Positions 1 to 64,000 of a stretch of 64,000 nucleotides of DNA are shown piece by piece. Every line of letters begins with the position of its first letter. Within the stretch, counting starts at the first letter, position 1. The position numbers and the translations under genes were made by a program. Below the pieces are notes generated by a model. It was not told the origin of the DNA, did no database searches, and saw only the letters and a program-made list of their open reading frames with translations. The stretch is from Geobacillus thermocatenulatus (GTDB lineage: Bacteria; Bacillota; Bacilli; Bacillales; Anoxybacillaceae): positions 1,179,164-1,243,163 of the forward strand of contig NZ_NEWK01000002.1 in the NCBI RefSeq assembly GCF_002217655.1. Direction: 5' to 3'.

Positions 1-361
1 TCCAGGTGATGATCCCTTGGATGGATGAAGTGTGCTGCGCCAGCGCCGAAAGATACGCATCAGCAAAATCGACGCTGCAACAGGCGTAATCGTCTAATGC
101 CTTTCCAACAACTTCTTTGTCTATCGTCTTCACACAAGAAGCTTCTATGATTTGCTTCAGCTTGCTTGCGATTTCTCTCTTCGTATACCCGTACCGTTTC
201 GACTCGAGCACCCAGCAGCATTCCGCCACGACAAGAGGATGCAATAGGAACACAAATTCACCGTTGACCGCCTTTTCAAATACCCGATAGGCAACCAAAG
301 ATTGTTCCTCATCGTCATTGGTTAAAAAACGAATGATGATGTTTGTATCTAAAATATACAC
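1..361 (-). CDS. PIN-domain toxin, C-terminus cut by window edge
   Basis: Ribonuclease-type toxin of a type II toxin-antitoxin pair. The translation opens with YILDTNIIIRFL, the usual PIN beta-1 strand with its first metal-binding Asp, and later has CCSVDFADAYLSALA, carrying the acidic residues of the PIN active site near residue 100. I start it at a GTG (complement of 359-361) because GGGAGAAGAGG lies just upstream and the DTN motif should begin within a few residues. About 120 codons are visible; PIN toxins are usually 125-145 residues, so only the last few are missing. It lies 24 bp downstream of an AbrB-like antitoxin gene in the same direction, so the two are probably co-transcribed. The target RNA is unknown. 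Confidence 0.82.
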   Translation of the reverse strand, partial: MYILDTNIIIRFLTNDDEEQSLVAYRVFEKAVNGEFVFLLHPLVVAECCWVLESKRYGYTKREIASKLKQIIEASCVKTIDKEVVGKALDDYACCSVDFADAYLSALAQHTSSIQGIITW

Positions 362-385
362 GTTTCATCCTCTTCTCCCTATCAT

Positions 386-682
386 CTACTCTGCGTTCTT
401 TTCCCTCTTGGACATCCGTTCCTCTTTCGCTTGTTTGCGAATATCCTCCCATGCCATCGGACGGCTGTCTCCCCTAGGCGGCATGGTGCCGAACAAAGAT
501 AGCAACGCATCTTTCTTTTTCACCTTTAACGTCACCTCTTGATTTTCCCCATAAACAAACGCCACTTGGTCTCCCGGTTCTGCCCCCAGCACTTCTCTAA
601 TCTTCATTGGAATCGTCACTTGATGTTTCGATGAAAGTGTGGAGTAATACGTATACGTTTCATGTGAGGATGGCTTCATCAT
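386..682 (-). CDS. AbrB/MazE-type antitoxin
   Basis: A 98-residue DNA-binding antitoxin. Residues about 10-55 (YYSTLSSKHQVTIPMKIREV, then LGAEPGDQVAF) form the swapped-hairpin SpoVT-AbrB fold. The C-terminal half (DALLSLFGTMPPRG onward) is the charged tail that in VapB/AbrB antitoxins occupies the partner toxin. The PIN gene follows at 24 bp, which supports a VapBC-like pair. The start has a strong AAAGGAGG; a second ATG one codon later is equally possible. A perfect inverted repeat at 714-740, 32 bp upstream, is the likely autoregulatory operator. Confidence 0.85.
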   Translation of the reverse strand: MMKPSSHETYTYYSTLSSKHQVTIPMKIREVLGAEPGDQVAFVYGENQEVTLKVKKKDALLSLFGTMPPRGDSRPMAWEDIRKQAKEERMSKREKNAE

Positions 683-713
683 GATTCCTCCTTTCCTCTT
701 TGCTAATCATTTT

Positions 714-740
714 ATCTTTACTTAATCAAAAAGTAAAGAT
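714..740. promoter_or_regulatory. 10-bp perfect inverted repeat, probable antitoxin operator
   Basis: ATCTTTACTT and AAGTAAAGAT are exact complements separated by 7 bases. The repeat lies 32 bp upstream of the AbrB-like antitoxin start, where autorepression by the antitoxin or the toxin-antitoxin complex would be expected. Its role is inferred from symmetry and position only. Confidence 0.55.
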
Positions 741-781
741 CGTCTAATCCCCCAAGACTTCTATGGCAAGAACAAAAAAAC

Positions 782-1096
782 ATGTTCCCCAAATTTCCGA
801 AGCTGTTGAACAGCGCGGTCAACCGCCCGAAACAAAGCGCTTTCGGGCAGGACGCTGATCCAACCCTTTGGCTGAAGGCGGCAGCGTTATACGCCAGCCT
901 CTGCCAAAACCATCCGTTTCACAATGCCAATAAACGAACAGGCTTTGCCGCCATGAAACAGTTTCTTTGGCTAAACGGCTATCGCCTTGCCGCTCCGGAA
1001 AAAGAAGCAGAAGAATATACCGTGAAAATCGTAACCGATAAACCATCGATTGAGGAAATCGCGATGTGGATGGAAACGTGGGCGGAAAAAAGATGA
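782..1096 (+). pseudogene. Doc/Fic family remnant, N-terminus lost
   Basis: Residues about 40-58 contain the Fic/Doc motif as HPFHNANKRTGFAAM (consensus HPFxDGNKRT), and the C-terminal half aligns by eye with Doc (death-on-curing) proteins, which phosphorylate EF-Tu or AMPylate other targets. Doc proteins are about 125 residues and begin with a conserved region ending in LLESAxxRPxQ. Here only LLNSAVNRPKQS of that region is recognisable and nothing upstream in any frame supplies the missing 20-25 residues. There is no good ribosome binding site before the first ATG and no Phd-type antitoxin beside it. Asp in the motif is replaced by His/Asn. It is most likely a decaying fragment. Confidence 0.7.
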
Positions 1097-1198
1097 CCAA
1101 CGGCTTCTTCATTGTTCGTGATCCCTCCCCTCTTCACACATAATTCTCCTCCTCCGTCCCATACTAACGGTGACAATATCCGTCAAGGAGGGACCACG

Positions 1199-2062
1199 AT
1201 GGTCACAAAGCAACAAACGACACTGCCCCCGCAGCACCAAACGCGCCAGCCCGGCCTGCAAACGGAGATGAACCCGCAGCCGGTCACCATCAAAGACACG
1301 TATCAAGGAAGCGGCAAGCTCAAAAACAAAACCGCCATCATCAGCGGCGGCGACAGCGGCATCGGCCGGGCGGTCGCGGTCCATTTTGCCAAGGAAGGAG
1401 CCGATGTGGCGATTCTCTATCTCAACGAACATGAAGACGCCGAAGAAACGAAACGGCTCGTCGAGCAGGAAGGAAGACGGTGCCTGGCCATTGCGGGAGA
1501 CATTGGCGATGAAGCGTTTTGCAAAGAGGCGGTGAAACAGACGATCGAAGCGTTCGGCAAGCTCGATATCGTCGTCAATAACGCCGCCGAGCAGCACCCG
1601 CAGCCGAATTTTCTCAACATTACCGCCGAGCAGCTGGAAAAAACGTTTCGCACGAACGTGTTCGGCTGCTTTTTCCTAACGAAAGCGGCGCTCCCGCACT
1701 TAAAAAGCGGAAGCGCGATTATTAACACCGCTTCGATCACCGCCTACGAAGGAAACGAGCAACTCATCGACTACTCGGCGACAAAAGGGGCGATCGTCGC
1801 CTTCACCCGCTCGCTCGCCAAAGCGCTCGTCGGCCAAGGCATTCGCGTCAACGGCGTCGCCCCAGGCCCGATTTGGACGCCGCTCATCCCGTCGACGTTC
1901 AAAAGCGAGCAAGTCGCCACATTCGGTGCCAACACGCCGATGAAACGGCCCGGCCAGCCGTGCGAAGTCGCTCCGTGCTACGTCTTTTTGGCGAGCGACG
2001 AATCGTCGTACATGACCGGGCAAATGCTTCACGTCGACGGCGGAAAGTTCGTCAGCGGCTGA
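1199..2062 (+). CDS. Short-chain dehydrogenase/reductase (YdaD/YhxC type)
   Basis: A 287-residue classical SDR, NAD(P)H-dependent and cytosolic. The cofactor loop is AIISGGDSGIGRAVAVHFA near residue 45, the NNAAEQ structural motif follows near 130, and the catalytic Ser...YSATK is in SITAYEGNEQLIDYSATK. The 40-residue N-terminal extension before the Rossmann fold (a Gln/Pro-rich start, then PQPVTIKDTYQGSGKLKNK) is typical of the Bacillus general-stress SDRs YdaD, YhxC and YhxD. The start is set at 1199 by AAGGAGGG. An open frame continues upstream to 1112 but has no ribosome binding site. Substrate unknown. Confidence 0.88.
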   Translation: MVTKQQTTLPPQHQTRQPGLQTEMNPQPVTIKDTYQGSGKLKNKTAIISGGDSGIGRAVAVHFAKEGADVAILYLNEHEDAEETKRLVEQEGRRCLAIAGDIGDEAFCKEAVKQTIEAFGKLDIVVNNAAEQHPQPNFLNITAEQLEKTFRTNVFGCFFLTKAALPHLKSGSAIINTASITAYEGNEQLIDYSATKGAIVAFTRSLAKALVGQGIRVNGVAPGPIWTPLIPSTFKSEQVATFGANTPMKRPGQPCEVAPCYVFLASDESSYMTGQMLHVDGGKFVSG

Positions 2063-2092
2063 CCATCGCAGCCGCTGCGGTCAATCCTTTTT
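2054..2092 (+). terminator. Probable rho-independent terminator of the SDR gene
   Basis: AGCGGCTG pairs with CAGCCGCT across a 7-base loop overlapping the stop codon, followed after a short gap by CCTTTTT. The T-tract is not immediately adjacent, so confidence is moderate. Confidence 0.5.
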
Positions 2093-2204
2093 GACAAAAC
2101 TTCGTTACCTTTTCTTACAAAAATATAGAATTATTGTAAAGAAACCGATACGATAAAACTACGATGTTCCTCTACTTCTTTGCAAGGTGCCCCTCTTCTC
2201 TCAG

Positions 2205-2232
2205 TCCACCCCGGAATGGGGTGGATTTTTTT
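2205..2232 (+). terminator. Orphan rho-independent terminator
   Basis: TCCACCCC and GGGGTGGA flank a four-base loop and are followed by TTTTTTT. It sits just before a truncated histidine kinase and after no intact gene, so it may be the terminator of something now deleted. Confidence 0.75.
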
Positions 2233-2255
2233 GTATACAAAATTTATTTCCTCAC

Positions 2256-2870
2256 GTTAAAGCCAATTACGATGTACTATTGGCCAATCGCGAAGAAACA
2301 ATCGAGAGCCAAATCAAATGGCTCAACTATATTAAGATCGGAACGGACAGAATGGCAAAACTAATTAATGACCTATTGTCCCTAGCACAAATGGAAGATA
2401 TGAGTTTTGAAATACAAAAAGTTCCATTCAATATAAGCAACGCCATTCATGATGTGATTTTATCCATGGAAGCTGCAATGACCGATAAAAAGATTCAGCT
2501 CACCTGTTCCATTGAACCTGACGTCATGGTAAAAAGTGATCCAGAAAGAATCAAACAGGTTATCACCATTTTATTTGAGAATGCCGTCAAATATACAGAT
2601 GAAAAAGGGAAGATCGACTTATCTCTCAAAAAATCAAAACGTCATATTGTGTTTTCCATAAAAAATAGCGGGAAAGGGATCGCTAAACAAGACTTGCCAA
2701 AAATATTTGACAGATTTTATCGCGCCGATCCTTCTAGAACGCAAGAAACAGACGGCTATGGCTTAGGGCTGTCTATTGCAAAAGCCATCATAGAGAGGCT
2801 GGGCGGAGAAATTCGAGCGGAAAGCGTAGAAAATGAATATGCCGCTTTTACATGGACACTTGGACTTTAG
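2256..2870 (+). pseudogene. Sensor histidine kinase fragment (end of DHp plus HATPase_c)
   Basis: About 205 codons match the back half of an OmpR-partner histidine kinase: the end of the dimerisation helix (DRMAKLINDLLSLAQMED), the N box (ILFENAVKYT), G1 (FSIKNSGKGI), F (KIFDRFYRAD) and G2 (GYGLGLSIAKAI). The H-box with the phosphorylatable His, and everything before it, is missing. The match begins abruptly at VKANYDVLL, just after the orphan terminator. No response regulator is adjacent. Without the His it cannot be a normal kinase, so I treat it as an N-truncated pseudogene. Confidence 0.75.
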
Positions 2871-3166
2871 TGTATGGAGCACATCCCTTGTCAACAAGAA
2901 AGTGCATCCCCATCTTCTTCAACTGCTTGCAGGATAGCGGAACGGGGGACATTGTTGGCGGCTTTACTTGACAATGCCCCCTTACCCTGTTTTATCGTAA
3001 AATGTTCAAACAGCACACCAACATCATGAATTCATAAGACTGATCGCGAAAAAAAGAAACATCATCGGAATCGATGGATAGAACCTGAAAACGCCTCCGC
3101 GCTCCTCCTCTGTTTTAAGCAGTCAATAGTTCAAGGAATGCCACTGCATGTTTTCTATTCACCATC
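2871..3166. other. Intergenic stretch with no recognisable gene
   Basis: Short frames only, with no ribosome binding sites or known motifs. It lies between the kinase fragment and the 3' end of the transporter gene, and probably consists of decayed coding or mobile DNA. I see no clear terminator for the transporter operon here. Confidence 0.5.
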
Positions 3167-4510
3167 TCATGTGAAGAGGGTTTCCACCTCTTGTCCAGCA
3201 ACCGCTATGTCTCGTTTTTTCTTGCGCACGCAAAGAACAGCCAAAGAAGCGATAACGCCTGGCAGCGCAAAAGCAACAAAGCAGATGAAAATGGGGGCTT
3301 TCATTCCTAGCAGCACCCCGCCAAGCGTCGGGCCAACCATTCCTCCTAAGCGGCCGACGCCATTGGCCAATCCAATGCCCGTAGAGCGGACATGAGCGGG
3401 ATAATATTGCGAGACAAACGCATTCAACAAGCTTTGCGTTCCCATTGTACAAACACCAGCTACAGCGATGAGCGCATAAAGCCAAAACGTGTTGCTTTTC
3501 ATTCCCATCAACGACAAGCAAACAGCACCCACAATATACAAAGTCGCAATAAGCGGTTTGGAGCTTGCCATGCGATCGGCCATTCCGCCAATGATCAACG
3601 TCCCGATCAAGGCGCCTCCGTTTAGGAAAATAGCAAATACCAAGCTGGAAACAAGCGGATAACCGGCCGCTTCCATCAATTTCGGCAGCCATGTATTCAA
3701 GCCGTAAATCATGAGAAGCCCCATAAAATAGATTAGGCAAAACAAAATGGTCGTTACCGCTAAACCGTTTTGAAACAAACCGATAAACGGCACCTTTTCC
3801 TCTTTAACTGTTTGTCCGCCCACATCTGGAAGCGATTCATGGCTGTATGATTCATCGATTTTCCGCAGCACCTTCTCCAATTCCTCTCTTCTTCCACGCC
3901 GAAGCAAAAACTGGGGCGATTCCGGCAGCGCTTTCAACATAAACGGAACGATGACTAACGGGATGAAAGCGAACCATAAGACCGGACGCCATCCAATGTT
4001 GGGCAAACATACGACTGCGACAAGCGGCGCCAGGATCCCGCCTATTTGATTCCCGCATAACGCCAACGTAATCGACCGATTTTTATTCTTTTGCGGCATA
4101 TATTCCGTTAACAGGGAAATGACGGCAGGCAACGCTCCCCCAAACCCGATTCCAGCCAAAAAGCGGCACCATGAGAACAAGGTCGGTTCTTGGGCAAAAC
4201 CGGAAAGAGTTGTAGCAACACTAAAAAGCACGATCGATGCAACGATCAGCGGTTTTCGTCCAAAGCGATCTGCAAGCGCACTGAGCAAAATGGATCCAAA
4301 CAGCATGCCAAACAATCCATAGCTGCCGATCACCCCAGCCTGAACAGGACTGAGCCCCCACTCTTTCGATAAAACAGGAACGACAGAACCATAGACGACT
4401 AAGTCATACCCCTCAAATGAAATCGTAAACAGCCCCCATAGCAACAAAACAGCATGAAAACGGTTAAAATGACGCGTATTGAGAAACGCCTGTACAGCCC
4501 CTTGATTCAT
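3167..4510 (-). CDS. MFS transporter, aromatic acid:H+ symporter (AAHS) type
   Basis: A 447-residue, 12-helix major facilitator. The loop 2-3 signature is GSILLSALADRFGRKPLIV, and the N-terminal LLLWGLFTISFEGYDLVVYG carries the acidic residue in helix 1 typical of the AAHS family (PcaK, BenK, GalT), which import benzoates and hydroxybenzoates by proton symport. The start is chosen at 4510 because GGGGGAGAGG precedes it; longer frames upstream run into the dehydrogenase gene. It is the last gene of a five-gene operon, 25 bp after the dehydrogenase. Its neighbours suggest the cargo is the aromatic acid degraded by this cluster. Confidence 0.85.
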   Translation of the reverse strand: MNQGAVQAFLNTRHFNRFHAVLLLWGLFTISFEGYDLVVYGSVVPVLSKEWGLSPVQAGVIGSYGLFGMLFGSILLSALADRFGRKPLIVASIVLFSVATTLSGFAQEPTLFSWCRFLAGIGFGGALPAVISLLTEYMPQKNKNRSITLALCGNQIGGILAPLVAVVCLPNIGWRPVLWFAFIPLVIVPFMLKALPESPQFLLRRGRREELEKVLRKIDESYSHESLPDVGGQTVKEEKVPFIGLFQNGLAVTTILFCLIYFMGLLMIYGLNTWLPKLMEAAGYPLVSSLVFAIFLNGGALIGTLIIGGMADRMASSKPLIATLYIVGAVCLSLMGMKSNTFWLYALIAVAGVCTMGTQSLLNAFVSQYYPAHVRSTGIGLANGVGRLGGMVGPTLGGVLLGMKAPIFICFVAFALPGVIASLAVLCVRKKKRDIAVAGQEVETLFT

Positions 4511-4535
4511 CGTCTTCCTCTCCCCCATTGAAGAA

Positions 4536-5453
4536 TCAATTTTGATAGTCGTCCGTCTTTTTTCTATTTTTTCCTTCCAACATCTCCAGCAATGCATCAT
4601 AATGTTGCGGAAGATGGCCATTCCACAGCTCACGTATTCGGTGGTCGGCCAGCCATTGCAATTTTGCCGCCACGGCCTCAGACATTGTCGCATCAATGCC
4701 CAGCATGCCGAGCGTGGCCATCACTTCTCTCATTTCTGCCACCCGTCGCTCCGCATGAATAGCGGTGCGCGGCAACAGCAAATCCGCTGTTTCTTGCAGC
4801 GGCTGTGCGGTTATCGATTCATTTAGAGAAGCCAGCACCGTCTCCTCAACCCCATATATTCGGCTTGCATGCAACGTCTCAAGCAACAATGCCGAAACCC
4901 CTTTCATAAAAATGCTGCGAAACATTTTGATGGCTGACGAACTTCCAGGAGTTTCGCCAATGAATGTGACATTCATCCCCCATCCATTGGCTTCTTCTGC
5001 AAACCCGAGCGCCTTCGATCCGCTGACATAGATTGGCACTTTATGCTTTTTCAGAGGAACAGCGTCCATCACTGCCGCATCGATAAATGAGGCTCCTGTT
5101 TCGGCAATGCGTGCCGCCACTCGCTCCATTGTCATCGGAGAAGCCGCGTTCATATCAATGTAACAATGATCGGTATGCAAAAAGGGCTGAATGTTTTCCG
5201 CGATCATTTCCGCGACTTTCGCGCTGGCCGTGCAAAAAAGATGTATTGTGTTTTCGCAAAGTTCTTTCAAGGAAGCCGTGAGCGGGATGCCGAGCGCCGC
5301 TGCCCGCTCGCGGATCATAGCTCCATATAAAGGATGGTCGCTGTTTATGTCATAGGCGAAAATAGAGGTGATCTTCTTTTCTTCCAGCAGCCCGCTTGAC
5401 AGGGCAAAAGCCGCTTCTCCGAATCCAATAAATCCAATCGATGGTGCTATCAT
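4536..5453 (-). CDS. NAD(P)-dependent dehydrogenase, 6PGDH-like with DUF1932
   Basis: A 305-residue beta-hydroxyacid dehydrogenase-like enzyme. The Rossmann glycine motif is GFIGFGEAAFALSSGL at residues 6-21. The middle holds IDMNAASPMTMERVA and a DAAVMDAVP segment, and the C-terminal half (about 190-280) fits DUF1932, a helical domain seen in dehydrogenases of this superfamily. A strong GGGAG precedes the ATG. It lies 23 bp after the aldolase gene and 25 bp before the transporter. In the canonical protocatechuate 4,5-pathway an NADP-dependent dehydrogenase (LigC, a different family) oxidises the cyclised ring-cleavage product. This protein could fill that step here, by inference only. Confidence 0.75.
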   Translation of the reverse strand: MIAPSIGFIGFGEAAFALSSGLLEEKKITSIFAYDINSDHPLYGAMIRERAAALGIPLTASLKELCENTIHLFCTASAKVAEMIAENIQPFLHTDHCYIDMNAASPMTMERVAARIAETGASFIDAAVMDAVPLKKHKVPIYVSGSKALGFAEEANGWGMNVTFIGETPGSSSAIKMFRSIFMKGVSALLLETLHASRIYGVEETVLASLNESITAQPLQETADLLLPRTAIHAERRVAEMREVMATLGMLGIDATMSEAVAAKLQWLADHRIRELWNGHLPQHYDALLEMLEGKNRKKTDDYQN

Positions 5454-5476
5454 TTTTCATCTCCCGTTCAAAACGT

Positions 5477-6202
5477 TTATGTCACCTTGATTCCAAAAGA
5501 ACGCCGTTTTTGAAACGCTTCCTCGTTCTCGTAGTACACCACATTTTCTCTTTGCAATGTTGCTCGCAAATGGTAAAAATCTAAGCTCAGCTCGCCTTTT
5601 TCAATTTTCTGCTTTGTTTCCGCTTCTTTGTCAACGCGTTTTTTTGCCGCCTCCAATGATGAAGCCGCCTCATCTTTGCGAATCACTACCACTCCATCAT
5701 CGTCCGCCATGATGAGATCCCCTGGGTGGACGAGCACGCCAGCGCATACGGCGGGAGCGTTCACCCAACCGCCCCTCGCTTTTGTAGTGCCTTCCGGATG
5801 AACAGCTTTCGACCAAACTGGAAAGCCGAGTTCACGAATTTGTTTTACGTCGCGAATGCCAGCATCGATAATAAGCCCTTGTACGCCCCTCTTCATTAAC
5901 GCACGCACAATAAGCTCACCAATCATCCCATGAATTCCTTCGCCAATCGTTGCGACGACAAGTACGTCTCCAGGCTGACACACTTCAATGGCGGCATGGA
6001 TCATTAAATTATCTCCCGCGTAGCAAACGGCGGTCACTGCTGGCCCGCATATCGATATCCCCTGTTGAATCGGCTTCAGTTCAGGAGAAAGCAGCCCTTG
6101 CTTTCCTTGCGCTTCATACACGGTTGACACATCGTAATGTTTCAGTTCCTCGATGATTGACAAAGCTGGACGTTGAATGTTGCGAATGATGTATTTTTCC
6201 AT
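5477..6202 (-). CDS. RraA-family aldolase, probable 4-carboxy-4-hydroxy-2-oxoadipate aldolase (LigK/GalC type)
   Basis: A 241-residue class II pyruvate aldolase of the HMG/CHA aldolase family. Diagnostic segments are DVSTVYEAQGKQG, GPAVTAVCYAGDNLMIHAAIE, GEGIHGMIGELIVRALMKRG and DAGIRDVKQIRELGFPVW; the GE..G loop and R-D pair are the catalytic and metal-site residues. PGDLIMADDDGVVVI follows. The full C-terminal extension (FYHLRATLQ) matches catabolic LigK/GalC enzymes rather than the shorter RNase-E regulator RraA. The reaction is cleavage of 4-carboxy-4-hydroxy-2-oxoadipate to pyruvate and oxaloacetate. The start codon shares one base with the stop of the hydratase gene, a tight coupling that fits consecutive steps. 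Confidence 0.85.
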   Translation of the reverse strand: MEKYIIRNIQRPALSIIEELKHYDVSTVYEAQGKQGLLSPELKPIQQGISICGPAVTAVCYAGDNLMIHAAIEVCQPGDVLVVATIGEGIHGMIGELIVRALMKRGVQGLIIDAGIRDVKQIRELGFPVWSKAVHPEGTTKARGGWVNAPAVCAGVLVHPGDLIMADDDGVVVIRKDEAASSLEAAKKRVDKEAETKQKIEKGELSLDFYHLRATLQRENVVYYENEEAFQKRRSFGIKVT

Positions 6203-6930
6203 CAGATAAGCTCACCCCCTACAAGAGGGAAAAAACGGCTAAACGCTTCCGCGTATTGATATTGTTGATTGCCCGAGCACCGGCGTGCATGGTTGCCGCG
6301 TAAAGCTGCTTTAGCTGCATAATAGTCAATTAAATGTTTTTGCGCCTTGAAACAATTCATCGCTGCATATTTTTGTTCATACGTATCGGTAATATCAACG
6401 ATCACTTCCGGCTTGAAATCACTAATCTCCGATTGGTGCGGTTCAAAGCCAAACAGTTTCGGTTGCTTGATTTTCGGCAAATCGACATCGCGCACCCCAG
6501 CCGATGTCGCCAACACGGACGCTTCAAACACAAAACGGGAAACGGTTTCATGGTCGGGATTGAACGCATCACGCGGCCCATGTGTTAAAATCACATTCGG
6601 GCGAACCTCACGAATCTTTCTTACGAATTGCAACGTCCGCTCCGGCGTGATGGTCATATGATAATCTTCGTAATCCCAAATCTCGTAATCCTTCACTCCC
6701 AAGCATTCTGCCGCGGCTTCGATTTCACTTCGGCGTACCGCTTTAACGTTTTCAAGCGTCTGTCCTTCCACCTTCCATAAATCGTTTGATTCACCACGCG
6801 CTCCATAGCTCAAAATCACAAGCGACACATTGGCTCCAGCCTTTACATACTTCGCAATCGTCCCGCCGCCCCGCCAAACAAAATCAGCAGCATGGGCGCT
6901 GACGACTAATAGGTTTGTGTGTTGATCCAT
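6202..6930 (-). CDS. PIG-L/LmbE-family hydratase, probable 4-oxalomesaconate hydratase (GalB type)
   Basis: A 242-residue zinc enzyme. Near the N-terminus SAHAADFVWRGGG replaces the AHPDDE of ordinary LmbE deacetylases. This AHxADFVWR form is the one I associate with GalB of Pseudomonas putida, where His and Asp bind zinc. THGPRDAFNPDHETV supplies the third metal His. GalB hydrates 4-oxalomesaconate to the substrate of the adjacent LigK/GalC aldolase, and the gene overlaps the aldolase gene by one base. A GATAGGAGGAG ribosome site fixes the start. An amidase role for the same fold is the alternative, but context argues against it. Confidence 0.8.
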   Translation of the reverse strand: MDQHTNLLVVSAHAADFVWRGGGTIAKYVKAGANVSLVILSYGARGESNDLWKVEGQTLENVKAVRRSEIEAAAECLGVKDYEIWDYEDYHMTITPERTLQFVRKIREVRPNVILTHGPRDAFNPDHETVSRFVFEASVLATSAGVRDVDLPKIKQPKLFGFEPHQSEISDFKPEVIVDITDTYEQKYAAMNCFKAQKHLIDYYAAKAALRGNHARRCSGNQQYQYAEAFSRFFPLVGGELI

Positions 6931-6979
6931 GGCTTCTCCTCCTATCGAACACTTATTCTCTTTCTATAACCGGTTGCGC

Positions 6980-7885
6980 TTACACTTTCGAAGCGACTTC
7001 TTCCACGAGAATGGCTGTATTGATGACAGTCATTCGTTTGACTTCGTCCGGTGCAAAACCACCCTGCTCGATCAGTTGACGAACAAACTCGAGAAGCCCC
7101 TCATCGGGATAAACATTGCTTGGTTGCCCCAAATCGGTGGATAAAATGCAATGTTCGGGACCAACATACCGAATTTCCGCAAATACCGACTCCCACGTCG
7201 TCTTTCCTGATGCCGGTGTTGTAAAGCAATGTTCCATGATCGCTCCCATCTCAGCAAGCTCTTTTTGTTCCTCTTTGGACAAAGCGATCGATGGAAAGTT
7301 CGGATGGGTGATGACGATTTTCCGCACACCGACCGCACGAGCTTCTTTCACCAGTTCATAAATTTCCTGTTTGCCCACATGTCCCGTCGCCAAAATCAAA
7401 TCGTATTTTGCCATCACTTCCAAACAGTCGTACACTTCTTTTTTCAAACGATGGTTTTCATCTAAAATTCGAATGGTTGGCAACGCCTTTCCTTGCGCCT
7501 CAAACTCTAGACGCAACTTCGCCCAATGTGGCAATTTCGCAGGAGGGCTGTTGATGAAATGTTCTTGTTCGTTCGCAGCGTCAAACGTCGGCATCCACAC
7601 GATTTTCGCTCCGTCTCTTGCCGCCATTTCCACCGCAACAGCGTTTAACCCTCCAACTGTATTGTTTAGGCAGATTGCTCCAACCGCTTGAAATCCAGGA
7701 AACTGGCGATTGACCAAAGCTGCTCGTTCAGCGGTGCAGAAATAATGGGACTTAATGCCGTATCCCTTCATGCCAAGCCGTTGAAGCCGTGCTGCCATCT
7801 CAAAATCATCCAGTTTTCTCGGCAACACGTCAGGTCCGGTATGAACATGAAGATCATAAGCATCCTTCAGCAACTCTTCATACAA
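6980..7885 (-). CDS. DUF6282 family metallohydrolase-like protein
   Basis: A 301-residue amidohydrolase/PHP-like protein. It opens with AYDLHVHTGPD (H13-x-H15, a first-strand metal pair), followed by GIKSHYFCTAERA, GGLNAVAVEMAARDGAKIVWMP, LATGHVGKQEIYELV and VITHPNFPS, then LSTDLGQPSNVYPDEG. These give His and Asp residues at the end of successive strands as in TIM-barrel metal-dependent hydrolases. I recognise it as DUF6282; no function is established that I know of. It is the first gene of the operon, 49 bp before the hydratase, and could be the lactonase step (LigI-like chemistry). Its promoter region has palindromic operators. Confidence 0.7.
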   Translation of the reverse strand: MYEELLKDAYDLHVHTGPDVLPRKLDDFEMAARLQRLGMKGYGIKSHYFCTAERAALVNRQFPGFQAVGAICLNNTVGGLNAVAVEMAARDGAKIVWMPTFDAANEQEHFINSPPAKLPHWAKLRLEFEAQGKALPTIRILDENHRLKKEVYDCLEVMAKYDLILATGHVGKQEIYELVKEARAVGVRKIVITHPNFPSIALSKEEQKELAEMGAIMEHCFTTPASGKTTWESVFAEIRYVGPEHCILSTDLGQPSNVYPDEGLLEFVRQLIEQGGFAPDEVKRMTVINTAILVEEVASKV

Positions 7886-7905
7886 ACAGCATCCCTCTTT
7901 CTTTG

Positions 7906-7924
7906 AACAATATTGTTAAACAAT
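7906..7924. promoter_or_regulatory. Operator upstream of the catabolic operon
   Basis: Two overlapping palindromes: AACAATATTGTT at 7906-7917 and ATTGTTAAACAAT at 7912-7924. The second is the same core found at the dioxygenase promoter and, in the other orientation, at the GntR gene. It lies 21 bp upstream of the DUF6282 start codon, between it and the rest of the promoter region, as expected for repressor control. Confidence 0.65.
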
Positions 7925-7991
7925 TTTGTTTATGATTGAATTATAAAATATTATTCTTCATCATGTCAACAAAATCATTCAAAAATTTCGT

Positions 7992-8034
7992 AAAAAAAAA
8001 AGCTGGTTTCAGCTTTGTCGCTGAATAAACCAGC
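7992..8034 (-). terminator. Rho-independent terminator downstream of the GntR gene and element
   Basis: On the minus strand GCTGGTTT-ATTCAGC pairs with GCTG-AAACCAGC and is followed by a run of about nine T. It would stop transcription coming from the GntR regulator before the catabolic operon promoter. Confidence 0.8.
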
Positions 8035-8264
8035 ATGTTCCTCCACTCTTACCGGACTCTTTTAACAATCTCTATACATGCTCATTAAAAAATTAACATT
8101 TGCCTTCTCCTGCAACGAACTGCCTTCCCCCATGGCTCAGCTCGCAGATTGAGCCTACAGGGTCTTTGGAGGAAGTGCTGCAACGCTCAGGGTGTGCAGG
8201 ATAACGGAGAGGTTAACTCTTCATGTTGCATGTATATCGTTGGAGGCCAGACCATTTCATCCTG
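8035..8264. other. Non-coding stretch between terminator and mobile element
   Basis: No reading frame with recognisable motifs. The sequence directly beside the palindromic element (8100-8264) has several short inverted segments, such as GCTCAGCTCGCAGATTGAGC, and may be decayed IS material, but I cannot assign it. Confidence 0.4.
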
Positions 8265-8482
8265 GTAAACTACCCACCACCTACACTTCGCTGAGAGGTG
8301 GGAGCTTCAGGCGACTTGTGCGTGTTCGCCGAACGGCAAGCCACGCACAAGAACCCTTTACGCTTCCCTTCGTTCCGAAGGTGTCCGTTCTAACCATATT
8401 CTATCGTATTGGTTGGCTAAGCCAATCGAATTTCTCCTTTTTTCCCTTCGTTTCAAAGTGGGAGACTTCTTTCGGAAAGATG
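8265..8482 (-). mobile_element. Palindromic IS605-derived non-coding element, copy A
   Basis: 218 bp without a gene, near-identical over most of its length to the element at 26427-26648. Read on the minus strand it begins CATCTTTCCGAAAGAAG right after TTTAG, carries an end hairpin (imperfect here), an internal region with CCTTCGGAACGAAGG, and a second terminal hairpin ending in AGGTGGTGGGTAGTTTAC. Subterminal hairpins, no terminal inverted repeats, no target duplication and a fixed 5' tetra/pentanucleotide are hallmarks of IS200/IS605-type single-strand transposition. It resembles the palindrome-associated elements described in Geobacillus and would need TnpA supplied in trans. Its left end coincides with the stop codon of the GntR gene. 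Confidence 0.75.
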
Positions 8483-9127
8483 CTAAACTAAAAAGGCAAA
8501 GTGCTCTTCGATCGTTTTTCGGATATTGGCAATATGACGGCGAACAGCGTTTTCCGCTTCCTCAGCATTTCGCTCTTTTAACGCGCGATAAATTTGCTGA
8601 TGTTCTTTCGCTGAATTTTCCTTTCGTCCTGGAATCAAAATCGTCCGCAAATGGTAGCGAAGAAGTTGGCCTTTGATCAAGTTGACCATTTCCACCGCCT
8701 GTTGATTGTCGCTCGCTCGATAAATCATATCATGAAACCGTTTGTTAAGCTGTGAATATTCTTCAAAATCCCCCATATCTAAATATGTCTCCATCTTCTT
8801 ACAAATATCTTCCATTTGTCGAAGGTCTTCCTCCGTCAACCGTTCCACCGCACTGCGGATGATCAGTCCTTCCAATGCCTCACGGATCTCAAAATAGTTG
8901 GAAACTTCTTTGACAGTAAATGATTTCACCGTTGCCCCTTTGTTTTCTTCCATGTCTACTAAATGTTCCTGCTCCAATTTAAATAACGCTTTTTTGACCG
9001 TATTTCGGCTGACGCCGATTTGCGCAGACAGCTCGCTTTCGTTTAACTTTTGCGAAGGTAAAAACGTGCCGTTCATAATTCGTTCTTTAATATATTCATA
9101 AGCTACATCCATCGGTCTTTTGGCCAT
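8483..9127 (-). CDS. GntR/FadR-type (FCD) transcriptional regulator
   Basis: A 214-residue regulator. The winged helix is at residues 5-70 (DVAYEYIKERIMNG, then LNESELSAQIGVSRNTVKKAL), and the all-helical FCD effector domain (EIREALEGLIIRSAVERL, LNKRFHDMIYRASDN, EHQQIYRALKERNAEEAENAVRRHI) carries the usual Asp/Arg/His metal-site positions. The start at 9127 is favoured by GGAG eight bases upstream; longer starts lack a site. It sits between the catabolic operon and the dioxygenase gene, with palindromes at all three promoters, so it is the likely repressor of the island. The stop TAG lies inside the TTTAG at which element A is inserted, so a few C-terminal residues may have been altered. Confidence 0.87.
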   Translation of the reverse strand: MAKRPMDVAYEYIKERIMNGTFLPSQKLNESELSAQIGVSRNTVKKALFKLEQEHLVDMEENKGATVKSFTVKEVSNYFEIREALEGLIIRSAVERLTEEDLRQMEDICKKMETYLDMGDFEEYSQLNKRFHDMIYRASDNQQAVEMVNLIKGQLLRYHLRTILIPGRKENSAKEHQQIYRALKERNAEEAENAVRRHIANIRKTIEEHFAFLV

Positions 9128-9148
9128 TGTCATCGCTCCATCTCCATT

Positions 9149-9159
9149 TTGTTTAACAA
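9149..9159. promoter_or_regulatory. Operator at the GntR gene's own promoter
   Basis: TTGTTTAACAA, the reverse complement of the TTGTTAAACAA core at the other two promoters, lies 22 bp upstream of the GntR start codon and suggests autoregulation. Confidence 0.6.
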
Positions 9160-9267
9160 TATGATTATACATTTATTTTCAATGATGAAATTGAATTCGT
9201 CAATGTTTCGCAAAACGTTTTCTTTGCGCAGCATTTAGCGGATGACAACTGAATATGAAAACGCTTA

Positions 9268-9296
9268 TTGACATAACTTTTTGCATTTTGTATAGT
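9268..9296 (+). promoter_or_regulatory. Sigma-A promoter of the dioxygenase gene
   Basis: TTGACA at 9268-9273 and TATAGT at 9291-9296 with a 17-base spacer. The start of transcription would fall inside the operator at 9299-9313. Confidence 0.8.
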
Positions 9297-9298
9297 TA

Positions 9299-9313
9299 AA
9301 TTGTTAAACAATT
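9299..9313. promoter_or_regulatory. Operator overlapping the dioxygenase transcription start
   Basis: AATTGTTAAACAATT is a perfect palindrome about a central A. It begins two bases after the -10 box, an arrangement expected for repression by the GntR regulator. Confidence 0.7.
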
Positions 9314-9340
9314 ATGTTTAATTATCGCGGAGGGGAGACC

Positions 9341-10312
9341 ATGCCAACAACAAAAAAGCTCGACTTCGATATCGCCCATCTTGGTCATGTAGAACTGTTG
9401 ACGCCAAAATTCGAAGAAAGTGTTCATTTTTTTACTGATATTCTCGGAATGCAAGAAGTGTATCGAAACAGCCAGTCTGCATATTTGCGTTGCTGGGGGG
9501 ATTACGAAGAATATTCCTTAAAGTTGACAAAAGCTGAACATGCTGGAATCGGCCATACGGCATTGAGAACGATAAGCCTTGAAGCCTTGGAAAGAAAAGT
9601 GCATGCCATTAAAGAAACAGGACAAGGAATCGGATGGATTGACGGCGATGAAGGACACGGCAAAGCATATCGTTTTTACAGCCCGGACGGCCATGTGATG
9701 GAATTGTACTATGAGACTAATTTTTATGCGGCGCCCGATCATCTCAAGCCTTATTGGAAAAATCAGCCACAAAAATTCACGGGACATGGAGCCGCTGTCA
9801 AGACATTAGACCATATTAACTTTTTATCTTCCAATCCCGAAAAAGACGGGGAGTTTGCGGAAACGATCCTTGGTCTTCGTCTGACGGAACAAATCGTGAT
9901 GAATGACGGCCGAAAAACAGGAATTTGGTATCGAGCCACGAACAAGTCGTATGATATTGTTTATACAAAAGATGCGACCGGATCAAGAGGACGGCTTCAT
10001 CATATCGCTTTTGCTGTGGAAAGCATGGCCGATATCGTGAGAGCGGCCAATGTATTTGTAGATCACGGCGTTTACATCGAGCTTTCTCCAAGCAAGCATG
10101 CCATCAATCAAACGTATACGACATATGTGTACGAACCCGGCGGCAATCGAATTGAAGTATGTTCCGGAGGCTATCTTGTCTTGGCTCCCGATTGGAAACC
10201 AATTACATGGACCGAAGAAGAGAGAAAACGAGGGCAAGCTTGGGGAAACAAAACGGTGGAAACATTCCATACTTACGGGACACCAAATGTTCCAAGCGAA
10301 GTAAAACAATAA
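9341..10312 (+). CDS. Type I extradiol ring-cleavage dioxygenase (two VOC domains)
   Basis: A 323-residue non-heme Fe(II) dioxygenase of the vicinal oxygen chelate superfamily. The N-terminal domain starts at IAHLGHVELLTPKFEESVHFF, and the C-terminal catalytic domain begins at TLDHINFLSSN. The 2-His-1-carboxylate triad is visible as H158 (LDHINF), H220/H221 (RLHHIAF) and E272 (GGNRIEV), with the Tyr of TTYVYEPGG near 263. It is similar in build to catechol 2,3-dioxygenases such as PheB and to PraA-type protocatechuate 2,3-dioxygenases. The start at 9341 has GCGGAGGGGAG; an upstream ATG at 9314 has none. It is divergent from the aldolase/hydratase operon and shares its operators. Whether it cleaves 2,3 or 4,5 cannot be told by eye. 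Confidence 0.88.
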   Translation: MPTTKKLDFDIAHLGHVELLTPKFEESVHFFTDILGMQEVYRNSQSAYLRCWGDYEEYSLKLTKAEHAGIGHTALRTISLEALERKVHAIKETGQGIGWIDGDEGHGKAYRFYSPDGHVMELYYETNFYAAPDHLKPYWKNQPQKFTGHGAAVKTLDHINFLSSNPEKDGEFAETILGLRLTEQIVMNDGRKTGIWYRATNKSYDIVYTKDATGSRGRLHHIAFAVESMADIVRAANVFVDHGVYIELSPSKHAINQTYTTYVYEPGGNRIEVCSGGYLVLAPDWKPITWTEEERKRGQAWGNKTVETFHTYGTPNVPSEVKQ

Positions 10313-10320
10313 CAACATTC

Positions 10321-10367
10321 AGCTCCTCTCAACGCGAGTGCCATCAGCGAAAAGAGGAGCTCTTTTT
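10321..10367 (+). terminator. Rho-independent terminator of the dioxygenase gene
   Basis: AGCTCCTCT and AGAGGAGCT pair around a 23-base loop and are followed by CTTTTTC. Confidence 0.75.
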
Positions 10368-10379
10368 CATTTCCCTCCT

Positions 10380-10718
10380 TCAATCTTCGCTCGATGCTGG
10401 CTGTGCCGCTTGTTTCACCGCCTTCACCTCATAATGTCCGACTTCGACATTAAGGATGTACTCCGGCTTCGCTTCGTTTCGTCTCTGTTTATGTCCGGCG
10501 ATATGAGCATCACTTTTCTCCCATTTTTTCCAATGCTCCTCCGATTCCCATGTGATCAAAATGACGACTTCCTCATCGCCGCGGCGCGCTTTTTTAACCA
10601 ATATTTTTAAATCAACAAACCCCTCTTGCTGTTCGATGATCCCAGGCTTTCGAAACTGCTCAGCCACTTGGTCGGCGAATCCTTCGGCCACTGTGATTTT
10701 ACGCATTTGAACGAACAT
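10380..10718 (-). CDS. HmoA/IsdG-like heme-degrading monooxygenase (ABM fold)
   Basis: A 112-residue ferredoxin-like alpha/beta protein of the antibiotic biosynthesis monooxygenase superfamily. MFVQMRKITVAEGFADQVAEQF and VVILITWESEEHWKKWEKSDAH match the HmoA/HmoB branch of Bacillus, which opens heme to release iron. The Trp in WESEEHWKKW and the following DAH match the ligand-pocket residues by eye. The acidic/Ala-rich tail (QAAQPASSED) is unusual. It is preceded by GGGAGAGG and stands alone, convergent with the dioxygenase gene; a general quinol monooxygenase role is the alternative. Confidence 0.75.
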   Translation of the reverse strand: MFVQMRKITVAEGFADQVAEQFRKPGIIEQQEGFVDLKILVKKARRGDEEVVILITWESEEHWKKWEKSDAHIAGHKQRRNEAKPEYILNVEVGHYEVKAVKQAAQPASSED

Positions 10719-10753
10719 AAATCCTCTCCCTTTCTCTGTTGATGATGATGCGA

Positions 10754-11128
10754 TTATTGTTCGCTGCTGTCCTCATCGTTGCGCTGTTCATCGATGGGGG
10801 CATCTCCGTCGCGGTTTTGAACTCCCCATATACTGCTCAGCTCTTCGTCATGAATATCAAACGATTGGATGAATTCATTGATCACCATCTCGATCGCTTT
10901 CAACTCTCCTGTCAGCACGGGATGAATCGATTGAAGCTCCGGCGATTGCAGTTGTTGTTTCAATGTCTCCCTTTTGACGTACAGCCGTGCTAAAAATTCG
11001 AGCGCTCGCCCGCGACGGAACGTTTTGGCGCCGCGATGCGGCCCTTTGTGCATATGCGCGCCTTTCCATGCGGGATGGCCTTCGAATGGATGTCCATGTC
11101 CATGTCCATGAAAAAAATGTCCATGCAT
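10754..11128 (-). CDS. His-rich small protein of unknown function
   Basis: A 124-residue protein with two parts. The first 35 residues are extremely His/Gly-rich (HGHFFHGHGHGHPFEGHP, then HMHKGPHRG), a likely metal-binding segment. A helical domain follows (about 40-100: ALEFLARLYVKRETLKQQLQ onward) with alternating charged and Leu residues, then an acidic tail. No signal peptide or membrane segment is seen. It starts 4 bp after the stop of the O-methyltransferase gene, whose last codons contain its ribosome binding site AAGGAGGAAAG, so the two genes are co-transcribed and translationally linked. Function not known. Confidence 0.7.
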   Translation of the reverse strand: MHGHFFHGHGHGHPFEGHPAWKGAHMHKGPHRGAKTFRRGRALEFLARLYVKRETLKQQLQSPELQSIHPVLTGELKAIEMVINEFIQSFDIHDEELSSIWGVQNRDGDAPIDEQRNDEDSSEQ

Positions 11129-11132
11129 GCCG

Positions 11133-11828
11133 TCATCTTTCCTCCTTCGCCGCTTTCACTCTTGCCACCGTCACACCGTCCCCAATGGGGAGAAACAGGG
11201 CATCAAGCGCTGGATGCCGAGCAACGGTCTCATTGAATTGCCTCATGATTTCCCCTCGCCGTCCCAAGGCGCGCGGAGTGCCGATGCCGCTTCCTGCCAT
11301 GGTGTTGTCCGCTGCGATGATCGCGCCCGGATTGGCGAGGCGGAGGCAATAATCGAGATAATGAACATAGTTTTCTTTGTCCGCATCAATGAAGAAGAAG
11401 TCGAAGCGCGAGCCTTGGGCAACAAGCTCTTCAAGGCTTTCCAAGGCTGGTCCGACCATGTACACGACTTGACCGCCAAAACCGGCTTTTTCTAGGTTCT
11501 GTTTTGCCAAGCGGGCATAGTCCGCCACAAGCTCAAGCGACGTCAACATTCCATCCGGCCCAAGCCCGCGCGCAAGACAAACACCGCTGTAACCTCCAAG
11601 CGCTCCGATTTCCAACACGTTTTTGGCGCCGGAGATGGCGACAAGCATCGTCAACAGTTTTCCTGTCGCCGGCGAAACAGAAATCGACGGAAGGCCGTTT
11701 TCCTCCATTGAGCGTCGGATGCTGGCAAGCACTTCATCTTGCGGAGCAAACTGTTCATTCATGTAGCGGTTTAATTGCCGAAACAACTCCCATCCTTCAC
11801 GGCGATCGTGCGGATGCTTCGGTTCCAT
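11133..11828 (-). CDS. Class I SAM-dependent O-methyltransferase (CCoAOMT-like)
   Basis: A 231-residue methyltransferase_3 protein. The SAM loop is VLEIGALGGYSGVCLARGL near residue 75, the acidic strand end is TSLELVADYARLA, and the metal/catalytic loop is FDFFFIDADKENYVHYL followed by PGAIIAADNTMAGSG. This is the pattern of cation-dependent catechol and caffeoyl-CoA O-methyltransferases; some bacterial members modify tRNA or small catechols. GAAGGAGGGG sets the start. It lies upstream of the His-rich gene in a two-gene operon, and a 16-bp palindrome sits in its promoter region. Confidence 0.82.
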   Translation of the reverse strand: MEPKHPHDRREGWELFRQLNRYMNEQFAPQDEVLASIRRSMEENGLPSISVSPATGKLLTMLVAISGAKNVLEIGALGGYSGVCLARGLGPDGMLTSLELVADYARLAKQNLEKAGFGGQVVYMVGPALESLEELVAQGSRFDFFFIDADKENYVHYLDYCLRLANPGAIIAADNTMAGSGIGTPRALGRRGEIMRQFNETVARHPALDALFLPIGDGVTVARVKAAKEER

Positions 11829-11853
11829 GTTTCCCCTCCTTCAAACCTTTTTC

Positions 11854-11869
11854 GTATACAATTGTATAC
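11854..11869. promoter_or_regulatory. Perfect 16-bp palindrome upstream of the methyltransferase
   Basis: GTATACAATTGTATAC lies 25 bp upstream of the start codon. The symmetry and position suggest a repressor operator (GntR- or TetR-like sites have this form). No regulator gene for it is adjacent. Confidence 0.5.
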
Positions 11870-11892
11870 AAATATAAACAAAACGTCAATTT

Positions 11893-13164
11893 TTAATCCC
11901 CCGTCCGCTTATATTTCCATCTCGCTGCCGGAAACGTCACTTGAAACCGCGTTCCTTCGCCAAGTTTGCTTTCCACCTTCACCTTGCCATGATGTTGATC
12001 AATAATCCACTTGGCGATCGCTAATCCAAGACCGGCTCCATCCGATTGGGAGCGCGCCTTGTCGCTTTGATAAAATCGGTCGAAAATGCGAGGGAGATCT
12101 TCAGTTGGGATGCCGATGCCGTCATCTTCGACTTCCACCACGACCGATGAGGCAAAACGACGGCATGCAAGGCGAATGTGCCCGCCTTCCATCGTATATT
12201 TCAAGGCATTGTCAAGCAAAATGACGATCAATTGATGGATGCGTTCACGGTCGCCCACCCACTCAATAGGGATTTGCGCTTCGACGCTCATCGTTTTCTG
12301 TTGGTACGAAGCAATCTCGCTGTACTGTTCGCCAATGTCGCGAACCAATTCATCCAGCCGAAACGCTTCTTTTTGCATTTCCAGCTGATTCGAGTCTGAA
12401 CGCGCCAAAGTGAGCAGCTGGGAAACGAGCCGCGAGAGGCGGCGGCATTCTTTGGCGATCACAGAAATATCGACGCTTTTCTCTTCAATGGTCGCTTTCG
12501 GAGAACGAAAAAGCGCATCCGTTTTTGCCTGAATGACAGAAAGAGGCGTGCGCAATTCATGGGAGGCGTCGGAGACAAATTGCTGCTGTTTTTTCCACGC
12601 CGCTTGAATGGGAACGAGCGCCCGGCCAGCCAGAAAATAGCCTGCCGCGATGGCAAACAGAGCGCTCAGTATGCATCCAGCTGCAATCATGAACATCAAT
12701 TCGTCAAGCAGCTCGCGTTCAGAGTTCATATTGCGCAGCATTTGCACCGTTATCGGGCCAAACGCCGTATTCACTTCAACAGCCAACGTCCGAAAATAGA
12801 GATGGCCTACGTTCACCTCATACAGTTCATCAAGCCTTTCTGGGGGAGTGAGCGGCAGCCCGGTGAAAAAAGAAGCATCGCGGGTCATGCCGACCATTTC
12901 TCCTTTCTCGTTCCAGATGACCACCAACAGCCGCGGGTCGCGCAACAGTGGATCATGAAAGAGCGGATCTCCTGACAACGCATCATCCTTGCGCCATGGC
13001 CCGCCCTGCCTAATCCGCTCCGCCAATCGTTCAAGCGGAACATCGGCCGCATGGTACAGACGCTCCTGCATATACACGTACAGCACAACGCCAAGCGCGC
13101 TAATCACGAAAAACACGACGAACGAGTTGACGAATGTCAAACGCCAAAGGGTTTTGTGAAACAT
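11893..13164 (-). CDS. Sensor histidine kinase
   Basis: A 423-residue membrane kinase. TM1 is at about 11-30, an extracytoplasmic sensor domain of about 125 residues follows, and TM2 is at about 156-180. The H-box is FVSDASHELRTPLS (H202), then the N box LLDNALKYT, G1 VEDDGIGIP, F box IFDRFYQSD and G2 GAGLGLAIAKWI. No HAMP domain of normal length is obvious between TM2 and the H-box. It follows the response regulator gene by 9 bp and lies beside the MacAB-like genes, which it may control. The signal is unknown; extracytoplasmic sensors next to such pumps often respond to peptides or envelope stress. Confidence 0.88.
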   Translation of the reverse strand: MFHKTLWRLTFVNSFVVFFVISALGVVLYVYMQERLYHAADVPLERLAERIRQGGPWRKDDALSGDPLFHDPLLRDPRLLVVIWNEKGEMVGMTRDASFFTGLPLTPPERLDELYEVNVGHLYFRTLAVEVNTAFGPITVQMLRNMNSERELLDELMFMIAAGCILSALFAIAAGYFLAGRALVPIQAAWKKQQQFVSDASHELRTPLSVIQAKTDALFRSPKATIEEKSVDISVIAKECRRLSRLVSQLLTLARSDSNQLEMQKEAFRLDELVRDIGEQYSEIASYQQKTMSVEAQIPIEWVGDRERIHQLIVILLDNALKYTMEGGHIRLACRRFASSVVVEVEDDGIGIPTEDLPRIFDRFYQSDKARSQSDGAGLGLAIAKWIIDQHHGKVKVESKLGEGTRFQVTFPAARWKYKRTGD

Positions 13165-13173
13165 GGCACATTT

Positions 13174-13851
13174 TCACTCCTGCTCCCGCGCCAACATGTA
13201 GCCGATGCCGCGGACAGTTTGAATATCTGTATGATAGCCAAACGGCTCAAGCTTTTTCCGCAGCTGATGAACGAACACTTCGACAATGGCGATCGTCGTA
13301 TCAGAGTCAAATCCCCAAATGCGGTCAAAAATTTGTTCCTTCGTTAAAATGACGCCTTGATTATGAACGAGATATTCCAAAAGCTCGTACTGTTTGCTGG
13401 TCAATTTCAGCGGTTGACCGTCAACCACGACTCCTTTTTCTTTGCCAAACAATTCGATGCCGCGGTAGCGGATCGTCTGTTTCGTCGTCAGGGCGCCGCT
13501 GCGCCGCAAAAGAGCCCGCAGACGCGCCTTCAGTTCCGGAGACTGAAACGGCTTCACCAAGTAATCGTCTCCGCCAAAATCAAGTCCCTTCACCCGATCT
13601 TCAAGCGAGTCCCTCGCCGTCAGAAACAACACCGGCGTTTCGATTCCGTCTTCACGAAGACGACGGACGATGGAAAAACCATCGATGCCGGGAAGCATAA
13701 CGTCCAAGATGATGGCGTCGTAAATGTTTTGCTGCGCTAAAAACAACCCTTCATCGCCGTCACATGCCCCGTCAACCTCAAACTCATCCGCCAGCATCTC
13801 GATCATGGCCTCCCGCAAGTCGTGGTGATCCTCGACAACCAGCAGCTTCAA
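13174..13851 (-). CDS. OmpR-family response regulator
   Basis: A 225-residue regulator. The receiver has the acidic pocket VVEDHHD, phospho-acceptor D50 in AIILDVMLPGIDG, a Thr in VLFLTARDS and Lys in DYLVKPF. The C-terminal winged helix ends with IVEVFVHQLRKKLEPFGYHTDIQTVRGIGYML. The start codon is TTG, preceded by GAGGGAAG. It is the first gene of the two-gene regulator/kinase unit, and the two-component unit lies 3' of the efflux operon with a terminator between. Confidence 0.9.
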   Translation of the reverse strand: MKLLVVEDHHDLREAMIEMLADEFEVDGACDGDEGLFLAQQNIYDAIILDVMLPGIDGFSIVRRLREDGIETPVLFLTARDSLEDRVKGLDFGGDDYLVKPFQSPELKARLRALLRRSGALTTKQTIRYRGIELFGKEKGVVVDGQPLKLTSKQYELLEYLVHNQGVILTKEQIFDRIWGFDSDTTIAIVEVFVHQLRKKLEPFGYHTDIQTVRGIGYMLAREQE

Positions 13852-13950
13852 CTATCTTCCCTCCTCTTTTTTAACCTATGGCTGTAAGGAACTTCCCTTC
13901 GCAGTGAAAGGCAACAGCTAAGCACCATACATGCCGTATCGGGAAAGGAA

Positions 13951-13990
13951 AAACAAAGCGCCGCATGATGCGAACGCTTTGTTTTTCTTT
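13951..13990. terminator. Bidirectional-looking terminator after the efflux operon
   Basis: AAACAAAGCG and CGCTTTGTTT pair around a 14-base loop. The minus strand continues TTTTTCC and the plus strand TTTTTCTTTCTTTT. On the minus strand it follows the permease stop directly. Confidence 0.8.
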
Positions 13991-13993
13991 CTT

Positions 13994-15163
13994 TTATTCG
14001 TAGCGCAACGCTTGAATCGGGTCAAGCTTGGCCGCTTTGTTTGCCGGAAATACGCCAAACACCACTCCGACCAACAAAGAGAACAAAAAGGCGAGCAATG
14101 ACACGGAAGGGGAATAGGAGATTGTCATCCCCATCACCGACTTCAGCACTTGGCCAACACCAAATCCAAGAACGACGCCAATGGCTCCACCGCATGAGCT
14201 GAGCACCACCGCCTCAACAAGAAATTGAAGCAAAATGTGGCGGCGTTTGGCGCCGATTGCTTTGCGGATGCCAATTTCTTTCGTCCGCTCGGACACCGAG
14301 ACGAGCATGATGTTCATAATCCCGATGCCGCCGACAAGCAACGAGATGCCGGCGATGCCGCCAAGCATCAGCGTCATCGTATCGGCTACGGAACTGACCG
14401 TTTCCATCAAGTCCTGCTGATTAAAGACGCTGTAGCTGTCTTCATTGTTTGGGAACAAATGGGCAAGAAGCCGTTTTGCTCCCACCATCACCAAGTTGAC
14501 GTCTGAAGCCTTGTCTGCTTGGATATACACGGTTTGGATGTTCATCGTCTTTGTCAGACGCTGGGCGGTCGACAGCGGCATCAAGATGACATCGTCCCCG
14601 CTTTGTCCGAGAGAACCACCTTTAGACGCCAAAACGCCGACAACTTTAAACGATGTCCCGTCGATTTGCACGTACTGGCCAACTGGATCGCCGAATCCAA
14701 ACAATGTTTGCGCTGTCGTCGCGCCGAGCACGACGATTTTTTGCCTGTACTCGACATCGATGTCTGATAAAAATCGGCCGCTGCTCACGTTGACATCGCG
14801 CACCGCTTCATACGAAGCAGTCGTGCCAATTAACGACACTTGTGCTAAAGCAGCCCCTTGTTTGACACTCACTCTCCCAGACACGATAGGAGCGATGTCC
14901 TTTACGCCGGAAAGTTCACGAAACTTGTTCGCGTCTTCAACCGTCAGCTTCACTTCATCGCTGTTCATGACGTTGACCGTCAACAAATTCGTTCCGAGCT
15001 GATTGATTTGGCTTGTCACTTGCTCGCTTGAACCACGGCCGATGGAGACGAGCACGATGACGGACGATACGCCGATGATCATGCCCAACATCGTCAAAAA
15101 GGAGCGCAGCTTGTTGCCGCGAATGCTGCGCCACGCCATTTTAATGGATGGAAGAATCCCCAA
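13994..15163 (-). CDS. MacB/YknZ-type ABC permease
   Basis: A 389-residue FtsX/MacB-family permease. TM1 follows the typical start ([30 protein letters not shown]), a large extracytoplasmic MacB_PCD domain spans about 45-265, and three C-terminal helices hold [33 protein letters not shown] and the end QALRYE. The likely start is TTG at 15163 with GAGGTGAG upstream, overlapping the ATPase gene by 23 bp. Starting at the internal ATG would lose the normal N-terminus. With the ATPase and adaptor it forms a tripartite-like exporter of peptides or toxic compounds. Confidence 0.87.
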
Positions 15164-15845
15164 CGAACTCACCTCTTTCTTCCAACAACTCGCCATCTTG
15201 AATGCGGACGATCCGCTTCGCTTCTCTCGCGACTTCCCAATCATGAGTGATGAGCACGATCGTATGCCCTTGCTCATTGAGCTGCTTCATGATGTGCATA
15301 ATCTCTTTGCTCGTTTTGCTGTCAAGCGCTCCGGTCGGCTCGTCAGCAAGCAAAATCGGCGGATGGCCGACAAGAGCGCGGGCAATGGCGACGCGCTGCT
15401 GCTGGCCGCCTGACAGTTGGTTCGGCAAATGGTGGACGCGCTCCTGCAGCCCCACTTTTTCAAGGCATTCATAAGCAATGGTTCGCCTTTCTTTCACTTT
15501 CATCCCCCGATAAATGAGGGGAAGCTCGACATTTTCCAACGCCGTCAGTTTGGACAGAAGGTTGAAATTTTGAAATACAAATCCAATTTTTTGATTGCGA
15601 ATGACGGCGAGCTCATCATCTTTCATCGTTCTGACTTCCTTCCCGTCGAGCCGGTAGCTGCCGGAATCCGGGCGGTCAAGGCAGCCGATCATATTCATCA
15701 GCGTCGACTTGCCCGAACCAGAGGGGCCGACAATCGCAACAAAATCCCCTCGTTTGACTTGCAAGGAAATCCCGCGCAGCGCGTGCACCGTTTCTCCGCC
15801 TAAACGGTACGTTTTCGTCATCTCTTGAATATCAATCATCAACAT
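15141..15845 (-). CDS. MacB/YknY-type ABC ATPase
   Basis: A 234-residue LolD/MacB-branch ATPase: Walker [11 protein letters not shown]-loop FVFQNFNLL, signature [15 protein letters not shown], Walker [13 protein letters not shown] and H-loop LITHDWEVA. The strong AAGGAGGAGATCGT places the start at 15845. It couples ATP hydrolysis to the downstream permease. It is 18 bp downstream of the adaptor gene and overlaps the permease gene, giving the order adaptor-ATPase-permease as in B. subtilis yknXYZ. Confidence 0.92.
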
Positions 15846-15863
15846 ACGATCTCCTCCTTCCTC

Positions 15864-16808
15864 TCATGGCTGGCCGCCTGTCCGACGGTTCATTCCGCCT
15901 CCCGGCATGCCGCCCATGCCTGGCATCCCACCCATCATTCTCTCTTGCCGCCCTGACTGATTCGTGTTAGAGGAATTTGAAACGTTCGGCAGCTGCACGA
16001 TTTGCCCTTCGCTCAATCCATCGGTAATTTCAATGTTATCTTCATTGCTGATGCCCGTTTTCACCGTTTGGCGCACAGCCGTGCTGCTCCCGTCCGCCGA
16101 CTGTTGGACGACAAGCACGAACTTTTCATGATTCATCGTGTGAACCGCTTCGATCGGGACATACAACGCATTGTCTTTCTTTTGAACTAAAATGCTCACT
16201 TCCGCTGTCATGCCGATTTTTACATTCGTCGGTTTATCGATGTGCACGGTCACATCGAATGTCGACACGCCGTTCGAAACCGTCCCTTCTTTGGCGATGG
16301 AGGTTACCTTTCCAGTGTAGGTCGCCTCAGGAAAAGCGTTGATTTTGATCGCAGCGGTTTGTCCGACCTTCACTTTTGGAATATCGAGCTCATCCACTTG
16401 CACTTTTACTTGCAAATCGCTGTAATTGGTGAGATGGGCGACGACTTGTCCGTCATTGACGCGGTCTCCTTCTTCCACGTCGAGCGAGGTGATCGTGCCG
16501 GCAGCTGGCGCTTCAATCGGATCGCTGCCATCAGTAAATGTAATGAGGTCTTCCCCTTTCGTCACAGTCTCCCCTTCGGAAACGAGCACTTCCTCCACTT
16601 CTTTGCTGCCGTCAGCTTGAATGTCCGTGCTTGTTACGGACTCAACCGTTCCCGATCCATTTACTTTCACTTCCAATGTCCCTTTTTGCACTGAAGCGGT
16701 TGCCGTCTGGGCCATGGCCGGCTCACTTTTCGCCTGTGTGAAGTACCATGCACCGCCGGCGCCGGCTGCAGCCACAATCGCAACCAACACGATGATCCAT
16801 TTTTTCAC
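15864..16808 (-). CDS. Membrane-fusion (MacA/YknX-like) efflux adaptor
   Basis: A 314-residue periplasmic-adaptor-like protein anchored by a single N-terminal helix (VKKWIIVLVAIVAAAGAGGAW). The lipoyl/barrel-sandwich halves are at about 45-75 and 95-130 (PAAGTITSLDVEEGDRVNDG), with beta-barrel segments to about 270. The C-terminus is an unusual Met/Gly-rich tail (RMMGGMPGMGGMPGGGM). The start is GTG at 16808 with GGGGGAATGCGAA. It is the first gene of the three-gene efflux operon. The Met-rich tail could bind soft metals, but low-complexity tails occur in many such adaptors. Confidence 0.85.
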   Translation of the reverse strand: MKKWIIVLVAIVAAAGAGGAWYFTQAKSEPAMAQTATASVQKGTLEVKVNGSGTVESVTSTDIQADGSKEVEEVLVSEGETVTKGEDLITFTDGSDPIEAPAAGTITSLDVEEGDRVNDGQVVAHLTNYSDLQVKVQVDELDIPKVKVGQTAAIKINAFPEATYTGKVTSIAKEGTVSNGVSTFDVTVHIDKPTNVKIGMTAEVSILVQKKDNALYVPIEAVHTMNHEKFVLVVQQSADGSSTAVRQTVKTGISNEDNIEITDGLSEGQIVQLPNVSNSSNTNQSGRQERMMGGMPGMGGMPGGGMNRRTGGQP

Positions 16809-16973
16809 TTCGCATTCCCCTTTCTTGGTAATAGGCATCGACACTCCGATTATCCAAAGGGTTGCTTAATTTTCCCTTAATTTTTTCGTTTCTTCCTTCC
16901 AAACCTGAACATACGCTGTCCACACTGCTTTTGCATGGTGACCAAAACGAAAACATGATCATGCCCCAAAACG

Positions 16974-17001
16974 AAAAAACGCCCGTCAATACGACGGACG
17001 T
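16974..17001 (-). terminator. Terminator of the maltodextrin operon
   Basis: On the minus strand ACGTCCGTC pairs with GACGGGCGT (one mismatch) around a short loop and is followed by TTTTTC, 24 bp after the LacI-family gene stop. Confidence 0.7.
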
Positions 17002-17024
17002 CTCTTCCCTCTGCTTCTTTCTGC

Positions 17025-18044
17025 CTAATGCGGGGCACACGACCCCCGCTCAACGAGACGATGCGGGATGATGATGCGCTTGATCGGTTCATTTTGGTTG
17101 GTGATTTTCTCGATTAAACTTTTCGCCGCTTCGTAGCCGAGCTGAAAAATGCCGATGTCAACCGACGTGAGCGGCGGACGCGACATTTCGGCGAGCAGCG
17201 TGTTGTTGAAGCTGACGATCGAAACATCTTCCGGGACGCCAAGCCCCATTTCATCAAGCGTTTTCAAGATGCCGAGCGCCATGAGATCATCGGCGACGAC
17301 AAGCCCGGTCGGCGGCTCAGGCAACGAAAGAAGCTCCTTCATCGCCTCTTGGCCGCCTTCCTGCAAAAATTCTGCATGGACGACGTATTCCGACCGATAT
17401 GGAAGCCCAGCCTCCTGCAAGGCCGCGGCGTAGCCGGTTTGGCGGTCTACGGTCACCAAATATTGCGGGTTGCCGCCGACAAAGGCGATCCGTTCATGGC
17501 CGCGGGCGATCAACCAGTTCGCCGCATCTTTTCCCGCCTGGACGTTGTCGTTGTCGACATGGGTCACTTGTTCCACTTTTTGGTGCGGCTTGCCGATGAC
17601 GACAAATGGAAAGTCGTGTTTTTGCAAGTATTTCATCAGTTTATCGTTTTGACGGGAATAAAGCAAAATAACGCCGTCGACGCGCCGCCCTTGCAGCATC
17701 TCCACGACTCGCTCGTAAATGTCGTTCTCTTTCTCTCCGGTCGACATTTGCAAGGCGTACCGTTTTTCATGGGCGGCTTTGCTGATGCCGCGGATGACTT
17801 CCGGGAAAAACGGGTTTTGCAACGCCTGATCGGCGGAGCTCGGCATGACGATGCCGATCACTTGCGTCATTTGGCTCGCGAGGCTGCGGGCGATAAAGTT
17901 CGGATGATAGCCGAGCTCTTTCATCGCCTCGCGCACCCGCTGCTTCGTCTTCTCGCTGATGCGCGGGCTGTCGGCGATCACCCGCGAGACGGTCGACGGC
18001 GCAACGTTCGCTCGTTTCGCCACATCTTTAATCGTAACGGTCAT
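17025..18044 (-). CDS. LacI-family maltose regulator (MalR-like)
   Basis: A 339-residue repressor. The helix-turn-helix and hinge are at residues 1-60 (VTIKDVAKRANVAPSTVSRVI, PRISEKTKQRV, GYHPNFIARSLAS), followed by a periplasmic-binding-like sensor domain (VDGVILLYSR, VVADDLMALG, LTSVDIGIFQLG). GGAAAGGAGGGACC sets the start, 18 bp downstream of the amylase stop, so it is the last gene of the malEFG-amylase operon. GCAAACGTTTGC-like palindromes upstream of malE and nplT are the likely operators. The effector is probably a maltodextrin, by analogy. Confidence 0.88.
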   Translation of the reverse strand: MTVTIKDVAKRANVAPSTVSRVIADSPRISEKTKQRVREAMKELGYHPNFIARSLASQMTQVIGIVMPSSADQALQNPFFPEVIRGISKAAHEKRYALQMSTGEKENDIYERVVEMLQGRRVDGVILLYSRQNDKLMKYLQKHDFPFVVIGKPHQKVEQVTHVDNDNVQAGKDAANWLIARGHERIAFVGGNPQYLVTVDRQTGYAAALQEAGLPYRSEYVVHAEFLQEGGQEAMKELLSLPEPPTGLVVADDLMALGILKTLDEMGLGVPEDVSIVSFNNTLLAEMSRPPLTSVDIGIFQLGYEAAKSLIEKITNQNEPIKRIIIPHRLVERGSCAPH

Positions 18045-18062
18045 AAGGTCCCTCCTTTCCCT

Positions 18063-19598
18063 CTATTCCGGCATCCGCTTCGCCCGTTTTTTCACCAAAT
18101 ACAAAAACAAAAGAAACAATACGTAAACCGATACGATGGCGGCGATAAACGGAACGTTGATCCCAGTTTTTTCCCGCAGCTTGTACACTTCCGCCGTTTC
18201 GCGGTCGAGCACAAGATCGTATCCGTCGCCATCGCCGCGGACGAGATCGTCCAATAAAAAGCCGCGCAGTTCCTTGTTTTTTGGCAACTGGTCGTTCGTT
18301 AGGTGAACGTGCTGCGTTTCGCCCGTGTTGTTGATGGCGATAACCGTTGTTTCATCTTCATATTGCCGTTTCCACACCGCCATGCCGTCTTTTTCATACA
18401 GGAGCGTAAAATCGCCGCGCCGCAATGATGGCAGCTGTTGGCGGAGCGGGCCGACCTTTTTCAAGTAATCGATGATTTCTGGGTCGGCGCGGAAGTCCAT
18501 CAGACGGCGGTTGTCCGGATCTTGGCCGCCGTTCATGGCAATTTCGGTCCCGTAATACATGATCGGGATGCCGGGGGCGGTGAACAAATACGTCATCGCC
18601 AGCTTGATGCGCGAAATCGGATTGTTGCGGTTGTCAATCGAAAGTTTCGTAAACCGCACGGTATCGTGATTGTCCAAAAACGTCCCAAGCAAATACGGTC
18701 GGTCGTAAAACGTTTTGTTGTATTCCCAGACATCATACAGCGGGCGCAGCGATGCATCGCGCCTAGCAAGCGACTGCTTCACCGCGCCATACAGCGGGTA
18801 ATCGACAAAACCGTCGATGCCGTATTGGCCGTATTCCGCAATATAGCGCGGATCGTCGCTCCACACTTCGCCGAGCAGGAAAAAGTCTTTTTTCACCGTT
18901 TTCACTTCTTTGGCGAACTCCTGCCAAAACGATTTCGGCACGTGGCGCACCGTATCGAGCCGATAGCCGTCAATATCCGTTTCTTTGATCCACCATTTGG
19001 CCGCATCGATTAAATACTTCTTGACTTCTGAATTTTCCTGCGCCAAATCCGGCAGCCCATACACCCACCCGTTTTCAAGCTGCGTTGGGTCGTTCCAGTC
19101 GAAAATCTCTTTTTTCGGATGGAACCAATCTTTTTTCGCCGGATCGCGAAGCCATGGATGGTCATAGCCGACATGGTTGGCGACAAAGTCCAAAATGACT
19201 TTCATATCGCGCTTATGCGCCTCTTTCACAAGAGTTTTCAAGTCATCAAGCGTGCCAAAATGCGGATCGACGCGATAAAAATCTTTGATCCAATACCCGT
19301 GGTATCCGCCCGGCATGTTTTCGAAAATCGGCGTCAGCCAAATGGCCGTAAATCCCATCTCCTTGATGTAATCGAGTTTCGCCGTCACCCCTTTCAAGTC
19401 GCCGCCGAAATACCCTTTCGGATCGTTCACATTCACGTCTTGGTCGTTTGTCGGATCCATATTGTTAAACCGGTCGACCATAATGAAATAAATGGCTTCA
19501 TCTTGCCACGTCCGTTCTTCTTTCTCCGCCGCCTGCACCGGCCAGGCATAAAAAAGAAGGAACGGAAGGACGAGCAGCATAAAGAGCCGGTTCCCCAT
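18063..19598 (-). CDS. GH13 alpha-amylase, exported and membrane-anchored
   Basis: A 511-residue alpha-amylase. The signal peptide is at 1-22 (FMLLVLPFLLFYAWPVQAA). The (beta/alpha)8 catalytic domain has ILDFVANHVG (region I), DGYRLDTVRH with the nucleophile Asp, FLLGEVW with the acid/base Glu, and FLDNHD with the third carboxylate. A C-terminal all-beta domain follows, then a hydrophobic helix (INVPFIAAIVSVYVLFLLF) with a Lys/Arg-rich end. This gives an N-out enzyme tethered to the outer face of the membrane. The start at 19598 fits GGGAGG spacing better than the ATG two codons earlier. It lies inside the maltodextrin importer operon, where it would trim dextrins at the cell surface for uptake. 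Confidence 0.9.
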   Translation of the reverse strand: MGNRLFMLLVLPFLLFYAWPVQAAEKEERTWQDEAIYFIMVDRFNNMDPTNDQDVNVNDPKGYFGGDLKGVTAKLDYIKEMGFTAIWLTPIFENMPGGYHGYWIKDFYRVDPHFGTLDDLKTLVKEAHKRDMKVILDFVANHVGYDHPWLRDPAKKDWFHPKKEIFDWNDPTQLENGWVYGLPDLAQENSEVKKYLIDAAKWWIKETDIDGYRLDTVRHVPKSFWQEFAKEVKTVKKDFFLLGEVWSDDPRYIAEYGQYGIDGFVDYPLYGAVKQSLARRDASLRPLYDVWEYNKTFYDRPYLLGTFLDNHDTVRFTKLSIDNRNNPISRIKLAMTYLFTAPGIPIMYYGTEIAMNGGQDPDNRRLMDFRADPEIIDYLKKVGPLRQQLPSLRRGDFTLLYEKDGMAVWKRQYEDETTVIAINNTGETQHVHLTNDQLPKNKELRGFLLDDLVRGDGDGYDLVLDRETAEVYKLREKTGINVPFIAAIVSVYVLFLLFLYLVKKRAKRMPE

Positions 19599-19669
19599 TT
19601 CCATTCCTCCCTTCCCGATTCATTTGCTCATTCGGAAACGGGTAAGCCCACTATTTATGATAGCGGTTC

Positions 19670-20512
19670 TTACCCTTTTGTGCCACCAGCCGTTAAGCCA
19701 GAAATCAAATACCGCTGCAAGAACAAAAAGACGACGGCGATCGGCGCGGCGATCAAAATCGAGCCGGCGGCAAAGCGGGTGAAGTTGTTCGCAAACCGGT
19801 CGCTGATGAAGTTAAACAGCCCGACCGCCAATGTAAATTTGTCCGGGTCGCGCAACACGATCGACGGCAGCAAAAAGTCGGTGAACGGCGCCATAAAGTT
19901 GAACAACGCGACAACGGCCAAAATCGGCTTGGCCAAAGGCAGCATAATGCGGAAAAAGACGCCGAAATGCCCGGCGCCGTCGATGCGCGCCGCCTCATCC
20001 AGCTCGCGCGGAATCGTATCAAAGTAGCCTTTCACAAGCCAGGCGTTAAACGGGATTTGCCCCCCGACATAAATGAGAATGAGCCCCCAAAGCGAATCAA
20101 GCAGGTGGAGCATGTTCAGCAAAATATACAGCGCCACCATCGCCATGAGCGACGGAAACATTTGCAACACTAAAAACAAATACAGCCCCGTTTTCCGCCC
20201 GACGAATTGGTAGCGCGAAAACGCATAGGCGATGAGCGCCGTAAACAAGACGGACAACACCGCATTGGCCGCCGCGACAAACAAGCTGTTTTTATACCAA
20301 AGCAAATAGTCGCTCTCTGGGCTTGTAAACAGCCATTTGTAATGCTCGAACGTCCACTTCTCGGGGATGAGCGATGCCGAATACAGGCTTGTTCCTGGAT
20401 TGAGCGACATGCTGATGGTCCAAAGGAGCGGATAGGCGATGACAACAAACATAAACGCAATAAACAAGTAAATGAGCGTTACTTCAATATGCGATTTCCA
20501 TTTGCGGTTCAT
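19670..20512 (-). CDS. malG: Maltodextrin ABC permease (MalG-like)
   Basis: A 280-residue, six-helix inner permease. The EAA loop is EAARIDGAGHFGVFFRIMLPLAKP, which contacts the ATPase, and the C-terminus FLQRYLISGLTAGGTKG is typical of MalG. The ATG start overlaps the malF stop as ATGA, with AGGAGGGG eight bases upstream; a TTG one codon earlier is less likely. It pairs with the upstream MalF-like protein. Confidence 0.9.
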   Translation of the reverse strand: MNRKWKSHIEVTLIYLFIAFMFVVIAYPLLWTISMSLNPGTSLYSASLIPEKWTFEHYKWLFTSPESDYLLWYKNSLFVAAANAVLSVLFTALIAYAFSRYQFVGRKTGLYLFLVLQMFPSLMAMVALYILLNMLHLLDSLWGLILIYVGGQIPFNAWLVKGYFDTIPRELDEAARIDGAGHFGVFFRIMLPLAKPILAVVALFNFMAPFTDFLLPSIVLRDPDKFTLAVGLFNFISDRFANNFTRFAAGSILIAAPIAVVFLFLQRYLISGLTAGGTKG

Positions 20513-21792
20513 CAAATGTTCCCCTCCTCTTTAAAGGAACGGGTGCGCCGGAACTGGTAAATGGCAAACCCGCAGACGATCAAGCCGATGATGAGCGAAA
20601 TCGCCGCTGCCATATTGTAATTGTTCGTCGTGAACGTCAAATCGTACACCCACGAGATCAAGATGTCCGTTCCACCGGCGTTTTGTCCGCGCACGGCGGG
20701 TCCCCCGTCGTTGAACAAATAGATGATGTTAAAGTTGTTGAAGTTGCCGGCGTATTGCATAATCAATAGCGGTGCGGTCGCATACAGGACGTGCGGCAAC
20801 GTGATCGATTTGAACTTTTGCCAGCGTGTCGCCCCGTCGATATCGGCCGCTTCATACCAGTCGCGGGAAATGCTTTGCAAAACGCCGGTAAATAACGCAA
20901 AGACGAACGGAAAGCCAAGCCACGTCTGAATCAAAATGAGCGCGACTTTCGTCCAAAACGGGTCGGTCATCCATGGGATCGACAACCCAAACAAGCTCAG
21001 CACTTCGCGGTTGATGGCGCCGAATTTGTCGTTAAACATCGCCGCAAACACCAAAATTGTGACAAACGCGGGCACGGCCCACGGCAAAATCAACACCGTG
21101 CGGATGAACCGCTTGAACTTGATGCGCGGGTCGTTGACAAGGAGCGCCAAAAACAGACCAAGGGCGATTTGTGCCGTCGTCGCCACCACGGTCCAGACAA
21201 TCGTCCAGGCGAGAACACTGAAAAATGTGCTTTTCCAAATCGGAATCGACACTAAGTTTTTGAAGTTTTCAAATCCAACCCAATTCAGCAAATGCCGTGG
21301 CGGCGAGTGGTACAAGTTGTAGTCGGTAAAGGCGAGCGACACCATAAACAACAGCGGCAGCACCACGATAAACAACAGCATCACAAGCCCGGGCGTCACA
21401 AAGATGTACGGAAACCCCCGATCCCACGCATGGCGGCACGATTCGATCAGCGATGGGAACGGCTCGCCGCGCTGCCGACGTCGGGCATCGTTGCGCGCAT
21501 CAATGATGTTCGCAATATGCAGGGCGGCCGCAAACACGATGATGATGACCGAAACCAATCCTTGAATCAAGAGAAAAATCGAATGATCCAACATCGGGAT
21601 TTCGCCAAGCGTGACGAGCCCCCACAGCCCGATGTTCAAAAAGTTGTAAAACGTCAGCAAAAACGAAGCCTCAATGATGATGAACAAGATGCCTTTGACA
21701 TACCGGCGGTTGTACAATTGCCCAAGGCCGGCAAACAAGAGCGACAACGCCATCGCCACCGCCGGCCGATGGCGGACGTTTGCTTCCGGCAT
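20512..21792 (-). CDS. malF: Maltodextrin ABC permease (MalF-like)
   Basis: A 426-residue permease with an extra N-terminal hydrophobic region (MALSLLFAGLGQLYNRRYVKGILF, a DUF5683-like pair of helices) before the core. The core has the EAA loop YEAADIDGATRWQKFKSITLPHV and six helices. The extended N-terminus is usual for MalF of Bacillaceae. GGGGGG seven bases before the ATG at 21792 decides the start. It lies 69 bp after the malE-like gene and overlaps malG. Confidence 0.88.
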   Translation of the reverse strand: MPEANVRHRPAVAMALSLLFAGLGQLYNRRYVKGILFIIIEASFLLTFYNFLNIGLWGLVTLGEIPMLDHSIFLLIQGLVSVIIIVFAAALHIANIIDARNDARRRQRGEPFPSLIESCRHAWDRGFPYIFVTPGLVMLLFIVVLPLLFMVSLAFTDYNLYHSPPRHLLNWVGFENFKNLVSIPIWKSTFFSVLAWTIVWTVVATTAQIALGLFLALLVNDPRIKFKRFIRTVLILPWAVPAFVTILVFAAMFNDKFGAINREVLSLFGLSIPWMTDPFWTKVALILIQTWLGFPFVFALFTGVLQSISRDWYEAADIDGATRWQKFKSITLPHVLYATAPLLIMQYAGNFNNFNIIYLFNDGGPAVRGQNAGGTDILISWVYDLTFTTNNYNMAAAISLIIGLIVCGFAIYQFRRTRSFKEEGNI

Positions 21793-21861
21793 TCCAATCC
21801 CCCCTATCATATGGATAAGAATGGTGGATAGGGCTGATCCTATCCACCACGACATCACGCG

Positions 21862-23136
21862 TTATTTTCCAGCGCCGCTGGCGGCGATTTTATCTTGAAT
21901 CGTTTTGACCGCCTCACCGAGCACCGCTTTCGGGTTGTCGCCTTTTGCGATAAATTGCAACGCATTGCCCATCGGCTCCCACACTTGCGACATTTCCGGC
22001 ACGTTCGGCATCGGCTCGCCGTATTGGATTTGCTCCGCAAAACCGGCGATCAGCGGGTCGTTCGTAATTTTCTCATTCGTCAACGCTTTTTCATTCGCCG
22101 GCATTTCACCTGCCACTTCATAGTAATGGAGCGAATTTTCTTCGTTCGTCACAAATTTCATGAAGTCGATCGCCCATTCTTTGTTTTGCGAATAGGCGGA
22201 GAGCATCCATGTTTTTACGCCGACGAACGATTTCGGATGCTCGCCGTTGTCCAAAACCGGCAGCGGCGCGGTCGCCAATTTGTCGCCCAATGCTTCTTTA
22301 TACGACGCGATGTTCCATGGTCCGGTGATGGCAACGGCCACATTTCCTTTCGTAAATAGTCCGTTCATAATATCGCTTGTGATTTCTTTCGGAATGTAGC
22401 CGTTTTTAAACCACGATTGGACGAGTTCGGCTCCTTTGACGGCTCCATCATTCACGAGCCCAATGTCGCTTGTATCGTATTTGCCGTTTTCATTTTTAAA
22501 CACATAGCCGCCATAGCCGGCAAAAAACGGATAAACAAAATAGAAGTTGGCCGCTTCCATCAAAAAGCCGTATTGATCTTTGGCCGCATTCGTTTTTTCC
22601 TTGGCGATCTTCATCAAGTCTTCCATCGTTTTCGGCGCTTCTGAAACTAAATTTTTGTTGTAGAACACGCCGTACGTTTCGACGACCATCGGCACGCCAT
22701 ACGTCTTCCCGTCATAGGTGACCGCGTTGATGGCTGTCGGGCTGTACTCGCCTTTTGCATCGCCAAGGTCGACTGGGTCGGCCAGTCCCTGCAACACAAT
22801 GTCGCCGATGCGGTCATGCGGTTGATAGAACACGTCCGGCCCTTTGCCAGCCGGTCCGTCGAGCGCCAGTTTTTTTGTTTGGTCGAGCATGTTGACAGCT
22901 ACCGTTTCGATTTTGATTCCCGTTTTTTCTGTGTACTTTTGAAAAATATCCTTTAACGCTTGTTTTTGTTTTTCATCATCGTTCACCCACACGACGAGTT
23001 TCTCTGGCTTTTTGTCCTGTTCTGCCGTCTTTTGGTCATTTCCTTTCGGCTGCTGGACATCGCGCTTAGGACCGCAGGCGCTCAGCACGCCAATCAACAA
23101 AACAGCCATGAGAAAGAAAGATAACGCTTTTCTCAT
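21862..23136 (-). CDS. malE: Maltose/maltodextrin-binding lipoprotein (MalE-like)
   Basis: A 424-residue extracellular solute-binding protein (family 1). The lipoprotein signal is MRKALSFFLMAVLLIGVLSAC with Cys21 as the lipidation site. DVFYQPHDRIGDIV, AVAITGPWNIASYK and AIDFMKFVTNEENS are characteristic of the maltose-binding branch. AGGAGGGGATT precedes the chosen ATG. First gene of the operon malE-malF-malG-amylase-malR; a promoter and two palindromic operators lie upstream. No ATPase gene is in the cluster, so a shared MsmX-type ATPase elsewhere must energise it. Confidence 0.9.
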   Translation of the reverse strand: MRKALSFFLMAVLLIGVLSACGPKRDVQQPKGNDQKTAEQDKKPEKLVVWVNDDEKQKQALKDIFQKYTEKTGIKIETVAVNMLDQTKKLALDGPAGKGPDVFYQPHDRIGDIVLQGLADPVDLGDAKGEYSPTAINAVTYDGKTYGVPMVVETYGVFYNKNLVSEAPKTMEDLMKIAKEKTNAAKDQYGFLMEAANFYFVYPFFAGYGGYVFKNENGKYDTSDIGLVNDGAVKGAELVQSWFKNGYIPKEITSDIMNGLFTKGNVAVAITGPWNIASYKEALGDKLATAPLPVLDNGEHPKSFVGVKTWMLSAYSQNKEWAIDFMKFVTNEENSLHYYEVAGEMPANEKALTNEKITNDPLIAGFAEQIQYGEPMPNVPEMSQVWEPMGNALQFIAKGDNPKAVLGEAVKTIQDKIAASGAGK

Positions 23137-23184
23137 AATCCCCCTCCTGTCATCATGACGGAATCTTAGCGGTACAATCACAAA

Positions 23185-23196
23185 GCAAACGTTTGC
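23185..23196. promoter_or_regulatory. LacI-type operator (malE leader)
   Basis: GCAAACGTTTGC, a perfect 12-bp palindrome downstream of the malE promoter and 49 bp before the malE start codon. It fits MalR or CcpA-type LacI family proteins. Confidence 0.65.
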
Positions 23197-23220
23197 ACAA
23201 ATAAATTTCAACCCTTTCTA

Positions 23221-23234
23221 TGAAAACGATTGCA
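23221..23234. promoter_or_regulatory. LacI-type operator near the malE transcription start
   Basis: TGAAAACGATTGCA, an imperfect version of the GCAAACGATTGC motif, 12 bp downstream of the malE -10 box, positioned for repression. Confidence 0.6.
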
Positions 23235-23246
23235 CCACTCATCTCC

Positions 23247-23274
23247 ATTATAACGCCTATTTTTCATTTTACAA
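23247..23274 (-). promoter_or_regulatory. malE operon promoter
   Basis: On the minus strand TTGTAA (23269-23274) and TATAAT (23247-23252) with a 16-base spacer, followed downstream by two palindromic operators. Confidence 0.65.
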
Positions 23275-23342
23275 GCCTTTTTTCTATAAAATTTGACTTT
23301 TCTTTTCTCTTAACGTACTTTTTATTATAACGAGTCATGAAT

Positions 23343-23354
23343 GCAAACGATTGC
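23343..23354. promoter_or_regulatory. LacI-type operator upstream of neopullulanase
   Basis: GCAAACGATTGC lies 27 bp before the nplT start codon, the third related palindrome in the divergent region. It links nplT to the same regulator as the malE operon. Confidence 0.65.
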
Positions 23355-23363
23355 TTCGGATAA

Positions 23364-25148
<1,785 letters not shown>

Positions 25149-25195
25149 GGCGGCGCCGCGACAAACGATGGATGAGCGCAAATACAGGAAAGGCG

Positions 25196-25234
25196 ACCGG
25201 TGCAACGGACAAACTGCACCGGTTTGATCTTTTG
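25196..25234 (+). terminator. Rho-independent terminator of nplT
   Basis: ACCGGTGCA and TGCACCGGT pair around a 10-base loop and are followed by TTGATCTTTT. Confidence 0.75.
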
Positions 25235-25272
25235 CTGACCGTCCCCATCTATACCACCGGCATAGAAGGAGG

Positions 25273-26134
25273 TCAATTACGCCGCGCCATGCGCCGATAT
25301 TCAGTCGGCGTGATTCCTTCCACCTTTTTAAACAGGCGCGAAAAGTAGGCGCCATCGTCAATGCCAACCCGCTTGGCGATCGCCTCAATCGTCTCGTTCG
25401 TCTCCGCCAACCATTGCTTTGCCTTTGACAGCCGATAATGCGCCAAGTAGCGGCTAAATCCCATGCCCATCGTTTTTTGCATGCAGCGGGTGATGTAGTC
25501 GGGGTGGAATCGGAGCTCCTGCGCGAGCATGTCCAGTGTAATCGGCTCGCTGAAATGTTTCTCGATATACGCAACCACCGCGGCGCTGATCTGTTCAGAC
25601 GCACTCGGGACGGAAAGCTCTTGTTTTTGCAAGTGCCAAAGGAATTCAATGAACAACAGCAGCTGCCGGAGCGGCTGATCGATATCCCGCCGAATGCTTT
25701 GTTCCACGATTTGACTTAGCAGCTGTTCCACCCGCTCGCGCTGCTTGACTTCGCCATATTGACGTATGGAGAGCCGGTATTGGATCGGCTCGGTGTATGT
25801 CGCCTCCTTTTCGATCACTATCTGCCGGCTGACACCGCAATCGGAAACGACCGCAAAGTCTGGCAGCAAAATAATGAAGCCAAACCAGCTCCGTCCGTTC
25901 TTCGCATGGGCGGTGTCCGTAATGTTCCCTCCCCGGGATCAACAACAAATAGTGGCCACTGCCAACCGCAAACTCGCGCCCGTTTTCTGTCATATACAAA
26001 CAGCCTCGTTTCACGTAAAGCAAATCAAAGACGGAAAATGTGCGGCGGAAATGCTTCTTTCCTTCCAGAAATACACTTTCTGCCCCTTTGATGAACACCG
26101 GCAACGGCGGCATGGAAAATGTGACCGTATCCAT
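25273..26134 (-). pseudogene. AraC-family regulator, frameshifted
   Basis: Two overlapping frames make one AraC regulator. The N-terminal cupin part (MDTVTFSMPPLPVFIKGAES onward, RRTFSVFDLLYVKRGCLYMTE, HYLLLIPGREHYGHRP) runs from 26134 to about 25870. The rest (LLPDFAVVSDCGVSRQIVIE, then the double helix-turn-helix ending GIDDGAYFSRLFKKVEGITP) is in another frame down to 25273. The join is at about 25866-25876, where LVWLH is followed in the wrong frame by YFAARL and in the other by ILLPDF. GGGGAGAGG supports the start at 26134. It is either a true pseudogene or a one-base sequence error in a regulator of the neighbouring starch genes. Confidence 0.75.
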
Positions 26135-26260
26135 CGGCCTCTCCCCTCTTTTGTCGGAAATGTGCAAGCAAAATCGCTTCTTTCTCTTTCCATTATGCAA
26201 CAAACTAGCTAAACTGAATATATCGTTCAAGTCGGAATAAGAAAAAGGAGTTGTCTCAAC

Positions 26261-26898
26261 ATGCGCCGTGAGGCCAAAACGCGGTCACTGTTTTCCTTGA
26301 CGTGGCCAATTTTTATTGAAACGTTGCTCTATATGGTGATGGGCAACGCCGATACACTGATGCTCAGCCAGTATTCAGATCACGCGGTTGCTGCCGTCGG
26401 TGTGGCGAACCAAATCATCGCTTTAACATCTTTCCGAAAGAAGTCTCCCACTTCTAAACGAAGTGAAAGTGGGAGATGAATGTCGGTTGGCGTTAGCCAA
26501 CGAGTATGATAGAATATGGCTAGAACGGACACCTTCGGAACGAAGGGAAGCGTAAAGGGTTCTTGTGTGTGGCTTACCATTCGGCGAACACACACAAGTC
26601 GCTTGAAGCCCCCACCTCTAAGCGAAGCGTAGGTGGTGGGTAGTTCACTTTAGTGATTATCAGCTCGCTTCGTGCCGCTGGCGATGTGCAATTCCCTGTC
26701 TATATGGGCATTTTGTCGATGTGGGGCGTCGGCGTGACCATCGCTTACGTATTTGGCATCGCCCTCGGATTTAGCCTCGTCGGCATTTGGCTGTCGTTCA
26801 TCGCCGACGAATGGATGCGCGGACTGTTGATGCTTTGGCGCTGGCGGTCGCGCGTCTGGATGAAAAAAACGATGGTGCCACAAGCAAAAATGGCGTAG
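26261..26898 (+). pseudogene. MATE-family efflux pump, gutted and interrupted
   Basis: The first about 55 residues (SLFSLTWPIFIETLLYMVMG, NADTLMLSQYSDHAVAAVGV) are the start of a MATE exporter with its ribosome site AAAAAGGAG. The frame then meets the palindromic element at 26427. After the element, VIISSLRAAGDVQFPVYMGI, LGFSLVGIWLSFIADEWMRG to the end resembles the last two helices of the same family. A normal MATE is about 450 residues, so about 300 central residues are gone. The insertion alone cannot explain this; a deletion beside it must also have occurred. Confidence 0.8.
26427..26648 (+). mobile_element. Palindromic IS605-derived non-coding element, copy B
   Basis: 222 bp, starting directly after TTTAA (26422-26426). 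The left end is CATCTTTCCGAAAGAAG, then the hairpin TCTCCCACTTC/GAAGTGAAAGTGGGAGA. The middle has TAGAACGGACACC and CTTCGGAACGAAGGGAAG. The right end has the hairpin CCCCCACCT/AGGTGGTGGG, ending GTAGTTCAC. It shares most of its sequence with copy A at 8265-8482. It has no coding capacity or terminal repeats and shows no obvious target duplication. It lies within the MATE remnant. Confidence 0.8.
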
Positions 26899-26910
26899 CG
26901 CCGCCAAATC

Positions 26911-26944
26911 GAATAAGAGCTGCGCGTAGGCGCAGCTCTTATTC
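26911..26944. terminator. Long perfect hairpin at the end of asnO
   Basis: GAATAAGAGCTGCGC and its exact complement pair around GTAG, overlapping the asnO stop codon. The 15-bp stem is strong; the T-tracts are short on both strands (TTTAA on plus), so it may be a weak terminator or an RNA-stabilising end. Confidence 0.6.
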
Positions 26945-28786
26945 TTTAATGCGAATGCCGTAATGATCAAACCAAACGTGCACTTGGCCAAGGTAAGCGA
27001 GCAACTGTGGACCGGTCATCAGCTGCCCAAACCACGGCACTTGGAACGACTTCCCTTCTGTTTCAATGAGCGCCAACAATTTTTCCCGGTCGAAAAACTC
27101 GTGCAAAACCGAAGAGCGGTCATGGAGCAACTGCTCAAGCCATTGCTTGACAAGTTTCGTATATAGAGGATGGTGCGTTTTCGGATAGGGGCTTTTTTTC
27201 CGGTAGAGCACCTCTTCGGGAAGCAATCCCTCGAGCGCTTTTCGCAAAAGGCCTTTTTCTCGTCCTCCATACATTTTCATATCCCATGGAATGTTCCAAA
27301 CGTATTCGACAATGCGATGGTCAGCGAACGGCACACGCACTTCCAAGCTTGCTCCCATGCTCATCCGGTCTTTTCGGTCAAGCAGTGTCGTCATAAACCA
27401 AATCATATTTAAGTAAAACAGCTCACGCCGCTTCGCATCCTCGGCGCTTTCCCCCTCGAGACGCGGCACTTCCGCAAGCGTTTGTTCATAACGCATTTGC
27501 ACATAATCATCGAGTCGGAGCTTTTGCCGCCATTCTTCCTTTAACAATCCGATGCGCGCCTCAATCGAGCGCATCCATGGGAATCCTTTCCGCGCCAAAT
27601 CGTCCGGCCGATGGAACCATGGATAGCCGCCGAAAATTTCATCGGCGCACTCCCCTGATAAGCTGACGACAAACCGTTCGCGAATTTGTTTGCAAAACCA
27701 AAGAAGCGAAGAATCCACATCGGCCATGCCCGGAACGTCGCGGACGATGACGGCTTCATGCAAATGGCGGAACAGTTCCTCTTGCGTGATCACGCAGCGA
27801 TGATGAACCGTTTGAAATTGGTTTGACACCTGTTCGATAAAGGGCGCATCCGTGTTTGGTTGAAAATCGTTGGCTTTGAAATACTGGTCGTTCCCTTCAT
27901 AATCGATCGAGTAGGTGTGCAGCGGCCCTTTTCCAGCTGCCGCGAAGGCATTGGCAGCAATCGCCGTAATGGCGCTCGAGTCGACCCCACCAGAAAGGAA
28001 GGTGCAAACCGGTACATCGGAAACGAGTTGGCGCGTGACCGCATCCGTCAATAGAAAGCGCAGCTTTTCGACCGTTTCCTCGAATGAATCGCGATGGACG
28101 TCGCTTTCGACATTCCAATATCGCCAAATGCGAAGCCCGCTGCGAGAGAAAGTCAACGCGTGCGCTGGACGCAGCTCCTGAACACCACAAAACACGCCGT
28201 GCCCCGGCGTGCGCGACGGCCCAAGTCCGAATACTTCCGCCAATCCTTCATAATTGACTTCTGCCTTTACATCGGGATGGGTCAAAATGGCTTTCACTTC
28301 CGAGCCAAACAGCAACCCCCCGCCATCTTCTCGATAAAACAAAGGCTTTACTCCGAGCCGGTCGCGCGCCATAAATAACAGCTCGCGCTCCTCATCCCAA
28401 ACGGCGAAGGCAAAAATGCCGTTGAGCCAATCCACGCATTTCTCCTTCCATTCCATATATGCGGCAAGCAACACTTCTGTATCGGAATGACCATCAAATC
28501 GATAGCCTTGGCGCAACAGTTCCTTGCGAATGTCTTCCGTATTATACAGCTCGCCGTTATAGACGATCGTATAACGATGTCCGTTTTTTTGCCGGACCAT
28601 CGGTTGTTTGCCGCCAGCCGGATCCACGACGACAAGCCGTTTATGGCCGAAGGCGACATGAGTGTCCAGCCACGTATTTGTATCATCCGGTCCACGTTTG
28701 GCGAGCGTCTCTGTCATGCTGTCAATGACCGTCCGCTCGCGGCGCAAATTGCGCCCAAAATGGACCCAGCCAGTAATGCCACACAT
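26939..28786 (-). CDS. asnO: Asparagine synthase (glutamine-hydrolysing), AsnO-like
   Basis: A 615-residue amidotransferase making asparagine from aspartate, ATP and glutamine. The start is fixed by the catalytic Cys that must follow Met: MCGITGWVHFGRN. The class II glutaminase domain (1-200) has RGPDDTNTWLD and GELYN; the synthetase domain has the pyrophosphate loop FLSGGVDSSAI, SGECADEIFGGYPWF and RKDRMSMGASLEVRVPFAD. AsnO of B. subtilis, of the same length, acts in sporulation, and the neighbourhood (yisN-like, yisL, yisK) is the same, so AsnO is preferred over AsnB. Confidence 0.9.
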   Translation of the reverse strand: MCGITGWVHFGRNLRRERTVIDSMTETLAKRGPDDTNTWLDTHVAFGHKRLVVVDPAGGKQPMVRQKNGHRYTIVYNGELYNTEDIRKELLRQGYRFDGHSDTEVLLAAYMEWKEKCVDWLNGIFAFAVWDEERELLFMARDRLGVKPLFYREDGGGLLFGSEVKAILTHPDVKAEVNYEGLAEVFGLGPSRTPGHGVFCGVQELRPAHALTFSRSGLRIWRYWNVESDVHRDSFEETVEKLRFLLTDAVTRQLVSDVPVCTFLSGGVDSSAITAIAANAFAAAGKGPLHTYSIDYEGNDQYFKANDFQPNTDAPFIEQVSNQFQTVHHRCVITQEELFRHLHEAVIVRDVPGMADVDSSLLWFCKQIRERFVVSLSGECADEIFGGYPWFHRPDDLARKGFPWMRSIEARIGLLKEEWRQKLRLDDYVQMRYEQTLAEVPRLEGESAEDAKRRELFYLNMIWFMTTLLDRKDRMSMGASLEVRVPFADHRIVEYVWNIPWDMKMYGGREKGLLRKALEGLLPEEVLYRKKSPYPKTHHPLYTKLVKQWLEQLLHDRSSVLHEFFDREKLLALIETEGKSFQVPWFGQLMTGPQLLAYLGQVHVWFDHYGIRIKE

Positions 28787-29028
28787 ACAAACCAATCCTT
28801 TCTTTTATCAAAGATGGCAAGTTCTCACCCGTTTCCATCATTTCGTCCGTTCTTTTTTCACGATCGTTTCCAGCGATCGCCCCTTTGATTCACGATGGTT
28901 CTCCACGTCGGCATGATTCCATTTTATGCACCCCCCGTCATTTCGATGAATTGTCCGACGTCGGTCACCGCATGAATAAATCAGCAAAAAAATGGAAAAA
29001 CAGAGGAGTACAAGGAGGATGAGAAATA

Positions 29029-29577
29029 TTGAACATCGAGGAACGACTGCAACGCATTGTGGAACAGCCGCGGGCGTATGTGTATGGGACAGTGGAGCTC
29101 GTCAACGATGAATGGATCTTTTTCGACGACGAAGAAGAGGAAGCCTCTTTAGTAGAAGAAATGGCCGAGCAAGGGATTGAATGGTTTCACTGCGGGCATT
29201 GGCTGTCCGGGCAATGGCAGGATCAGGGCGCGGTCGCCACGGATCTTGGCGTCTTTCCCCTCGAAAACGGCGATCGCATCCGTTTCCGCAAACGGCTGAC
29301 GTATGCCTATCAGCAATGGCTTGCCGCCCTTTCGGATTCAACCTTTTTCCAGTTTGTTCAATGGCTGAACAGCCTCGGGTTCTCGCTGTATGACTGCTTA
29401 TATTGCTACAACGGCCTATTGTTTGCCAAATCGTCTGGCGTGAATTTCATGATTTATGACAACACGAAACAAATCGCCAGCGTCCATCACTATTACGAAC
29501 GCGGACAGACACCGAGCGATCGTTTTGAAATTACGCTAAACAGCGGGGAGCGGACGATTTGCGCCCAAATTGGCTGA
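29029..29577 (+). CDS. Conserved protein of unknown function, probably YisN-like
   Basis: A 182-residue acidic protein with no signal peptide or membrane helix. It has a cluster of acidic residues (FFDDEEEEASLVEEMAEQGIEWFHCG), several Trp/Tyr-rich stretches (FQFVQWLNSLGFSLYDCLYCYNG), and ends DRFEITLNSGERTICAQIG. I know no domain for it. The start is a TTG at 29029 with AAGGAGG about 10 bases before; an ATG at 29019 is out of frame. It is divergent from asnO, the position held by yisN in B. subtilis. That placement is its only annotation clue. Confidence 0.7.
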   Translation: MNIEERLQRIVEQPRAYVYGTVELVNDEWIFFDDEEEEASLVEEMAEQGIEWFHCGHWLSGQWQDQGAVATDLGVFPLENGDRIRFRKRLTYAYQQWLAALSDSTFFQFVQWLNSLGFSLYDCLYCYNGLLFAKSSGVNFMIYDNTKQIASVHHYYERGQTPSDRFEITLNSGERTICAQIG

Positions 29578-29652
29578 GCGGAACCACTGGTGAAATCAAC
29601 GGCGTGACGCCAACATTTTCTCTTTCTCGATATTGCACTGAAATACATTTTA

Positions 29653-29700
29653 TGAAAAAAACATCGACTCCCCCGCCGCCAATCAACGCCGGGCGGGGGA
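29653..29700 (-). terminator. Terminator of the FIST/EAL gene
   Basis: On the minus strand CCCCCGCC pairs with GGCGGGGG around a 14-base loop directly after the stop codon; a TTTTTTT run follows 9 bases later. The convergent yisN-like gene may also use the stem. Confidence 0.6.
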
Positions 29701-32550
29701 TCATGGTTGCTTCTCGGTCACATACAGCGTTACTTCTTCAGCCAAAAGCGGAGGACAAATCCCATACCCTTGGGCATACGTGCATTGCAAATCGCGAAGC
29801 CGGTTGAGCTGTTCCGGCGTTTCCACCCCTTCGGCGATCGTCTCAAGCCCCAATCCGCGCCCCATCGTAATCATCGCCCTGACAATCGCCTCATCGGAAG
29901 CATTGGCATGCAATTGTTCAATAAAGGCACGGTCAATTTTCAATATTGTCGCTGGCAACCTCTTTAAATAATGGAACGAGGAATATCCGCTGCCGAAATC
30001 ATCGACGGCGATGCCGACGCCAAGCTTCCTGAGTTCATCCATCGTTCGCAGCGTGTTGGATAAATAACGGAGCATCGAATGTTCGGTCAGTTCAAGATGC
30101 AGACACGACGGCGACAGACGCGACTGCCGAAGCGCTCGTTTGACATCATCCACAAACCGCTCATGCTGAAACTGAACAGCGGATACATTGACAAAAATCG
30201 CAAGTTGGTCATTCCCTGTCATCTCCTGCCATCGCTTCGCTTGTTTGCAGGCGGTTTTCAACACCCATCGCCCAATCTCATGAATCAACCCGGTCTCTTC
30301 CGCCAAAGGGATGAATTCATCCGGCCGTACAAGCCCAAGCTTCGGGTGGCGCCAACGGATTAACGCTTCCATTGCTTTTACTGCACGAGTATGTACATCC
30401 ACAATCGGTTGATAACAAAGAAACAGTTCGTTCTCTTCAATGGCTCTGCGCAGATGGCCACCCATTTCCATCCGATGCATCGCTTCTTCGTTCATTTGCG
30501 CACAGTAGCGCTCCACCCGGTTGCCGCCGCCTTTTTTCGCCATATTGACCGCCATATCGGCGTGCCGAAGCAGCGCATGTTCGTCCTCTCCGTCATCTGG
30601 AAACATCGCTAGACCAACGCTTGCCGTAACGAAAAATTCCTTTCCGTCGTACACAATCGGCCGCGCCACTTCGCGCACGATGCGGAGCGCCGCTTCCGTC
30701 GCCGCCTGGACCTCTGTTTTGAGCGGAAAAAGCAAGCAAAACTTGTCGCCATGAAATCGACCAAGCTCCGCACTAGGCGGCAAGACGCGGCGAATGCGCT
30801 CGACAAGCTGGCGCAAAATGTCATCTCCGGCGTAATGGCCGACGCTGTCGTTAATCCATTTAAACCGGTCTAAATCAATCAAAGCAACCGCTATCGTTCG
30901 CTGCTTCTGCTTGGCTTTATCCAGCTGTTCGGAAAACAATTCCATCCACTTTGTCCGGTTGGGCAAGTTCGTATCGATGTCGTAATATGCTAAATAAGAG
31001 ATTTTCTCTTCCGCCTTTTTTTGCTCGGTAATGTTGCGTCCAATTCCGTAAATGCCGACCTTTTTGCCATCCACAATGATGGGAATGTTTTTCATTTGAA
31101 ACAAAAGCCGCTCTCCCGATTTCGTCGGAATCTCCAAATTATACGTTTGGATATTCCCCCGCAGCGCTCGGTAAAAATAGCGGGTGACGCGGGGAATATC
31201 ATTCGGATGAATATACTTGAGCGAATTCGTATACAAAATCTCTTCCTTTTTGTAACCGAGCACTTGTTCAAAGGCAGGATTGACGCTTGTCAAACGGCCG
31301 TGCAAATCTGTGGAATAGACAATGTCCGTGTTATGCTCAAACAACGATTTGTAGCGTTGCTCCGACATTTGCAGGCGGACGTGCAGCCGCTCCATGTCGC
31401 GGGACGATGTTGACATGAGCTGGGCGAGCGTCATGATTCCTTCCGGCGGCGCCGGCAATGGCGACGACAAACTGTTCTCCGCTGATGCCGCTGTTTCCGT
31501 CAGCGACACAGCGGCAAACGCAGCCGTCCGCATCGCTGTAGCTGTATGTGCGTCTTTCACGAATACTTCGACAGCCGGAAAGAATGCAGCCTGTCCAAAA
31601 GCAGACACAACACCGTCAAATAGCGGGCGCGTATACCCACTGAGCGCCGCGCTGTAGTAAAAGAACATCCCCTCAGCCGATTGCTTGGCCGCATGCATGG
31701 CGGCGTCGCGCGCGCTCCAGTAAAGGGACGGGGCATGAACATAGGAAAAACGAACCTTTTCCCCATCATGGACGTGACCTCTTACGGCAACGGAACCGTC
31801 TGAATGGAGAGCGACAATCGGCAGGCAGACATCGCGCCCGTTTCGTTCGATAAGAAACGGGAATTCCACTCCGGAAAGCGGCAGACGGTCCATAAATTCT
31901 TTGCCTAAATATCGTTCCAAATACCATGACGGCTTTTGTCCATCAAGCTCATCAATTTGTTGGCCGCTGCTTTTCGTAATGGAGAAGGATCGTCCGACCG
32001 GCTCCCATAAAAACGGGGCCATACAGTGGCTGCGAAGCGCAGTTCCACTGAATGAAACGGCCATGCCCCCGCTCACAATTCGTCCGTCGGACGAAAACAA
32101 CACACTGCCCTCAGGAAGCGCACAGCTGACCATGACCATCCGTTCATTGGCAAGCGGCAAGCGGCGAAGCAGGGACGGCAAAACAAAACGGCGGTCAGAA
32201 AATAGAAGAAGCAACGCCGTATCCCGGTGAATGACTGCCCCTGCAATGAGCTCCGCCAATTCGTCCGGGCGATCAAACTCCTCGGCCGGAAGCGCCAGCG
32301 ATGAAACGGTGGAGGACAGCATCGACGCGATGCCAACGGCAATATCTCGCCCACCGGCCATTGGCAGCAGCCCTGCCATTCCGATCATATGGGCGCGCGG
32401 CCAACGGCGGGCCAGTTCAGCAACCATTCGATCCACTTCACCCACATCACGGCCGGCGATTTGGATAAACTGCGGCTCGTCCAAGGAAGAACAATGATCA
32501 CTGAACAGACGATCCAACTCCTCGGCACGGCGGCAGCTGAACCAACGCAT
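29701..32550 (-). CDS. FIST-PAS-GGDEF(degenerate)-EAL signalling protein
   Basis: A 949-residue cytosolic cyclic-di-GMP protein. The N-terminal about 330 residues resemble the FIST sensor (FSSDGRIVSGGMAVSFSGTALRSH, KFMDRLPLSGVEFPFLIERNG, then YSAALSGYTRPLFDG), followed by PAS (YKSLFEHNTDIVYSTDLHGR onward, about 400-500) and a GGDEF fold whose signature reads RFHGDKF, so the cyclase site is lost. The EAL domain keeps EALIRW, NVSAVQF, LELTEHSML, VDDFGSGYS, KID and EGVETPEQ, the metal and catalytic residues of an active phosphodiesterase. It probably lowers cyclic-di-GMP in response to a small ligand bound by FIST. The start has GGAGGGGG about 11 bases upstream. Confidence 0.85.
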   Translation of the reverse strand: MRWFSCRRAEELDRLFSDHCSSLDEPQFIQIAGRDVGEVDRMVAELARRWPRAHMIGMAGLLPMAGGRDIAVGIASMLSSTVSSLALPAEEFDRPDELAELIAGAVIHRDTALLLLFSDRRFVLPSLLRRLPLANERMVMVSCALPEGSVLFSSDGRIVSGGMAVSFSGTALRSHCMAPFLWEPVGRSFSITKSSGQQIDELDGQKPSWYLERYLGKEFMDRLPLSGVEFPFLIERNGRDVCLPIVALHSDGSVAVRGHVHDGEKVRFSYVHAPSLYWSARDAAMHAAKQSAEGMFFYYSAALSGYTRPLFDGVVSAFGQAAFFPAVEVFVKDAHTATAMRTAAFAAVSLTETAASAENSLSSPLPAPPEGIMTLAQLMSTSSRDMERLHVRLQMSEQRYKSLFEHNTDIVYSTDLHGRLTSVNPAFEQVLGYKKEEILYTNSLKYIHPNDIPRVTRYFYRALRGNIQTYNLEIPTKSGERLLFQMKNIPIIVDGKKVGIYGIGRNITEQKKAEEKISYLAYYDIDTNLPNRTKWMELFSEQLDKAKQKQRTIAVALIDLDRFKWINDSVGHYAGDDILRQLVERIRRVLPPSAELGRFHGDKFCLLFPLKTEVQAATEAALRIVREVARPIVYDGKEFFVTASVGLAMFPDDGEDEHALLRHADMAVNMAKKGGGNRVERYCAQMNEEAMHRMEMGGHLRRAIEENELFLCYQPIVDVHTRAVKAMEALIRWRHPKLGLVRPDEFIPLAEETGLIHEIGRWVLKTACKQAKRWQEMTGNDQLAIFVNVSAVQFQHERFVDDVKRALRQSRLSPSCLHLELTEHSMLRYLSNTLRTMDELRKLGVGIAVDDFGSGYSSFHYLKRLPATILKIDRAFIEQLHANASDEAIVRAMITMGRGLGLETIAEGVETPEQLNRLRDLQCTYAQGYGICPPLLAEEVTLYVTEKQP

Positions 32551-32640
32551 AAACGATCATGCCCCCTCCCGCTGACCAACAAGGTCGAAAAATTCAAAAA
32601 ACATTGTTTGTTTTACCATATCATATTTTCGCCTTCGACA

Positions 32641-32674
32641 AAAGCGGCAACCAATAGAAGGCTGCCGCTTCGCT
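32641..32674 (-). terminator. Terminator of yisL
   Basis: On the minus strand AGCGGCAGCC pairs with GGTTGCCGCT (one mismatch) around a 7-base loop, followed by TTTGTC, a few bases after the yisL stop. Confidence 0.6.
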
Positions 32675-33028
32675 TTAGAATAAGTCAAAACCAAGCGGCA
32701 GCAGCAGGCCGAGGAACAGCGTCACCACAAGGGCAATGACCCATTGCGTCCATCCTGCCGCTGCGCTTTTTCCTTTTTTTACAGCTGCTAAAACCATTTC
32801 CATCGCTCCGATCACCCACAGCCCGGCAAGCGCTTTTAGCCAATAAAGCGCAGATATCGAAGCAATGCTATGCAGCAAAAGCCCCCCCGTCGCGATCGTG
32901 AGAATGTAAAACAGCCGCAACACCATTTGCACGATCTTGGCTTTGCCCGCCCCTTGCCGCTCCATCGACACCGCAAGGAAAAACAAAACAATCGTGATGA
33001 GCCAGCTCGTAATATGGGCATGCGTCAA
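32675..33028 (-). CDS. yisL: YisL (UPF0344) membrane protein
   Basis: A 117-residue, four-helix membrane protein: THAHITSWLITIVLFFLAVSM, LRLFYILTIATGGLLL, ALYWLKALAGLWVIGAMEMVL and VIALVVTLFLGLLLPLG. The opening MTHxHIT and the length match YisL of B. subtilis. The start is TTG at 33028, preceded by GGAGGGATGGACG; longer frames upstream are spurious. It stands between the FIST/EAL gene and yisK, as in the related chromosomal order. Function unknown. Confidence 0.85.
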   Translation of the reverse strand: MTHAHITSWLITIVLFFLAVSMERQGAGKAKIVQMVLRLFYILTIATGGLLLHSIASISALYWLKALAGLWVIGAMEMVLAAVKKGKSAAAGWTQWVIALVVTLFLGLLLPLGFDLF

Positions 33029-33172
33029 CGTCCATCCCTCCAACCATTCCTTGTTCCTTCCCATCATAGCACGGCGGGCGGACGATTGACAAACTTCACG
33101 AAAACGAAAGACGCCCTTTCTTTCAAGAGGACGCCTTTCGAACATCAATGGGAACTTCCTCACTTTCGCCGT

Positions 33173-34075
33173 TTACTCTCCCACTTTGTTGCGCAACGTG
33201 CCGATGCCTTCCACCGTCACCTCAATGACATCACCCGTCTGCAAAAAGCGCGGAGGGTTCATCCCTTTGCCGACTCCAGCCGGCGTTCCTGTAGCGATGA
33301 TGTCGCCCGGCTCAAGCGTAATGCCTTTTGAGATCGTCTCGATGATCGATTCAATGGAAAAAATCAACTGTTTCGTGCTCGCGTGCTGGCGCACTTCGCC
33401 GTTGACCCGCGTCTCGATGCGCAAATTGTTTGGATTCGGCACAAACCGACTCGGCACGATCCATGGCCCCATCGGGCAAAATGTATCCAAACTTTTGCCT
33501 AGAAAATATTGTTGGTGCCGCTCCTGCAAATCTCTCGCTGTCACATCGTTGATGATCGTGTATCCAAATACGTAATGAAGCGCGTCTTCGCGGCGGATCG
33601 CCCGCCCTTGTTTGCCGATGACCACCGCCAACTCCCCTTCATAGTCCATTTCATCCGTGACATCGGCATGGCGCAAAATCGTTTCCTCATGGCCGATGAC
33701 CGTTGTCGGCGCTTTCGTGAAGACGATCAAATGCTCCGGCACATCGGCGCCACCGAGCTCCAGTGCGTGATCAACATAGTTTTTGCCGATGCAAAAAATG
33801 TTTTTCGCCGGCCGTGGGATCGGGGCCAAAAGACGGACATCGTCGAGGCGATAAACGTACTCCGGCGTCGGATGGCCTAGCGCCCAGTCAACCACTTTTT
33901 GCGCCCGTACGAGAAACCCCTCCCCTTGGGCAATCGCTTCAAGCATCGTCGTCGGCATCGTCTCCGTTCCATCCATCGCCCGTTCGGCGCGGCGCAAATG
34001 AACCGCCCGGTCGTCCCCTTGCGGCACGGCTCCGACAAACGTTTCGCCATCGCAAAGTGCGGTGATCAGTTTCAT
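33173..34075 (-). CDS. yisK: YisK-like fumarylacetoacetate hydrolase-family enzyme
   Basis: A 300-residue FAH-superfamily enzyme. The metal-binding E-x-E is in MDYEGELAVVIGKQG, with KAPTTVIGHEE before it and GTPAGVGKGMNPPRFLQTGDVIEV near the C-terminus. The about 65-residue N-terminal domain is the one that distinguishes YisK from shorter FAH proteins. Family members decarboxylate oxaloacetate-like acids or isomerise/hydrolyse beta-diketo acids; B. subtilis YisK is reported to have oxaloacetate decarboxylase activity and to bind the actin-like protein Mbl. GGGAGAGAG precedes the start. It lies near the aromatic-acid genes on the same chromosome segment, but belongs to the conserved yis region, not to that island. 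Confidence 0.85.
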   Translation of the reverse strand: MKLITALCDGETFVGAVPQGDDRAVHLRRAERAMDGTETMPTTMLEAIAQGEGFLVRAQKVVDWALGHPTPEYVYRLDDVRLLAPIPRPAKNIFCIGKNYVDHALELGGADVPEHLIVFTKAPTTVIGHEETILRHADVTDEMDYEGELAVVIGKQGRAIRREDALHYVFGYTIINDVTARDLQERHQQYFLGKSLDTFCPMGPWIVPSRFVPNPNNLRIETRVNGEVRQHASTKQLIFSIESIIETISKGITLEPGDIIATGTPAGVGKGMNPPRFLQTGDVIEVTVEGIGTLRNKVGE

Positions 34076-34376
34076 CGTGTCTCTCTCCCTTTCTTTGTTA
34101 TGCAGCGGACGCTTCGTGAACTCTTCTCTTCCGCCCACCTTCGCCATTTTGGCGCGTTGAGGATGATATTCTCCATCAAGGCGAAAAAGTCCTGTTTTTG
34201 TAGAATTTTGTCTAAATCAGGAAATTTATCACTTATTTTCCCGAATCGCTTCCTTTTTTCGTCTTGATATGTATAATAATGTTTAGTTTCCACTAGGGAG
34301 TCGATTGCGACTTTCGTCATGCAACAAACGTCTTGCATCGAAACGGCATACCCTAACCAACATTTCAAACGAATTG

Positions 34377-34559
34377 ATGGTGAAGGAAATGGTTCTGTTG
34401 CAAATTGAAGAAAAACGACAACAAATGATCGAATTGGCGCTCACGTATGGATTCACGGCCAAAGAGACGATCGAATGCAGCCAAGAGCTTGACCAATTGA
34501 TCAACCAATATTTGCAGCACACGAGAATGTTGGAATCGCCTTTCCCGTCCGTCCAGTAA
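34377..34559 (+). CDS. Spo0E-like phosphatase (YisI type)
   Basis: About 60 residues. The helix-turn-helix hairpin IEEKRQQMIELALTYGFTAKETIECSQELDQLINQYL carries the SQELDxLI motif of the Spo0E/YisI/YnzD family, small phosphatases that remove phosphate from Spo0A and delay sporulation. Its location between yisK and the gerP region is where yisI lies in B. subtilis. The start is uncertain: ATG at 34377 and 34389 both lack good spacing, while TTG at 34398 has AAGGA ten bases before and would give 53 residues. Confidence 0.82.
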   Translation: MVKEMVLLQIEEKRQQMIELALTYGFTAKETIECSQELDQLINQYLQHTRMLESPFPSVQ

Positions 34560-34569
34560 ACGGGGGTTT

Positions 34570-35736
34570 TTATTGCCCCGGCCGGCGGCGAAACGGCGGC
34601 CGCGTTCCGTATGTCCCCCACCTCCACATCCACTCAACCGGGCCATAATGAAAACGCGCAAACCAAAAGCGGCTTATCCACACTTGAGTTGCATACAAGG
34701 CAAACGCAATCAACATCTCCTGCCATGCGCTTGTGCGTCCATACCACCCAAGCCCATAACCATAAAACAGCGACGTGCAAACGAGCGATTGCGCGAGGTA
34801 ATGGGTGAGCGACATTTTGCCAACGTCTTGCCACCACCGCCAAGCGCGCTGCCAACTTCGTTTCCCGCAGACGAACACGGCAGCAGCCACGTAGAACACC
34901 GCCAATGCGGCGCCTCCAAAGCTGTTTTGGATGTACATCGTCAAGTCGTTGACCCCAGCCCAATACGGAATGGTTTTCAGCGCTAAACCAAAACATAGCG
35001 CCCACTTCATCAGGCGGCGCAGCTTGGCGGGCGAGTGACAGTCGGGTTCAAGCCAACGTTCGCAAGAGGCATAGCCGCCGAGTAAACAAAAGGGCAATAC
35101 GGTCAACACCGTAAACAGCAGCCCGCCATCGCTGTTGACATAGGCCCAGTCATGCCAACGTTGCCAAAACACATCGCCAAACGTTCCGCTTTGATAATGA
35201 CGAACCGCTGCGGCCGCCTCAGCCTCGTGGCCGCCAACTGTTTCCGTTCCTCCTGTCCACATGCTGAGGGCCATTAGCAGCGCCATGAGGCCATGAAAAA
35301 GAAAAAAGACAGCAACAGCCGCCGTCCACCACCAGCGCGGCGGGGCGGCGAAAAAGAAAAGCATGATGAATCCGGCGACCGCATAGGGGATTAAAATATC
35401 GCCAAACCAAAGGCCAAACGCATGGACAGCGCCAATCCCAATCAAAAAAAGGAAGCGGCGCAACAGAATCGGAATCGGCCGCTTTCCGCGGCTGCTGATC
35501 CGGCGGAACATGGTCATCGCCCCGAACCCGAATAAAAACGCAAACAACGGATAGGCGCTCGCTTCAAACAACACGTCGACGACCGCGGCCAAAACTCGGT
35601 CAAAAGCACCGCCCCTGACGCTTTCGTCGTATAACGCTGGCGAGGAAACATAACGGATGTTGACAAGCAAAATGCCGAGCAAGGCGAATCCACGCAACAC
35701 ATCCGCCGCGGCGATTCGCTCCGACAATTCAACCAT
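34570..35736 (-). CDS. DUF418 (YeiB-like) membrane protein
   Basis: A 388-residue polytopic protein with about nine hydrophobic helices. The N-terminus RIAAADVLRGFALLGILLVNI and the C-terminal GRTSAWQEMLIAFALYATQVWISRFWFARFHYGPVEWMWR are both diagnostic for DUF418; the Arg-Gly-Phe-Ala in helix 1 and the GPxEWxWR end are the conserved motifs. AAGGGAG before 35736 decides the start over an ATG seven codons earlier. It is convergent with the Spo0E-like gene. Function unknown; members are possibly acyl- or ion-handling membrane proteins. Confidence 0.85.
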   Translation of the reverse strand: MVELSERIAAADVLRGFALLGILLVNIRYVSSPALYDESVRGGAFDRVLAAVVDVLFEASAYPLFAFLFGFGAMTMFRRISSRGKRPIPILLRRFLFLIGIGAVHAFGLWFGDILIPYAVAGFIMLFFFAAPPRWWWTAAVAVFFLFHGLMALLMALSMWTGGTETVGGHEAEAAAAVRHYQSGTFGDVFWQRWHDWAYVNSDGGLLFTVLTVLPFCLLGGYASCERWLEPDCHSPAKLRRLMKWALCFGLALKTIPYWAGVNDLTMYIQNSFGGAALAVFYVAAAVFVCGKRSWQRAWRWWQDVGKMSLTHYLAQSLVCTSLFYGYGLGWYGRTSAWQEMLIAFALYATQVWISRFWFARFHYGPVEWMWRWGTYGTRPPFRRRPGQ

Positions 35737-35882
35737 CCCATTCTCCCTTCTTTCCATCGCCTCGCCGCCTGCGAAGCCGGGGACACCTTGCCGGGAAATC
35801 GCTTGACCAGCTCGCCTGTCACCTTATCCATTTCATTCGACTTGCTCTCCTCTGCACGTCCCAAGGACACATGCCTGTGCCA

Positions 35883-37478
35883 TCAGTTGACATAGCGGCC
35901 CGATTTTCCAACTGCATCCCAATATTGGCGGCGCAAATGCACCTTTTGGATTTTTCCGGAGGCTGTTTTTGGCAGCTCATCAACAAACGTGACGCCTGTA
36001 ATGGCTTTGAAATGGGCCAGTTTTTCCCGAGAAAAGGCGATCAGCTCTTCCTCTGTCACGTTGTGCCCCGGACGAACGACGACAAACGCATGCGGCGTTT
36101 CGCCCCATTTTTCGTGCGGCGCGGCAATGACGGCTGCCTCAAGCACAGCAGGGTGTTCATAAAGCGCACCCTCGACTTCAATCGACGAAATATTTTCCCC
36201 TCCGCTAATAATAATATCCTTTTTCCGATCAACGATATCAATATGTCCGTATTCATCGACGGTCGCCATATCGCCGGTATACAGCCAGCCGTCGCGGATC
36301 GTTGCGGCGGTTGCTTCTTCGTTTTTCCAATATCCTTTCATGACGCCATGGCTGCGGACGATCACCTCGCCGATCGCTCGACCATTATGAGGTACTTCGT
36401 CGCCGTTTTCATCGACCACTTTCACTTCACAGCCGATCATCGGATAGCCGGCTTTTGCCTTGAGCCGTTGCTTTTGCTCCACAGGCAGTCCGTCAAGTTG
36501 CGGACGAATGAGCGAAATCGTGCTGAGCGGAGATGATTCGGTCATGCCGTACACCTGAATAAACTCCCAATCGAGCTTTTCCTCAACGCGTGCGACAAAC
36601 GCCGGCGGCGGCGCAGAACCAGCGATGACGATCCGCACGCCTTCCGGGACATCTGGTTGATATTGCTCATAATATTGCAGCAACATAGTGAGCACAGTCG
36701 GAGCCATATGCATAACCGTCACCTGATGTTCCTTGACAAGCTCAAAAATGATTTTCGGATCGACTTTGCGCAGCCCAATTTGCGTCGCGCCATTGGCGGT
36801 GTAGTAAAACGGCGCCCCCCAGCCGTTGACGTGGAACATCGGCAACACATGCAAATACGTATCTCGGTCAGATACACGCAAATGGTGCATCGTCACAAGC
36901 GCATGCAAATAGTTGTTCCGATGCGTCAGCATGACTCCTTTTGGGTTGCCCGTCGTCCCGCTTGTATATAGCAAGCTGCATATATCGTTCTCATCGATCA
37001 TCGGGCGCGGAACCGGCGCTGACGACTGGGCGGCGAGCCATTCATCGTAAGCGGTTTCATCAATCGCCGCCTCTGTTTTATGGTGGACAATGATCTCCTC
37101 GACCGTTTCAAGCTTGTTTTTGACTGGTGCAATCAGCCCATACAGCTCCTGATCCACAAACAACACTTTCGTTTCGCTGTGATTCAAAATAAAAACGTAA
37201 TCATCCGGTTTCAGCCGCGTATTCAGCGGCACCATCACCCCTCCCACTTCAAATACACCGTAAAACCCTTCCAGCATTTCCAGCGTATTCGGAGCGAGAT
37301 ACGCGACGCGCTCCCCTTTGCGAACGCCAAGCTCCCGCAACCCATTGGCAAGCCTCCGCACCCGTTCGCCAAGCTGCCTGTATGTCACCGTCCGTCCGGA
37401 ACAAATCATCGCCGGCTTGTCCCCATACAGAGCGACAGCCCGGTCTAAAAAATGGGTCAGAACGAGTGGTGCGTTCAT
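35883..37478 (-). CDS. Acyl-CoA synthetase, AMP-forming
   Basis: A 531-residue adenylating enzyme of the long/medium-chain acyl-CoA ligase branch. Motif A10/P-loop is LLYTSGTTGNPKGVMLTHRN, the A5 region is QVYGMTESSPLST, A7 is DGWLYTGD, A8 is VDRKKDIIISGGENISS, and the catalytic Lys is in LPKTASGKIQKVHLRR. Activates a fatty or aromatic acid to its CoA thioester with ATP. The GGGGATGGGAG site puts the start at 37478. It stands alone. It belongs to a different branch from the ligase at 63434 and could serve fatty acid or aryl acid degradation. Confidence 0.87.
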   Translation of the reverse strand: MNAPLVLTHFLDRAVALYGDKPAMICSGRTVTYRQLGERVRRLANGLRELGVRKGERVAYLAPNTLEMLEGFYGVFEVGGVMVPLNTRLKPDDYVFILNHSETKVLFVDQELYGLIAPVKNKLETVEEIIVHHKTEAAIDETAYDEWLAAQSSAPVPRPMIDENDICSLLYTSGTTGNPKGVMLTHRNNYLHALVTMHHLRVSDRDTYLHVLPMFHVNGWGAPFYYTANGATQIGLRKVDPKIIFELVKEHQVTVMHMAPTVLTMLLQYYEQYQPDVPEGVRIVIAGSAPPPAFVARVEEKLDWEFIQVYGMTESSPLSTISLIRPQLDGLPVEQKQRLKAKAGYPMIGCEVKVVDENGDEVPHNGRAIGEVIVRSHGVMKGYWKNEEATAATIRDGWLYTGDMATVDEYGHIDIVDRKKDIIISGGENISSIEVEGALYEHPAVLEAAVIAAPHEKWGETPHAFVVVRPGHNVTEEELIAFSREKLAHFKAITGVTFVDELPKTASGKIQKVHLRRQYWDAVGKSGRYVN

Positions 37479-37545
37479 TCTCCCATCCCCCTGTTTTAGT
37501 TTTAGAAAATTCACAATTGTATTATATAACAAAGATGGCATAAAG

Positions 37546-37602
37546 AAAAAGAGACCCGTCCCAAAAGGTCGTAAAACGACTTTTGAAGCCAGTCCTCTTT
37601 CT
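37546..37602 (-). terminator. Large terminator hairpin after the divergent GerP-like gene
   Basis: On the minus strand AAAGAGGAC...CAAAAGTCGT pairs with ACGACCTTTTG...GGTCTCTTT and is followed by TTCTTT. It lies between the GerP-like gene and the acyl-CoA synthetase gene promoter region. Confidence 0.65.
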
Positions 37603-37690
37603 TCGTTAGTCCGATCCATTGCGCCAAAAAAGAACCCGGTTTCTTCTTTTTGCCCAAAAACGAATGCTAGGCGAATCGTCTCGACAATCG

Positions 37691-37915
37691 CTAGTTATTT
37701 CCTTTCACCCCGGCGTCGGAGACGTCCGGATCGACCGTATTCGTGACGCTGCAAAACGTATTCGTTTGCAAGAAATCGCCAGTATTGCCGCCGCCGGCGC
37801 CTGAGTTTGACTTTGTCGTGCTTTTCGGAGCGATTTGCAGCACATCCCCCATGTTGACAGTGCCATTGCCGCTTACGTTCGTCACCTTAATCCCCCCAAT
37901 GACGATTGCTGGCAT
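37691..37915 (-). CDS. GerPA/GerPF-family spore protein, divergent extra copy
   Basis: A 74-residue protein (PAIVIGGIKVTNVSGNGTVN, MGDVLQIAPKSTTKSNSGAG, GGNTGDFLQTNTF, VDPDVSDAGVKGNN) that shares almost every feature with the gene at 38066 and with gerPF: a short hydrophobic start, a GDxLxIxPKS motif, GGG(N/F)NTGDF, and a DPDVSD tail. GerP proteins make the spore coat permeable to germinants. The start has GGGAAAGGGG immediately upstream. It is transcribed away from the gerP operon and ends in its own terminator. B. subtilis has a separate GerPF-like gene (ypzD); this may be its counterpart. Confidence 0.8.
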   Translation of the reverse strand: MPAIVIGGIKVTNVSGNGTVNMGDVLQIAPKSTTKSNSGAGGGNTGDFLQTNTFCSVTNTVDPDVSDAGVKGNN

Positions 37916-38001
37916 CCCCTTTCCCCTTCCTTTCTGCCCGTTCCCTTTCTTTATCATACGCGGGAGCTGCTTCCCACAATTGGACTCTCGCCCCGCATTG
38001 A

Positions 38002-38029
38002 ACCGTTTTTTCTCTGTTTTCATACAATA
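38002..38029 (+). promoter_or_regulatory. Sigma-K-like promoter of the first GerP-like gene
   Basis: AC at 38002-38003, 17 bases, then CATACAATA (38021-38029), an exact match to the sigma-K -10 consensus CATANNNTA. It lies 36 bp before the start codon. Confidence 0.65.
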
Positions 38030-38065
38030 ACGATAGCGACACGATGAAAAAGGAGGGGGCTCTTC

Positions 38066-38290
38066 ATGCCTTCATTTATCAGCGGTCCGATTAAGATCAC
38101 CCATGTCAGCGGCGACGGCACGGTGAATTTCGGCGACGTCTTGCAAATCACGCCAAAGAGCACGTTGAAATCCAACACCGGCTCAGGCGGCGGCAACAAC
38201 GGGGACTTCCTGCAGACGAATACGTTCGTCAGCTTTACAAACACCGGCGACCCGGATGTGTTCGATTCCAATAATGCCGCCAACAATTAA
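38066..38290 (+). CDS. GerPA/GerPF-family spore protein, extra copy upstream of gerPA
   Basis: A 74-residue protein (PSFISGPIKITHVSGDGTVN, FGDVLQITPKS, GGGNNGDFLQTNTFVSF, GDPDVFDSNNAANN). Nearly the same sequence pattern as the divergent copy at 37691 and similar to gerPF at 40077, so it arose by duplication within this family. AAAAAGGAGGGGG gives a very strong ribosome site. It has its own sigma-K-like promoter; the 70-bp gap to gerPA contains a second one. Role inferred: coat component needed for germinant access. Confidence 0.82.
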   Translation: MPSFISGPIKITHVSGDGTVNFGDVLQITPKSTLKSNTGSGGGNNGDFLQTNTFVSFTNTGDPDVFDSNNAANN

Positions 38291-38295
38291 AACGA

Positions 38296-38323
38296 ACGTT
38301 TCGCAACTTGCGCCCATACACTA
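38296..38323 (+). promoter_or_regulatory. Sigma-K-like promoter of the gerP operon
   Basis: AC at 38296-38297, 17 bases, then CATACACTA (38315-38323), again an exact CATANNNTA with the same spacing as the promoter at 38002. It lies 37 bp before gerPA. Confidence 0.65.
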
Positions 38324-38360
38324 GTATCAACGAAGACAACATGGAAGGGAGCATGCCCAC

Positions 38361-38582
38361 ATGCCGGCTTTTGTCGGAGTCGTCAAACTGAACAGCATCG
38401 GAAGCAGCGGCGTGTTCCATATTGGCGATGTGTTTGCGATTTCCCCGCAAAGCGTGACGAAAACGTTCGCTGGCGCCGGTTCGTTTAACACCGGCGACGG
38501 GCTTCATATCTATAACTATTACAGCAATACGAATACGAATGACGCCGATGTCGCCGATGAAAATGTCGTCGGAAATGTATAA
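38361..38582 (+). CDS. gerPA: Spore germination protein GerPA
   Basis: A 73-residue GerPA. KTFAGAGSFNTGDGLHIYN is the GerPA-specific form of the family motif, with PAFVGVVKLNSIGSSGVFHIGD before it and TNDADVADENV at the end. First gene of gerPABCDEF, whose products assemble in the inner coat late in sporulation and let small germinants through. AAGGGAG is 10 bases before the ATG; a sigma-K-like promoter precedes it. Confidence 0.88.
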   Translation: MPAFVGVVKLNSIGSSGVFHIGDVFAISPQSVTKTFAGAGSFNTGDGLHIYNYYSNTNTNDADVADENVVGNV

Positions 38583-38596
38583 GGAGGAGAAGGAGG

Positions 38597-38809
38597 GTGC
38601 ACGTTTACATCAGCCAAAGCATCTGCATCCACCAGTTGCGGATCGGCTCGGTCACCAATTCTTCCGTTTTGCAAATCGGCAGCGCCGGAAGCATTCAAGC
38701 GCTCTCAACGCTTGCCAACACCGGCGGATTCACCGGTCCGGCCCCACAGGCGACCGTGCCGCCCGGTGCATCCGCTCCTCTCGTTCCTCTCCATTCAGCC
38801 ACCCGCTAA
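38597..38809 (+). CDS. gerPB: Spore germination protein GerPB
   Basis: A 70-residue protein. MHVYISQSICIHQLRIGSVTNSSVLQIGSAG is the GerPB start, ending in a Pro/Ala-rich tail (GPAPQATVPPGASAP). The start codon is GTG, with AAGGAGG nine bases upstream in the gap behind gerPA. GerPB belongs to the same operon and coat function as its neighbours. Confidence 0.87.
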   Translation: MHVYISQSICIHQLRIGSVTNSSVLQIGSAGSIQALSTLANTGGFTGPAPQATVPPGASAPLVPLHSATR

Positions 38810-38891
38810 ATTCAGCGAAAAAAGTGATGAGAGCGAAAGGCCGTCCATATATTGAAGTAAGAGGGCTCTTTGGAGAGGATGATGGTGCACA

Positions 38892-39494
38892 ATGAGCATT
38901 TACGAGTATTTCGTCCAACTGCACCGCTATTTATTATGGCAAACCAAAAAAATACGGGCTCTGGAACGCCGTCTCCGCTCACTCGAAGCCCGGCTTCGGG
39001 AAATGGAGGCTCAGCCGCGCACATCGATCGAACGAATTGAATATAAATTTGACCAGCTCAAAGTGGAAACGCTCGAAGGAACGCTAAACATCGGGATCGC
39101 TCCGCCCGGAGCCGGCGGTGCAATTGAAGACTTTGCCGTCGAACCGGTCAAAACCATCATTCCAAAGCCGGAGCCGGTGCTCATGCGCCCGATTCAAGAA
39201 AAAGTGGCCGCCTATCTCAACGGGGAGGCGTCGGAAACGTTAAAACGCCTTGAGCAGCAATACGGCCGCCGCCTTGATGATACGTACCGGCAGTTTATTT
39301 TGCAAGATATCGCCCGCCAGACAGATGAACGCATCCACTTTTATTTGCAAGAGAAAGCAAATCAAGGCTACGTTCCCCCGGGCGATCGCGATGAAACGGT
39401 GGAAAACGAGATCTTCCAAAAGGTGAAAGCGGATATTGAACAATCGCTCGATGCGTTTTTGAAACATTTGCCTTCAGGGGAGGAATCAACGTGA
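38892..39494 (+). CDS. gerPC: Spore germination protein GerPC
   Basis: A 200-residue protein. The N-terminus SIYEYFVQLHRYLLWQTKKI is followed by a strong coiled coil (RALERRLRSLEARLREMEAQ) and then IERIEYKFDQLKVETLEGTLNIGI, the hallmark GerPC segment. The C-terminal helical domain (about 95-200) contains MRPIQEKVAAYLNGEASETL. It is the largest GerP protein and the probable scaffold. It overlaps gerPD by four bases. Confidence 0.9.
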   Translation: MSIYEYFVQLHRYLLWQTKKIRALERRLRSLEARLREMEAQPRTSIERIEYKFDQLKVETLEGTLNIGIAPPGAGGAIEDFAVEPVKTIIPKPEPVLMRPIQEKVAAYLNGEASETLKRLEQQYGRRLDDTYRQFILQDIARQTDERIHFYLQEKANQGYVPPGDRDETVENEIFQKVKADIEQSLDAFLKHLPSGEEST

Positions 39495-39682
39495 ACTATA
39501 CTGTCATTAACCGCGACGTGCATGTCGGTGACATCCGCTTGACGGCCGTCGCCAGCGCCTCGCTGTTTTTAATCGGTGATGCTGATGTGATCAACTTGTC
39601 ATCCGCGTTTGACACACCACCGGAATCGCTGATCATCGGCCCGTTCGTCCCGCTCGTGCCGGCTCGAGGGGATACGCCGTGA
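39491..39682 (+). CDS. gerPD: Spore germination protein GerPD
   Basis: A 63-residue protein: NYTVINRDVHVGDIRLTAVA, SASLFLIGDADVINLSSAFD, TPPESLIIGPFVPL. The VGDIxLxxVxSxSLFLIGD pattern is typical of GerPD. GTG start overlapping the gerPC stop, and a four-base overlap with gerPE, show translational coupling. Confidence 0.87.
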   Translation: MNYTVINRDVHVGDIRLTAVASASLFLIGDADVINLSSAFDTPPESLIIGPFVPLVPARGDTP

Positions 39683-40077
39683 AACGAACGTCAGTTGTGC
39701 AAACGTTCCATGCTGAAACGTTGATTATTAGCTCCGTGCTGCAAATCGGCGACTCTGAACGGATTTCCACCCGCACGCGCGCCTTAGCCGTGCAGCGGCA
39801 ATACGAACTGTTTTTTGGCCCAGAAGGAGAACAAATATTCCCTGTTTTTGCGAAACCGATCCCGCGCTGGACTTCTCCACCGCCGACAGCTGCACGCCAA
39901 ACGCTCCATGAGTCCCCGGTCATTTCCGTTCAGTCTGTGCGCGTGCTCGCCATTTCTTCGTCCGCCATCGTCCATATCGGCTCGACCTCGACAGCGGAGG
40001 CAGAGGCAAGAATGAAACATATCCGCCAGCTGGCCGGCTCTGAGTCGAGCGCGCCAACAAGAGGGAGGGATTCATAA
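39679..40077 (+). CDS. gerPE: Spore germination protein GerPE
   Basis: A 132-residue protein. RTSVVQTFHAETLIISSVLQIGDSERISTRTRALAVQR is the conserved front part, and VRVLAISSSAIVHIGSTSTAEAEARMKHIRQL the C-terminal repeat of the same 'SxxxxIGD/S' pattern, so the protein looks like an internal duplication. GTG start inside the gerPD stop. The stop overlaps the gerPF start by one base. Confidence 0.87.
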   Translation: MKRTSVVQTFHAETLIISSVLQIGDSERISTRTRALAVQRQYELFFGPEGEQIFPVFAKPIPRWTSPPPTAARQTLHESPVISVQSVRVLAISSSAIVHIGSTSTAEAEARMKHIRQLAGSESSAPTRGRDS

Positions 40078-40298
40078 TGCCTTCGTTTGTCGGCCCGATT
40101 AAAATCAACAGCGTCAGCAGCGGAGCTGTCGTGCAAATGGGCGACTGTCTGTACATCGCGCCAAAAGTCGCCACGAAAACGCAAGCCGGATCCGGCGGAT
40201 TCAACACCGGCGATTTTGTGATGACGAACAACGCGATCAGCTTTACAAACGCGTTTGATCCCGATGTATCCGACCAAAACGTGGCCGCCAACAACTGA
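40077..40298 (+). CDS. gerPF: Spore germination protein GerPF
   Basis: A 73-residue protein, PSFVGPIKINSVSSGAVVQM, GDCLYIAPKVATKTQAGSGG, FNTGDFVMTNNAISFTNAFD, PDVSDQNVAANN, the typical GerPF. AGGGAGGGATT precedes the ATG. Last gene of the operon, 80 bp before a terminator. Related by sequence to gerPA and to the two extra copies at 37691 and 38066. Confidence 0.9.
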   Translation: MPSFVGPIKINSVSSGAVVQMGDCLYIAPKVATKTQAGSGGFNTGDFVMTNNAISFTNAFDPDVSDQNVAANN

Positions 40299-40379
40299 AC
40301 ATGGCAGAAAACGAATCCCCTCGCTTTTCATTTGCCAACATCAACCTTATCAGCCGAACGCTGCCGAAACCAAAAAGAG

Positions 40380-40412
40380 AAGGTGTCCCAAAAGGATCCG
40401 GACACCTTTGCT
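40380..40412 (+). terminator. Terminator of the gerP operon
   Basis: AAGGTGTCC and GGACACCTT pair around an 11-base loop and are followed by TTGCTTATTTG. Confidence 0.7.
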
Positions 40413-40502
40413 TATTTGCCTCTATATCTAAAAAACCATACATTGTGCTTGATCGAAAGGAAACCAACCTTTTGCGACCGCCTCTCTCCATTATTCCCCG
40501 AA

Positions 40503-40524
40503 AGCCCGTTCAGCTCAACGGGCT
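40503..40524 (-). terminator. Hairpin, probably the displaced sbcC terminator
   Basis: On the minus strand AGCCCGTT-GAGCTG-AACGGGCT followed by TTC. It lies just outside the left end of the tnpB element. If the element is removed it falls about 10 bp after the reconstructed sbcC stop codon, so the transposon appears to have separated sbcC from it. The T-tract is short. Confidence 0.5.
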
Positions 40525-40529
40525 ATCCA

Positions 40530-41873
40530 TTTACAGATCAGCGAGCGAGAAAGCCCACTCCTTGAGGGGTGGGATGAAAGCGAGCCGTTTTCTTCATACT
40601 TATTGAATGATGATGAAAGAAACGGTATCATGTAATCGTCGCAAGGAGGTAAATCCATGCCGACCATCACACTAAGGCTGGAACTGCACAACCCAACGAA
40701 AGTCAAACAAGACATGTACGAACGGATGACAGAAGTGAATACCGCGTTTGCGAATTGGCTGTTGAACCATCCCGAGCTGAATCAAGCGACGAGCAAACTG
40801 TTTAAAGTGTTTTCGTCGCAGCGGTTTCCTTCCGCCGTCGTGAATCAGACGATTCGAGAAGTGAAGTCCCAAAAGAAAAACCAGAAAACAAAGAAGTTCC
40901 GGACATTCTGGTGTTGCTTTAACAACCAAAACCTAAAGGTGGAAAAGAAAGGATCGTTCTACACGGTTTCCTTCCCCACGCTGGAGAAGCGAATCGGCGT
41001 GCCGGTCGTCACGCGTTCCTATCAAGAAGCGTGGCTGAATCGGCTGCTCGATGGAACCGCCAAACAAGGGGCCGCTAAACTCTACAAAAAGAGAAAGAAA
41101 TGGTACTTGGCTATTGCGGTCACCTTTGACGTGAAGCCGCGGCACGAAACAAAGGTGATGGGGGTTGACCTTGGGCTTCGCTATATCGCTGTGGCCAGCG
41201 TGGGAACGAAATCATGGTTTTTCAAAGGGAACCAATACGCCTTCATTCGCCGACGCTATGCGGCTTTGCGGCGAAGGCTGGGCCAAGCGAAGAAGCTTCA
41301 TATGATTCGCAAAATCGGCCGTAAAGAGTCCCGCTGGATGAAGGATCAAAATCACAAAATCAGCCGTCAAATCGTGAATGCTGCGCTCGCCAACGGTGTT
41401 GGCGTGATTCGGATGGAAGCGTTGACGGGGATTCGGAAACGGGCAACATCGGCCAAAGAAGCGGGGCGAAGCCTTCACTCTTGGTCATTTCACCAACTGC
41501 AAACGATGATCGCCTATAAAGCGGAAATGGCAGGCATTCGCGTGGAGTGGGTGAATCCAACCTACACGAGCCAAACGTGTCAATGTGGTCATCGAGAGAA
41601 AGCGAACCGAAACGGCATCCGCTTCCGATGCCAAAGGTGTGGATACACTCTCCACGCCGACTTGAATGGCGCGATCAACATCGCCAAAGCGATTTCGGGC
41701 TTCGCCGCTGAACCTAGCGCACTGGTCACAGGTGCGCCGCCCATCGAGGTACACTCTAACCCAATGGGACGGGGTGATGACACACCCCTAAACTTGGGCG
41801 TGGTCCGAACCAGAAATGGATGAGGACGCAAACGACCCAAGAATCCCACGCCTTTAGGCGTGCGGAGTGTCAA
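40530..41873 (+). mobile_element. Solo-tnpB IS605-family (IS1341-type) element
   Basis: TTTAC (40530-40534) is the likely target/TAM; the element runs from 40535 to about 41873. The left end has the imperfect hairpin GCCCACTCC/GGGGTGGG, the right end the hairpin CACGCC-TTTA-GGCGTG (41847-41862), and the end GTGTCAA. Subterminal hairpins, no terminal repeats and only tnpB inside fit IS1341-type elements that need TnpA in trans. The exact ends are inferred from hairpin spacing compared with the non-coding elements in this window and from reconstruction of the sbcC end. Confidence 0.75.
40657..41823 (+). CDS. tnpB: TnpB RNA-guided nuclease
   Basis: A 388-residue TnpB, ancestor-type of Cas12. 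The RuvC-like triad is intact: D171 (VMGVDLGLRY), E254 (GVIRMEALTGIR) and D335 (LHADLNGAINIAKAI). The zinc ribbon has C308-x-C310 and C325-x2-C328; the first pair is CxC rather than the common CxxC. The N-terminal WED/REC region (residues 1-160) is present in full. A Thr/Pro/Gly-rich tail follows the last motif and encodes part of the right-end RNA scaffold. AAGGAGG is eight bases before the ATG. It probably uses an RNA from the element's right end to cut the empty site and so maintain the element. Confidence 0.9.
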   Translation: MPTITLRLELHNPTKVKQDMYERMTEVNTAFANWLLNHPELNQATSKLFKVFSSQRFPSAVVNQTIREVKSQKKNQKTKKFRTFWCCFNNQNLKVEKKGSFYTVSFPTLEKRIGVPVVTRSYQEAWLNRLLDGTAKQGAAKLYKKRKKWYLAIAVTFDVKPRHETKVMGVDLGLRYIAVASVGTKSWFFKGNQYAFIRRRYAALRRRLGQAKKLHMIRKIGRKESRWMKDQNHKISRQIVNAALANGVGVIRMEALTGIRKRATSAKEAGRSLHSWSFHQLQTMIAYKAEMAGIRVEWVNPTYTSQTCQCGHREKANRNGIRFRCQRCGYTLHADLNGAINIAKAISGFAAEPSALVTGAPPIEVHSNPMGRGDDTPLNLGVVRTRNG

Positions 41874-41893
41874 ATCATTTCCAGCCAGACGCG
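41740..41893 (+). ncRNA. Predicted omega RNA (scaffold plus guide) of TnpB
   Basis: In studied IS605-type elements the guide RNA of TnpB covers the 3' end of tnpB and the right end, with the guide read from the flank. Here the hairpin CACGCC-TTTA-GGCGTG is the terminal stem and the guide would begin at about 41874 with ATCATTTCCAGCCAGACGCG, the end of sbcC. The 5' limit is a guess. Confidence 0.4.
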
Positions 41894-44800
41894 CGTGCCG
41901 CGGCCGGACGGTTCAGCCGGTTCGACGATGAGCCGTCGCGGCAGACGGTGGCGAATTTCTTGTACATGACTGATGACACCGACCGCCAGCCGCTCGGTAT
42001 GCAGCTTTTCCAAGGCAGAAATGACCGTCTCAAGCAGCTCAGCATCGAGGGTGCCAAACCCTTCGTCCAAGAAGAAAAAGCGGAGCGGATACTCACCGCG
42101 CAGCTGAATTTGCGCCGACAACGCCAACGCCAACGACAGTGACGTCAAAAATGTCTCCCCACCCGAGAGCGTCGATACCGGCCGTCTGACGCCGCCATTG
42201 GCATCATCACGGATCAGAAACCCGCCTTGCGAATCCAATTCGAGCGAATACCGGTGCCGTGTCAGCCGCTGCAGCCGTTCCGAAGCCATGGCGGTGACTT
42301 GCTCAAGCTGCTCCTCCGCCATAAATTCGACAAAACTGTTGCCGCGAAGCAACGCCTGCAGCTGTTTATACCGCTCGATGCGCCGGCTGAGCTCCGCCTG
42401 CTTCTCCTCCAGTTCAACAAAGCGGCTATGTTTTTTTCTCAACTCTTCCACCTTCGCTTGAGCCGCCCCAAGCTGCTGCGTCATCGCCTCCACTTGCCCC
42501 TTCAACTCGGCGTATACACGCTGCATCGCCTCCCATTGTTCAGCGCTCACCGTCGCCCCCCCGATGGCGGCGGCTAGCTGAGCGAGGCGATGTTCGGCTT
42601 GCTCGATTTGGCGCCAATAGCGGCGGATTGTCTCATCCCATTCATCTCGCTGCGCTTTTTCCGCCTTCGCTTGCTTGACTTGTTCGGCATCGGCAAACAT
42701 GGTGTCCAAAAGCGCGCCGCGCCAGCGAGCGAGCGCCTCTTCTTCGCGGCGGACGCCTTCTTCCCACGCCTGCTTGGCTGCTTTTGTTTCGCTTTCAAGC
42801 ATTTGATATTCCCGCTGGGCTCGCTGCCAGGCCTCATACGCCTGTTGCTCGCCGTTTTGCAGCTGGCGCCATTCGGCCTCCGCCTTCTGAAGATGCACAG
42901 CCGCTGGGCCTTCCCCCGCCTTCTCGCCCCGTTGCCGCTCATATTCGTTCCATTGCTGCTGTTTGGCACTAATCAGTGAGTCAAGACGCACCCGCTCCGT
43001 CTCAAGCCGGCTCCGCTCTTTGGCCGCTTCCTCTTTCGCCCGCTGTTTTTCCTCTAAAAACAGCACGCTGTCCTCCAGCCGTTTTTGCACGTCGCGCCGC
43101 ACGTTTTCCCGTTCACACAGCTGTTCATACACCGCATCGATCGTCTCAAGCGAAAGGAAAGGATACATCTGCCGCCATTGCTGTTCAAGCAGCCGCCGCT
43201 CTTCCTCCAGCCGCTGCTTTTCAACTTGCAGCGCTTCGATGTCCGCCGCTATCCATTGGCACGCTTTCTCCGCTTCGCGCCGCGCTGACTCGGCTTCATT
43301 CCATTGGGCAAGCACCCGGTAGACCGCTTCTTTCAATTCAATGACCTCTTGCCCAAGCGCCCGCACTTCCACAGTGAGGTCGACGGCCTCCTCCACCGAG
43401 CGGCTTTCGGCAAACAGAGGCGGCGCTTCATGGCCTGCCGCCAGCTCGGCGAGCTGCTCGAGCTGCACCTTGAACGAAATGATCATTTGCCAATCTTGTT
43501 CATACCGCTTCCGCTCTGCCTCAAGCTCGGACAGACGCTCAAGTTGGACATCGTTCGGTGCGGCGGCCGGATGCGGATGCTCGCGCGATCCGCACACTGG
43601 ACACGGCTCGCCGGGACGGAGCCGCTCAGCCAAGGCGGAGGCGAGTTGCGCCGTCCGCGCTTCTTCGGCTCGTTGTCGCTCCGCCTCCATGGTTTTCTGC
43701 AACGTATACAATTGTTTTTCAGCGTCCTGCTGCCGCCAGCAGACGAAACGATACGTCCGCTCCATACGCCGGAACAGCTCTTGAAGCCGGGAGCCGACAG
43801 CGGCTGATCGGCGTTCCCGCTCCAACTTTTCCTCTTTCGCCCGACGCCAAACGGCCTCCTTTTGCTGAAGTTGGGCATCGACGCGAGCGATGGCTGACGC
43901 CGCTTGCTCAATATGCTGCTTCTGCCTGTACGCCCGCTCTGCCTCATCTTTTCTATCGAGCGCCTCTTCATGCTGTTTCAGTTCTTCTTTCAACTCCCGC
44001 TGCCGCTTCGCGCCGCGCTCATACCAGACCGACGCCTCTTCAAACCGGCGTACAGCTGCCTTCTCCTGGGCAATGAGTCGCTTCCTCTCTTCACGAAGAG
44101 CTGTGAGCTCCTGTCCAAGCACTTCCATTTGCTGCTCAAGCTGCGCCGCCTGCCGCAGCCGTTCCATCTGGACGAGCAATTCCGGTTCGCGCTGCGCCTT
44201 TTCTTGGCGCGCCCGTTCATAACGCCGCGCCGCTTCTTCATAGCTCAATTGGGCTTCCTCTAATCGACGCGCCAGTCTTTCATACCGACGAAACGCCTCT
44301 GCCCGCAAGCGACATGCCTGCTCGCACTGCTCCCAATACGGCCAGATGCGCTCTGCTTGCTCAGCGCGCTCTTTTTTCACTTCCAGCTCGCGGATAGCGG
44401 GCTCATGCCGGTGCAGTGCGGCAAGCTCTTGTTCGACCGCTTCTTTTTCTTGCTGCCACGCCCATCGTTGTTTTGTTCGTTCCACATCTGCTTCGACTTC
44501 CTCAAGCTCTTTTTTTCGCTTGGTAAACAGCCCCGCGAGCTCCCGCACATCCGCCTCTGCCTGCTTGAGCGCTGCTTTTGAAGCATCGCCAAGCCCCGCT
44601 TTTTCCGCTTCGATTTTTTCCCATTCTTGCCGAGCGGCGGCAAGCCGGTCTTTCAACTTTTTATTCAACTGATCGCCATACCGCTCAAGATGGAAGAGGC
44701 GCTGCAGCATTTGCCGACGCTCCGACCCTTTGAGCGATAAAAATTCGGCAAATTTTCCTTGCGGCAAGACGACCGCCCGGGTGAAATCCTCCATCGTCAA

Positions 44801-45214
44801 GCCGAGCAATTGCTCGATCGCCTTGTCCACCTCCGATAGTTTATCGGCGAGCACGACCGGCTCGGACCGATGCTCGATCAGGCGGCAAACGGCGCTGCGC
44901 GTCCGCCATTCGTCCACTTTTTTTAAGCTTCGTTCGACTGTATACCGTTTCGCTCCTGCCGCATTTTCCAGCTCAAACGTAAACGAGACAAACAACTCTT
45001 GCTCGGCGTGGTTGATGATCGCCTGCGTGCGGTTGGCCGCCCGCTCGACGCTGCCGAACAAGGCGAGCGTCATGGCGTCTAAAATCGTTGATTTGCCGCT
45101 TCCCGTCGGCCCGAAAATGCCGAACACACCGCCCTCACACAGTGCGGTGAAATCGATCGTCTGCTTTTCACGAAAGCTATGAAGCCCGGCGATCGTCAGC
45201 GAGATCGGCTTCAT
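41870..45214 (-). CDS. sbcC: Exonuclease SbcC (Rad50-like ATPase)
   Basis: A 1114-residue SMC-like ATPase. Walker A is GIFGPTGSGKSTILDAM near residue 35; then a very long coiled coil runs out to the zinc hook EPCPVCGSREHPHP near residue 540 and back; and the C-terminal lobe has STLSGGETFLTSLSLALALS (signature) and FFLDEGFGTLD (Walker B/D-loop). With SbcD it opens hairpins and removes protein-blocked DNA ends. The start overlaps the sbcD stop by four bases. The last codons, GLU-MET-ILE-TGA, lie at the right end of the tnpB element, which seems to have replaced the original stop codon. Confidence 0.95.
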   Translation of the reverse strand: MKPISLTIAGLHSFREKQTIDFTALCEGGVFGIFGPTGSGKSTILDAMTLALFGSVERAANRTQAIINHAEQELFVSFTFELENAAGAKRYTVERSLKKVDEWRTRSAVCRLIEHRSEPVVLADKLSEVDKAIEQLLGLTMEDFTRAVVLPQGKFAEFLSLKGSERRQMLQRLFHLERYGDQLNKKLKDRLAAARQEWEKIEAEKAGLGDASKAALKQAEADVRELAGLFTKRKKELEEVEADVERTKQRWAWQQEKEAVEQELAALHRHEPAIRELEVKKERAEQAERIWPYWEQCEQACRLRAEAFRRYERLARRLEEAQLSYEEAARRYERARQEKAQREPELLVQMERLRQAAQLEQQMEVLGQELTALREERKRLIAQEKAAVRRFEEASVWYERGAKRQRELKEELKQHEEALDRKDEAERAYRQKQHIEQAASAIARVDAQLQQKEAVWRRAKEEKLERERRSAAVGSRLQELFRRMERTYRFVCWRQQDAEKQLYTLQKTMEAERQRAEEARTAQLASALAERLRPGEPCPVCGSREHPHPAAAPNDVQLERLSELEAERKRYEQDWQMIISFKVQLEQLAELAAGHEAPPLFAESRSVEEAVDLTVEVRALGQEVIELKEAVYRVLAQWNEAESARREAEKACQWIAADIEALQVEKQRLEEERRLLEQQWRQMYPFLSLETIDAVYEQLCERENVRRDVQKRLEDSVLFLEEKQRAKEEAAKERSRLETERVRLDSLISAKQQQWNEYERQRGEKAGEGPAAVHLQKAEAEWRQLQNGEQQAYEAWQRAQREYQMLESETKAAKQAWEEGVRREEEALARWRGALLDTMFADAEQVKQAKAEKAQRDEWDETIRRYWRQIEQAEHRLAQLAAAIGGATVSAEQWEAMQRVYAELKGQVEAMTQQLGAAQAKVEELRKKHSRFVELEEKQAELSRRIERYKQLQALLRGNSFVEFMAEEQLEQVTAMASERLQRLTRHRYSLELDSQGGFLIRDDANGGVRRPVSTLSGGETFLTSLSLALALSAQIQLRGEYPLRFFFLDEGFGTLDAELLETVISALEKLHTERLAVGVISHVQEIRHRLPRRLIVEPAEPSGRGTRVWLEMI

Positions 45215-46389
45215 TCTTCCTCCCCTTCCTTCTCTTCTTCCGCCGCCAGCTCCAAAAAGAGGCGGACGAGCTCTTCATCCGGCGTTTGTCCCCCAGTCTG
45301 CCGTTCGTAAAAGCGGTGAAACATTTCTTCAAGTGAAAGCGGCTCGCGGCTCATTTCCATCATCTCTTCCGCCCGATTGGGAAGCACCGGGCGAATGTGG
45401 ACAAATCCGGGATGAAGCTTACGCAGCCGATCAATTTCGTCCATTGTCAACGACTCGGTCACATGGATCTCCAAATCGATCCAGCTTGATCGGTCTCTTC
45501 CTTCCTCACACCAGCGGTATACTTGAGCGAGCCCCTCTGTCGCCTTCCAACGGATGAGCGGTTTGCCGGCAGCGAGCGGTATCTCCGCCACCTTGGCCGC
45601 CCCGCCTGGATGCACGTCAACGACCGTGACTGATTTGGCTTGACCGGCTTCGGAAAAGCTGTACGCCAACGGCGAGCCGGAATAGCGCGCCGCCGTCTGT
45701 GCCTGCTTGACATCCTGCGGCCGGTGCAGATGGCCAAGCGCCACATATTGCGCGGCTTTCGGCAAGCTCTCAGCCGCCACCGTATAAGCGCCGCCGACTT
45801 CAATCGGCCGCTCGGAATCGGACGTACGTCCGCCAGCAACGTAAAGATGGCTCATCGCGATATTGACGGTCTCCGCTGTGAACGAGGCGGCCATCGCCGC
45901 TAATAGGGCGCGGATGCGGTCATCGTACCGATCGCGCATCGTCGTCTCCTTACAGTCGGATGACAACAGCTCAGCAAGGCGCGATTCGGACGGATAGGCC
46001 AATGGAGCAAGCATCATCGTTTCGCCGCGTGATGGAACGTCAATCCGGCAAACAGCCGCTTGCGGGCGGCCGAAAAGAAAAATGTTGTGCGCACACATCA
46101 ACGTCCGGGCAGCGCTGATCCGGTCGGGGTGGTCGTGGTTGCCGCTGATGACTGCCACCGGGCGGCGTCCTTTGTCGGACAGGCGGGCAAGGCTTTCATA
46201 AAACAGTTGTTCCGCAGCCGCCGGCGGATTGACGGAGTCGAATACGTCGCCGGCCACAAGGATGATGTCGATTTGTTCTTTCTTGACAATCTCCACAAGC
46301 TCATCAACAAATGCCTCTTGCTCGGCCATCCGACTCCGTCCCTCGAGCGTTCGCCCCAAATGCCAGTCCGCGGTATGCAAAATCCGCAT
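45211..46389 (-). CDS. sbcD: Exonuclease SbcD (Mre11-like nuclease)
   Basis: A 392-residue metallophosphoesterase. The dinuclear site appears in order: RILHTADWHLG (Asp, His), VAGDVFDSV (Asp), VISGNHDHPDR (Asn, His), then MSHLYVAGG and YVALGHLHRPQ (His pair). The C-terminal capping domain follows. The ATG at 46389 with GGGGGGAAAGAGAGA is the correct start; a longer frame exists. Overlaps sbcC and follows addA at 20 bp, giving a repair operon addB-addA-sbcD-sbcC. Confidence 0.93.
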   Translation of the reverse strand: MRILHTADWHLGRTLEGRSRMAEQEAFVDELVEIVKKEQIDIILVAGDVFDSVNPPAAAEQLFYESLARLSDKGRRPVAVISGNHDHPDRISAARTLMCAHNIFLFGRPQAAVCRIDVPSRGETMMLAPLAYPSESRLAELLSSDCKETTMRDRYDDRIRALLAAMAASFTAETVNIAMSHLYVAGGRTSDSERPIEVGGAYTVAAESLPKAAQYVALGHLHRPQDVKQAQTAARYSGSPLAYSFSEAGQAKSVTVVDVHPGGAAKVAEIPLAAGKPLIRWKATEGLAQVYRWCEEGRDRSSWIDLEIHVTESLTMDEIDRLRKLHPGFVHIRPVLPNRAEEMMEMSREPLSLEEMFHRFYERQTGGQTPDEELVRLFLELAAEEEKEGEEE

Positions 46390-46409
46390 TCTCTCTTTCC
46401 CCCCTTGCA

Positions 46410-49400
46410 TCACTCCACAGCCACAACAAACCCGCCGTCAAACGAATACAAATAGCATTCCGCCACCGGCGCACGCCAAATTTGCTCGATGGCCCGCCGG
46501 TACAAGCGCATTTGCGTCCCGTAGCGGCCGAGCAAAAAACGAGCCGCTTCTTCCTCTTGCCCAGCAAAACGGTGGACGACTTCATCTGTTTTATAGTCAA
46601 TCATCACATAGCCGCATTCGTCGGCAAACACGCAGTCGATCACCCCTTGCACGAGGACGCGCCGGCCGCTTTCCGCCCCTTCGCCGCCGTACAGTTCAGC
46701 CGCTTTAAGCCCCAAGCTGAACGGCACTTCACGGTGCACTTCGCGGGCGGCGCAAAGGCGGCGGCCAAGATCTGCAGTGAAAAAGGCAGCGATGGCCGCT
46801 GGATCGACCGCCTCGGCTTGTTCTGCCGACAGCAGCTCTTTTTTGACAAGGCGGACGATCTGACTGCGGATCGACGATTCATCAAGCGGCGCCTGCAAAT
46901 CAAGATGGCGCATGACGATATGGAGCGCCGTCCCTTTTTCGGCCGGCGTCAATGTTTTCTCCTGCATGAAACGCGGCCGAGAAAACACCGGAGCCGTCCC
47001 TTGTCGCGGCCGCCATTCGTCCGCTTGCTCGCCAAAGAGCGCGCGATGTTCTTTCAGTTCTGACACCGATTGCTTGGCGCGCACGGCCGTTTCTTTCTCA
47101 TACGAATACCGCCACAACAAGCGGCGTTTGACCTCCTTCTGCCACCCTCCTTCTACGGGAACGGGTCGTCCTTGTTCGAGGGCAAGAAGCACGCCGCCAT
47201 CCATCTCCTCCCTCGCAGCCTCTGCGCCGCGCAAATCGGCGGCCGGCACGATGGCGACACGCCATACAGACGGGTGAGAGGCGACCTCTTCAGGCGCCTT
47301 CGTTCCCGCAAGCGCCCCCCCATCCCGATGACGGATGAGCGCCCGGCCGATCCAATCCAAGTAGGAGCGGGCCGAAGCCCGCACATCGTCGGGGAGAAGC
47401 CAGCCGCGTTCCGAAGCAGCGCTTTTCCATTTTTCAATCTCCTTGGCCGCATCGTTGACCGACGCCAACAAATACAGCTTCTCTTTTGCCCTTGTGAGCG
47501 CGACATACAAAATGCGCATCTCCTCAGCGAGCAGTTCAAGCCGCTTTTTCGTTTGGATGGAAAGCAGCGGCAGCGTCGGATAACTGATGCGCAGCCGCGG
47601 GTGGACAAAGCGGGCGGCAAAGCCCAGCTCTTTATCAAGCAAATAGGGGTGATGCAAATCGCGCGTATGAAACGAACGAGCAAGCCCGGCGAGAAACACG
47701 ATCGGAAATTCCAATCCTTTGCTGCTGTGAATCGTCATGATGCGCACGACGTCTTCTTGATCGCCGAGCGGCCGGGCCGCCCCTAAATCGTCGCCGCGCT
47801 CTTGCAGCCGCTCGATGAAGCGAAGGAAGCGAAACAAGCCGCGAAACGACGTCGACTCGTACTGCCGCGCGCGGTCGTACAAAGCGCGCAAGTTCGCCTG
47901 CCGTTGCCTGCCGCCCGGCAGTGCGCCAACAAAATCGTAAAATTGCGTATCGCGGTACAGCTGCCAAATGAGATCAGCTAATGAGCGGCGGCGCGCCATC
48001 GTACGCCAGCCCTCGAGCCGCTCTAAGAAAGCCGCCGCTTTCCTTTGGGCGTTGGCCTCCTCTTTTGTTTCCGCCGGCTTTTGCCGAAACGAACAGAGCG
48101 CTTCATAAAACGTGCCTTTTGGATCGGCGAGGCGAATCATGGCGAGCTCATTCTCGTCAAAACGAAAGAGCGGCGACCGGAGCACCGCGGCGAGCGGAAT
48201 GTCTTGGTGCGGGTTGTCGATCACTTTTAACAGGGAGAGCATGATCGAAATTTCCGTCGCCTGAAAATAGCCGGATGACAAATCCGCGGCCGCCGGGATG
48301 CCTTGCGCTTGCAACTGCTCGATCATCTGAGGCGCATTCGTCATCGAGCGGACAAGGATGACAATGTCACGGTACATGGCGCGCCGCGGCTGCCCGCTCG
48401 AACGATCGTATACATAAAACGGAGCGGAAACGATCTCTTTGATTTTTTTCGCCATCAGCCGCGCCTCGAGCTCCGCCGCTTCCCATTCAGCCGCTTCCTC
48501 TTCGTCCTCTTCCGCCGCACGCTGCCGGTTGATGATCATGACTTCCGGCGCCGCATCCTCCCCTTCCGGGTAATCGGCGCCGTATTTCAGCTGCGCCGCT
48601 TCGTCGTAAACCATTTCGCCGACGGTTTCCCCCATAAGTTGCGCAAACAGAAAATTCGTCCCGTCAAGCACTTCGCGGCGGCTGCGGAAGTTGCTCGCGA
48701 GGTCGATTTTCATCCCCCCTTCTTCCCCATCGGCGGTGAATCGTTTGTATTTGTCCAAAAACAGCATCGGCTCGGCAAGGCGGAATCGGTAAATCGACTG
48801 TTTCACGTCGCCGACCATAAACAAATTGCCTGTTCGTTCGCTTCCTTTTTTTACCATCCGCAAAATCGCTTCTTGAACGAGGTTCGTATCTTGATACTCG
48901 TCAACAAGCACTTCATCAAACTGCGCCTGGTATTCCAAGGCGGCGGAGGAAGGCTGCCATTCGCCCGTTTCCGGATCGCGCCGCCGCAAAATATGCAAAC
49001 AATAATGTTCCAAGTCAGAAAAATCAACGATTCCTTTTTCCCGTTTCGCCGCTTGGAACATGACGGCAAAACGGCGGACAAGGTTAGCGATCGTTTCAAC
49101 GATCGGCTTCATTTCCCTCATATGGCGGAGCCAAACGGATGGATCGAGCGAAAACACATTGTCGCGCAGCGCCTCCACTTTCTTTTTCGCCTGATCACGC
49201 AGCGATTTGGCTTCGTCGATCAGCCGCTCGTCATAGTCCTTGCCGCGGCAGGCCGGCAGCCGCCCAAACGACAGCGCCTTTAGCGCGCGATGCAGCTCGG
49301 CCCACGGCCCGGAAAGTTGCGCCTCTAACTTGGCGATCATCTCCAGATCTTCGCATAGCCGCTCGGCATACGGCCGCGGCCCGCTCGGTTCTTCGGCGAG

Positions 49401-50138
49401 CTCAAGCGCCCTTCGGATCAGCCGTTTGGCCGCCGCCAGCTCCATCGCGGCATGTTGCGCGATATAGCGGGCTGCTGGCAGCGTCTTGATATCCGTCCGT
49501 TCATCGACGTCATACATCGAGGCCAAACCGGCCAACCATTCATCTGGTTCCGGATGGGAGCGGGAAAATTCATAAAGGGCGACAATCATCTCCTGCAGCT
49601 CGGCGTCGCTCCGGTCGCCCGTATAGGCATCCACGACGGCGAAAAACCGCTCGTTGTCCGGCTTTCCGTATTCCTCCTCAAGCAGCTCTTCAAGGACATC
49701 CTCTTTCAACAGCTCGATTTCCGTTTCATCCGCGATGCGAAACGACGGATCCAAATCGAGCAAATAGTAATATTTGCGAATGACATCCAAACAAAAGGAA
49801 TGGAGCGTCGAGATCGCGGCGCGGGGAAGCAGGCTGAGCTGGCGCCGCAAATGGAGCGAATGCGGACGCTTGGCCAATTCCCGCTCGAGCGCCTCACCGA
49901 TTCTTGCTTTCATCTCCGCGGCTGCCGCATTGGTAAAGGTAACGACAAGCAGCCGGTCGATATCGACCGCTCCTTCTTCCGCCGTCACTTTTTGAATGAT
50001 CCGCTCGACAAGAACGGCCGTTTTCCCGGATCCGGCCGCCGCGGCGACAAGAATGTCTCGGCCACCCGCGGCGATCGCCTTCCATTGTTCATCCGTCCAT
50101 CGGCTCCCAGCCGGCTTCGGGCGAATCGTGGCGTTCAT
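46410..50138 (-). CDS. addA: Helicase-nuclease AddA
   Basis: A 1242-residue UvrD-like helicase plus nuclease. Walker A is ILVAAAAGSGKTAVLVERII near residue 35. Motif II lies around VLVDEYQDTN, motif VI around RILYVALTRAKEKLYL, and the C-terminal RecB-type nuclease has the catalytic VMIDYKTDEVV. With AddB it degrades broken ends until a Chi site, then loads RecA. The start directly follows the addB stop, with GGAAGGA upstream. Length is normal for Bacillaceae AddA. Confidence 0.95.
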   Translation of the reverse strand: MNATIRPKPAGSRWTDEQWKAIAAGGRDILVAAAAGSGKTAVLVERIIQKVTAEEGAVDIDRLLVVTFTNAAAAEMKARIGEALERELAKRPHSLHLRRQLSLLPRAAISTLHSFCLDVIRKYYYLLDLDPSFRIADETEIELLKEDVLEELLEEEYGKPDNERFFAVVDAYTGDRSDAELQEMIVALYEFSRSHPEPDEWLAGLASMYDVDERTDIKTLPAARYIAQHAAMELAAAKRLIRRALELAEEPSGPRPYAERLCEDLEMIAKLEAQLSGPWAELHRALKALSFGRLPACRGKDYDERLIDEAKSLRDQAKKKVEALRDNVFSLDPSVWLRHMREMKPIVETIANLVRRFAVMFQAAKREKGIVDFSDLEHYCLHILRRRDPETGEWQPSSAALEYQAQFDEVLVDEYQDTNLVQEAILRMVKKGSERTGNLFMVGDVKQSIYRFRLAEPMLFLDKYKRFTADGEEGGMKIDLASNFRSRREVLDGTNFLFAQLMGETVGEMVYDEAAQLKYGADYPEGEDAAPEVMIINRQRAAEEDEEEAAEWEAAELEARLMAKKIKEIVSAPFYVYDRSSGQPRRAMYRDIVILVRSMTNAPQMIEQLQAQGIPAAADLSSGYFQATEISIMLSLLKVIDNPHQDIPLAAVLRSPLFRFDENELAMIRLADPKGTFYEALCSFRQKPAETKEEANAQRKAAAFLERLEGWRTMARRRSLADLIWQLYRDTQFYDFVGALPGGRQRQANLRALYDRARQYESTSFRGLFRFLRFIERLQERGDDLGAARPLGDQEDVVRIMTIHSSKGLEFPIVFLAGLARSFHTRDLHHPYLLDKELGFAARFVHPRLRISYPTLPLLSIQTKKRLELLAEEMRILYVALTRAKEKLYLLASVNDAAKEIEKWKSAASERGWLLPDDVRASARSYLDWIGRALIRHRDGGALAGTKAPEEVASHPSVWRVAIVPAADLRGAEAAREEMDGGVLLALEQGRPVPVEGGWQKEVKRRLLWRYSYEKETAVRAKQSVSELKEHRALFGEQADEWRPRQGTAPVFSRPRFMQEKTLTPAEKGTALHIVMRHLDLQAPLDESSIRSQIVRLVKKELLSAEQAEAVDPAAIAAFFTADLGRRLCAAREVHREVPFSLGLKAAELYGGEGAESGRRVLVQGVIDCVFADECGYVMIDYKTDEVVHRFAGQEEEAARFLLGRYGTQMRLYRRAIEQIWRAPVAECYLYSFDGGFVVAVE

Positions 50139-53100
50139 TTATCCTTCCTTCCCTTCCGCTAGTTTTTCGATGACCGCTTCCTTCGTTTGCGGGGCAAGCT
50201 TCCGGTATTCGTTGCCGGAGAGTGCCTCATCAAATTGGCAGACCGGTTTGAAGACGCAAAACTCGCACGCTGTTTTATCTTTCAACTTGTACGGGGCGAT
50301 CGACACGACGCCGTCGGCGATTTGCCCGCCGATGTCGATGAACAAACGGCGGACATGCTGGCGGAGCGCGGCAAAGTCGGATGGACTCGCCACCGACGAA
50401 CGCGAATGGATCGATCCGCTTTTCGTAAGCTGAGCGGGCACAATCAGCGACCATTGTCCGTCTTCCGTTCGGTTGTCCATCAACCGGATCGCCTCGACGT
50501 CAGCGAGCAACAGTCCGCGCATCCGAAACGGTTCAAGCAGCTTTTTCGCCATTTCCACCTCATCATCCACCCATTGCTTCGCTTGAACGATCGGATTGTG
50601 GATGTGAAAATAAAGCACCCCGGCTGGCAAGGCCGGCTGGCCGACGAGCTGTTCGGCATACGTCAGCACGATGTCCAGGTAGGTGAACATTTGCAGCGCC
50701 AGGCCGTAATATACTTCCGTCAAATCGAGCGTTTTCGCGCTCGATTTGTAATCGATGATGCGAAGAAGCACCCCTTGGCTGCTTTCCGCCTTGTCGACGC
50801 GGTCGATCCGTCCGACGAGCTCCATCACTGTGCCATCGCGAAGCCGAAACCGAAGCGGCGGCAGGTCGCCATTGGGGCCGAATGACAGCTCAAGTCCGAT
50901 CGGAACGAAACCGCTCGCCCGCGCATGCTCACTTAACACATGGGTTGTACGGGCAACGACGTGTTTCAATTTTCGTTTCATATATTCATAGCGATGAGAG
51001 CTTGAGAGCACTTGCTGCTGGATAAGCGGGGCGATTCGCTCGACCGCTTCGGCCGACAGCCGTTCACAGTCTGATCTTGACAGTTCGCGCCAATCAAGAT
51101 GCTGTTCACGCAGCCGGTCAGCGATTTGCTTGATGGCGGCATGGAACAATTGCCCAACATCCGGCGCCTCAAGTCGGAAAACGTTGCGCTCTTTCAACCG
51201 CAGCCCGTGCGATGCGAAATGGGCGTACGGGCATTTTTGAAACTGCTCCATGCGCGAGACGCTCGCCTGAATTTTTTTGCCGTACAGCCGCTGGCTCCAC
51301 TGTTTTTTGAGCGGCGTCGCTCCGTTTGTATAAAAGAGCGCGGAGACGGCATGCCGCACCGGCTCCTTCCAGTCCCGATGGCCGATGAACGTGTTATATA
51401 CATCCCACCAAAGCGGATCGATGCCGTAGTTGCGCTTCCATGCTCGAAGCTGGCTGATCAAATACGTTTGCGTCGCCCGCGGCGCGGTCACGAACGCCTC
51501 TGCTTTTTCTGCCGGGGCGTCGAACGGGTCGTTGCCGCACAGATGCACCGGCGCATGCGGAAACAGTTCCGTAAGCTGCTTGATGAGCGGCGACGGCATC
51601 AATGCTTTCCCTTCCCTATCAGCAAGCGGATATGTAACATACAGCCGCCGGCTCGGACAAACAAGTGCCAAGTAGACAAAAAACGGGTCATAAAACAGCT
51701 GCTCCCGCCCCCCTGGGGCGAGCGCCACCCCCAACTCACGCAGCTGCTCGCGCTCCACTTCCGCCATCAGCCCGTCTTCCTTCACTTTCGCTGGAATCAC
51801 GCCATCGTTGGCGCCGATGACGAACGCATACTTGATGTCAATTAAACGAGAGCGATCAAGCTGAGCGACGATCACCTGGTCCATCGCCGGCGGCACAAGG
51901 GAGAATTCCAATCGATCGAGCCCGGCCTCGATAATCTTGACAAACTCAGCGAGCGGCAGCGATTCTGTCCCGAGCATTTCTACATATTGGTCAAGCAAAT
52001 CGACGACGGCGTTCCACGCCTGTTCATGCTGGCGCGCTTCAACGAGGCGGCCGTCCGCTTCCGCTTGTGCGCTCATTTTCTCTAGTTTTTTTGGAATCTG
52101 CAATTCTTCCAAAAACAGATATAATGCCATACAAAACCCGCGTCCGTCCTCCGCCCGGCGCAGACGGCGCTCCAACCGGCGAAGCGGAGCGGCCAACGCC
52201 TCGCGCCATTCATTGAGCATGTCCTCAAACTGCCGCTCTTCGTCCGTTTGTGGTACGTTCAAACCGTCAAGCGCCTGATAGCGCCGATACGCCCAGCGCT
52301 CATTGTTTGTCCACTTATCCCCTTTGATTCCGTAAGCAAGCACATAGTTTTCGAGCTTGTCGGCCGCCTCGCGCCACATGTGCAGATCGCCGTCCGTTGG
52401 AAAAAGCAAATCCGTTTTCACCGCCCGAAACACCGCTTCATATCGCCAACGCGTCACGACCGTCTCTAAGGCAGCGCGCACGAGTTCAATGAGCGGGTGG
52501 TGGTGCATCGGTTCTTTTTCATCCATAAAATACGGGATCCCAAAATCAAAAAACACCGTTTTCACCAGATCGCGATACGCCTCCGTCTGGCGGATGATCA
52601 GCGCAATGTCGCAATAGCGCGCCCCTTCATCGCGGGCAAGGCGAACGATCTCCCGGGCGACTGCTTCAATCTCTGCGCGGCGGTTGGCCGCTTCATAAAG
52701 ATGGATGGCATCGGTCGTCGTCTCGTATGGCGACAGGGGGCGTCGGTGAAATTGCGCCTCAAGATGAACGAGCGCCCTGTCTTCATGGCGTCGGTTGGCC
52801 GAAAGCACGATCGGCTCTTCGATCGCAATGTCATTGCTTAGCGCCAACTCCCTCAGCTGGCGGTACGTTTGCGCCGGCAAATAAAAGAGATGAAGTTCGT
52901 CCGGCATTCCGTCGTCATACGGGCGGTCGATCGTCAAACAAACGGTGACGCGCCGGCAATGGCGAAGAAGCTGTTCGATGATCATATATTCTTGCGGCGC
53001 GAAATGATGAAAGCCGTCGATGTAAATATCGGCATCCCGCAAATAACTTGAGCGCGGAATATGCTCAGCGAGCAAGCGCAAATAATCTTCCGAATCAAGA

Positions 53101-53657
53101 TAGTGGCCGATAAGACTCCGCTCAAGTTCCTCATACACAAGCGCGACATCTCTCAACTTGTCAGCGAGCAAGCGGCGGCCCGGTTGATCGGGCCCATCCT
53201 CGAACGCCTCAGCATGTCGGCGGAGTTCGCCCGGCGTCAGGCAATACCGTTTGCATTCGGTGATCATTTCGTTCAGCTGCTCGATAAACCCATGTTTGTC
53301 CGCCGCGCGGCCAAACAGTTTCAGCTCTTGTTTGCGTTGCTCAATAATTTTGCGGATCATCATCTGCACGCCAACATCATGAATGTGGTACCGGGTCATG
53401 CCGCCTGTTTCCTGCAGCACGCGCCAAGCGAGACGGGTGAAGCTGAACACTTGGGCGCGAATCATCCCGCCCACTCCCTCGGTATGGATCAACGCGTATT
53501 CGCATTGAAATGTCATTTGCTCCGGAACGAGATAGACGATCGCCCTTCCTTTTGGATCCTCTTGCAACTGGCGGCGAATTTCTTCGAGGCAGACGGCCGT
53601 TTTCCCACTTCCTGACCGTCCGAGCAAAAACCGCAGCGACATTGTATCCACCACCAT
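50139..53657 (-). CDS. addB: Helicase-nuclease AddB
   Basis: A 1172-residue AddB. FLLGRSGSGKTAVCLEEI is the Walker A of its single ATP site, near residue 15. The C-terminal nuclease has IIDYKSSAKTLDLTEVYYG, and the iron-sulfur cluster ligands are a distant Cys (FQKCPYAHF) plus C-x2-C-x5-C in ACEFCVFKPVCQF, as in B. subtilis AddB. First gene of the repair operon. Start at 53657 has AAAGGA with 5-base spacing; the ATG at 53642 (MSLRFLLG) aligns better with B. subtilis AddB and is possible. Confidence 0.94.
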   Translation of the reverse strand: MVVDTMSLRFLLGRSGSGKTAVCLEEIRRQLQEDPKGRAIVYLVPEQMTFQCEYALIHTEGVGGMIRAQVFSFTRLAWRVLQETGGMTRYHIHDVGVQMMIRKIIEQRKQELKLFGRAADKHGFIEQLNEMITECKRYCLTPGELRRHAEAFEDGPDQPGRRLLADKLRDVALVYEELERSLIGHYLDSEDYLRLLAEHIPRSSYLRDADIYIDGFHHFAPQEYMIIEQLLRHCRRVTVCLTIDRPYDDGMPDELHLFYLPAQTYRQLRELALSNDIAIEEPIVLSANRRHEDRALVHLEAQFHRRPLSPYETTTDAIHLYEAANRRAEIEAVAREIVRLARDEGARYCDIALIIRQTEAYRDLVKTVFFDFGIPYFMDEKEPMHHHPLIELVRAALETVVTRWRYEAVFRAVKTDLLFPTDGDLHMWREAADKLENYVLAYGIKGDKWTNNERWAYRRYQALDGLNVPQTDEERQFEDMLNEWREALAAPLRRLERRLRRAEDGRGFCMALYLFLEELQIPKKLEKMSAQAEADGRLVEARQHEQAWNAVVDLLDQYVEMLGTESLPLAEFVKIIEAGLDRLEFSLVPPAMDQVIVAQLDRSRLIDIKYAFVIGANDGVIPAKVKEDGLMAEVEREQLRELGVALAPGGREQLFYDPFFVYLALVCPSRRLYVTYPLADREGKALMPSPLIKQLTELFPHAPVHLCGNDPFDAPAEKAEAFVTAPRATQTYLISQLRAWKRNYGIDPLWWDVYNTFIGHRDWKEPVRHAVSALFYTNGATPLKKQWSQRLYGKKIQASVSRMEQFQKCPYAHFASHGLRLKERNVFRLEAPDVGQLFHAAIKQIADRLREQHLDWRELSRSDCERLSAEAVERIAPLIQQQVLSSSHRYEYMKRKLKHVVARTTHVLSEHARASGFVPIGLELSFGPNGDLPPLRFRLRDGTVMELVGRIDRVDKAESSQGVLLRIIDYKSSAKTLDLTEVYYGLALQMFTYLDIVLTYAEQLVGQPALPAGVLYFHIHNPIVQAKQWVDDEVEMAKKLLEPFRMRGLLLADVEAIRLMDNRTEDGQWSLIVPAQLTKSGSIHSRSSVASPSDFAALRQHVRRLFIDIGGQIADGVVSIAPYKLKDKTACEFCVFKPVCQFDEALSGNEYRKLAPQTKEAVIEKLAEGKEG

Positions 53658-53849
53658 TCGTTTCCTTTATTTGTTTTATTTTAGCACGTATGTTCGCTTT
53701 TGGGAAGAAAAAAAACGCCCTTCGGCTGCGGGTTATATAGAGGCAATCTGAAACGTTAACGTTTGTTTCTTTTTGTGGAGCCAGCCGACATGTCAGCGAC
53801 TGTCGGACGACTGAACAACCTCGCTTCGAAGGATCCATTTATTGGTCTC

Positions 53850-53898
53850 TGAAGCTTCACTTCGTTATAGAAGCGGAAGACTTCTTTCGAGATTAAGG
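53850..53898 (-). mobile_element. Decayed palindromic element end, copy C
   Basis: Read on the minus strand, TTTAA at 53903-53899 is followed by CCTTAATCTCGAAAGAAG and CTTCCGCTTC...GAAGTGAAGC. This matches, with several changes, the left end of copies A and B (CATCTTTCCGAAAGAAG, hairpin with TTCTAAACGAAGTG). Only the left end is recognisable; the stretch 53741-53850 behind it has no gene. It directly follows the signal peptidase stop codon. Confidence 0.55.
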
Positions 53899-54453
53899 TT
53901 AAAATTGAAAGGCGAACTGTTTAAACGGCCAGTAGCGAAAGTCCACCTTGCCGACAATTTGGTTGATTTTGACAAACCCAAAATGGCGGCTGTCCCAGCT
54001 GCTAAGCCGGTTGTCGCCAAGAACGAAAATGCAGCCGGGAGGCACCCGTGTTTTCCCGGTCACCTCCTCAAGCGTAAAATCCCCGGTCAGCCTGCCGTCA
54101 AGCAGCTTTTGCTTATAAGGGCGCAAATACGGTTCGTCAACTTTTTTTCCGTTGACATACAAGATGTCATTTTTGTACGCGATCCGATCGCCAGGCAGGC
54201 CGATCACCCGCTTGACGTAATCTTCCTTTTTGTTGGCGTGAAAAACGATAATGTCGAACCGGCGAATAGGCCCGATGTCGTAGGAAAGCTTATTGACGAT
54301 CAACAAATTGCCGCTCTCTAGCGTCGGCATCATCGATTTTCCTTCCACCACGTAATTGCTGAACACGAACAACCGAAGCGTGGCGACAACGCAAACGGCA
54401 ACAAACCATGGCCATCGGCGGCCTCGTTTTTCTTTTTCCTTTTGCTTTGTCAC
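53899..54453 (-). CDS. Type I signal peptidase
   Basis: A 184-residue Sip/LepB enzyme, normal for Bacillus SipS/SipV. A single N-terminal TM (RRWPWFVAVCVVATLRLFVF) anchors it. The catalytic Ser is in YVVEGKSMMPTL and Lys in EDYVKRVIGLPGD; boxes C-E are VNGKKVDEPYL, GCIFVLGDNR and SWDSRHFG. It removes signal peptides at the outer membrane face. GTG start (54453) overlaps the TVP38 stop as GTGA. The arrangement TVP38-sip-addB matches B. subtilis yhjE-sipV. Longer in-frame starts are not needed. Confidence 0.9.
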   Translation of the reverse strand: MTKQKEKEKRGRRWPWFVAVCVVATLRLFVFSNYVVEGKSMMPTLESGNLLIVNKLSYDIGPIRRFDIIVFHANKKEDYVKRVIGLPGDRIAYKNDILYVNGKKVDEPYLRPYKQKLLDGRLTGDFTLEEVTGKTRVPPGCIFVLGDNRLSSWDSRHFGFVKINQIVGKVDFRYWPFKQFAFQF

Positions 54454-55073
54454 TCCCCGCCCTCCTCGCCGCCTTGTTCTTCCGTCAACGAAAATCGCGC
54501 TTCCACCCGTTTTCCGGCGTACCAAAGCAACAAAACGACTGCGGCGATCATCGCCGTGCGCAGCGGCTGACGGATGAGCGCCTTCAAGTCATAGCCGATA
54601 AAACTGATGGTAAACACCATGATCATCTTTCCTAGCAGCACCGCCAATACAAACTGCTGGCGGCTGATGCGCGACAGTCCGGCAACAATATTGACAAGCG
54701 CCGATGGGGTGAACGGAAAGCAATACAACAAAAACAGCGGACCAAATCCGTGTCGCTCAATCCAATGCATAAACTGCCGCACTTTCGGGTGGCGGCGGAC
54801 AAAGTGAAAAAAACGCTTCTGCCCCACTTTCCGCGTCAGCCAAAACACGATGAGCGAGCCAAGTGAAGCGCCTAGCCAAGAGATCAGAAACCCTTTCCAT
54901 AGTCCGAACGCCGCTGCGTTCGCCATCACGAAGACGAACATGGGCAAAATGGGAAAAAACGACTCAAGCAACGTCGCTGCGATGCCGGGAAGCACGCCGA
55001 AAGAGCGGTATTGTTCGAGCAGGGAAAGGATGCTGTCGAGCGTGAACCATTGTTTGATTGTTTCCATATCCAT
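54450..55073 (-). CDS. TVP38/TMEM64 (DedA-like VTT) membrane protein
   Basis: A 207-residue membrane protein with about five hydrophobic segments. GSLIVFWLTRKVGQKRFFHF and FGPLFLLYCFPFTPSALVNIVAGLSRISRQQF are the VTT-domain motifs, with the Pro/Arg re-entrant loop (FPFTPSALVN). Family members are implicated in lipid scrambling and undecaprenyl-phosphate or cation handling. A C-terminal charged tail ends EEGGE, whose codons provide the ribosome site for the signal peptidase gene. Likely orthologue of yhjE. Confidence 0.87.
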   Translation of the reverse strand: MDMETIKQWFTLDSILSLLEQYRSFGVLPGIAATLLESFFPILPMFVFVMANAAAFGLWKGFLISWLGASLGSLIVFWLTRKVGQKRFFHFVRRHPKVRQFMHWIERHGFGPLFLLYCFPFTPSALVNIVAGLSRISRQQFVLAVLLGKMIMVFTISFIGYDLKALIRQPLRTAMIAAVVLLLWYAGKRVEARFSLTEEQGGEEGGE

Positions 55074-55171
55074 GTCTATTCCCCATTCATATGCCGTTTA
55101 TATCTTTATTTTACACGTCCGGACGCCTAATTTGAACTCATCTGAAAAACCATTTTTATCAATTTGTTCAG

Positions 55172-55705
55172 CTAACTCTTTTTTTCTTGCTGCATGCGAA
55201 ATATGTATTGGAGTTTGCGCTCCCTCGCTTCCATCCGCTCGGATAATTTCGTTCGAAGTTGAGCCGTTCGGTATAACTGGTTGATGAACGATTTGCAGGA
55301 AACATCGAGGGATATGCTTTTTCCGTTGCGGAAATAAACGATGGTCCGCTCATATTTGGCAGGCTCATACCGATAGACGTGCATGTGCGAGAGCCAAACG
55401 CAGCGGGAGTCACGCGGAGAAGCGGTTGGAAATACGTAAATTTCATTGGCCGGTTCAATGGCGATCGGCGCTTTATGGGTGATGCCAATGACGGCTTTTG
55501 TTCCTTCTTTTCTCCCTTGAAAGCTGCTTCCATAGTAATCGCAACTATGTTTAATAATGTCCATCGGCGTTTGTTTGATGATATATTCGCCGTCCTCCTC
55601 AATGACTTTCGCATACACATCGCTGTTTAAAAAGTATGGGAGAATCGCCATCGTATAACGGCTTACGATGAATTGCTCCAAGACAATGAATTCATTGACT
55701 TTCAT
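55172..55705 (-). CDS. comK: Competence transcription factor ComK
   Basis: A 177-residue ComK. CDYYGSSFQGRKEGTKAVIGITHKAPIAI and ETIYVFPTASPRDSRCVWLSHMHV-like segments are the conserved ComK core, and LDVSCKSFINQLYRTAQLRT the C-terminal part. It activates DNA-uptake genes and its own promoter. The start at 55705 has AGAGGAGACGAACGG. It stands alone between the TVP38 gene and a small gene. I see no clear A4-N5-T4 ComK box pair in the short upstream region. Confidence 0.9.
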   Translation of the reverse strand: MKVNEFIVLEQFIVSRYTMAILPYFLNSDVYAKVIEEDGEYIIKQTPMDIIKHSCDYYGSSFQGRKEGTKAVIGITHKAPIAIEPANEIYVFPTASPRDSRCVWLSHMHVYRYEPAKYERTIVYFRNGKSISLDVSCKSFINQLYRTAQLRTKLSERMEARERKLQYIFRMQQEKKS

Positions 55706-55793
55706 CCGTTCGTCTCCTCTCTTAATCAACTCACCCACTACTCCTATCATACCATCAGCAGTTATATTTTTCTATATTTTGCAAAAAATCTAT

Positions 55794-55822
55794 TAAAAAA
55801 ACCCATGACAATCGTCATGGGT
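55794..55822 (-). terminator. Rho-independent terminator upstream of comK
   Basis: On the minus strand ACCCATGAC-GATT-GTCATGGGT followed by TTTTTTT; it closes the small gene 55826-56020. Confidence 0.85.
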
Positions 55823-55825
55823 GTT

Positions 55826-56020
55826 CTAAGAGTTTTCAAACGTTTGACCGATTTCTTTGGACGCTAAATATTCATTCGCCTGTTCCAACGCGGTATGCTC
55901 GCCGACCGAGTCGCCAGCATACGTCTCTTCATCCATCAACCATTGCTCAACATGAAGATCCGTACTGACGCGAAACTCAGCGGGCATCAGCTCCGGCAGA
56001 TCGCCTTGATTCTTTTCCAT
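55826..56020 (-). CDS. Small acidic protein of unknown function
   Basis: A 64-residue acidic protein (QGDLPELMPAEFRVSTDLHV, EQWLMDEETYAGDSVGEHTA, EQANEYLASKEIGQTFENS). No membrane segment or known domain is seen; the acid-rich middle and helical tail are all that can be described. AAGGAGGCGATGTG gives a good start at 56020. It sits upstream of comK with its own terminator, a position similar to that of yhzC in B. subtilis, though I cannot confirm homology by eye. Confidence 0.6.
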   Translation of the reverse strand: MEKNQGDLPELMPAEFRVSTDLHVEQWLMDEETYAGDSVGEHTALEQANEYLASKEIGQTFENS

Positions 56021-56102
56021 CACATCGCCTCCTTGTACTCCATAGGATGCGTCATTTTTTTCCTTATTATGCGATGGAAGCAAGGAGGCCCTTCGTCTCA
56101 AA

Positions 56103-56129
56103 CAAAAAACGCCCGGCCAAGCCGGGCGT
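56103..56129 (-). terminator. Rho-independent terminator of aceA
   Basis: On the minus strand ACGCCCGGC-TTG-GCCGGGCGT followed by TTTTTTG. Confidence 0.88.
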
Positions 56130-56149
56130 CTCTTTGCTGGTGATCGGCA

Positions 56150-57436
56150 TTAGATGGCTGTAAACTGTTCTTCTTCGGTCGATCCTTTCAAAGCGACGGT
56201 TGACGATTGGCCGCCGGAGATCACTTGGGCGACTTCGTCGAAATAGCCCGTGCCGACTTCACGCTGATGGCGCGTCGCCGTGTATCCGTACTTCTCGGCG
56301 GCAAATTCGGCTTGCTGCAGCTCGGCGTACGCCGCCATGCCGCGTTCTTTGTAGCCGCGCGCCAGTTCGAACATGCTGTAGTTGAGCGCATGGAAGCCAG
56401 CCAAAGTGACAAATTGGAACTTGTATCCCATTTTGCCGAGCTCTTGCTGGAATTTGGCGATCGTTTCATCGTCCAATTTTTTCTTCCAGTTGAACGACGG
56501 CGAGCAGTTGTACGCCAGCAGCTTGCCTGGGAACTTCTCATGAATGGCTTCGGCAAACCGGCGCGCCTCATCCAAGTTCGGCTCGCTCGTCTCACACCAA
56601 ATGAGGTCGGCATACGGCGCATAGGCAAGCCCGCGGGCGATCGCTTGATCCAAACCGGCTCTTGTGCGATAGAATCCTTCCGGTGTCCGTTCTCCGGTGA
56701 TAAACGCTTGATCGCGCGGGTCGATGTCGCTTGTGATCAAGTCAGCAGCGTTCGCGTCGGTGCGTGCAATGAGCACCGTCGGAACCCCCATGACATCGGC
56801 GGCAAGCCTTGCCGCAATCAAGTTGCGAATCGCCGTTTGCGTCGGCAAAAGCACTTTGCCGCCTAAATGGCCGCATTTTTTCTCCGATGACAGCTGGTCT
56901 TCAAAATGGACGCCAGCCGCTCCGGCTTCAATCATTGCCTTCATGAGCTCAAAGACGTTCAGTTGGCCGCCGAACCCCGCCTCAGCGTCAGCGACGATCG
57001 GCACAAAGTAGTCCACGTCCCCGCTGCCTTCTAAGTATTGAATTTGATCCGCGCGCTGCAACGCTTGATTGATTCGCTTGACGACATGCGGAACGCTGTT
57101 GGACGGATACAGGCTTTGGTCCGGATACATCTGTCCGGCGAGGTTGGCGTCGGCGGCCACTTGCCAGCCGCTTAAATAAATCGCCTTCAAGCCGGCTTTT
57201 ACTTGCTGCACTGCCTGATTTCCGGTCAGCGCGCCAAGGGCGGCGACGTAATCTTCTGTATGAAGCAGCTTCCACAGTTTTTCCGCTCCGCGTCGAGCGA
57301 GCGTATGCTCGATATCCAGCGAGCCGCGCAGTTTAATGACATCCTCGGCGCTGTACGGACGGACGATCCCTTTCCAGCGCTCCTCATTTTTCCAACTTTC
57401 TTCTAATTGCCGGACACGTTCAGCAAATGACGCCAT
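56150..57436 (-). CDS. aceA: Isocitrate lyase
   Basis: A 428-residue isocitrate lyase of the glyoxylate shunt, splitting isocitrate to succinate and glyoxylate. The catalytic loop is [12 protein letters not shown] (KKCGH), with metal ligands in [13 protein letters not shown] and [10 protein letters not shown]. Other family blocks are [21 protein letters not shown] and [30 protein letters not shown] precedes the start at 57436. A promoter with TATAAT lies upstream and a terminator downstream, so it is monocistronic. No malate synthase gene is in the window. Confidence 0.95.
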
Positions 57437-57490
57437 TTTTCCTTCCCCCATCTCTCTATTGTTATATTACATATTTTTGTTTACGTTTTT

Positions 57491-57518
57491 ATTATATAAC
57501 AGAAAGGCAAAAACGCAA
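57491..57518 (-). promoter_or_regulatory. aceA promoter
   Basis: On the minus strand TTGCGT (57513-57518), 16 bases, TATAAT (57491-57496), 55 bp before the aceA start codon. Confidence 0.6.
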
Positions 57519-57630
57519 GACTTTTTTTGAAACTTTTTTCAATTAGGAAAATAGTCGCATAATGTTCATAAACATAGCGATTTTTCCATTGACCTTTTTG
57601 GTATGATCTACTGTAGAGGAGTGATGAACG

Positions 57631-58221
57631 GTGAAAAAATGGTATATGTTAGCGGCCTTACTCATCATCATCGGCGTTGGCGCCGGCATCCTGTACTTTG
57701 CTGTCTACCAGCCATCGACGATGCGGCTTCCAAATGACGTGACGATGGAAACGGCATGGGGAAAACCGTACGCGTTTGGCGACCTTCCGCCGAAAGTACG
57801 GCTCGTTGAATTTATGTATACAAGTTGCCCGGATATTTGTCCGAATACAACGATGCAAATGGCGAAGCTGCGGGATCGGCTGAAAAAAGCCGGTGTGTTC
57901 GGAAGCAAAGTCGAATTCATCACGATCACGATCGATCCGGCGCGCGATACGAACGAAAAGCTGCAAACATATGCCCATACGTTTGGAGTCACGAGCGACG
58001 GACAAGGTTGGATGTTTTTGCGCGGCAGTGAAGCGGACACGAAAAAAGTAGCGAACGCCTTCCACTTTCAATACCGCGACCCGGGCAGCGGCATGATCGT
58101 GCATACGACGCTCGCTTATTTGCTCGACCGCAACGGACGCGTCGTTGAGCAAATTGGCATGGGGGCATCTCGATTTCATGTCGATGAGGTATATAAGGCG
58201 ATTATGGAGGAATTGTCATAA
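57631..58221 (+). CDS. SCO1/SenC copper chaperone-like protein
   Basis: A 196-residue membrane-anchored thioredoxin-fold protein (TM at about 6-25). The copper-binding CxxxC is at C66 and C70 (TSCPDICPN), with the third ligand H158 in GMIVHTTLAYLLD. SCO proteins deliver copper to the CuA site of cytochrome c oxidase on the outer face of the membrane. GTG start with GAGGAGTGATGAACG. A terminator follows 40 bp later, so it stands alone, divergent from aceA. Confidence 0.9.
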   Translation: MKKWYMLAALLIIIGVGAGILYFAVYQPSTMRLPNDVTMETAWGKPYAFGDLPPKVRLVEFMYTSCPDICPNTTMQMAKLRDRLKKAGVFGSKVEFITITIDPARDTNEKLQTYAHTFGVTSDGQGWMFLRGSEADTKKVANAFHFQYRDPGSGMIVHTTLAYLLDRNGRVVEQIGMGASRFHVDEVYKAIMEELS

Positions 58222-58261
58222 CCACACAGCGGGTTTGCATACCTATGGCAAAAGGAAAAGA

Positions 58262-58286
58262 GGAAGCGATGTCCGCTTCCCTTTTT
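58262..58286. terminator. Bidirectional terminator between SCO gene and azlD
   Basis: GGAAGCG-ATGTC-CGCTTCC followed by CTTTTT on the plus strand; on the minus strand CCTCTTTTCC follows. The azlD stop codon overlaps the stem's edge. Confidence 0.8.
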
Positions 58287-58590
58287 AAACAAATAACGAA
58301 TACAAGCTGAGCGCCGCAACCGCCGCAAGCACGACGATCATGACGTTGGCCCCAAGCCAAGCTGTAATGACGGCCGCCGCAAAACCGATGACACCGAACG
58401 AAAGATCATCTTGGATGAAAAAAACGTCAGGAATAATGAGCGCCCCAAGCACCGCATACGGCACATTTTTCAGCACTCCTTGCCAAAACGACGGCAGCTC
58501 GACGCCGCCGAGCAACAAAAACGGCAACAAGCGCGGCAAATACGTCACGATTCCCATGCCGATGATCATCCATACGATCGCGCTATTCAT
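58285..58590 (-). CDS. azlD: AzlD-like branched-chain amino acid exporter subunit
   Basis: A 101-residue, three- to four-helix protein: IVWMIIGMGIVTYLPRLLPFLL, PYAVLGALIIPDVFFIQ, IGFAAAVITAWLGANVMIVVL. The YLPRxLPFLLL and N-terminal pattern is that of AzlD. It overlaps azlC by eight bases, as usual for this two-part exporter of branched-chain amino acids and their analogues. Confidence 0.85.
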   Translation of the reverse strand: MNSAIVWMIIGMGIVTYLPRLLPFLLLGGVELPSFWQGVLKNVPYAVLGALIIPDVFFIQDDLSFGVIGFAAAVITAWLGANVMIVVLAAVAALSLYSLFV

Positions 58591-59299
58591 CGTCGTTTCC
58601 TCCTTCCTTCATCAGCCATTGCACGATGATAGCCGACAACAATGTAGCCAATACGATCGACCAGCCTTTCGACAAGTGAAAGGCAAACGTGCCGATCGAG
58701 TTGAATAAAGCCGACAGCCCCGCCAGCCAGACGATTTTCCGCTGCTTTTTCAACGCTGGAACGAGCAGGCCGATAAACATGGCATACAAGGCAATGGACA
58801 TACTTTCTTGCAAACTTTCCGGTAAACCGGCCCCAGCGGCATAACCAATGCCCGAGTTGACGACCCAGCTGCCATACGCCATGGCAATGAGCCCAAACAT
58901 ATATGAGGCGTTGATTGTTCCTTCTTTCATCGCCGCCACCGAAAACGTCTCATCGGTAATGCCAAAGGCGTACAGCGCTTTTTTCCAAAGTGCGTCCGGC
59001 CCAGCCTTTTCATTAAGGGACGCCGACATTAAAAAATGGCGAATGTTCAATACGAATGTCGTCAACACAATTTCAAACACTCCGGTGCCCGCCGAAAGCA
59101 AACTTAACGCGATATATTGCGAGGCGCCGGCGAAGACGACGATGCTCATGAGCACGGTCTCGGCGAACGTCAGTCCGGTTGTCTTGGCGAGCAGCCCAAA
59201 CGCCAGCGCGATCGGCATGTAGCCGATGGCAATCGTTGCTCCTGCTTGCACCCCTTGGCGAAACGGCGCCATCTTGCCGGCTGCCCATGTCGTTTCCAT
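58583..59299 (-). CDS. azlC: AzlC-like branched-chain amino acid exporter subunit
   Basis: A 238-residue membrane protein with about seven helices. GVQAGATIAIGYMPIALAFGLLAK, FVLNIRHFLMSASLN and AYGITDETFSVAA-type segments (here YAFGITDETFSVAAMKEG) are AzlC family blocks. GGGGGGATGAGTGA precedes the start at 59299. With AzlD it forms a two-gene operon. Confidence 0.88.
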   Translation of the reverse strand: METTWAAGKMAPFRQGVQAGATIAIGYMPIALAFGLLAKTTGLTFAETVLMSIVVFAGASQYIALSLLSAGTGVFEIVLTTFVLNIRHFLMSASLNEKAGPDALWKKALYAFGITDETFSVAAMKEGTINASYMFGLIAMAYGSWVVNSGIGYAAGAGLPESLQESMSIALYAMFIGLLVPALKKQRKIVWLAGLSALFNSIGTFAFHLSKGWSIVLATLLSAIIVQWLMKEGGNDDE

Positions 59300-59485
59300 T
59301 CACTCATCCCCCCATTCGACTAGATTGATAACTTTATTGTCTAAAAATTCCCCTCATTTCGCAACCCGAACGTCCATCCATTGTTTCTGCTCACGCCAAA
59401 CACGAGACAAACGCAGAGAGAGGCCAATCTATGATATAATCAAACTGATTCATGATTGACGGCAACAGAAAAGGAGTGCACGTCC

Positions 59486-60349
59486 ATGTCAGTGAAACCG
59501 TATGTATTAACCGACCGCGGCATTTTCCGTTATGAACAAGTCACGTACCCGATGGAAGAGCGCGGTTTGCAATTCGGCGATGGGGTCTACGAAGTCGTCC
59601 GTTTATATAGCGGGATATACGTTTGGCTTCACGAGCATCTTGACCGGCTGTACCGTTCAGCGACCGCCATTCGCCTATCCGTTCCGTTTGGCTGCGAAGA
59701 GCTCATCGAACAGCTTGAGGAGCTTCGCCGCCTCAACGATGTGCAGGAAGATGCGATTTTGTATTTGCAAATGACGCGCGGCAGCTTCCCGCGCAACCAT
59801 GCGTTTCCGGCGGAAAACCGGCCGAACTTGTACGCCTACATCCAGCCGATGGCGCGGAAAACCGAGGAAATGACACATGGGGTGCGCACGATTTTGACGA
59901 AAGATGTCCGCTGGGAATACTGTTACATTAAAAGCTTGAACTTATTGCCCAACGTATTGGCGAAACAAGAAGCGGTTGAGCGCGGAGCGTTTGAAGCGAT
60001 TTTGCATCGCGACGGCGTCGTAACCGAAGGCAGCTCGTCAAACATTTTCCTTGTCAAAAATGAAACGGTGTACACCCATCCGGCCACCGCACGGATTTTA
60101 AACGGCATCGTCCGCACGAAAGTGAAGCAGTTTTGCGCTGAGCTTGGCATTCCATTTGTCGAAGAAGCGTTTTCCACCAACGACCTTAGGGAGGCGGACG
60201 AACTGTTTTTAACGAGCACGACGTCAGCGATTATCCCGATTATTCAAGTCGACGAAACGGTGATCCGAAGCGGCGCGCCGGGGGCGGTGACGAAGGCGCT
60301 GCAAGCCGCCTACCGACAAGCGACGCAGCGAGAAACCCAAAATATCTGA
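59486..60349 (+). CDS. dat: D-amino acid transaminase
   Basis: A 287-residue fold-type IV PLP enzyme. The PLP Lys is K149 in CYIKSLNLLPNVLAKQEA (K145 in the thermophilic Bacillus enzyme). Early blocks GLQFGDGVYEVVRLY and RLYRSATAIRL, and SSSNIFLVKN, TSTTSAIIPI, GAPGAVTKALQAAY complete the family pattern. It interconverts D-alanine and D-glutamate for peptidoglycan. GAAAAGGAG is the ribosome site before MSVKPY. Confidence 0.9.
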   Translation: MSVKPYVLTDRGIFRYEQVTYPMEERGLQFGDGVYEVVRLYSGIYVWLHEHLDRLYRSATAIRLSVPFGCEELIEQLEELRRLNDVQEDAILYLQMTRGSFPRNHAFPAENRPNLYAYIQPMARKTEEMTHGVRTILTKDVRWEYCYIKSLNLLPNVLAKQEAVERGAFEAILHRDGVVTEGSSSNIFLVKNETVYTHPATARILNGIVRTKVKQFCAELGIPFVEEAFSTNDLREADELFLTSTTSAIIPIIQVDETVIRSGAPGAVTKALQAAYRQATQRETQNI

Positions 60350-60367
60350 CCGGCCGGCCGAACAGAA

Positions 60368-60398
60368 GAGGTGTCCCCCAGCCAAAGAAGGACACCTC
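60368..60398 (+). terminator. Hairpin terminator of dat
   Basis: GAGGTGTCC and GGACACCTC pair around a 13-base loop, followed by ATTTCCTTT; may also close the convergent ABC operon on the minus strand. Confidence 0.6.
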
Positions 60399-60405
60399 AT
60401 TTCCT

Positions 60406-61203
60406 TTATGAGCTGAGCACGGCGCGGTCGCTCGCAAACTGGCTGCCGCGGATGCGTTGGAATGCCTCAAGCAGCCGCTCGACCGTCAGCTCTTCTTTCT
60501 CCTTTCCTTCTGCGGCAAAAATGATTTGCCCGCCATCCATCATGATCAACCGGTTGCCAAGGCGAATCGCCTGCTCCATGTTGTGCGTCACCATGAGCGT
60601 CGTCAGGCGGTGCTGCTCAACCATTTGCTTCGTCAACTCCGTGACCAACTCCGCCCGCGCCGGATCAAGGGCGGCGGTATGTTCATCGAGCAACAGCACA
60701 TCCGGTTTTGTAAACGTCGCCATCAACAGGGAAAGCGCCTGCCGCTCCCCACCGGAAAGAAGCCCGACTTTGGCGGCGAGCCGGTCTTCAAGCCCTAAAT
60801 GAAGCGTTCGCAGCGTCTCCCGAAACCACTCGCGCTTTTGCTTCGTGACGCCAAGGCTTAACGTGCGCCGCTTTGTCCGGTTGTAGGCGAGCGCCAAATT
60901 TTCCTCAATCGTCATATGCGGGGCGGTGCCGGCCATCGGGTCTTGAAAGACGCGGCCGATGTAGCGGGCGCGCGCATGCTCCTTGAGCGCAGTTACATCG
61001 CGGCCGTTGATCCACACTTCGCCGGTATCAGGAGACAGCCGTCCGGAAATGATGTTCATGAGCGTGGACTTGCCGGCGCCGTTGCTGCCGATGACGGTGA
61101 CGAAATCGCCGGGGGCAAGCGTCAGATCAATGCCGCGCAAAGCGATTTTCTCGTCAGCCGTTCCTTCGTTAAACACTTTTGTAATTCGTTTCAGCTCCAG
61201 CAA
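60406..61203 (-). CDS. ABC importer ATPase (TrpZ-like)
   Basis: A 265-residue ATPase of the branched-chain/tryptophan importer type: Walker A GSNGAGKST, Q-loop VFQDPMAGTAPHMTIEENLA, signature LSGGERQALSLLMA, Walker B VLLLDEHTAALDP and H-loop LMVTHNMEQAIRLG. Starts at TTG with GGGGGGAAACCG upstream, overlapping the permease gene by 35 bp. Last gene of binding protein-permease-ATPase. Confidence 0.88.
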   Translation of the reverse strand: MLELKRITKVFNEGTADEKIALRGIDLTLAPGDFVTVIGSNGAGKSTLMNIISGRLSPDTGEVWINGRDVTALKEHARARYIGRVFQDPMAGTAPHMTIEENLALAYNRTKRRTLSLGVTKQKREWFRETLRTLHLGLEDRLAAKVGLLSGGERQALSLLMATFTKPDVLLLDEHTAALDPARAELVTELTKQMVEQHRLTTLMVTHNMEQAIRLGNRLIMMDGGQIIFAAEGKEKEELTVERLLEAFQRIRGSQFASDRAVLSS

Positions 61204-62173
61204 CGGTTTCCCCCCTCTCCAACTGCCGCACCCTCCGCTTTTTCCGCTGCCGTTCTTTTTGCGCCGCCAACGTGTTGGGCACGACGAGCGCCATCATCAC
61301 AATGAGCGCAGTAATCAATTTCACATCGCCCGTCTCCAAAAACTCGACGCGCAACGCAAGCGCCAAAATGAGGCGATAGACGATGGCGCCACCGATGACC
61401 GCCCACGTCGCGCGTGCGACCGAACGGGCGCCAAACAAAGCCTCCCCGATGATGACGGAAGCGAGCCCAATAACGATCATCCCGATTCCCATCCCGACGT
61501 CGCTGAATCCGCCGTACTGGGCGACGAGCGCTCCGGAAAGCGCCACAAGTGCGTTCGACAGCCCAAGGCCAAACACGATCAACCAATCGGTGTTGGCAGA
61601 AAAGCTCGCCACCATCGGCTTGTTGTCTCCAGTTGCCCGCAAGGCGATCCCCACTTCTGTTTTCAACAGCCAATCCAACAGTCCTTTGACCATTAGCGCG
61701 ACAATCGCCATTGACACAAGCACCGCCCATGTCCGCGGCGCAAAGCCGGTGAAGGAAACGAGCTGGTTGAACGCCGCATCCAATCCGGCTTGCCGCCAAA
61801 CAGCGGTGATGTTGGTGATGACCGTTTCCTGCTGCAAGAGCGGAACGTTCGATTTGCCCATAATGCGCAAATTGATCGAATACAAAGCGATCATCATTAA
61901 AATGCCGGATAACAGTGGATTGATTTTCCCTTTCGTATGCAAAAGCCCGGTCAACACCCCGGCGGCAAAGCCGGCCAACAGCGCCGCGGCTGAGGCGGCA
62001 AACGGGTTGGCTCCATTGACAATGAGCACGGCGGCGACGGACGCGCCGGTGACGAAGCTGCCGTCAACCGTCAGATCGGGAAAATCCAAAATGCGAAACG
62101 ATAGATAGACGCCGAGCGCCATCACGGCGTAAATCAAGCCGGCTTCGACGGAACTGAACATCGCTGTCCACAC
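61169..62173 (-). CDS. ABC importer permease (BPD_transp_2 type)
   Basis: A 334-residue permease with about eight to nine helices: GLIYAVMALGVYLSFRILDFPDLTVDGSF, GLLHTKGKINPLLSGILMMIALYSINLRIMGKSN, VFGLGLSNALVALSGALVAQYGGFSDVGMGIGMIVIGLASVIIGEAL. The combination LTVDGSFVTGA and NALVALSGALVAQ marks the TrpX/YtfT-like group of uptake systems for aromatic amino acids or purine-like ligands. C-terminal Arg-rich tail. Overlaps the ATPase gene and is separated from the binding protein by 125 bp with a hairpin. Confidence 0.87.
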   Translation of the reverse strand: MWTAMFSSVEAGLIYAVMALGVYLSFRILDFPDLTVDGSFVTGASVAAVLIVNGANPFAASAAALLAGFAAGVLTGLLHTKGKINPLLSGILMMIALYSINLRIMGKSNVPLLQQETVITNITAVWRQAGLDAAFNQLVSFTGFAPRTWAVLVSMAIVALMVKGLLDWLLKTEVGIALRATGDNKPMVASFSANTDWLIVFGLGLSNALVALSGALVAQYGGFSDVGMGIGMIVIGLASVIIGEALFGARSVARATWAVIGGAIVYRLILALALRVEFLETGDVKLITALIVMMALVVPNTLAAQKERQRKKRRVRQLERGETVAGAETNYKSV

Positions 62174-62261
62174 AGCTTTTCACCTACCTTTTCGGAAACA
62201 CACCGAAGGCGCATGTGACACGTTGAGTGCCAAAACGCACTTTCCCTACTTTTTTGGCCCT

Positions 62262-62279
62262 CTCCTTCTATCGAAGGAG
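62262..62279 (-). promoter_or_regulatory. Intercistronic hairpin between binding-protein and permease genes
   Basis: CTCCTTC-TATC-GAAGGAG, flanked by GGGCC-rich arms, with no T-tract. Such hairpins often protect the upstream message so that the binding protein is made in excess. Inference only. Confidence 0.45.
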
Positions 62280-62298
62280 GGACGGCCGCTTAGGCCGC

Positions 62299-63306
62299 TT
62301 ATTCAATATATTCCGCAATGGAATCCCATTCTGGATTGAGCTTGATGCCCATTTCTTGCGCTGCTTTTTTGTTGATGACAAGCTTCAATTTTTGTGGATA
62401 TTGCACCGGCAAATCGGCTGGCTTTTTGCCGTCTTGCAAAATTTGCGCCGCCATTTCCCCCGCTTCGTAGCCGATGTCATAATAGTCAAACCCGTACGCC
62501 GCAAAACCGCCGCGCTTGACGGAATCGAGTTCACCGACAAAAAGCGGAATGTCGTGCTCATTCGCCACTTGAATGACGGATTCAAGCGCCGAGACGACCG
62601 TATTGTCGGTGATGATGTACAGACAATCGACTTTGCCGACGAGCGACTCGGTCGCCTGCTTCACCTCTGCTGATGTCGATACTGACGCCGGAACAACTTT
62701 CAAGTCCGTTCCTTGCATCGCTTTTTTCACCTGCTCGATTTGAGCGACGGAGTTTTGTTCGCCGGCGTTATATACCATGCCGACACGGTTGCCTTTGATA
62801 TATTTGTCAATAAACTGCACCGTTTTCGGGATCGCATCCGGGTGCGTATCGGTCGTCCCCGTCACATTGCCGCCCGGTTTTTCCATTGATTGAACAAGTT
62901 GCGCGCCGACTGGGTCGGTCACCGAAGTGAACACGATCGGAATGTCTTTTGTCGCATTGAGCGCCGCCTGCGCGCTTGGCGTTGAGTTGGCAAAAATCAA
63001 GTCGACGCCTTCCGAAACAAAATTATTGGCGATCGTTTGGTTGTTGCTTTGGTCGCCTTGGGCGATTTGCACGTCATACTCAACGGACAGCCCTTTGTCT
63101 TTTAACGCCTGCTGGAATCCTTTGCGCGCCGCATCGAGCGATGGATGCTCGACAATTTGCGTCACGCCGATTTTGTACGTCTTTTCTTTTCCACTCTGTC
63201 CGCCGCTTCCCTGGCTGCTTCCCGTCTCTTTCGCACCGCCGCAGCCTCCAAGCAACAAAAAGCTGGCCGCACACACCGCGGCGAACTGCCGAATCGATTG
63301 ACCCAC
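62299..63306 (-). CDS. ABC importer substrate-binding lipoprotein (TrpX/DUF-type ABC sugar-like)
   Basis: A 335-residue lipoprotein: signal with lipobox LLLGGC (Cys about 22), then GVTQIVEHPSLDAARKGFQQAL, PIVFTSVTDPVGAQLVQSME, GTTDTHPDAIPKTVQFIDKYI, PLFVGELDSVKRGGFAAYGFDYYDIGYEAGEMAAQIL. This is the ABC_sub_bind family (COG2984), best known from tryptophan/tyrosine importers of Gram-positives. GTG start with GGGGGATGGGATC. Expressed from the TTGAAA/TATAAT promoter. Ligand unknown; an aromatic amino acid is likely. Confidence 0.88.
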   Translation of the reverse strand: MGQSIRQFAAVCAASFLLLGGCGGAKETGSSQGSGGQSGKEKTYKIGVTQIVEHPSLDAARKGFQQALKDKGLSVEYDVQIAQGDQSNNQTIANNFVSEGVDLIFANSTPSAQAALNATKDIPIVFTSVTDPVGAQLVQSMEKPGGNVTGTTDTHPDAIPKTVQFIDKYIKGNRVGMVYNAGEQNSVAQIEQVKKAMQGTDLKVVPASVSTSAEVKQATESLVGKVDCLYIITDNTVVSALESVIQVANEHDIPLFVGELDSVKRGGFAAYGFDYYDIGYEAGEMAAQILQDGKKPADLPVQYPQKLKLVINKKAAQEMGIKLNPEWDSIAEYIE

Positions 63307-63326
63307 GATCCCATCCCCCTATGTAG

Positions 63327-63351
63327 AAAAGTTTATTCCTTTTAAACTTTT
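63327..63351. promoter_or_regulatory. 9-bp inverted repeat in the ABC operon leader
   Basis: AAAAGTTTA and TAAACTTTT separated by 7 bases, 10 bp downstream of the -10 box of the promoter and 21 bp before the GTG start. Likely an operator; no T-box or tryptophan-type leader was seen. Confidence 0.55.
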
Positions 63352-63360
63352 ATGTGTTAA

Positions 63361-63389
63361 ATTATATAAATTTCTCTACTTGTTTTCAA
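63361..63389 (-). promoter_or_regulatory. Sigma-A promoter of the ABC importer operon
   Basis: On the minus strand TTGAAA (63384-63389), 17 bases, TATAAT (63361-63366). Confidence 0.75.
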
Positions 63390-63398
63390 TATACTATT

Positions 63399-63432
63399 CA
63401 AAAAAAAGAAAAGGCGCTGAAAATTCAGCACC
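63399..63432 (-). terminator. Terminator of the acyl-CoA ligase gene
   Basis: On the minus strand GGTGCTGAA-TT-TTCAGCGCC (one mismatch) followed by TTTTCTTTTTTTT, directly after the stop codon. Confidence 0.8.
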
Positions 63433-63433
63433 A

Positions 63434-64000
63434 TCAAGCATGGGAAGACACGAGCCGCTCTTTTAACACTCTTCGCAAAATTTTCCCTGTCGCATTTTTC
63501 GGCAGCTCGTCCAAAAAGTCAATCGCGCTCGGCACTTTATATTTTGCCAACCGCTCACGGCAGTAAGCAATGAGCTCTTCCTCCGTCAATTCCGGATTTT
63601 TCGCGACGACATACGCCCGCACGGCCTCTCCGTAGTCTGGATCCGGCACGCCGATCACCGCAGCTTCCACGACATCTGGATGGCTGTACAGCACTTCTTC
63701 GACTTCGCGCGGATACACGTTGTAGCCGCCGACGATAATCATCTCTTTCTTTCGGTCGACGATATAGAAATAACCGTCCTCGTCCATGCGCGCCAAATCG
63801 CCGGTGTGCAGCCAGCCGTCGCGCAAGGCGGCCGCCGTTTCTTCCGGCATTTTGTAGTACCCTTTCATGACGTTCGGCCCCCGGACGACAAGCTCGCCAA
63901 CCTCACCGATGGGCACTTCTTCTCCATATTCGTTTACGACTTTATTTTCAACATTCTTAATGCTTGTTCCAATCGAGCCGGGTTTGCGCGGCCGGTCGAG
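63434..64000 (-). CDS. Long-chain acyl-CoA synthetase, C-terminal part
   Basis: The last about 189 residues of an AMP-forming acyl-CoA ligase; the gene continues past the window end. A6/A7 are [15 protein letters not shown] and [14 protein letters not shown]8 is [25 protein letters not shown], and the catalytic Lys is in [18 protein letters not shown]. This is the LcfA/LcfB-type fatty acid activating enzyme. It is a different branch from the ligase at 35883 (NATGK versus TASGK and different linker). Confidence 0.87.

What the first reader, a model, noticed from the sequence alone, without database searches (positions are those of the whole stretch)
3167..10312. Possible non-orthologous protocatechuate/gallate-type cleavage pathway
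Seen: a five-gene operon (DUF6282 hydrolase, AHAADF-type LmbE protein, RraA-type aldolase, DUF1932 dehydrogenase, AAHS transporter), a GntR/FCD regulator, and a divergent two-domain VOC dioxygenase, tied by shared operators. Known: in the LigAB-C-I-J-K and GalA-D-B-C routes, ring cleavage is followed by dehydrogenation and lactone hydrolysis, or by tautomerisation, then by hydration (GalB or LigJ) and aldol cleavage (LigK/GalC). Inferred: the last two steps are GalB/GalC-like, while the first three would be done by families not used in those pathways (VOC dioxygenase for LigAB, DUF1932 for LigC, DUF6282 for LigI). That would be a complete, independently assembled route in a thermophilic Gram-positive. 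The substrate could also be a related carboxylated catechol.
Basis: partly seen in the sequence, partly recalled or inferred. Interest (0 to 1): 0.72.

Follow-up and report, generated by a model that had tools for sequence, protein, structure and literature searches.

The report
Alternative gallate-type ring-cleavage pathway genes
A Gram-positive bacterium carries a compact gene set that probably breaks open the ring of a plant-derived acid such as gallate with an enzyme family not expected for this job, and then uses the known last two steps of the gallate pathway.

Summary
The gene set is real: seven genes at 3167-10312, with near-identical palindromic operators before its three transcription units. 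The last two enzymes look like GalB hydratase and CHA aldolase. The block FCD / DUF6282 / GalB-like / CHA aldolase / DUF1932 recurs in Bacillota and Thermus. Of 15 loci with DUF6282 next to the hydratase, 14 have CHA aldolase and 13 DUF1932.

The dioxygenase belongs to one well-supported VOC clade, found near CHA aldolase in four phyla. In some Proteobacteria it takes the place of GalA in gallate-type clusters, in one beside a tannase-family gene. Its members have Tyr where 18 of 18 comparison enzymes have the second-sphere His.

So "VOC enzyme feeding GalB/GalC" is well supported, gallate being likelier than protocatechuate. DUF1932 = LigC is not supported: DUF1932 also sits in GalA clusters, which need no LigC, and in a locus that has LigC. 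DUF6282 = LigI is unproven; by position it replaces the tautomerase GalD. Eight of 13 block-bearing genomes have no VOC match, so the block also serves some other, probably imported, acid. No activity has been measured.

The parts
3167..4510 (-). MFS transporter, closest to the aromatic acid/H+ symport family
   Evidence: TIGR00895 343.3 bits, below its cutoff of 418.55; MFS_1 9e-64
4536..5453 (-). DUF1932 NAD(P)-dependent dehydrogenase-like protein, step unknown
   Evidence: PF09130 + PF03446; best solved relatives 4EZB, 3QSG, 1I36 carry no established function in their names
5477..6202 (-). CHA aldolase (GalC/LigK type, RraA-like fold)
   Evidence: NF006731 over cutoff; PDB 3NOJ E 4.2e-67; Arg-123/Asp-124 of that enzyme aligned with R117/D118
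6202..6930 (-). GalB-like 4-oxalomesaconate hydratase (PIG-L family)
   Evidence: best solved relative 5CGZ '4-oxalmesaconate hydratase' E 1.7e-46, next best 2.7e-9
6980..7885 (-). DUF6282 amidohydrolase-fold protein; candidate OMA tautomerase (GalD stand-in) or PDC lactonase (LigI stand-in)
   Evidence: PF19799 246 bits; no convincing PDB sequence relative; model pLDDT 91.5 matches amidohydrolase-superfamily folds
7912..7924 (.). operator ATTGTTAAACAAT upstream of DUF6282
8483..9172 (-). GntR/FCD regulator (start may be a later ATG)
   Evidence: FCD 2.9e-33, GntR 1.8e-16
9148..9160 (.). operator TTTGTTTAACAAT at the FCD gene start
9300..9312 (.). operator ATTGTTAAACAAT just upstream of the VOC gene
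9314..10312 (+). two-domain VOC (type I) extradiol dioxygenase of the CHA-aldolase-linked clade; start probably 9341
   Evidence: TIGR03211 over cutoff; near-identical solved chain 9WGJ starts at this Met; clade 100/98; clade residues Lys211, Tyr213, Arg304, Gln308, His319

Best explanation
The genes import and break down a 3,4-dihydroxybenzoate-type acid, most likely gallate. The VOC enzyme opens the ring. With gallate this gives 4-oxalomesaconate (OMA) / 4-carboxy-2-hydroxymuconate directly. DUF6282 most likely brings this to the form that the hydratase uses, as GalD does in Proteobacteria. [quoted passage not shown] The CHA aldolase splits CHA into pyruvate and oxaloacetate. The MFS protein takes up the acid. 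The FCD protein controls all three transcription units through ATTGTTNAACAAT-type operators. DUF1932 is a dehydrogenase tied to this lower pathway in many bacteria, probably bringing a further compound into the OMA/CHA pool. Shown: gene families, clade membership, neighbourhoods and operator sequences. Inferred: every reaction, the substrate, the repressor role and the uptake role; the pathway chemistry itself is established knowledge of the gallate route. My odds: product enters GalB/GalC 0.85; substrate gallate 0.5, protocatechuate 0.3, other 0.2; DUF6282 as GalD-like 0.45, LigI-like 0.35, other 0.2.
For: GalB and CHA aldolase identity. 14 CHA-aldolase-linked VOCs form one clade, 100/98 support, against 18 others. 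Of 12 contexts of VOC hits from the list, 11 have CHA aldolase (BLAST in 110 and 111); 9 of the 12 have GalD, and in these 9 BLAST found no LigC or LigI homologue and no DUF6282. Pantoea piersonii has an aromatic-acid MFS, VOC, LysR, galB, galC, galD and DUF1932, the make-up of the Klebsiella aerogenes cluster with gallate dioxygenase, the dioxygenase exchanged. A tannase/feruloyl-esterase-family gene (PF07519) is next to galD-galC-VOC-galB in Agrobacterium. A VOC-GalB-CHA aldolase run without DUF6282, DUF1932 or GalD exists in genome G623. PrpF/GalD is absent from the window genome. A lone VOC gene with the same operator in G623, which has the block on another contig.
Against: TIGR03211 and the depositors of 9WGJ name this protein a catechol dioxygenase; its measured activity is unknown to me. 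Thermus oshimai keeps a PobA-type hydroxylase and an aldehyde dehydrogenase beside the set, which fits protocatechuate. Eight of 13 block-bearing genomes have no VOC match, so DUF6282 and DUF1932 cannot serve only this ring cleavage. One VOC of the clade type (Chimaeribacter) has no CHA aldolase within 8 kb; in Methylobacterium and Roseomonas the aldolase is about 7-8 kb away, and Roseomonas also has LigB-type, LigI-like and alpha/beta-hydrolase genes nearby. A beta-propeller lactonase-family gene stands beside the VOC on Pantoea p174224. DUF1932 has no clear step in a gallate route. A tannase, cupin-type or intradiol dioxygenase was not searched for in the window genome.
Confidence: 0.6

Rival explanations
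1. Protocatechuate 4,5-cleavage: VOC makes the semialdehyde CHMS, DUF1932 oxidises its hemiacetal to PDC, DUF6282 opens the lactone, then GalB-like hydratase and CHA aldolase.
For: Five steps and five enzymes match in number. Thermus oshimai has a PobA-type gene (NF006091 470 against 351; AENYVG motif with Tyr-385, numbering recalled) and an aldehyde dehydrogenase beside the same set. DUF6282 has an amidohydrolase-superfamily fold, hits including phosphotriesterase-like lactonases.
Against: DUF1932 sits in GalA clusters that need no such step and in loci with a LigC-type gene. Nine VOC clusters with GalD have no LigC or LigI homologue. The window genome has no PobA at E <= 1e-20. Blocks exist in genomes without a VOC match. 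The Thermus PobA is below the stricter TIGR02360 cutoff (402.9 against 538.7).
Confidence: 0.22
2. Ordinary catechol 2,3-dioxygenase placed next to an unrelated acid-degradation operon; the neighbourhood is incidental.
For: TIGR03211 over cutoff and the PDB name of 9WGJ. Eight of 13 block-bearing genomes lack a VOC match.
Against: Same operator in front of VOC and operon; VOC linked to CHA aldolase in four phyla; separate clade with Tyr213 for His; no meta-cleavage hydrolase recognised among the ORFs of window 1-14000 (read by eye).
Confidence: 0.1
3. The block's native substrate is a non-aromatic tricarboxylic-type acid; the VOC was recruited secondarily to feed the same GalB/CHA aldolase steps.
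For: Block with TctABC, TRAP-TAXI or ABC-type transporters and no VOC match in 8 of 13 genomes; Rhizobium daejeonense has GalB, CHA aldolase, DUF1932, TctABC and GalD with no dioxygenase annotated in the stretch; DUF1932 with an RraA-family gene and a citrate symporter or TRAP genes, without GalB, in Priestia filamentosa and Rhizobium Pop5.
Against: Such transporters can also carry aromatic acids (recalled); in the window the transporter is closest to the aromatic-acid type; no candidate acid is identified.
Confidence: 0.3

Closest known systems
Gallate pathway GalA-GalD-GalB-GalC (Pseudomonas putida type)
   Same: GalB-like hydratase and CHA aldolase; aromatic-acid-type MFS; same gene company in Proteobacteria
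   Different: VOC enzyme instead of LigB-type GalA; DUF6282 instead of GalD in Bacillota and Thermus; DUF1932 present
Protocatechuate 4,5-cleavage pathway LigAB-LigC-LigI-LigJ-LigK
   Same: same lower intermediates OMA and CHA; CHA aldolase
   Different: no LigB-type, LigC or LigI homologue in the window set by BLAST; hydratase of PIG-L type instead of LigJ
Catechol 2,3-dioxygenase family TIGR03211 / PDB 9WGJ
   Same: fold and model score; 9WGJ is near-identical to the window protein (315 of 322 aligned residues, counted by eye)
   Different: clade-specific Lys211/Tyr213/Arg304/Gln308/His319; CHA-aldolase company
Homoprotocatechuate pathway HpaD-HpaE-HpaF-HpaG-HpaH-HpaI
   Same: dioxygenase, then isomerase, hydratase and pyruvate aldolase logic (recalled)
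   Different: different hydratase and aldolase families; TIGR02295 HpaD below cutoff (182.9 against 321.4)

Membership tests
4-oxalomesaconate hydratase GalB | closest to GalB among PIG-L proteins, active-site motifs kept | tested here: met
   5CGZ E 1.7e-46 against 2.7e-9 for the next; AH-x-ADF and GES segments aligned; activity not tested
CHA/HMG aldolase | curated model over cutoff and catalytic Arg-123/Asp-124 | tested here: met
   NF006731 283.3 against 179; R117/D118 aligned; the stricter TIGR02798 is not reached (244.2 against 304.5)
Gallate dioxygenase GalA / LigB-type | LigB domain PF02900 | tested here: not met
   VOC (Glyoxalase) domains only; the genome's single PF02900 hit lies elsewhere (C2:540163)
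Catechol 2,3-dioxygenase TIGR03211 | score over cutoff | tested here: met
   330.6 against 320.2; of five other clade members scanned, two are over (L022, L094) and three under (L021, L100, L115)
Type I (VOC) extradiol dioxygenases | second-sphere His (His200 of BfHPCD, numbering recalled) | tested here: not met
   Tyr213 in the window, His in 18 of 18 comparison rows; metal-site His and Glu columns kept
LigC (CHMS dehydrogenase) | Gfo/Idh/MocA family | tested here: not met
   DUF1932 + NAD_binding_2
LigI (PDC hydrolase) | PDC lactonase activity | not testable with these tools
   only the amidohydrolase-superfamily fold is shared; no BLAST hit of an annotated LigI-like protein in the block loci
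OMA tautomerase GalD | PrpF family PF04303 | tested here: not met
   DUF6282 is a different family; PF04303 absent from the window genome; functional equivalence untested
Aromatic acid/H+ symporter AAHS | TIGR00895 over cutoff | tested here: not met
   343.3 against 418.55; still the best-scoring model

The most novel reading that the evidence does not exclude
A widespread clade of VOC enzymes, with Tyr in place of the usual second-sphere His, is a second, unrelated kind of gallate dioxygenase, replacing GalA across four phyla; and DUF6282 is a new amidohydrolase-fold 4-oxalomesaconate tautomerase replacing GalD in Bacillota and Thermus.
Probability: 0.33. Interest if true: 0.75.

Novelty: new variant of a known kind. 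Interest (0 to 1): 0.6.

Why it matters
Gallate is the building block of hydrolysable tannins (established knowledge). The gallate dioxygenases I saw in print are LigB-type (AromaDeg, PMC4250580, passages; DesB, PMC3962378, listing and abstract start). A VOC clade doing this job would change the annotation of many 'catechol 2,3-dioxygenases', help explain tannin use by plant-associated bacteria, offer possibly thermostable enzymes for making OMA-type chemicals, and give a first function to DUF6282 and a context for DUF1932.

Tried and rejected
DUF1932 as LigC and DUF6282 as LigI were weighed and lowered (see the rivals). The idea that the VOC is specific for homoprotocatechuate was lowered because, by motif alignment from memory, the two BfHPCD arginines that bind the side-chain carboxylate are Leu and Gly here; this alignment comes from no call. 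Fold search of the DUF6282 model gave amidohydrolase-superfamily hits in the 50 rows shown and does not separate lactonase, hydratase and isomerase; LigJ appears at rank 50.

Library searches found no paper holding DUF6282, two holding DUF1932, both on other matters by title, and none holding 9WGJ. None of the listed papers, by title and abstract start, described a VOC gallate dioxygenase: 13 listed of 14; 11 of 11; 15 of 83; 15 of 30. One search (20 of 20 listed) gave no paper, by title, on this set in Bacillales. The library lacks most subscription journals. One search was badly framed and useless; the phrases with '2 3-dioxygenase' matched no listed paper. Papers: PMC8091115, PMC5065237 and PMC4250580 seen as passages; the others as listings with abstract starts only.

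Dropped rows: the tree left out L024 (partial VOC), L044 (remnant), L054-L056, L110 and L120 (second copies of loci already in) and VOC hits under 140 bits; L153, L154 and L157-L161 came later and are not in the tree. Contexts of VOC hits were fetched for 12 of 312 matching plasmid records, all from the 45 listed; the rest of the list was not opened as VOC hits, most being near-duplicates or unannotated. DUF1932 contexts were fetched for 11 of 223 records: all 11 have an RraA-family gene, 9 of them an annotated or BLAST-supported CHA aldolase; two (L102, L103) lack GalB and GalD. PIG-L contexts: 3 of 119 records; DUF6282: 2 of 47.
Full report
Observation. The RraA-like and PIG-L genes share base 6202, and the five genes from DUF6282 to the MFS lie on one strand. 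An 11-base palindrome, TTGTTWAACAA, occurs exactly three times in the 64 kb window, once in front of each of the three transcription units (DUF6282, FCD, VOC). With one mismatch allowed the excess is weak: 4 against 1.19 expected, reached in 3 of 100 shuffles. The 13-base form ATTGTTNAACAAT is found twice exactly, against 0.02 expected and in 0 of 100 shuffles. The shared-operator claim is confirmed as a sequence fact; that FCD binds it is inferred.

What the enzymes look like. The PIG-L protein is closest among solved structures to GalB, 5CGZ '4-oxalmesaconate hydratase' (1.7e-46; the next hit is at 2.7e-9). The RraA-like protein passes the CHA aldolase model NF006731 and matches 3NOJ. It keeps the Arg and Asp aligned with Arg-123 and Asp-124, which the P. 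putida enzyme uses for the pyruvate enolate and the metal (PMC5065237, passages). DUF1932's best solved relatives have no established function in their names. DUF6282 has no convincing solved relative by sequence. Its model from 22 sequences (pLDDT 91.5) matches amidohydrolase-superfamily barrels such as phosphotriesterase homologues, N-acetylglucosamine-6-phosphate deacetylase, lactonases and, at rank 50, LigJ. Invariant His13, His15, His169, His194 and Asp251 fit a metal site (the motif reading is recalled). The VOC protein passes the catechol 2,3-dioxygenase model and is near-identical to PDB 9WGJ, named 'Catechol 1,2-dioxygenase' there.

Recurrence of the block. I examined 30 loci with a DUF6282 of at least 50% identity: the window, L021-L041, L094, L095 and L146-L151. 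DUF6282 lies next to a PIG-L gene in 15 of the 30: window, L021, L022, L023, L025, L026, L027, L030, L040, L094, L095, L146, L147, L148, L149. In these 15 an FCD gene is found in 15, CHA aldolase in 14 (the L095 record ends), DUF1932 in 13 (not seen in L040 and L095), the VOC in 5 (window, L021, L022, L023, L094), and a homologue of GalD, LigC or LigI in none. The operator (A or T at each end) is in 12 of the 15 (not in L022, L040, L094) and in 1 of the other 15 loci. Of the other 15 loci, 13 have an HpcH/HpaI-type aldolase and none has PIG-L or CHA aldolase. More distant DUF6282 proteins (L005-L020, 32-38%) showed no PIG-L or CHA aldolase neighbour, but only 1.5 kb on each side was visible. 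The gene is rare: 19 of 397 genomes of the window's order have any match at E <= 1e-20, and 8 of 392 of the order of P. naphthalenovorans at E <= 1e-70.

The dioxygenase clade. With 14 VOCs that I had seen near CHA aldolase and 18 others, the 14 form one clade with 100/98 support, and the window protein lies inside it. In the nearest other loci, read by eye in stretches of about 4 kb, neighbours include flavin reductases, acyl-CoA-dehydrogenase-like monooxygenases and, in one, a meta-cleavage-type hydrolase. Among the positions invariant in the clade and different in its sister clade are Lys211, Tyr213, Arg304, Gln308 and His319; Lys211 also occurs in three more distant rows. Tyr213 replaces a His found in all 18 others. 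By motif it corresponds to His200 of homoprotocatechuate 2,3-dioxygenase (numbering recalled). L153 and L154 and the seven rows keep all five residues.

Substrate clues. I took contexts of 12 VOC hits from the list (H91, H92, H93, H104, H106, H107, H109, H110, H112, H114, H118, H123). CHA aldolase is within the stretch in 11 of 12 (10 by BLAST, the eleventh, H92, by annotation at the edge); the miss is Chimaeribacter (H123). GalD is in 9 of 12, DUF1932 in 9 of 12, DUF6282 in none, a LigI homologue in one (H92) and a LigC homologue in none. Pantoea piersonii carries an aromatic-acid MFS, VOC, LysR, galB, galC, galD and DUF1932. Klebsiella aerogenes has the same company with gallate dioxygenase in place of the VOC. 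In Agrobacterium tumefaciens 186 a tannase/feruloyl-esterase-family gene (PF07519, 438 bits) lies next to galD-galC-VOC-galB. In genome G623 a VOC-PIG-L-CHA aldolase run has neither DUF6282 nor DUF1932 nor GalD. These point to a ring-cleavage product that the hydratase can use without a LigC/LigI detour, which is the case for gallate. Results that blur this: a beta-propeller lactonase-family gene beside one VOC, an aldehyde dehydrogenase in the Roseibium cluster, and LigB-type and LigI-like genes in the Roseomonas stretch.

Clues for protocatechuate. Thermus oshimai plasmid pTHEOS01 has the whole set together with a PobA-type hydroxylase and an aldehyde dehydrogenase. The hydroxylase passes the subfamily model NF006091 but not the equivalog TIGR02360 and keeps the AENYVG motif with Tyr-385 (numbering recalled). 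Brevibacillus massiliensis (L022) has Rieske dioxygenase subunits and a formaldehyde dehydrogenase over its NCBIfam cutoff (755 against 637), as would fit demethylation of methoxylated acids. The window genome has no PobA match at E <= 1e-20, no Ring_hydroxyl_A protein and no PrpF/GalD, so the acid itself is probably taken up. Tannases and other dioxygenase types were not searched for there.

Why DUF1932 is probably not LigC. DUF1932 occurs with galB, galC and galD in Pantoea At-9b, with GalA clusters in K. aerogenes, Pseudomonas oryzihabitans and Burkholderia pyrrocinia, and in loci that hold a LigC-type Gfo/Idh/MocA gene, Novosphingobium US6-1 and Azospirillum TSH58. In Rhizobium Pop5 and Priestia filamentosa it stands with an RraA-family gene only. 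It is also in blocks whose genomes have no VOC match. Of 13 block-bearing genomes searched, 5 have a close VOC (G000, G404, G405, G406, G623) and 8 have none at E <= 1e-20 (G408, G409, G410, G413, G423, G592, G614, G619). LigB-type proteins are absent from G408, G410 and G413; G409 has one, G423 only a sub-threshold match, and G592, G614 and G619 were not searched for them. Something else probably enters the block there, brought in by TctABC, TRAP-TAXI or ABC-type transporters.

Why DUF6282 may stand for GalD. Rhizobium daejeonense has GalB, CHA aldolase, DUF1932, TctABC and GalD; Virgibacillus L030 has DUF6282, GalB, CHA aldolase, DUF1932 and TctABC. The VOC clusters show the same exchange (against 35 and the window). 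The exclusion is local: three of nine block genomes searched (G405, G406, G413) have a PrpF-family gene elsewhere.

History. Among 14 genomes of the genus only the window's own has an intact VOC of this clade; G398 has a 39% relative that falls outside it. One relative (G012) has stretches matching window 691-2231 and 10149-11170 next to each other, with the 3' end of the VOC left as a remnant: the cluster was lost there.

Verdict. The anatomy is that of an OMA/CHA meta-cleavage pathway with a VOC ring-cleaving enzyme, gallate favoured over protocatechuate. No reaction has been measured.

Noticed in passing
   Followed up: partly
L028, L029, L031-L035, L037-L039, L041, L150, L151: A second DUF6282 company: an HpcH/HpaI-type aldolase in all 13 of these loci, often with an MFS or TRAP transporter, and in 5 a 300-aa protein type (L028:7028-7930) without any Pfam match.
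   Followed up: partly
window 11133-11828 (-) and 10380-10718 (-): An O-methyltransferase (PF01596) and an ABM-family protein directly beyond the VOC gene; in the same-genus genome G012 the ABM stretch is kept next to the VOC remnant, while most of the methyltransferase stretch has no match.
   Followed up: partly
window 2187-2870 (+): A 227-aa histidine-kinase-like ORF that seems to lack its N-terminal part; seen in the translation only.
   Followed up: no
window 386-1096: An AbrB-like small ORF and a Fic/Doc-like ORF with HPFHNANKRTG, looking like pieces of toxin-antitoxin modules (recalled motif).
   Followed up: no
L156:9550-10543: A lone VOC gene of the clade type beside inositol-catabolism-like genes (read by eye), carrying the ATTGTTGAACAAT operator at its start while the block lies on another contig.
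   Followed up: yes
L152:6856-9684 (same-genus genome G012): Syntenic site where the cluster has been lost and the 3' end of the VOC gene remains.
   Followed up: yes
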